Of a stretch of DNA of 16,009 bases, positions 1 through 16,009 are shown in pieces (the first letter of the stretch is position 1; every line of letters begins with the position of its first letter). Below the pieces are notes generated by a model. The model saw only the letters and a program-made list of their open reading frames with translations. It did no database searches and was not told where the DNA came from. The stretch is from NCBI GenBank assembly GCA_003696125.1, contig RFHZ01000100.1, positions 1 to 16,009 of the forward strand, given 5' to 3'. The DNA comes from Nitrospinota bacterium. GTDB lineage: Bacteria > Tectomicrobia > Entotheonellia > J063. The translations under genes and the position numbers were made by a program.

Positions 1-359
1 AAGAACGCGTTGTCTTTGGCCGGCCGATCGGCCAGAACCAGGGGATACAGTTCCCCCTGGCCGATTCCTTTGCCAAGCTGGAGGCGGCCGCCTTGATGGT
101 CTATAAGGCGGCCTGGCTGTACGACAGGGGAGAGCCCTGTGGTCGCGAGGCCAACATCGCCAAGTACCTGGCGGCCGAAGCGGCTTTTGAAGCGGTAGAC
201 CGGGCTCTACAGACCTTTGGAGGCTTTGGGTACGCCAGGGAATTCGATGTGGAGCGGCTCTGGCGGGAGGTGCGTCTCTATAAGATCGCGCCGGTGTCTC
301 AGCAGATGGCGCTCAACTATATCGGGGAGCATGTCCTCGGGCTCCCCAAATCGTACTGA
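1..359 (+). CDS. acyl-CoA dehydrogenase, C-terminal end (5' truncated by window edge)
   Basis: The reading frame is open from base 3 and ends with TGA at 357-359, leaving about 118 residues. It is the C-terminal all-helical domain of an FAD-dependent acyl-CoA dehydrogenase, which oxidises acyl-CoA thioesters to trans-2-enoyl-CoA. The fragment begins in the family segment RVVFGRPIGQNQGIQFPLAD, then shows the FAD-contacting QTFGGFGYAREF stretch and ends in HVLGLPKSY. The short- and medium-chain enzymes carry their catalytic glutamate in a Y-E-G-T motif; here the equivalent position reads Y-K-I-A (Lys codon at 282-284). A subgroup with I-A-P in this place is known, so the base may lie upstream or the substrate class may differ. 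Its stop is only two bases from the converging stop of the K+ channel gene. The acyl substrate cannot be told. Confidence 0.92.
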   Translation, partial: ERVVFGRPIGQNQGIQFPLADSFAKLEAAALMVYKAAWLYDRGEPCGREANIAKYLAAEAAFEAVDRALQTFGGFGYAREFDVERLWREVRLYKIAPVSQQMALNYIGEHVLGLPKSY

Positions 360-361
360 GG

Positions 362-1366
362 TTACGGGGTGCCCTGGCAGAGCCGTTCGAGCTGGCGGAG
401 GCTTTGGGTATCTCCCATGGTGATCAGCCGGTCTCCTGCCTCGATGAGTGTGTCCGAGGCCGGGTTGAAGATCATGGCGCCCGAAGACTTCTGGATGGCG
501 ATGATGATGAGGCCGAGCTTTTGCCGGATCCCGGATTCGCGCAGGATGGTGCCGACCAGTTGGGAGTGGGGCCCGACTTCTAGCTCCTCCATAAGCAGCT
601 CGACCCCTCGGGTCTGGCTGGCGATCTCGATGAAATCGACGACCGCCGGCTTGAGGATCGCCTGGGCCATGCGCATCCCACCGATACGGTAAGGGGAGAC
701 CACCCTGTTGGCTCCAGCACGCTGGAGCTTGCGCTCTGTGGCCTCGTTCTCGGCACGGGCCACAATGTAAAGAGAGGGATTCATCCCGCGCGCACTCATG
801 GTGATGAAGACGTTATCCGCATCCGAGGCGACAGAGCTGACCAGTCCCTTGGCCCGTTCGATACCGGCCTGCAGCAAGACATCATCATCGGTGGCATCTC
901 CCCGCACGTAGAGAAAGTGCTCCTCCTCGATCTCCTGGATCAGCTCCGCGTTCCGCTCCACCACCACAAAGGGGAGGCCCTGGGCGTGGAGTTCACGGCA
1001 GACGAAACTCCCCATCCGTCCAAAGCCACAGACGATGAAATGATCTTTCAGGGTTGCAATTTCCCTTTCCAACTTTCGTCTTCCCAGCAGGCTGCGAAGC
1101 TGTCCTTCCACCATCGACTGGGTCAGGGTCCCGATGGTATAGCCGACGATACCGACACCGGCAACGATCAGGCCCATGGTAAAGAGCCGGCTGGAGGGAG
1201 AAAGGGGATGCACCTCTCCATAGCCTACCGTGGTCAGGGTGATGATGGTCATGTAGAGAGAATCGACCAGAGACCATCCTTCCAGCAAGGCGTACCCGGC
1301 GGTACCGACAAGGAGAACACCACAGAGGGCCAAGAGCGCAAAGCGCAGGTGCGTTGTCGCCTCCAC
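362..1366 (-). CDS. two-helix potassium channel with cytoplasmic RCK/TrkA domain
   Basis: A 334-residue inner-membrane K+ channel subunit of the MthK/Kch type, expected to work as a tetramer with a gating ring. Helix 1 is about residues 8-27, the selectivity filter TVGYG is at 46-50 after a pore helix, and helix 2 is about 61-84. A TrkA-N (RCK) Rossmann domain follows, with GFGRMG at 114-119 and an acidic residue after the second strand (VVVER), suiting an NAD-type or other nucleotide ligand. A TrkA-C domain occupies about 245-330. The start is GTG at 1366: an in-frame TAA lies four codons upstream, and the first helix needs this start. The nearest purine-rich AAGGGG lies rather far upstream. 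It is the last gene of the minus-strand block, 80 bases after the HEAT gene. The gating ligand is not predictable from sequence. Confidence 0.9.
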   Translation of the reverse strand: MEATTHLRFALLALCGVLLVGTAGYALLEGWSLVDSLYMTIITLTTVGYGEVHPLSPSSRLFTMGLIVAGVGIVGYTIGTLTQSMVEGQLRSLLGRRKLEREIATLKDHFIVCGFGRMGSFVCRELHAQGLPFVVVERNAELIQEIEEEHFLYVRGDATDDDVLLQAGIERAKGLVSSVASDADNVFITMSARGMNPSLYIVARAENEATERKLQRAGANRVVSPYRIGGMRMAQAILKPAVVDFIEIASQTRGVELLMEELEVGPHSQLVGTILRESGIRQKLGLIIIAIQKSSGAMIFNPASDTLIEAGDRLITMGDTQSLRQLERLCQGTP

Positions 1367-1446
1367 CCGGTTCTTTTACCCCTTCTTTCGTTTGCTCAGA
1401 TTCCTGCTCGCCTCACCCGGTGACATACCCTGCCCGGTGAGTCTGC

Positions 1447-2508
1447 TCAGGGCTCCTCTTCCTCATCCTCCGGCTCATCCCCCTCGCCGAAATCGTCGTC
1501 AAAACCCTCCAGAAATCGGCGGTCAAATTCTTCTCCAAAGCGGTCCCAGGCCTGTTCTGGAGGAGCCCCTTCTCCAGAGTCCTCTGCTTCCAGCTCTTCA
1601 GCCTCTAATTCCATATCAGCGAAGAGGTCAGAGGAGAACCCAGGCCAGTCTGCCGGCAAGTCCTCATCGAATTCTTCTCCCGCTTCCAGCCGGTTTCCCA
1701 GGGTCATGAGGGAAAGCTCTTCGATGGCCTCCTGTGCCATGGTGCGAATCTCCTCATCCTGATCCTGCGTGCAGAGGTAGAGGGTCTGGAGGGCCGACGA
1801 GGTACCCAGTTTGCCCAGGGCCCAGATCGCTTCCAGGCGGATATCTTTATCCGTATGGAAGCAGAATTCTTTCAAGAGGGGGAACGCTTCCTGTATCTGG
1901 GCTTCCCCACAGGCGGAAATCGCTTCTAGCAGGAGGGATTTGTTCTGTTCGCGCAGGGAGGAAAGGAGATAGGAGACCCAGCGCTCATTGCCATTGCGTC
2001 CCATGGCAAAGATGGCACTCTGTCGCATCGCCTCTTCTGGCGAGAAGTAAGCATTTTCGATCAGGTTCAGCACCCGGGGGTTATCGTAGACAAAGCCGAG
2101 GGATTCGATGGCAAAGCGGCGGACCGTTACACTCTCGCTTTCATTCTCAGCAATGCGGAGCAGCTCTTCGATCAGGTGTTCGGTTAAGGTCGGATCAAAC
2201 TCCTCTAATACCCACCCTTCGTAGATATAGCGTCCCAAAACAGAGGCCGCCTTTCCCCGCACCTCGTCGTCCGGATCGGTTTTGCACAGGTGGAGCAGGA
2301 TCTCGAGGTACTCCTCTTCCGGGTAATACCACATGGCTCCCACCGCTGTTTTGCGGATTTCCGGGTCCGGATGCTGCATGAAACCGAGGTAAAGAGGGGC
2401 ATGGTTCTCAGAGAGATTTTCCTCTTCCAGGGAAGCCAGCTCGCGTACCCTGGCCCGCTGCTCGTGAAGAGGAAGCCCGTTGAATTCTCTCCAAAAGTTT
2501 TCCAGCAT
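1447..2508 (-). CDS. HEAT-repeat protein with long acidic C-terminal tail
   Basis: A 353-residue protein built from helical HEAT-type repeats over about residues 30-268, with recurring patterns such as HPDPEIRKTAVGAM, DPDDEVRGKAASVLG, DKDIRLEAIWALGKLG and DEEIRTMAQEAIEEL. The last 85 residues or so are strikingly acidic and probably disordered, ending DEPEDEEEEP. HEAT solenoids usually serve as protein-binding scaffolds; the partner here is unknown and no enzymatic motif is visible. The frame stays open to a TTG at 2580, but ATG at 2508 is the better start because AGGTGA sits four bases upstream and the repeat fold begins after it. It lies 147 bases downstream of the small charged-protein gene and 80 upstream of the channel gene, so co-transcription with polA is possible but not proven. 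Confidence 0.8.
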   Translation of the reverse strand: MLENFWREFNGLPLHEQRARVRELASLEEENLSENHAPLYLGFMQHPDPEIRKTAVGAMWYYPEEEYLEILLHLCKTDPDDEVRGKAASVLGRYIYEGWVLEEFDPTLTEHLIEELLRIAENESESVTVRRFAIESLGFVYDNPRVLNLIENAYFSPEEAMRQSAIFAMGRNGNERWVSYLLSSLREQNKSLLLEAISACGEAQIQEAFPLLKEFCFHTDKDIRLEAIWALGKLGTSSALQTLYLCTQDQDEEIRTMAQEAIEELSLMTLGNRLEAGEEFDEDLPADWPGFSSDLFADMELEAEELEAEDSGEGAPPEQAWDRFGEEFDRRFLEGFDDDFGEGDEPEDEEEEP

Positions 2509-2512
2509 ATCG

Positions 2513-2518
2513 TCACCT
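2513..2518 (-). promoter_or_regulatory. Shine-Dalgarno deciding the HEAT-protein start
   Basis: On the minus strand AGGTGA lies four bases before ATG at 2508-2506. The alternative TTG start at 2580 would add 24 residues of no obvious fold and is less likely. Confidence 0.7.
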
Positions 2519-2655
2519 GCCCATGTTGAGCTGATAATTGCCTGGACATCAACGCTAATCTTAAAGAATTTATCCTCCAACCTGCTCTTCCTTCTCCAGT
2601 TGGTCAGCAGGCATCAGCCGTAACGCAACAACGGCGTGAGGCCAGATACCCTGAC

Positions 2656-2958
2656 CTAAAAAAAGAAGCCCCGTTCTCGCTGGCGCTCCTCGCGGCGTCT
2701 TTCACTTTCATCGCGGCGATCGAGCTTCTCTTGCAATTCTTGTAGCCACTGTTCAATCTTTTTGATGTTGCGTGCTTTTACCTGTTCTTCAAAGTCTGAA
2801 TGCCTGACAAAACGCAGCGCCTCCTCATGCAAAATATTATACGCCTTTTGTAGATTGCCCTGTACTTCCTGTTTGCTGGCCTTGACATAATATTCTGTGA
2901 GTTTGGCATCCCGGAAAAAATGTTTCACCTTTCGATAGACGATCCAGAAAACTTCCAT
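2656..2958 (-). CDS. small charged helical protein, unknown function
   Basis: A 100-residue protein that I do not recognise. It has an aromatic/basic N-terminus (MEVFWIVYRKVKHFF), a central predicted helical hairpin resembling a single TPR-like or MIT-like unit (ASKQEVQGNLQKAYNILHEE), then a helix likely to form a coiled coil (IEQWLQELQEKLDRR). It ends in an alternating Arg/Glu run and FFF. No signal peptide or clear membrane helix is seen. ATG at 2958 follows a purine-rich AAGGTAGGG. The gene begins only 30 bases after the polA stop, so it is very probably co-transcribed with polA; whether it works with the polymerase is open. The amino-acid pattern argues for a real gene, but function is unknown. 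Confidence 0.7.
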   Translation of the reverse strand: MEVFWIVYRKVKHFFRDAKLTEYYVKASKQEVQGNLQKAYNILHEEALRFVRHSDFEEQVKARNIKKIEQWLQELQEKLDRRDESERRREERQRERGFFF

Positions 2959-2988
2959 ACGCCCTACCTTTGTGCTGAAGAAACCTGC

Positions 2989-5715
2989 TTAATGCGCTTC
3001 CAACCAGTTTTGCCCGATGCCGATATCGACCTTAATCGGCACACGCAGTTGAATGGCCCCTTCCATCGCCTCTTTGATCAGCTTTATCGCCTTGTCCTTT
3101 TCCCGCTGGGGGAGTTCAAATACCAGCTCATCGTGCACCTGCAGGAGCATCCTGGTCGCCATCTTCTCCTCCTGCAGGGCCCGGTGGATGGTGATCATGG
3201 CCACCTTGATCAGGTCAGCCGCCGTCCCCTGAATCGGGGTGTTGATGGCCACCTTTTCTGCCGTGTTGCGCACCCGGGGATCTTCACTCTGCAACTCCGG
3301 CAGATAGCGCCGACGGTTTAAGAGGGTGGTGACATACCCGCGCTCGCGCGCCTGCTCTATGGTGCTGTTGATATAGCGGTATACGCCAGGGTAGTGCTCA
3401 AAATAGGCGGCGATAAAGCGCTCGGCCTCGGCCACACTGATCCCGACTTCGCGGGCCAGTCGCTGGGCACCCATCCCGTAGATGATCCCGAAGTTGATCG
3501 CTTTGGCCCGGTTGCGTTGTTCGTCGGTGACCGCCTCTGGAGCGATCCCCAGGATCCGGGCCGCCGTCTGGCGATGGATGTCTTCTCCCTGCTGGAAAGC
3601 TTCCATCAGGTTCTGATCCTGGGAGAGATGGGCCAGGATGCGGAGTTCGATCTGGGAGTAATCGGCCGAGAGGAGGCAGTGGTCCGGGGCACGGGGAATA
3701 AACGCCTTGCGGATTTCCCGTCCCAGTTCTGTCCGGATCGGGATGTTTTGCAGATTGGGGTTACTGCTCGAAAGCCGACCCGTGGCGGTGACCGTCTGGT
3801 TGAACGACGTGTGCACACGGCCGGTAAAGGGATTGACCAGCTTGGGTAAGGCATCGATATAGGTCGACTTCAGCTTGACAATCTGGCGGTAATCGAGGAT
3901 TTTCTGCACCAGGGGATGGGATTTGAACTGCTCGAGCACCTGCACATCGGTGGCATAACCGGTCTTGGTCTTCCTGATCTTCTTGATTCCCAGGTCCTTG
4001 TGAATCTCGAGCTTCTCAAAGAGGATCTTGCCCAACTGCTGGGTCGAGTTGATGTTGAACGTCTCACCGGCCAGGGCATAGATCTCCTGCTGCAACTCTT
4101 CCAGACGCTGGGCCAGGGTCTGCGACATCCTCTTCAGCAAGGGGAGATCGAGCAGGACCCCGGTCTTTTCCATATCGGCCAGGACACTGATCAGCGGGAT
4201 TTCCACCTGCTGGAAGAGATCAAAGGTCCCGGTCTCCCGCAGTTTGGGTTCGAGCACCTGTCGCAACCGCAGCGTGATATCCGCATCCTCACAGGCATAG
4301 CGGCTGATCTCTGCCAGGGGGACCTCACGCATGTTTTTCTGCTTCTTCCCGGAACCGATCAGAGCCGTGATCGGGGTCTTCTGGTAGTTGAGGTATTCGA
4401 GACTCAACGCATCGAGGTTGTGTTGCCGCCTGGAGGGATTCAGCACATAGGAGGCGACCATGGTATCAAAGTCGATCCCCTGCACCGGGATATCGTAGCG
4501 GGAAAGAGCCAGGATGTCGTACTTGATGTTCTGGCCGCATTTCCGAATTCTCGGATCGGCCAGGATCGGCCGCAGGCGCTGCAGGATATCGGATGGCATT
4601 CCAGCCCCCTCCGTTGCGGGAGACGGCAGGAGGGTCTGTTCTGGAAAGACGAGCGGCACGTAGTATGCCTCGTGGGGAGCAAAGGCAAAGGCGATACCGA
4701 TGATCTCCGCCTGCAGCGGGTCGATATGCGTGGTTTCCAGGTCAAAGACAAAGCTAGAAGCATGCGAAAGACGGGCCAGGAGTTCTTCCCAGGCCCGGGC
4801 ATCCGTGACCGTATGGTAGCGGACCGTTTCCTGCGGGGAAGAAGGAGCCAGTTCTCCCAGGAGGCTGGCAAATTCGAGTTGCTGGAAGAGGGTACGTAAC
4901 CGTTCCGTGTCCGCTTTCCCGACCCGCAGTTGTTCCAGATCGATGGACAGGGGGACATCGGTATGGATGGTGACCAGCTCTTTGGAGAGGAGCGCTTGCT
5001 GGCCATAGGCCAGGAGGTTTTCCCGGATACGCTTCTGGGAGATTTCCCCGGCGTGGGCCAGCACGGCCTCGACCGTTCCGTACCTCTGGATCAGCTTTAC
5101 CGCCGTCTTCTCCCCGATCTGGGGTATTCCGGGGACATTATCCGACTTATCCCCCATGAGAGCCAGCACCTCTACCACCTGCTCCGGTGGGACCCCCAGT
5201 TTTTGCCTGACCCTCTCGGGGTCAAGGATCTCACGCTCTTCCCCCTCCTTGCGCAGGCTATAGATCTTTATCCGCTCCGAAACCAACTGCATGAAATCTT
5301 TGTCTCCGGTAACCAGCCAGACATCTATGCCTTGCGCTGCCGCCTGTTTGGCCAGGGTGCCCATGACGTCATCCGCTTCGTACCCGGGAATCTCCACGAT
5401 GGGGATCTGCAGGGCGGCGATGATCTCTTTGATGCGGGGGAGTTGGGGGAGCATCTCATCCGGCATCTTCTCCCGCGTGGCTTTGTACTCGGCGTACTTT
5501 TCGTGGCGGAAGGTCGGCTCCGGTGTATCAAAGATCACGGCCAGGAAGGTGGGCTGCTCCTCCTGTAACAGTTGGAGCAGGGAGACGGTAAACCCGTATA
5601 CGGCGCTGGTATTCTCTCCACGCGAGGTATAGAGGGGATTACGAATAAAGGCGAAGTAGGAGCGATACGCTAACGCCGAGCCATCGATTAAAAAGAGTCG
5701 TTCCGGTGTACCCAT
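2989..5715 (-). CDS. polA: DNA polymerase I
   Basis: A full-length 908-residue family A DNA polymerase, used for Okazaki fragment maturation and excision-repair synthesis. The N-terminal 5'-3' exonuclease (flap) domain covers about residues 1-265 (FLIDGSALAYRSYFAF, YEADDVMGTLA, GDKSDNVPGIPQIGEKTA). The 3'-5' proofreading domain appears active: Exo I FDLETT near 322, Exo II GQNIKYD and Exo III Y-A-C-E-D are all present, unlike in Taq-type enzymes. The polymerase domain has motif A (ADYSQIELR, about 683), motif B (RNRAKAINFGIIYG, about 732) and motif C (VHDELVFE, about 858). ATG at 5715 gives the usual N-terminus, though the ribosome site is weak (AGGAACGG some distance upstream). A small charged-protein gene follows after 30 bases. 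Confidence 0.98.
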   Translation of the reverse strand: MGTPERLFLIDGSALAYRSYFAFIRNPLYTSRGENTSAVYGFTVSLLQLLQEEQPTFLAVIFDTPEPTFRHEKYAEYKATREKMPDEMLPQLPRIKEIIAALQIPIVEIPGYEADDVMGTLAKQAAAQGIDVWLVTGDKDFMQLVSERIKIYSLRKEGEEREILDPERVRQKLGVPPEQVVEVLALMGDKSDNVPGIPQIGEKTAVKLIQRYGTVEAVLAHAGEISQKRIRENLLAYGQQALLSKELVTIHTDVPLSIDLEQLRVGKADTERLRTLFQQLEFASLLGELAPSSPQETVRYHTVTDARAWEELLARLSHASSFVFDLETTHIDPLQAEIIGIAFAFAPHEAYYVPLVFPEQTLLPSPATEGAGMPSDILQRLRPILADPRIRKCGQNIKYDILALSRYDIPVQGIDFDTMVASYVLNPSRRQHNLDALSLEYLNYQKTPITALIGSGKKQKNMREVPLAEISRYACEDADITLRLRQVLEPKLRETGTFDLFQQVEIPLISVLADMEKTGVLLDLPLLKRMSQTLAQRLEELQQEIYALAGETFNINSTQQLGKILFEKLEIHKDLGIKKIRKTKTGYATDVQVLEQFKSHPLVQKILDYRQIVKLKSTYIDALPKLVNPFTGRVHTSFNQTVTATGRLSSSNPNLQNIPIRTELGREIRKAFIPRAPDHCLLSADYSQIELRILAHLSQDQNLMEAFQQGEDIHRQTAARILGIAPEAVTDEQRNRAKAINFGIIYGMGAQRLAREVGISVAEAERFIAAYFEHYPGVYRYINSTIEQARERGYVTTLLNRRRYLPELQSEDPRVRNTAEKVAINTPIQGTAADLIKVAMITIHRALQEEKMATRMLLQVHDELVFELPQREKDKAIKLIKEAMEGAIQLRVPIKVDIGIGQNWLEAH

Positions 5716-5733
5716 GGTTTTTTATCCGTTCCT

Positions 5734-5780
5734 GGGGAGGAGAGGAGATACTCTCCTCAGTCAGCTCCTCCTCTCCCCCC
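5734..5780 (-). repeat. complementary purine/pyrimidine tracts in the polA leader
   Basis: Just upstream of polA a perfect 7-bp inverted repeat, GAGGAGA/TCTCCTC with a 3-base loop, spans 5742-5758. A second purine tract (minus-strand GGGGGGAGAGGAGGAG at 5765-5780) can pair imperfectly, about 6+6 bp around a 2-base bulge, with the pyrimidine tract at 5734-5748. The minus-strand RNA could therefore form either of two alternative stems near the start codon. There is no T-run after the stem, so it is not a typical intrinsic terminator. Confidence 0.45.
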
Positions 5781-5803
5781 AAACCTGCATCCACGATAGT
5801 ACC

Positions 5804-5833
5804 AATATACACCAAAGCCCTGGCGAAAGTAAA
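5804..5833 (-). promoter_or_regulatory. candidate sigma-70 promoter for polA
   Basis: On the minus strand TTTACT (5833-5828), an 18-base spacer and TATATT (5809-5804) form a plausible -35/-10 pair. Predicted transcription begins near 5797, giving a leader of about 80 bases that would contain the purine/pyrimidine repeats. Pattern match only. Confidence 0.4.
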
Positions 5834-5874
5834 GAGAGAAAAGCGCATGGATCGCAGAGAAGAGGAGGCAGGGG

Positions 5875-6885
5875 TTAGGAGGTAATGAGCCGTTGCTGCA
5901 CCTCTTCCAGGACCCGTGCCATGACGATGGCCAGTTTTCCTTGCTGGCGACACCCGGCCGCTTTCTTGTGTCCCCCTCCCCCAAACTGCTTGGCAATCGC
6001 CTGCACGTCAAAGGGGCCTCGAGAACGCAGGCTGATCCGGATCTTTTCCGGCTCGTATTCCTGGAAGAGCATGCCGACTTCCACACCGGTAATGGAGATC
6101 GTGTAATCGACAAACCCTTCTGTATCTGCATCGCGGAACTCGGGACGGTTTAAGGTCGCGTGGTCCAGGTACATCACCGCCACTTTTCCCCCGTAGTGCA
6201 TCTCCAGTTGTTGCAGGGCGACACCCAGCAGCTTCAGGGTGGCAAAGGAGTGATCGTAGAAGAGGCGCTCGGCCACCATCTGGACATCGAGATCGCTCTG
6301 CTGCAAAAGCTCGGCACAGAGTCGCAAGGTCTTGCTGGTCACCCGCGAGTAGCGGAAACGACCGGTATCAAACACGATGCCGGTGTAGATCTGCGTGGCC
6401 AGAGCCGTGTCCAGCGGAAGCCGGAAGGCTTTACACAGGGAGTAGAGGACTTCGGTAGAGGCGCTGGCCTGGGGATCGACGAGGTTGAAGCGGCCAAAGC
6501 GGGCATTGCCCGGATGGTGGTCGATATTGATGATGCTGACCTGCGAGGGAAGCAGGGTCTTCACCTTCCCGATCCGATCCAGCTCCGGGCAATCGAGCAC
6601 CACCAGGACCTCTGGAGTAAACGTGAGGGGGTTACCGTTTAGGGACTGAATGGTAGAGAAATCGACCAGGAAGTTGAGGCGGGTTGAGGGGGTGCCATCG
6701 ACCAGGATACCGTAGCGTTTGCCCAGGAATTGCGCAATCTTCCCAAAGGCGAGCATGGCGGCTATCCCATCTCCATCCGGATTGACATGAGAGGTGATCA
6801 GGAGGTTATCCGCCCCCGCCTCCTGCAAAAAGGTGACGATTTCTCTTTCTATGGCGGACAGTGATCTGCTACTGGAAGCATCCAT
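5875..6885 (-). CDS. DHH/DHHA1 phosphoesterase, NrnA-type oligoribonuclease/pAp phosphatase
   Basis: A 336-residue DHH-family phosphoesterase. NrnA-type enzymes degrade short RNA oligomers and dephosphorylate 3'-phosphoadenosine 5'-phosphate; some relatives act on cyclic dinucleotides. All metal motifs are present: NPDGD (Asp 37 and 39), VVLDCPE (Asp 98), IDHHPGN (122-124) and GIVFDTGRF (Asp 173). The C-terminal DHHA1 domain carries the substrate-binding GGGGHKKAAG at about 302-311. No extra CBS, PAS or membrane domain is fused, which favours NrnA over GdpP or tRNA nucleotidyltransferase-linked forms. The start is ATG at 6885, with AGAAGGAAG five bases upstream, rather than an in-frame GTG at 6921. 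It lies 159 bases upstream of polA and 100 downstream of the radical SAM gene. The exact substrate cannot be fixed from sequence. Confidence 0.9.
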   Translation of the reverse strand: MDASSSRSLSAIEREIVTFLQEAGADNLLITSHVNPDGDGIAAMLAFGKIAQFLGKRYGILVDGTPSTRLNFLVDFSTIQSLNGNPLTFTPEVLVVLDCPELDRIGKVKTLLPSQVSIINIDHHPGNARFGRFNLVDPQASASTEVLYSLCKAFRLPLDTALATQIYTGIVFDTGRFRYSRVTSKTLRLCAELLQQSDLDVQMVAERLFYDHSFATLKLLGVALQQLEMHYGGKVAVMYLDHATLNRPEFRDADTEGFVDYTISITGVEVGMLFQEYEPEKIRISLRSRGPFDVQAIAKQFGGGGHKKAAGCRQQGKLAIVMARVLEEVQQRLITS

Positions 6886-6937
6886 GTATTCTTCCTTCTG
6901 TCTATACTCTACGATACGCACCTCGCTCTATACCGCA

Positions 6938-6966
6938 TTCCTAGCAGAAAAGCCTCCAGAAGTCAA
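6938..6966 (-). promoter_or_regulatory. candidate promoter for the DHH phosphoesterase
   Basis: Minus-strand TTGACT (6966-6961) is a strong -35 match. After 17 bases comes TAGGAA (6943-6938), a poor -10. It lies in the 100-base gap upstream of the gene. Weak support. Confidence 0.25.
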
Positions 6967-6985
6967 CTCTAATCTCGATCCTTTG

Positions 6986-8050
6986 CTATTTTCCGGCCTC
7001 CCATTCTGCTCTGAGTCCCACAGCCTCCCAGATGTCTGGCGGCTCCATGCTCAGATAGAGTGGAGTGTGAGGACTCACCTCCCTGATCCAGCCGATCAGT
7101 TTCCGGTAGATGTGCAGGCGCAGGGGACGGAAGTAGCGGTACTTCCCATCGGCACTCGGTACAAATTCCCCGGTCCAGATCCGGCTCTTGGGAAAGCGTT
7201 CCCGCATGATCTGGCCCAGTTCCGGCATGTAGCGCAGGAGGCCGATCCCACAGGAGCTGATCAGGGAGGGATCGAGAGAGCGGAAGAGCTCACAGATCAT
7301 GGCCTGGTAGTCCTCTTCCCACTGGGGATAATAGACGACCGGGTCCAGGCGGATACCGATCGGATAGCCGGCCTGCTGGCAGGCACGAGCGGCGGCAAGG
7401 CGCTGCTGGAGGGAAGCGGTCCCATGCTCGCAAAAGCGGATCACCGGATCAGGGTTGAAGGTCCAGGCCAGGATGGTCCGGCCATGGTGAGGAAGGGAGA
7501 GGAGATGCTCGATCTGGTTGCTCTTGGTGCGCAACTCCAGGGTGGCACGGGACAGGGTGGCAAAAAGGGGGATGATAAAGGTGGAGAAGCCGGTGAGATG
7601 ATCGAGGGCCAGGTTATCGACGAGTTCACCTCCGTGGAAATAGCACTCATCCTCTGGAAAGGCGGCCAGCACCTCCTGGATAGCGGTGCGAAGGCCTTCC
7701 CGATCGACGAAGATGACCGGAACAGCATGGTCATGGTAAGATTGCAGATAGCAGTATTGACAGTCAAAGATGCAGTTGTGCTCGTGGGCCAGGTAGAAAT
7801 CGCGCTGGTGACGCCGTCGTTTCTCCCGGTTCACCGGTTTCACCCAGGCCCCACGCTTTGCTGCCAGGGCCAGGGCGCGTTTTTCCTGCCGGAAGCGGCT
7901 CTTCACGTTGCCGGCACCTGTGGGCAGGTGGTGATAGTCATCCACCAGGAGCACCGGCGTGGTGGGGAAGCGGGAGCAGATGTGGTGGGTCAGGGGCATC
8001 TGCTCTACACCACGTTCAACATAAATGACCCGGGGAGCAAAGTGATACAC
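6986..8050 (-). CDS. spore photoproduct lyase-like radical SAM protein
   Basis: A 354-residue radical SAM protein of the SPL family. The iron-sulfur cysteines are C93, C97 and C100 in CIFDCQYCYLQ, the C-x3-C-x2-C-Y-L pattern typical of SPL proteins. N-terminal family features (PRVIYVERGV, then a central YHHLPTG/FRQEKRALALA stretch) and C-terminal SPL-like segments (ILAWTFNPD, GYPIGIRLDPVVYY) support full-length membership. At the place of the hydrogen-donor cysteine of true spore photoproduct lyase (Cys141 in Bacillus subtilis) it has Glu142 in FHGGELVDNLALD, so dipyrimidine repair is doubtful. The start is GTG at 8050: AAGGGAG lies seven bases upstream, and the open frame further up overlaps the ParB-like gene and reads as an Arg/Ser-rich shadow. 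Only four bases separate it from the ParB-like stop, so the pair is translationally coupled. Confidence 0.87.
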   Translation of the reverse strand: MYHFAPRVIYVERGVEQMPLTHHICSRFPTTPVLLVDDYHHLPTGAGNVKSRFRQEKRALALAAKRGAWVKPVNREKRRRHQRDFYLAHEHNCIFDCQYCYLQSYHDHAVPVIFVDREGLRTAIQEVLAAFPEDECYFHGGELVDNLALDHLTGFSTFIIPLFATLSRATLELRTKSNQIEHLLSLPHHGRTILAWTFNPDPVIRFCEHGTASLQQRLAAARACQQAGYPIGIRLDPVVYYPQWEEDYQAMICELFRSLDPSLISSCGIGLLRYMPELGQIMRERFPKSRIWTGEFVPSADGKYRYFRPLRLHIYRKLIGWIREVSPHTPLYLSMEPPDIWEAVGLRAEWEAGK

Positions 8051-8054
8051 GCGA

Positions 8055-9083
8055 CTACTCCCTTGCTGTTCCTGCCGGCAGGGTTTCTCCCTGGAGGATG
8101 GCAAAAAGCGTGTGCAGTCCCTCCTGGCGCTCTGGGGCCTGGAGGGCAGAGAGAAGCGCTTGCAGTTCTTGGTCGGTGCGGGGGAACAGCCTGACGGTGA
8201 GCGAGTTCCCCTCAAAGTGGGGCGGAGAGGAGATTTCGATCCGAGGGGGGAGGGAGAGTGCCTGTACCGTCTCGCGGAAGAGGCGCTCCTGCGTGCTTAG
8301 AAGCGGATAGCGGAGCCGGTGTAGCCGTTGACGGAGATGTTGACAGCGCTTCCTGGGCGGCAACCGGTTGTCGGTGAGGACCTCTCGCAACTCGGGTCTC
8401 TCCAGGATATCTGGCATACTGGAGCGCAGCGTTGCCTTCAGGTCGAGCAAAGAACCGATAATCTCCCGCGTTTCGTTCAGGTTGGGGGCACACGGTTCGA
8501 TGACGCGGGTCCAGAAACAGATGCGTTCCTGCTCTGACAACGGGAGGAGGAGAGCGGCCTGCTCCGGGGAAAGGGTCCCATGATGCAACGCCTGTTGCAG
8601 GCATAGATCCAGGGTGGGGAAGGCCAGGTAGCGCTCGACAGCCGGTAGGGTCGGGGGAATCTTCAAGAGAGGAGCAACCGTTGTGGCGAGCTTTTCCAGA
8701 GAATAGCCGAGCAGGTGGTGAAATTTTTGCAGCACAACCCCCTTTTCCAGCGGGGTGTAGGAGCGATGCCCGATATCTTCCTGCAGGCTCATCCAGAGCC
8801 CCTTTTCCAGGGTGATCGCCTCAGGGGGATAGCAGAGGGCGGGGAGGGGAGAATACCCGAGCTGTTGACAGGCCAGGAGACGCCGGTACCCGCAGAGGAC
8901 CTGGTATCCCCCTCCCCCCTGTTGCCGCAACAGGAGGGGATGGAGCAGTCCTACGTGCCGGATGGAGTGTACCAGATCATCCACGACCGGAAAGCGGGTA
9001 TAGACAAACTGCAGGGTGGTCGCTTCCTGGAGGGAAAAAGCCTCCAGAGGGACATGCTGCAGGGTGGGTTGCCAGGAGGCCAT
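8055..9083 (-). CDS. ParB/Spo0J-like nuclease-fold protein (orphan)
   Basis: A 342-residue protein with an N-terminal ParB/Srx-like domain. The partner-switching region (LVHSIRHVGLLHPLLLR, 37-53) and a variant of the GERR box, YQVLCGYRRLLACQQLG (60-76), are clear. A variant of the E-N-x-x-R box appears as EDIGHR at 102-107, followed by PLEKG. A helix-turn-helix-like middle (YSLEKLATTVAPLL, LSPEQAALLLPL) and a poorly conserved C-terminal half follow. ParB proteins are CTP-dependent DNA clamps that load at parS; no parA gene and no parS site were seen here, so a role in chromosome partition is not supported. ATG at 9083 has AAGGGAG four bases upstream; an upstream extension to 9182 has no family resemblance. 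It ends four bases before the SPL-like gene, suggesting a shared task, perhaps DNA-related. Confidence 0.8.
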   Translation of the reverse strand: MASWQPTLQHVPLEAFSLQEATTLQFVYTRFPVVDDLVHSIRHVGLLHPLLLRQQGGGGYQVLCGYRRLLACQQLGYSPLPALCYPPEAITLEKGLWMSLQEDIGHRSYTPLEKGVVLQKFHHLLGYSLEKLATTVAPLLKIPPTLPAVERYLAFPTLDLCLQQALHHGTLSPEQAALLLPLSEQERICFWTRVIEPCAPNLNETREIIGSLLDLKATLRSSMPDILERPELREVLTDNRLPPRKRCQHLRQRLHRLRYPLLSTQERLFRETVQALSLPPRIEISSPPHFEGNSLTVRLFPRTDQELQALLSALQAPERQEGLHTLFAILQGETLPAGTARE

Positions 9084-9102
9084 ACTTCTCCCTTGATCAA
9101 TC

Positions 9103-9111
9103 TGGTATAAT
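9103..9111 (+). promoter_or_regulatory. extended -10 promoter, probably for the lptF-type gene
   Basis: TGGTATAAT is a perfect extended -10 element (TG-N-TATAAT). The -35 position (around 9083-9088, TACTTC) is weak, as is usual for extended -10 promoters. Predicted start is near 9118, giving a leader of about 144 bases before GTG at 9262. Confidence 0.5.
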
Positions 9112-9139
9112 GTATAGACACAGAGAGGCAAAGGCACAA
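9111..9139 (-). promoter_or_regulatory. candidate promoter for the ParB-like/SPL-like operon
   Basis: Minus-strand TTGTGC (9139-9134), 17 bases, then TATACA (9116-9111), with a leader of about 20 bases to ATG at 9083. Its -10 touches the -10 of the opposing promoter at 9106-9111, so both could not be occupied at once. Pattern match only. Confidence 0.35.
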
Positions 9140-9211
9140 AAGCTAGGGACACGGGCACAAAGGATGTGCACTCAGTCCTCATTACTCGTTACTCATCACC
9201 GTATCCATTGT

Positions 9212-9241
9212 ACCTGGTTGGGGGAAGGGATGCAACCAGGT
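9212..9241 (+). repeat. perfect 9-bp inverted repeat before the lptF-type gene
   Basis: ACCTGGTTG (9212-9220) and CAACCAGGT (9233-9241) are exact reverse complements around a 12-base purine-rich centre. The right arm ends 20 bases before the GTG start. It may be a dimeric repressor operator or an RNA hairpin in the leader affecting translation; no T-run follows, so it is not a terminator. Confidence 0.6.
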
Positions 9242-9261
9242 TCCGGCATAGGTAAAGGATT

Positions 9262-10434
9262 GTGAAGATCATCCATCGCTACGTACTGCGGGAAATAGTG
9301 ACCCTTTTTGTCCTCTGCCTATGCTCTTTTACCCTGATCCTCCTTATCGGGAACCTCTTTAAGCTGGTCGATCTGGTATTGAACAAGGGCCTGCCCACCT
9401 TTTTCCTGCTCAAGCTGCTCAGCTTTCGGCTCCCCTCCCTGCTCGTGTTTACCGTGCCCATGGCCCAGGTGGTGGCAACGATCATCGTCTATAGCCGGCT
9501 CAACGGGGATAATGAGATTCTGGCCTTGAAAACCGCAGGCTACAGCCTGGCTCAGCTTCTCTTCCCCAATCTGGTGTTCGGCTTCTGCCTTTTTGGGGTG
9601 ACGCTTTACCTCACCCTGGTCGGGATTCCGCAGGGACATACCCGGTTTCGGCAGGCGCTCACAGAAGCCCTTTTTTACCTGCCCCGCTTTGAGATCCGGG
9701 AGAAGGTCTTCTATACCGAGATCGAGGGGATAGTCCTCTATGTGCATGAGATTCCCCCTTCCCGGAACCTGATGAAGGGAATCTTCCTCTCTGACCGGCG
9801 GGATGGGGATGCTCCTGTGACCATTACAGCCGAGGAGGGGCGGTTGTCCATCGATCCGGATCATTTTACCGTGGTGCTCGAGCTGAAGAATGGAACCATA
9901 CATCGGCGGGGAGAGAGGCGGGGAGAGTATCAATGGATTCGTTTTGACCAGTATACGCTGGCCATCCCGATGGGGGGTGGGGCACTGCGGAAGGGACGTC
10001 GTAAAAGTACCAAGGAGATGATGGTAGGAGAGCTCTGGGAACACATCCAGTCCCTGCGCCGGGCTCAAAAGCCTTATAAGACTCTGCTGATCAGGTTCTA
10101 CCAGAACTTTGCCCTCCCGGTCGTTTCCCTGCTGCTCGGGATCATCGGTCCTCCTCTCGGCATCCTGAATCGTCATTCGGGCCGGTCAGGTGGGTTATTG
10201 ATCGGGGTCCTCCTGATCCTCCTCTACTATGTGGCCCGTACCGGAGGGGAAACGCTGGGAGCCAGCGGGATGCTCTCCCCTTTTCTTGCCGCCTGGTTAC
10301 CGAACCTGCTGTTGCTGGGACTCGGGATCATAGCCGTTATCCGGGCCCAGAAGGATATTCCGCTCGAGTTAGGGAAGCATATCTCGGTATGGGGACAACG
10401 CTTGATCTGGCGGGATGCTTCGAAAACAGAGTGA
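9262..10434 (+). CDS. LptF/LptG (YjgP/YjgQ) family lipopolysaccharide export permease
   Basis: A 390-residue inner-membrane permease of the LptB2FG transporter that extracts lipopolysaccharide and hands it to the periplasmic LptC/LptA bridge. The N-terminus MKIIHRYVLREIV is the family signature. Membrane helices lie at about 11-35, 52-78 and 100-123; a periplasmic beta-jellyroll of about 125-270 follows (ITAEEGRLSIDPDHFTVVLE). Three more helices lie at about 282-302, 309-327 and 337-361. The coupling segment DNEILALKTAGYSL at 83-96, which contacts the LptB ATPase, is intact. GTG at 9262 follows AGGTAAAGGA closely. F and G cannot be separated with confidence from sequence alone, and the partner permease is not adjacent. 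It implies an outer membrane. The EamA gene follows 130 bases later on the same strand. Confidence 0.9.
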   Translation: MKIIHRYVLREIVTLFVLCLCSFTLILLIGNLFKLVDLVLNKGLPTFFLLKLLSFRLPSLLVFTVPMAQVVATIIVYSRLNGDNEILALKTAGYSLAQLLFPNLVFGFCLFGVTLYLTLVGIPQGHTRFRQALTEALFYLPRFEIREKVFYTEIEGIVLYVHEIPPSRNLMKGIFLSDRRDGDAPVTITAEEGRLSIDPDHFTVVLELKNGTIHRRGERRGEYQWIRFDQYTLAIPMGGGALRKGRRKSTKEMMVGELWEHIQSLRRAQKPYKTLLIRFYQNFALPVVSLLLGIIGPPLGILNRHSGRSGGLLIGVLLILLYYVARTGGETLGASGMLSPFLAAWLPNLLLLGLGIIAVIRAQKDIPLELGKHISVWGQRLIWRDASKTE

Positions 10435-10564
10435 TCGGTTCATTTCCTGCAACGAAGCACACCTGACCACCAAACCGGGCATAAAAGATTTGCTACTCGG
10501 TACGCATTAGAACACTGGGAGAAGGGGGAGAGGTATTTACAAGGAACCGCATCTCCGTGTCGTC

Positions 10565-11443
10565 ATGCTGGTACTCCTGCTCTGCCTGCTCTGGGGCGGC
10601 AACATCGTCTCCATCAAAGTGGCCTTAGCCGCTCTGCCTCCCCTGGCTCTGGCCGGTCTCCGCTTCCTCTTTGGTGGGGGAGCGCTTCTCTGCTGGGCCT
10701 TGGGACAACGGGTCCCTATCAGGATTACCCGCCAGGAGCTTATTCCTCACCTGATCAACACCCTCCTCTTCGTTCTCCAGATCGGGATCATGAATATCGG
10801 GGTATTCTACACCCTGGCCACGCGGGCTTCGGTCCTGTTCTACGTCTATCCCTTCTTTGTTGCGCTCCTGGCTCACTATTTCCTCCACACCGAGCAACTG
10901 ACACTGCGCAAAACCGGGGGCATGCTATTGGCCTTTGGAGGAATCGTGGCTGTCTTTTCCGAAAAGTTGCAGATGAGCGGGGTCATGCTCGGTGATGGGG
11001 CCATCCTCCTCTCTGCTTTCCTCTTGGGTGCCCAGACCATCTATATCACCCGGATCGCCCGTACCATCGCCCCCATCCGCATTGTTCTCTGGCAATGTTT
11101 TCTCGGTGTGCCCCTCTTCTTCCTGTTGAGTCTCTGGTGGGAAAACGGTCCCACAGGACCCTTTTCCTGGCCTGTTCTCCTGGCCATCCTCTATCAAGGG
11201 CTGATCGTGGCCGGCTTCTGTTATCTCACCTGGACCGTCTTGATCCGTGATTATGCCCCTTCCTGGGTCTCTTCCTTTTTCATGAGTACCCCGCTTTTCG
11301 GCGTGGCCCTGGGGGCCCTCCTCCTGGGAGAGCCGCTGAGCAGAAACCTCCTCTTAGGGGCAGTGCTGGTTGCCACCGGTCTCTACGTCATCACACGCCC
11401 GGAGAGGCAAAAAAGGGGAGTGCTTGCGCAGCAAAAGGAATGA
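10565..11443 (+). CDS. EamA/DMT-superfamily transporter
   Basis: A 292-residue inner-membrane protein with two tandem EamA domains and about ten hydrophobic helices. The first domain begins LLCLLWGGNIVSIKVAL and contains PPLALAGLRFLFGG. The second begins near DGAILLSAFLLGAQTIY and ends with STPLFGVALGALLLGEPLS, the typical last-helix motif. Members export amino acids, metabolites or drugs; the substrate cannot be predicted. ATG at 10565 gives the standard N-terminus, but no good ribosome site sits at the usual distance: AAGGAA is about 20 bases upstream, so translation may be weak or begin slightly upstream. No intrinsic terminator is seen between it and the permease gene, so read-through is likely. 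Confidence 0.9.
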   Translation: MLVLLLCLLWGGNIVSIKVALAALPPLALAGLRFLFGGGALLCWALGQRVPIRITRQELIPHLINTLLFVLQIGIMNIGVFYTLATRASVLFYVYPFFVALLAHYFLHTEQLTLRKTGGMLLAFGGIVAVFSEKLQMSGVMLGDGAILLSAFLLGAQTIYITRIARTIAPIRIVLWQCFLGVPLFFLLSLWWENGPTGPFSWPVLLAILYQGLIVAGFCYLTWTVLIRDYAPSWVSSFFMSTPLFGVALGALLLGEPLSRNLLLGAVLVATGLYVITRPERQKRGVLAQQKE

Positions 11444-11483
11444 CGGCTGGCATACCGTTCATCCCCTCTCTTCCATTTTCCGG

Positions 11484-11512
11484 TTGCTTCCCTGTTTCCC
11501 ATCGGGTATAGT
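11484..11512 (+). promoter_or_regulatory. candidate sigma-70 promoter for the sigma-54 activator gene
   Basis: TTGCTT (11484-11489), exactly 17 bases, then TATAGT (11507-11512; five of six matches to TATAAT). Predicted start is near 11519, giving a leader of about 170 bases before ATG at 11690. Pattern match only. Confidence 0.45.
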
Positions 11513-11524
11513 TAGAAAATAAGA

Positions 11525-11613
11525 GTCTCGTCTGTATCCCTCGAAAACGACGCTCCAACACATATGTCTCTTCTCTTCTCCCTCTGAGCCTCTTTCTCTC
11601 CTACATACGAGAC
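11525..11613 (+). repeat. long-range inverted repeat in the activator leader
   Basis: Arms at 11525-11536 (GTCTCGTCTGTA) and 11602-11613 (TACATACGAGAC) match as reverse complements at 11 of 12 positions, seven of them contiguous, with 65 bases between. If transcribed from the promoter at 11484-11512 this would close a large stem-loop in the 5' leader. Alternatively the arms are paired protein-binding half-sites. Confidence 0.4.
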
Positions 11614-11689
11614 GCTGTCGCTATTGGGTTTTTCCTGGTGCAATCCAGGAAGAGCAACCAAAACAAGCCAGATAAGGGAGGAGATGAAG

Positions 11690-13081
11690 ATGGAATCAAG
11701 GAATCCCAGAAGTGCATCCCTCCTTGTTGTTGATAACGCCTGTGTTGAGCGATCCATGCTGGTGCAGTGGCTGACCCGTGAGGGATATCAGGTCGATGAG
11801 GCCACGAGTCCGGGCGAAGCGATCCAAAAGCTGGAACAGCAGCGGTACGATGTAGTGATTACCGAGCGCAGCCTGGATGGAGAAGGGGATCTCGGCCTTT
11901 TAAAGGCATCAAGAGTGCATGCACCCCATACCGCCGTGATCCTTTTGGCCACCTCTGGCAGTATCGATTCGGCTGTCGAGGCGATGAGATTGGGGGCATG
12001 CGATTATCTGACCAAACCGGTGAGCCGGCAAAAGCTACGGGACACGATCCGGCAGGCGGTGCAACGGCAGAAGCCCCGGACGACAAGCCTTGCCCTGCCG
12101 GAGTCACCATCACACCGGTACCGCGCGCAGGGTATTATCGTCACCAGTCCCAAGATGCTCGCGGTGCTGGAAGCAGCATCCCTGGTGGCGCAAACCTCCG
12201 CGAATGTCCTGATTCAGGGGGAGAGTGGTACCGGCAAGGAGTTGCTGGCCCGGGCGATACATGCCTGGAGTGATCGGGCTTCAGGTCCCTTTATTCCTAT
12301 CGACTGTGGAGCCCTCGCCGAAACCCTCCTGGAGAATGAACTTTTTGGTCATGTAAAGGGTGCCTTTACCGGGTCCCTGGTCCTGAAGCGGGGACTGTTC
12401 GAGGAAGGGCAGGGAGGGACCATCTTTCTGGATGAAATCGGGGTGATGCCGGTTGCGCTGCAAATGAAGCTCCTGCGTGTCCTGCAGGAACGCATGATTC
12501 GGCGCATCGGCAGCACCACTCCTACCTCGATCGACGTACGTATCCTGACCGCCACCAATCAGGATCTGAAAACGCTTGTCGCACAAGGGGATTTTCGTGC
12601 CGACCTCTACTATCGTTTCAACGGCGTGGTGCTGACCCTTCCCCCCTTGCGCGAACGACAGGAGGATATCCTGGTGCTGGCACCCTACTTTGTGCAGCAC
12701 TTCAGCCAGCAGGTGGGAAAGCCGATGCGCGGTGTCTCGGCAGAGGCGATGACCATCCTGCTGCACCATAGTTGGCCGGGGAATGTGCGGGAACTGCAGA
12801 ACGTCATCGAGCGGGCCGTCATCTTCAGTCGCTCAGAGTGGTTGCTTCCGGAAGCGCTTCCTCCAGAGCTTTTACGACAAGAAGGCGCCAACGTATCCCG
12901 TCCGCCGGGGAGCATGACGTTAGCGGAGCTGGAGAAGACGCATATCCTGGCGGTCCTCTATAAACACCATGGGAATCAGACCCAAACGGCAAAAGCGCTG
13001 GGGATCAGTCGAGCCACGCTCTGGCAGAAGATGAAGAAGTACGGGATAAGCGCGCGACAGATAGCAGTTCAGCACCGTTAA
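11690..13081 (+). CDS. sigma-54-dependent activator (NtrC family) with degenerate receiver domain
   Basis: A 463-residue enhancer-binding protein: receiver domain (about 8-125), AAA+ domain (about 150-375) and Fis-type helix-turn-helix (about 420-463, [20 protein letters not shown]). Walker A is GESGTGKE (177-184), Walker B IFLDE (244-249), and arginine-finger segment FRADLYYR is present. The sigma-54 contact loop reads GAFTGS (224-229) instead of the usual GAFTGA. In the receiver, the phospho-acceptor Asp is replaced by Glu59 (VVITERS) and the second acidic-pocket Asp by Asn16 (VVDN), while Thr88 and Lys109 are kept. Glu there can imitate phospho-Asp, so activity may be constitutive or ligand-driven. 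No histidine kinase gene is adjacent. Start ATG 11690 has GGAGG eight bases upstream; ATG 11684 is too close to it. It probably acts at the sigma-54 promoter at 14242. Confidence 0.93.
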
Positions 13082-13173
13082 GGGGGCCGAGCCCGGTAAA
13101 ACAGGGGGATGCAGCCTCAATAGCTGCCTGTGGTGGTTCAGGCCTGCTTTGGCCGTGGGAAGAGGAGACCCTG

Positions 13174-14019
13174 ATGGCAAAAACCACGCTACTCCCTACG
13201 GTAACCGCTGTCCGCATGGTTTGGGCGATGACCGGCAGGTTTTCTAATGACGAGTCATCGAAGACCATGGCGACGTACGTCGAGGATGCCCTGAAGCAGA
13301 TTGAAGAGCAAGCGCAGATGCAGGGCAGCAGTGAAGAAAAGAGTTATGTGCCGAGTGCCATCGCCACCATGAAATCCAGCCTGCGGAGCCTGGACACTGC
13401 CTACAAGGGTCGCACCCTGAACTTTGAAGAGAATGAAAAGTTACGTGCCGCCTATCTGGAATCGGTGAAAGAGAGCCTGAGCTTCGGGAGCAAGGCGCAA
13501 GACTTTCTTAAGTCGTTGCCCACGATGACTGTTGGGGCCGCAGGTGGTGTGACGGTTGCGCAGGTCGCTGGCGTTTCTGGAACCATGCTATGGGGGATAG
13601 GCCTGCTTCTGGCCGCTTTAGGCTATCTGGTCAACCTGTGGTTTGTCCGGTTGGCCCGTCAGCAAAGGCAATTGCTCTATGTGACGCAGGACTACGAACG
13701 CGGCCTGTACTATGCTCAGTACGTCAGTCGCGTCACGGTCATCCTGCTCGGTCTCTTCCTGGATTTAGAGCGATTGCACAGGAGGGTATTTGGGGAAAAC
13801 TACGAAACGGACACCAATCCCAGCACCCTCGAAGCGATTATCGATGATATTCTGGCCGGGGTGCGCCCCACTTTTTGTCCTTACGTCCATAAACACATGC
13901 GTGACAGGAAGGTCACGCCTGCCTTGTGGGCACTGTGCGAAAGCGGCGATGCTGAGGCGGTGCATATGTGCCCGCTGTGGGAAGGGCAGCGTGAGATGCC
14001 TGTCACTACGAAAAAATGA
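13174..14019 (+). CDS. unrecognised membrane protein with Cys/His-rich C-terminal segment
   Basis: A 281-residue protein I do not recognise. Residues 1-115 are mostly polar and helical (EDALKQIEEQAQMQ, SSLRSLDTAYKGR). A Gly/Ala-rich hydrophobic stretch at about 118-158 could form a membrane hairpin or one long helix, and a further hydrophobic segment lies at about 184-198 (RVTVILLGLFLDLER). The C-terminal part holds Cys235 and His239 (FCPYVHKHM), Cys255, and His264/Cys266 (HMCPLW), spaced like a metal-binding site; zinc is an inference. ATG at 13174 has GAGGAG six bases upstream. It lies 92 bases after the sigma-54 activator on the same strand with no clear terminator between, so the two are probably co-expressed. 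It may be a membrane sensor or anchor for the regulator, but nothing in the sequence proves this. Confidence 0.78.
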   Translation: MAKTTLLPTVTAVRMVWAMTGRFSNDESSKTMATYVEDALKQIEEQAQMQGSSEEKSYVPSAIATMKSSLRSLDTAYKGRTLNFEENEKLRAAYLESVKESLSFGSKAQDFLKSLPTMTVGAAGGVTVAQVAGVSGTMLWGIGLLLAALGYLVNLWFVRLARQQRQLLYVTQDYERGLYYAQYVSRVTVILLGLFLDLERLHRRVFGENYETDTNPSTLEAIIDDILAGVRPTFCPYVHKHMRDRKVTPALWALCESGDAEAVHMCPLWEGQREMPVTTKK

Positions 14020-14063
14020 GCTTTCGGTTACGCAGCTTCTCTCCATCTCCTCAGACGGGCAAG

Positions 14064-14084
14064 AAGATAAGCGTTTAATATCTT
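14064..14084 (+). repeat. AT-rich inverted repeat AAGATA/TATCTT
   Basis: Perfect 6-bp arms at 14064-14069 and 14079-14084 with a 9-base centre, 45 bases after the stop of the unrecognised membrane protein. It could be a protein-binding site or a weak RNA hairpin; it is too AT-rich and lacks the T-run for a good terminator. Confidence 0.35.
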
Positions 14085-14117
14085 AACGGTATAAATCTGG
14101 AAAAGTGCTTTGTTTCT

Positions 14118-14140
14118 TGACAGTGGTAGTCTTGCTGTCA
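14118..14140 (+). promoter_or_regulatory. dyad TGACAG-N11-CTGTCA, candidate upstream activator site
   Basis: Perfect 6-bp inverted repeat, arms at 14118-14123 and 14135-14140, centred about 139 bases before the predicted sigma-54 start. This is the distance at which enhancer-binding proteins normally sit, and such dimeric Fis-type helix-turn-helix proteins bind dyads of this size. Assignment to the regulator at 11690 is inference. Confidence 0.45.
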
Positions 14141-14150
14141 GGTGATCACC
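14141..14150 (+). promoter_or_regulatory. perfect 10-bp palindrome GGTGATCACC
   Basis: The palindrome directly abuts the TGACAG/CTGTCA dyad and is centred about 123 bases before the predicted sigma-54 start. It may be a second activator site or the site of another factor. Confidence 0.4.
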
Positions 14151-14241
14151 CCCTCTTCTCTCCCTCAGGTAGTCGTTGGGGGCCTTTGTCAGGGCTCCTC
14201 CTGTCCTTTCTCCTTCCTGTTTTTTCCTGCCTTCCCATCAT

Positions 14242-14257
14242 TGGCATCGAAATTGCC
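14242..14257 (+). promoter_or_regulatory. sigma-54 (-24/-12) promoter of the FAD oxidoreductase gene
   Basis: TGGCAT, five bases, then TTGCC closely match the consensus TGGCAC-N5-TTGCA, with the essential GG (14243-14244) and GC (14255-14256) separated by exactly ten bases. Predicted start is near 14268. It faces the oxidoreductase gene and lies 1.2 kb downstream of a sigma-54 activator gene, which strongly supports a functional link. Confidence 0.72.
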
Positions 14258-14441
14258 TGAGATAACGTGTCCGGTACCATAGCATGGGTGCCGTCCACGG
14301 CGGTAGCCTGTCCGCATTGCGCCCCAAGCGGGGTCGAGAGGACGTCGTCGCTGAGTATCGCATCCCGGGGTATCGCCTGGTTCTCACACTGGAATTCACC
14401 CTAGCAGGAGGACAAGCAGGCAGACAAGAAGGAGAAAAATT

Positions 14442-15875
14442 ATGGCAGACCTGCAAGTAGCGCTACACATGGGTGGGGAAACCATCCTTGAAACGGCAAC
14501 CGTTGAAGCATTCAAGACATGTTTGCGTGGCGAAGTGCTTACACCAAGCGATGCGGGGTATGATGAGGCCCGTCTGCTTTGGAACGGCATGCACGACAAA
14601 CACCCTGCCCTTATTGCCCGGTGTACCGGCGTGGCCGATGTGATTGACGCCGTCAATTTTGCCCGTACCCATCATCTGGTGGTCGCAGTGAGAGGGGGCG
14701 GTCATAACGTGGCCGGTACCGCCTCCTGTGATGGTGGCATCATGATTGACCTGTCACTGATGAAAGGGATTCGGGTGGATCCCGAGTCCCGGACAGTGTA
14801 TGCGCAAGGTGGCGCGACCTGGGGCGATGTGGACCGGGAAACGCAAGTCTTCGGTTTAGCCACGCCGGGCGGTGTCGTTTCCACCACAGGGATTGCAGGG
14901 TTGACGCTGGGCGGTGGACTGGGGTGGCTGCGCAGGAAACACGGCTTGAGCATCGACAATGTGTTGTCGGTGGATATTGTCACCGCGGACGGTCAGTTTC
15001 ACACCGCCAGCGCGACCCAAAACGCCGACCTGTTTTGGGGCATCCGAGGAGGTGGTGGCAATTTCGGGGTGGTGACCTCGTTTGTGTACCGTCTCCACCC
15101 TGTCGGCCCGATGGTGACATTGTGCGCTCCCTGGTATCCGGTAGAAACGGCCAAAGAGGTGCTCCCTGCCTGGCGTGATTTCATGGCGTCGGCTCCCGAA
15201 GAGCTCTCTTCGCAAGCGTTGTTCTGGACCGTTCCCCCTGTTTCGGATTTCCCCGAAGAGGCCCACGGCAAACGCGTCGTCATTCCTGCTGCCGTCTATA
15301 GTGGTCCTGCAGACGAAGGGGAACGGGTCGTCCAACCCCTGCGGGAATTGGGCACACCGCTGGTGGACTTGAGTGGACCGATCCCCTGGACGGTTCTGCA
15401 AAGTGCATTTGACCCCTTCTTTCCCAAGGGAGAGCAGCTTTACTACTTTAAGTCACGCTACTTAAACGACCTGAATGACGCCACGATTGACGCGATCATC
15501 CCTCAGGCTTCCAATCCTCCACAGCCGATGGTACTGGTGGTGCTTTGGCATAACGGAGGTGCCATGAGCCGTGTTGGTCCAGAGGAAACGGCCTTCATGG
15601 GTCGCGACGCGCCCTATCTCTTGAGCGTCGATGCCATCTGGAACAATCCCCAGGATACTGCAGAGGTTATCACCTATGCTCGTGACTTCCTGGCGGCGAT
15701 GACCCCCTACTCCCCCGGCGGGCTCTACGTCAATTTTGCCGGGCTGGGGGAGGAAGGGGATGCGCTCGTGCGGTCGGCATACGGTGCGAACTATGCACGG
15801 CTGGTGGCGCTGAAAAACACGTACGATCCCACAAACTTATTCCGCCTCAACCAAAATATCGCACCGACCGTTTAA
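14442..15875 (+). CDS. FAD-linked oxidoreductase, berberine-bridge-enzyme (BBE) family
   Basis: A 477-residue flavoprotein oxidase or dehydrogenase of the vanillyl-alcohol-oxidase fold. The FAD-binding domain spans about 50-225, with RGGGHNVAG, whose His88 is the expected 8-alpha-histidyl FAD attachment, and the glycine-rich GLTLGGGLGWLRRKHGLSIDN segment. The cysteine used for a second covalent bond in bicovalent members (G-x-C-P-T) is Val146 here (GVVSTTG), so single attachment is expected. The C-terminal BBE motif YDPTNLFRLNQNIAP is intact and the length is normal. No signal peptide is visible, so it is probably cytoplasmic. ATG 14442 has AAGGAG seven bases upstream. Relatives oxidise sugars, alcohols or secondary metabolites; the substrate is unknown. 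Expression probably depends on the sigma-54 promoter at 14242. Confidence 0.93.
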   Translation: MADLQVALHMGGETILETATVEAFKTCLRGEVLTPSDAGYDEARLLWNGMHDKHPALIARCTGVADVIDAVNFARTHHLVVAVRGGGHNVAGTASCDGGIMIDLSLMKGIRVDPESRTVYAQGGATWGDVDRETQVFGLATPGGVVSTTGIAGLTLGGGLGWLRRKHGLSIDNVLSVDIVTADGQFHTASATQNADLFWGIRGGGGNFGVVTSFVYRLHPVGPMVTLCAPWYPVETAKEVLPAWRDFMASAPEELSSQALFWTVPPVSDFPEEAHGKRVVIPAAVYSGPADEGERVVQPLRELGTPLVDLSGPIPWTVLQSAFDPFFPKGEQLYYFKSRYLNDLNDATIDAIIPQASNPPQPMVLVVLWHNGGAMSRVGPEETAFMGRDAPYLLSVDAIWNNPQDTAEVITYARDFLAAMTPYSPGGLYVNFAGLGEEGDALVRSAYGANYARLVALKNTYDPTNLFRLNQNIAPTV

Positions 15876-16009
15876 CAGTGTTATCGTCCGTAGAGTGGGT
15901 TGAGGCTTAGGGTCCAACGACAGCATCTGGCCTGACTGTAGGGAGCACCAGGCATGTCGCCGGCATCGATGCGGCCAGCAGCGCCAGAGAGATCGCACGA
16001 TGTCGCTAT
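15876..16009. other. no gene supported at the right edge
   Basis: The last 134 bases show a 10-bp palindrome GCATCGATGC (15963-15972) and a weak GCCTG/CAGGC pair without a T-run. Short open frames exist on both strands, but none has a ribosome site or family resemblance. Confidence 0.4.

Follow-up and report, generated by a model that had tools for sequence, protein, structure and literature searches.

An orphan sigma-54 activator, a candidate sigma-54 promoter and an EncM-like flavoenzyme gene at one locus, with a gene of an uncharacterised membrane-protein family between them

Genes and features of the locus

The window—the whole stretch of DNA analysed, positions 1-16009 of a contig, 16,009 bases long—belongs to a 4.18-Mb draft genome in 990 contigs, which is ~95% complete and ~8% contaminated. 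Three genes and a promoter match had been reported in it by an initial annotation made from the sequence alone, and all of them were found in place. Together with two dyads, they make up the following features.

11690..13081, plus strand: orphan sigma-54 activator (bEBP), from Pfam domains, paralogue alignment and SD
13174..14019, plus strand: predicted membrane protein of 281 aa, of an undescribed family, from the lack of a library match, its relatives and AlphaFold2
14064-14084 and 14118-14140, no strand: two dyads with six-base arms, possible activator sites, not above chance
14242..14257, plus strand: candidate sigma-54 -24/-12 promoter TGGCATCGAAATTGCC, from consensus score, genome-wide enrichment and recurrence beside bEBP genes
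14442..15875, plus strand: EncM-like FAD-dependent oxidoreductase (FAD_binding_4 + BBE), from domains, EncM alignment and SD

The gene upstream of the activator resembles, by eye, an EamA-type transporter, and among the open reading frames of the 16-kb window there is no histidine kinase gene adjoining the activator. Only 134 bases of the window remain past the flavoenzyme gene, so the transcription unit may extend further. Elsewhere in the window, on the minus strand at 6986-9182, an ORF of 409 aa that resembles a radical-SAM photolyase and a ParB-like one of 375 aa, both named by eye from their translations, overlap by ~160 nt.

The activator combines a receiver domain (PF00072, 1e-19), a Sigma54_activat AAA+ domain (PF00158, E = 5e-65) and a Fis-type HTH (PF02954, E = 5e-16). 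Its reading frame and HTH are intact, as are the Walker A and B motifs (GESGTGKE and FLDEIG), while its sigma-54 contact loop reads GAFTGS as against the consensus GAFTGA. The best start is ATG 11690, with the SD GGAGG 7 nt upstream; an in-frame ATG at 11684, from which the receiver residues are numbered here, touches this SD. Aligned with bEBP paralogues of the same genome, which carry D-D / D / T / K, the receiver has D17-N18 / E61 / A89 / K111 and thus lacks the D-D / D / T(S) / K quartet of phosphorylatable receivers: one pocket Asp has become Asn, the phospho-acceptor Asp Glu and the switch Thr/Ser Ala. These domains and residues agree with the sigma-54 activator with a non-phosphorylatable receiver that had been described, and because of this receiver chemistry phosphorylation by the usual route is not expected. 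In the bEBPs LuxO (PMC4878744) and NmpR (PMC6211767), Asp-to-Glu at this position mimics phosphorylation and activates the protein, which makes a partly "on" state, by analogy, the simplest and a probable inference for this activator. E61 may, however, merely mark decay and not mimicry, because the acidic-pocket and switch residues are gone too. No orthologue of the activator was found among 386 genomes, the best match reaching 47%.

The flavoenzyme gene is preceded by the SD AAGGAG, and its product fits the earlier description of an FAD oxidoreductase with a BBE domain: both FAD_binding_4 and BBE are present at 14442-15875. It is similar to EncM over its full length (E = 4e-130), and H88 aligns with the flavinylated H78 of EncM, making it the predicted attachment residue; from this alignment, covalently bound FAD is likely. 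Within the same class, for which the comparison set consists of four other genomes only, the nearest EncM-like relative is in G004, at about 49-51% identity, and tblastn found no bEBP similar to the activator on the 10.4-kb contig that carries it.

The membrane protein and its relatives

The 281-residue protein consists of an N-terminal helical part, a hydrophobic hairpin at ~126-162, a long helix and a C3H tail, in which C235, H241, C255 and C266 are invariant across relatives and form a plausible metal site. Its initial description as an unrecognised membrane protein with a Cys/His tail stands, as there is no convincing family match in Pfam, NCBIfam, PHROG or the PDB and the tail residues are invariant. 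Holin-like and ribosomal matches in Pfam and PHROG were dismissed as weak, those in Pfam falling below the cut-offs, and so was LeoBC, a weak and partial match (0.0013) among defence-system models. An AlphaFold2 model, built without the L096 sequence, is all helical and of moderate confidence, with a mean pLDDT of 75, and is poor at 119-129 and at the extreme C terminus. Foldseek returned nothing at E < 0.2 for this model, and the best VIA-align result (Z 8.5 over 89 residues) was to unrelated long-helix proteins, in a range that is uninformative for helical models.

Relatives at 38-76% identity occur in MAGs of a gammaproteobacterium (75%), Methanothrix (60%), Chloroflexi (51%) and Desulfobacterales (42%), in Chlorobaculum (two pieces at contig ends, 62-76%) and in a further Chloroflexi-class genome (38%). 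In Chlorobaculum sp. 24CR the gene (L006/L007) is divided between two contig ends, and a repeat or insertion element may interrupt it. Among 60 relatives of the query genome, only the query itself has the gene; surveys of wider groups yielded one additional case in 393 genomes and none in 395, and no relatives were found in phages, plasmids or viral contigs. On L005, the Desulfobacterales relative (2494-3348) is flanked by a gene resembling an MBL-fold hydrolase and by a large gene that is uncharacterised; a metallopeptidase-like gene is also present upstream. Rubrerythrin/ferritin-like genes, which stand within ~6 kb of the relatives L002, L003 and L096 and are absent here, were rejected as a conserved context because they are too common.

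The candidate promoter in its genomic setting

The site TGGCATCGAAATTGCC matches 9 of the 11 consensus bases of TGGCAC-N5-TTGCW and has the GG-N10-GC core with near-consensus -24 and -12 elements. Calling it near-consensus was therefore fair, with the reservation that it ends in TTGCC instead of TTGC(A/T). It is intergenic and on the sense strand, and 3.3% of shuffled versions of the 422-nt gap contain one as good by chance, on one strand. Upstream of the activator and membrane-protein genes, no sigma-54 site scores above 7/11.

The genome encodes RpoN and holds 45 TGGCAYN5TTGCH sites as against 3 for the reversed control pattern (~15-fold). When 30 of the sites were sampled and open reading frames called crudely, about two-thirds fell between genes; those ending in C did so more rarely than those ending in T (4/9 versus 14/20). 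Furthermore, 6 of 18 bEBP genes or fragments, counting the activator's, are followed on the same strand by a site no more than 1.2 kb past the stop codon, where 0.12 would be expected, and this recurrence is significant without the window (P ~2e-7). At the other five the site is 180-356 nt downstream, which makes a bEBP beside its own sigma-54 promoter a normal layout in this genome. The same layout, a bEBP gene adjoining its own presumed sigma-54 promoter, is known from Desulfovibrio (PMC4641369). At our locus the distance from the activator gene is 1164 nt, with another gene between.

Sites elsewhere in the genome touch on other functions. Those 180-356 nt past bEBP genes on contigs C431, C762, C638 and C777 include two that precede genes resembling, by eye, a multihaem cytochrome (C431) and a polysaccharide-export protein (C638). 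On C252 (L056, L097) a bEBP gene is closely followed by a site and then by groEL, and small heat-shock protein genes on C456 (L061) and C692 (L071) are each preceded by a site, which suggests that chaperones of this organism are under sigma-54 control.

The dyads upstream of the promoter, which had been counted as part of the arrangement, are indeed present but do not exceed chance (2 seen versus 0.59 expected, P = 0.14). The second, TTGACAG-N11-CTGTCA, has no other exact match in the genome.

Interpretation and closest known systems

The reading that we favour, and consider reasonably probable, is that an orphan bEBP of the NtrC/AtoC type drives the flavoenzyme gene that follows it via the sigma-54 promoter. 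The activator, probably held partly "on" by its Glu phosphomimic or else set by its expression level, a ligand or a partner, would open the promoter from a binding site upstream of 14242-14257; the transcript, with an untranslated leader of ~170 nt, would encode an EncM-like oxidase/oxygenase carrying covalent FAD. The membrane-protein gene, separated from the activator by a 92-nt gap, may share the activator's transcript. The link is plausible because rpoN is present, the sites are enriched and five other bEBPs precede such a site; the 1164-nt distance, the TTGCC ending, the dyads at chance level and the lack of an activator orthologue among the 386 genomes count against it. The earlier claim that the oxidoreductase is the activator's output is thus plausible in itself, as an ordinary case. 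It is, on the other hand, a minority possibility, which we take seriously, that the -24/-12 match is fortuitous or serves another activator, with the bEBP acting elsewhere and the EncM-like gene having a promoter of its own. The less reliable TTGCC ending, the intervening gene and the presence of 17 or more further bEBP genes or fragments in the genome all fit this, and a chance of ~3% for such a site in the gap leaves some room for coincidence; the intergenic position on the sense strand, the ~15-fold enrichment of the pattern and the recurrence of bEBP-adjacent promoters speak for a functional site. That the activator is decaying, having lost transcription activation along with its receiver quartet and its consensus loop, would account for three altered catalytic or switch positions and one altered loop residue, but is very unlikely given the intact reading frame, Walker motifs and HTH. 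Characterised bEBPs, moreover, tolerate variant loops; in D. vulgaris, targets have been assigned to activators with altered GAFTGA motifs, GAYTGS among them (PMC4641369).

The initial annotation had gone further and proposed that the membrane protein replaces a histidine kinase as dedicated signal input, with the oxidoreductase as output. Its gene does adjoin the activator in the same direction, no kinase gene, such as adjoins several of the genome's other bEBPs, is present in the 16 kb, and the invariant C3H set could bind metal. Nevertheless, we regard this as highly unlikely. The check that had been suggested, conservation of gene order in relatives, went against the proposal: in six other genomes, tblastn found no match to this activator or this flavoenzyme in the sequence flanking the relatives (up to ~8 kb on each side, contig permitting). 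The RpoN DNA-binding domain is present in the query, L002, L005 and L007 genomes and was not found in the L003, L004 and L096 genomes, which are drafts and of which one is the Methanothrix archaeon; sigma-54 use is not expected in a Methanothrix archaeon. Upstream of the relatives in the rpoN-bearing L002 and L007 genomes no sigma-54 site scores 6 or more, and the L005 relative has one 9/11 sigma-54-like site 360 nt upstream. With no similar bEBP in these flanks and three carrier genomes without detectable RpoN, feeding bEBPs is not the purpose of this family, and 38-76% identity across phyla, independent of bEBPs, suggests a stand-alone function. The membrane protein is therefore most likely not a signal input but an independent gene of a rare, patchily scattered family. 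A private recruitment in this lineage, in which the C3H-tailed protein would be a metal- or redox-sensing input to a kinase-free activator controlling the flavoenzyme, has adjacency as its one point in favour and is highly unlikely.

If the regulatory link is true, the locus is one more local sigma-54 switch, its receiver a natural phosphomimic, from a sparsely sampled bacterial class. Novelty is limited to the uncharacterised membrane-protein family, which is the more durable lead: found in Methanothrix and at least four bacterial groups, strongly conserved and without a named homologue, it merits study by itself, apart from sigma-54.

The closest counterpart of the flavoenzyme is EncM, the FAD-dependent oxygenase of enterocin biosynthesis, with which it shares, besides full-length similarity and the flavinylated His, the O2-pocket residues V135, V136 and T139, kept as V145, V146 and T149. 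It departs from EncM in having Thr at position 148 where EncM has His138 and T-W at 126-127 in place of L116-L117, and unlike the EncM gene it has no polyketide genes in sight in the 16-kb window; an activity as N5-oxide oxygenase is possible. As for the activator, the claim that no described system has this arrangement was overstated, because bEBPs whose receiver cannot be phosphorylated are known in the FleQ/FlrA type (PMC10723142). The activator resembles these in its receiver-like domain without phosphorylation chemistry, and differs in its lack of a flagellar context and of a FleN-like ORF in the window. It differs from the NtrC/AtoC-type bEBPs catalogued in D. vulgaris (PMC4641369) in having no kinase alongside, a receiver that is not canonically phosphorylatable and a gene between itself and the promoter. 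What it has in common with that set is the REC-AAA+-Fis HTH architecture and a gene beside a presumed sigma-54 promoter; its GAFTGS loop is similar to the variant GAYTGS of one EBP in that set.
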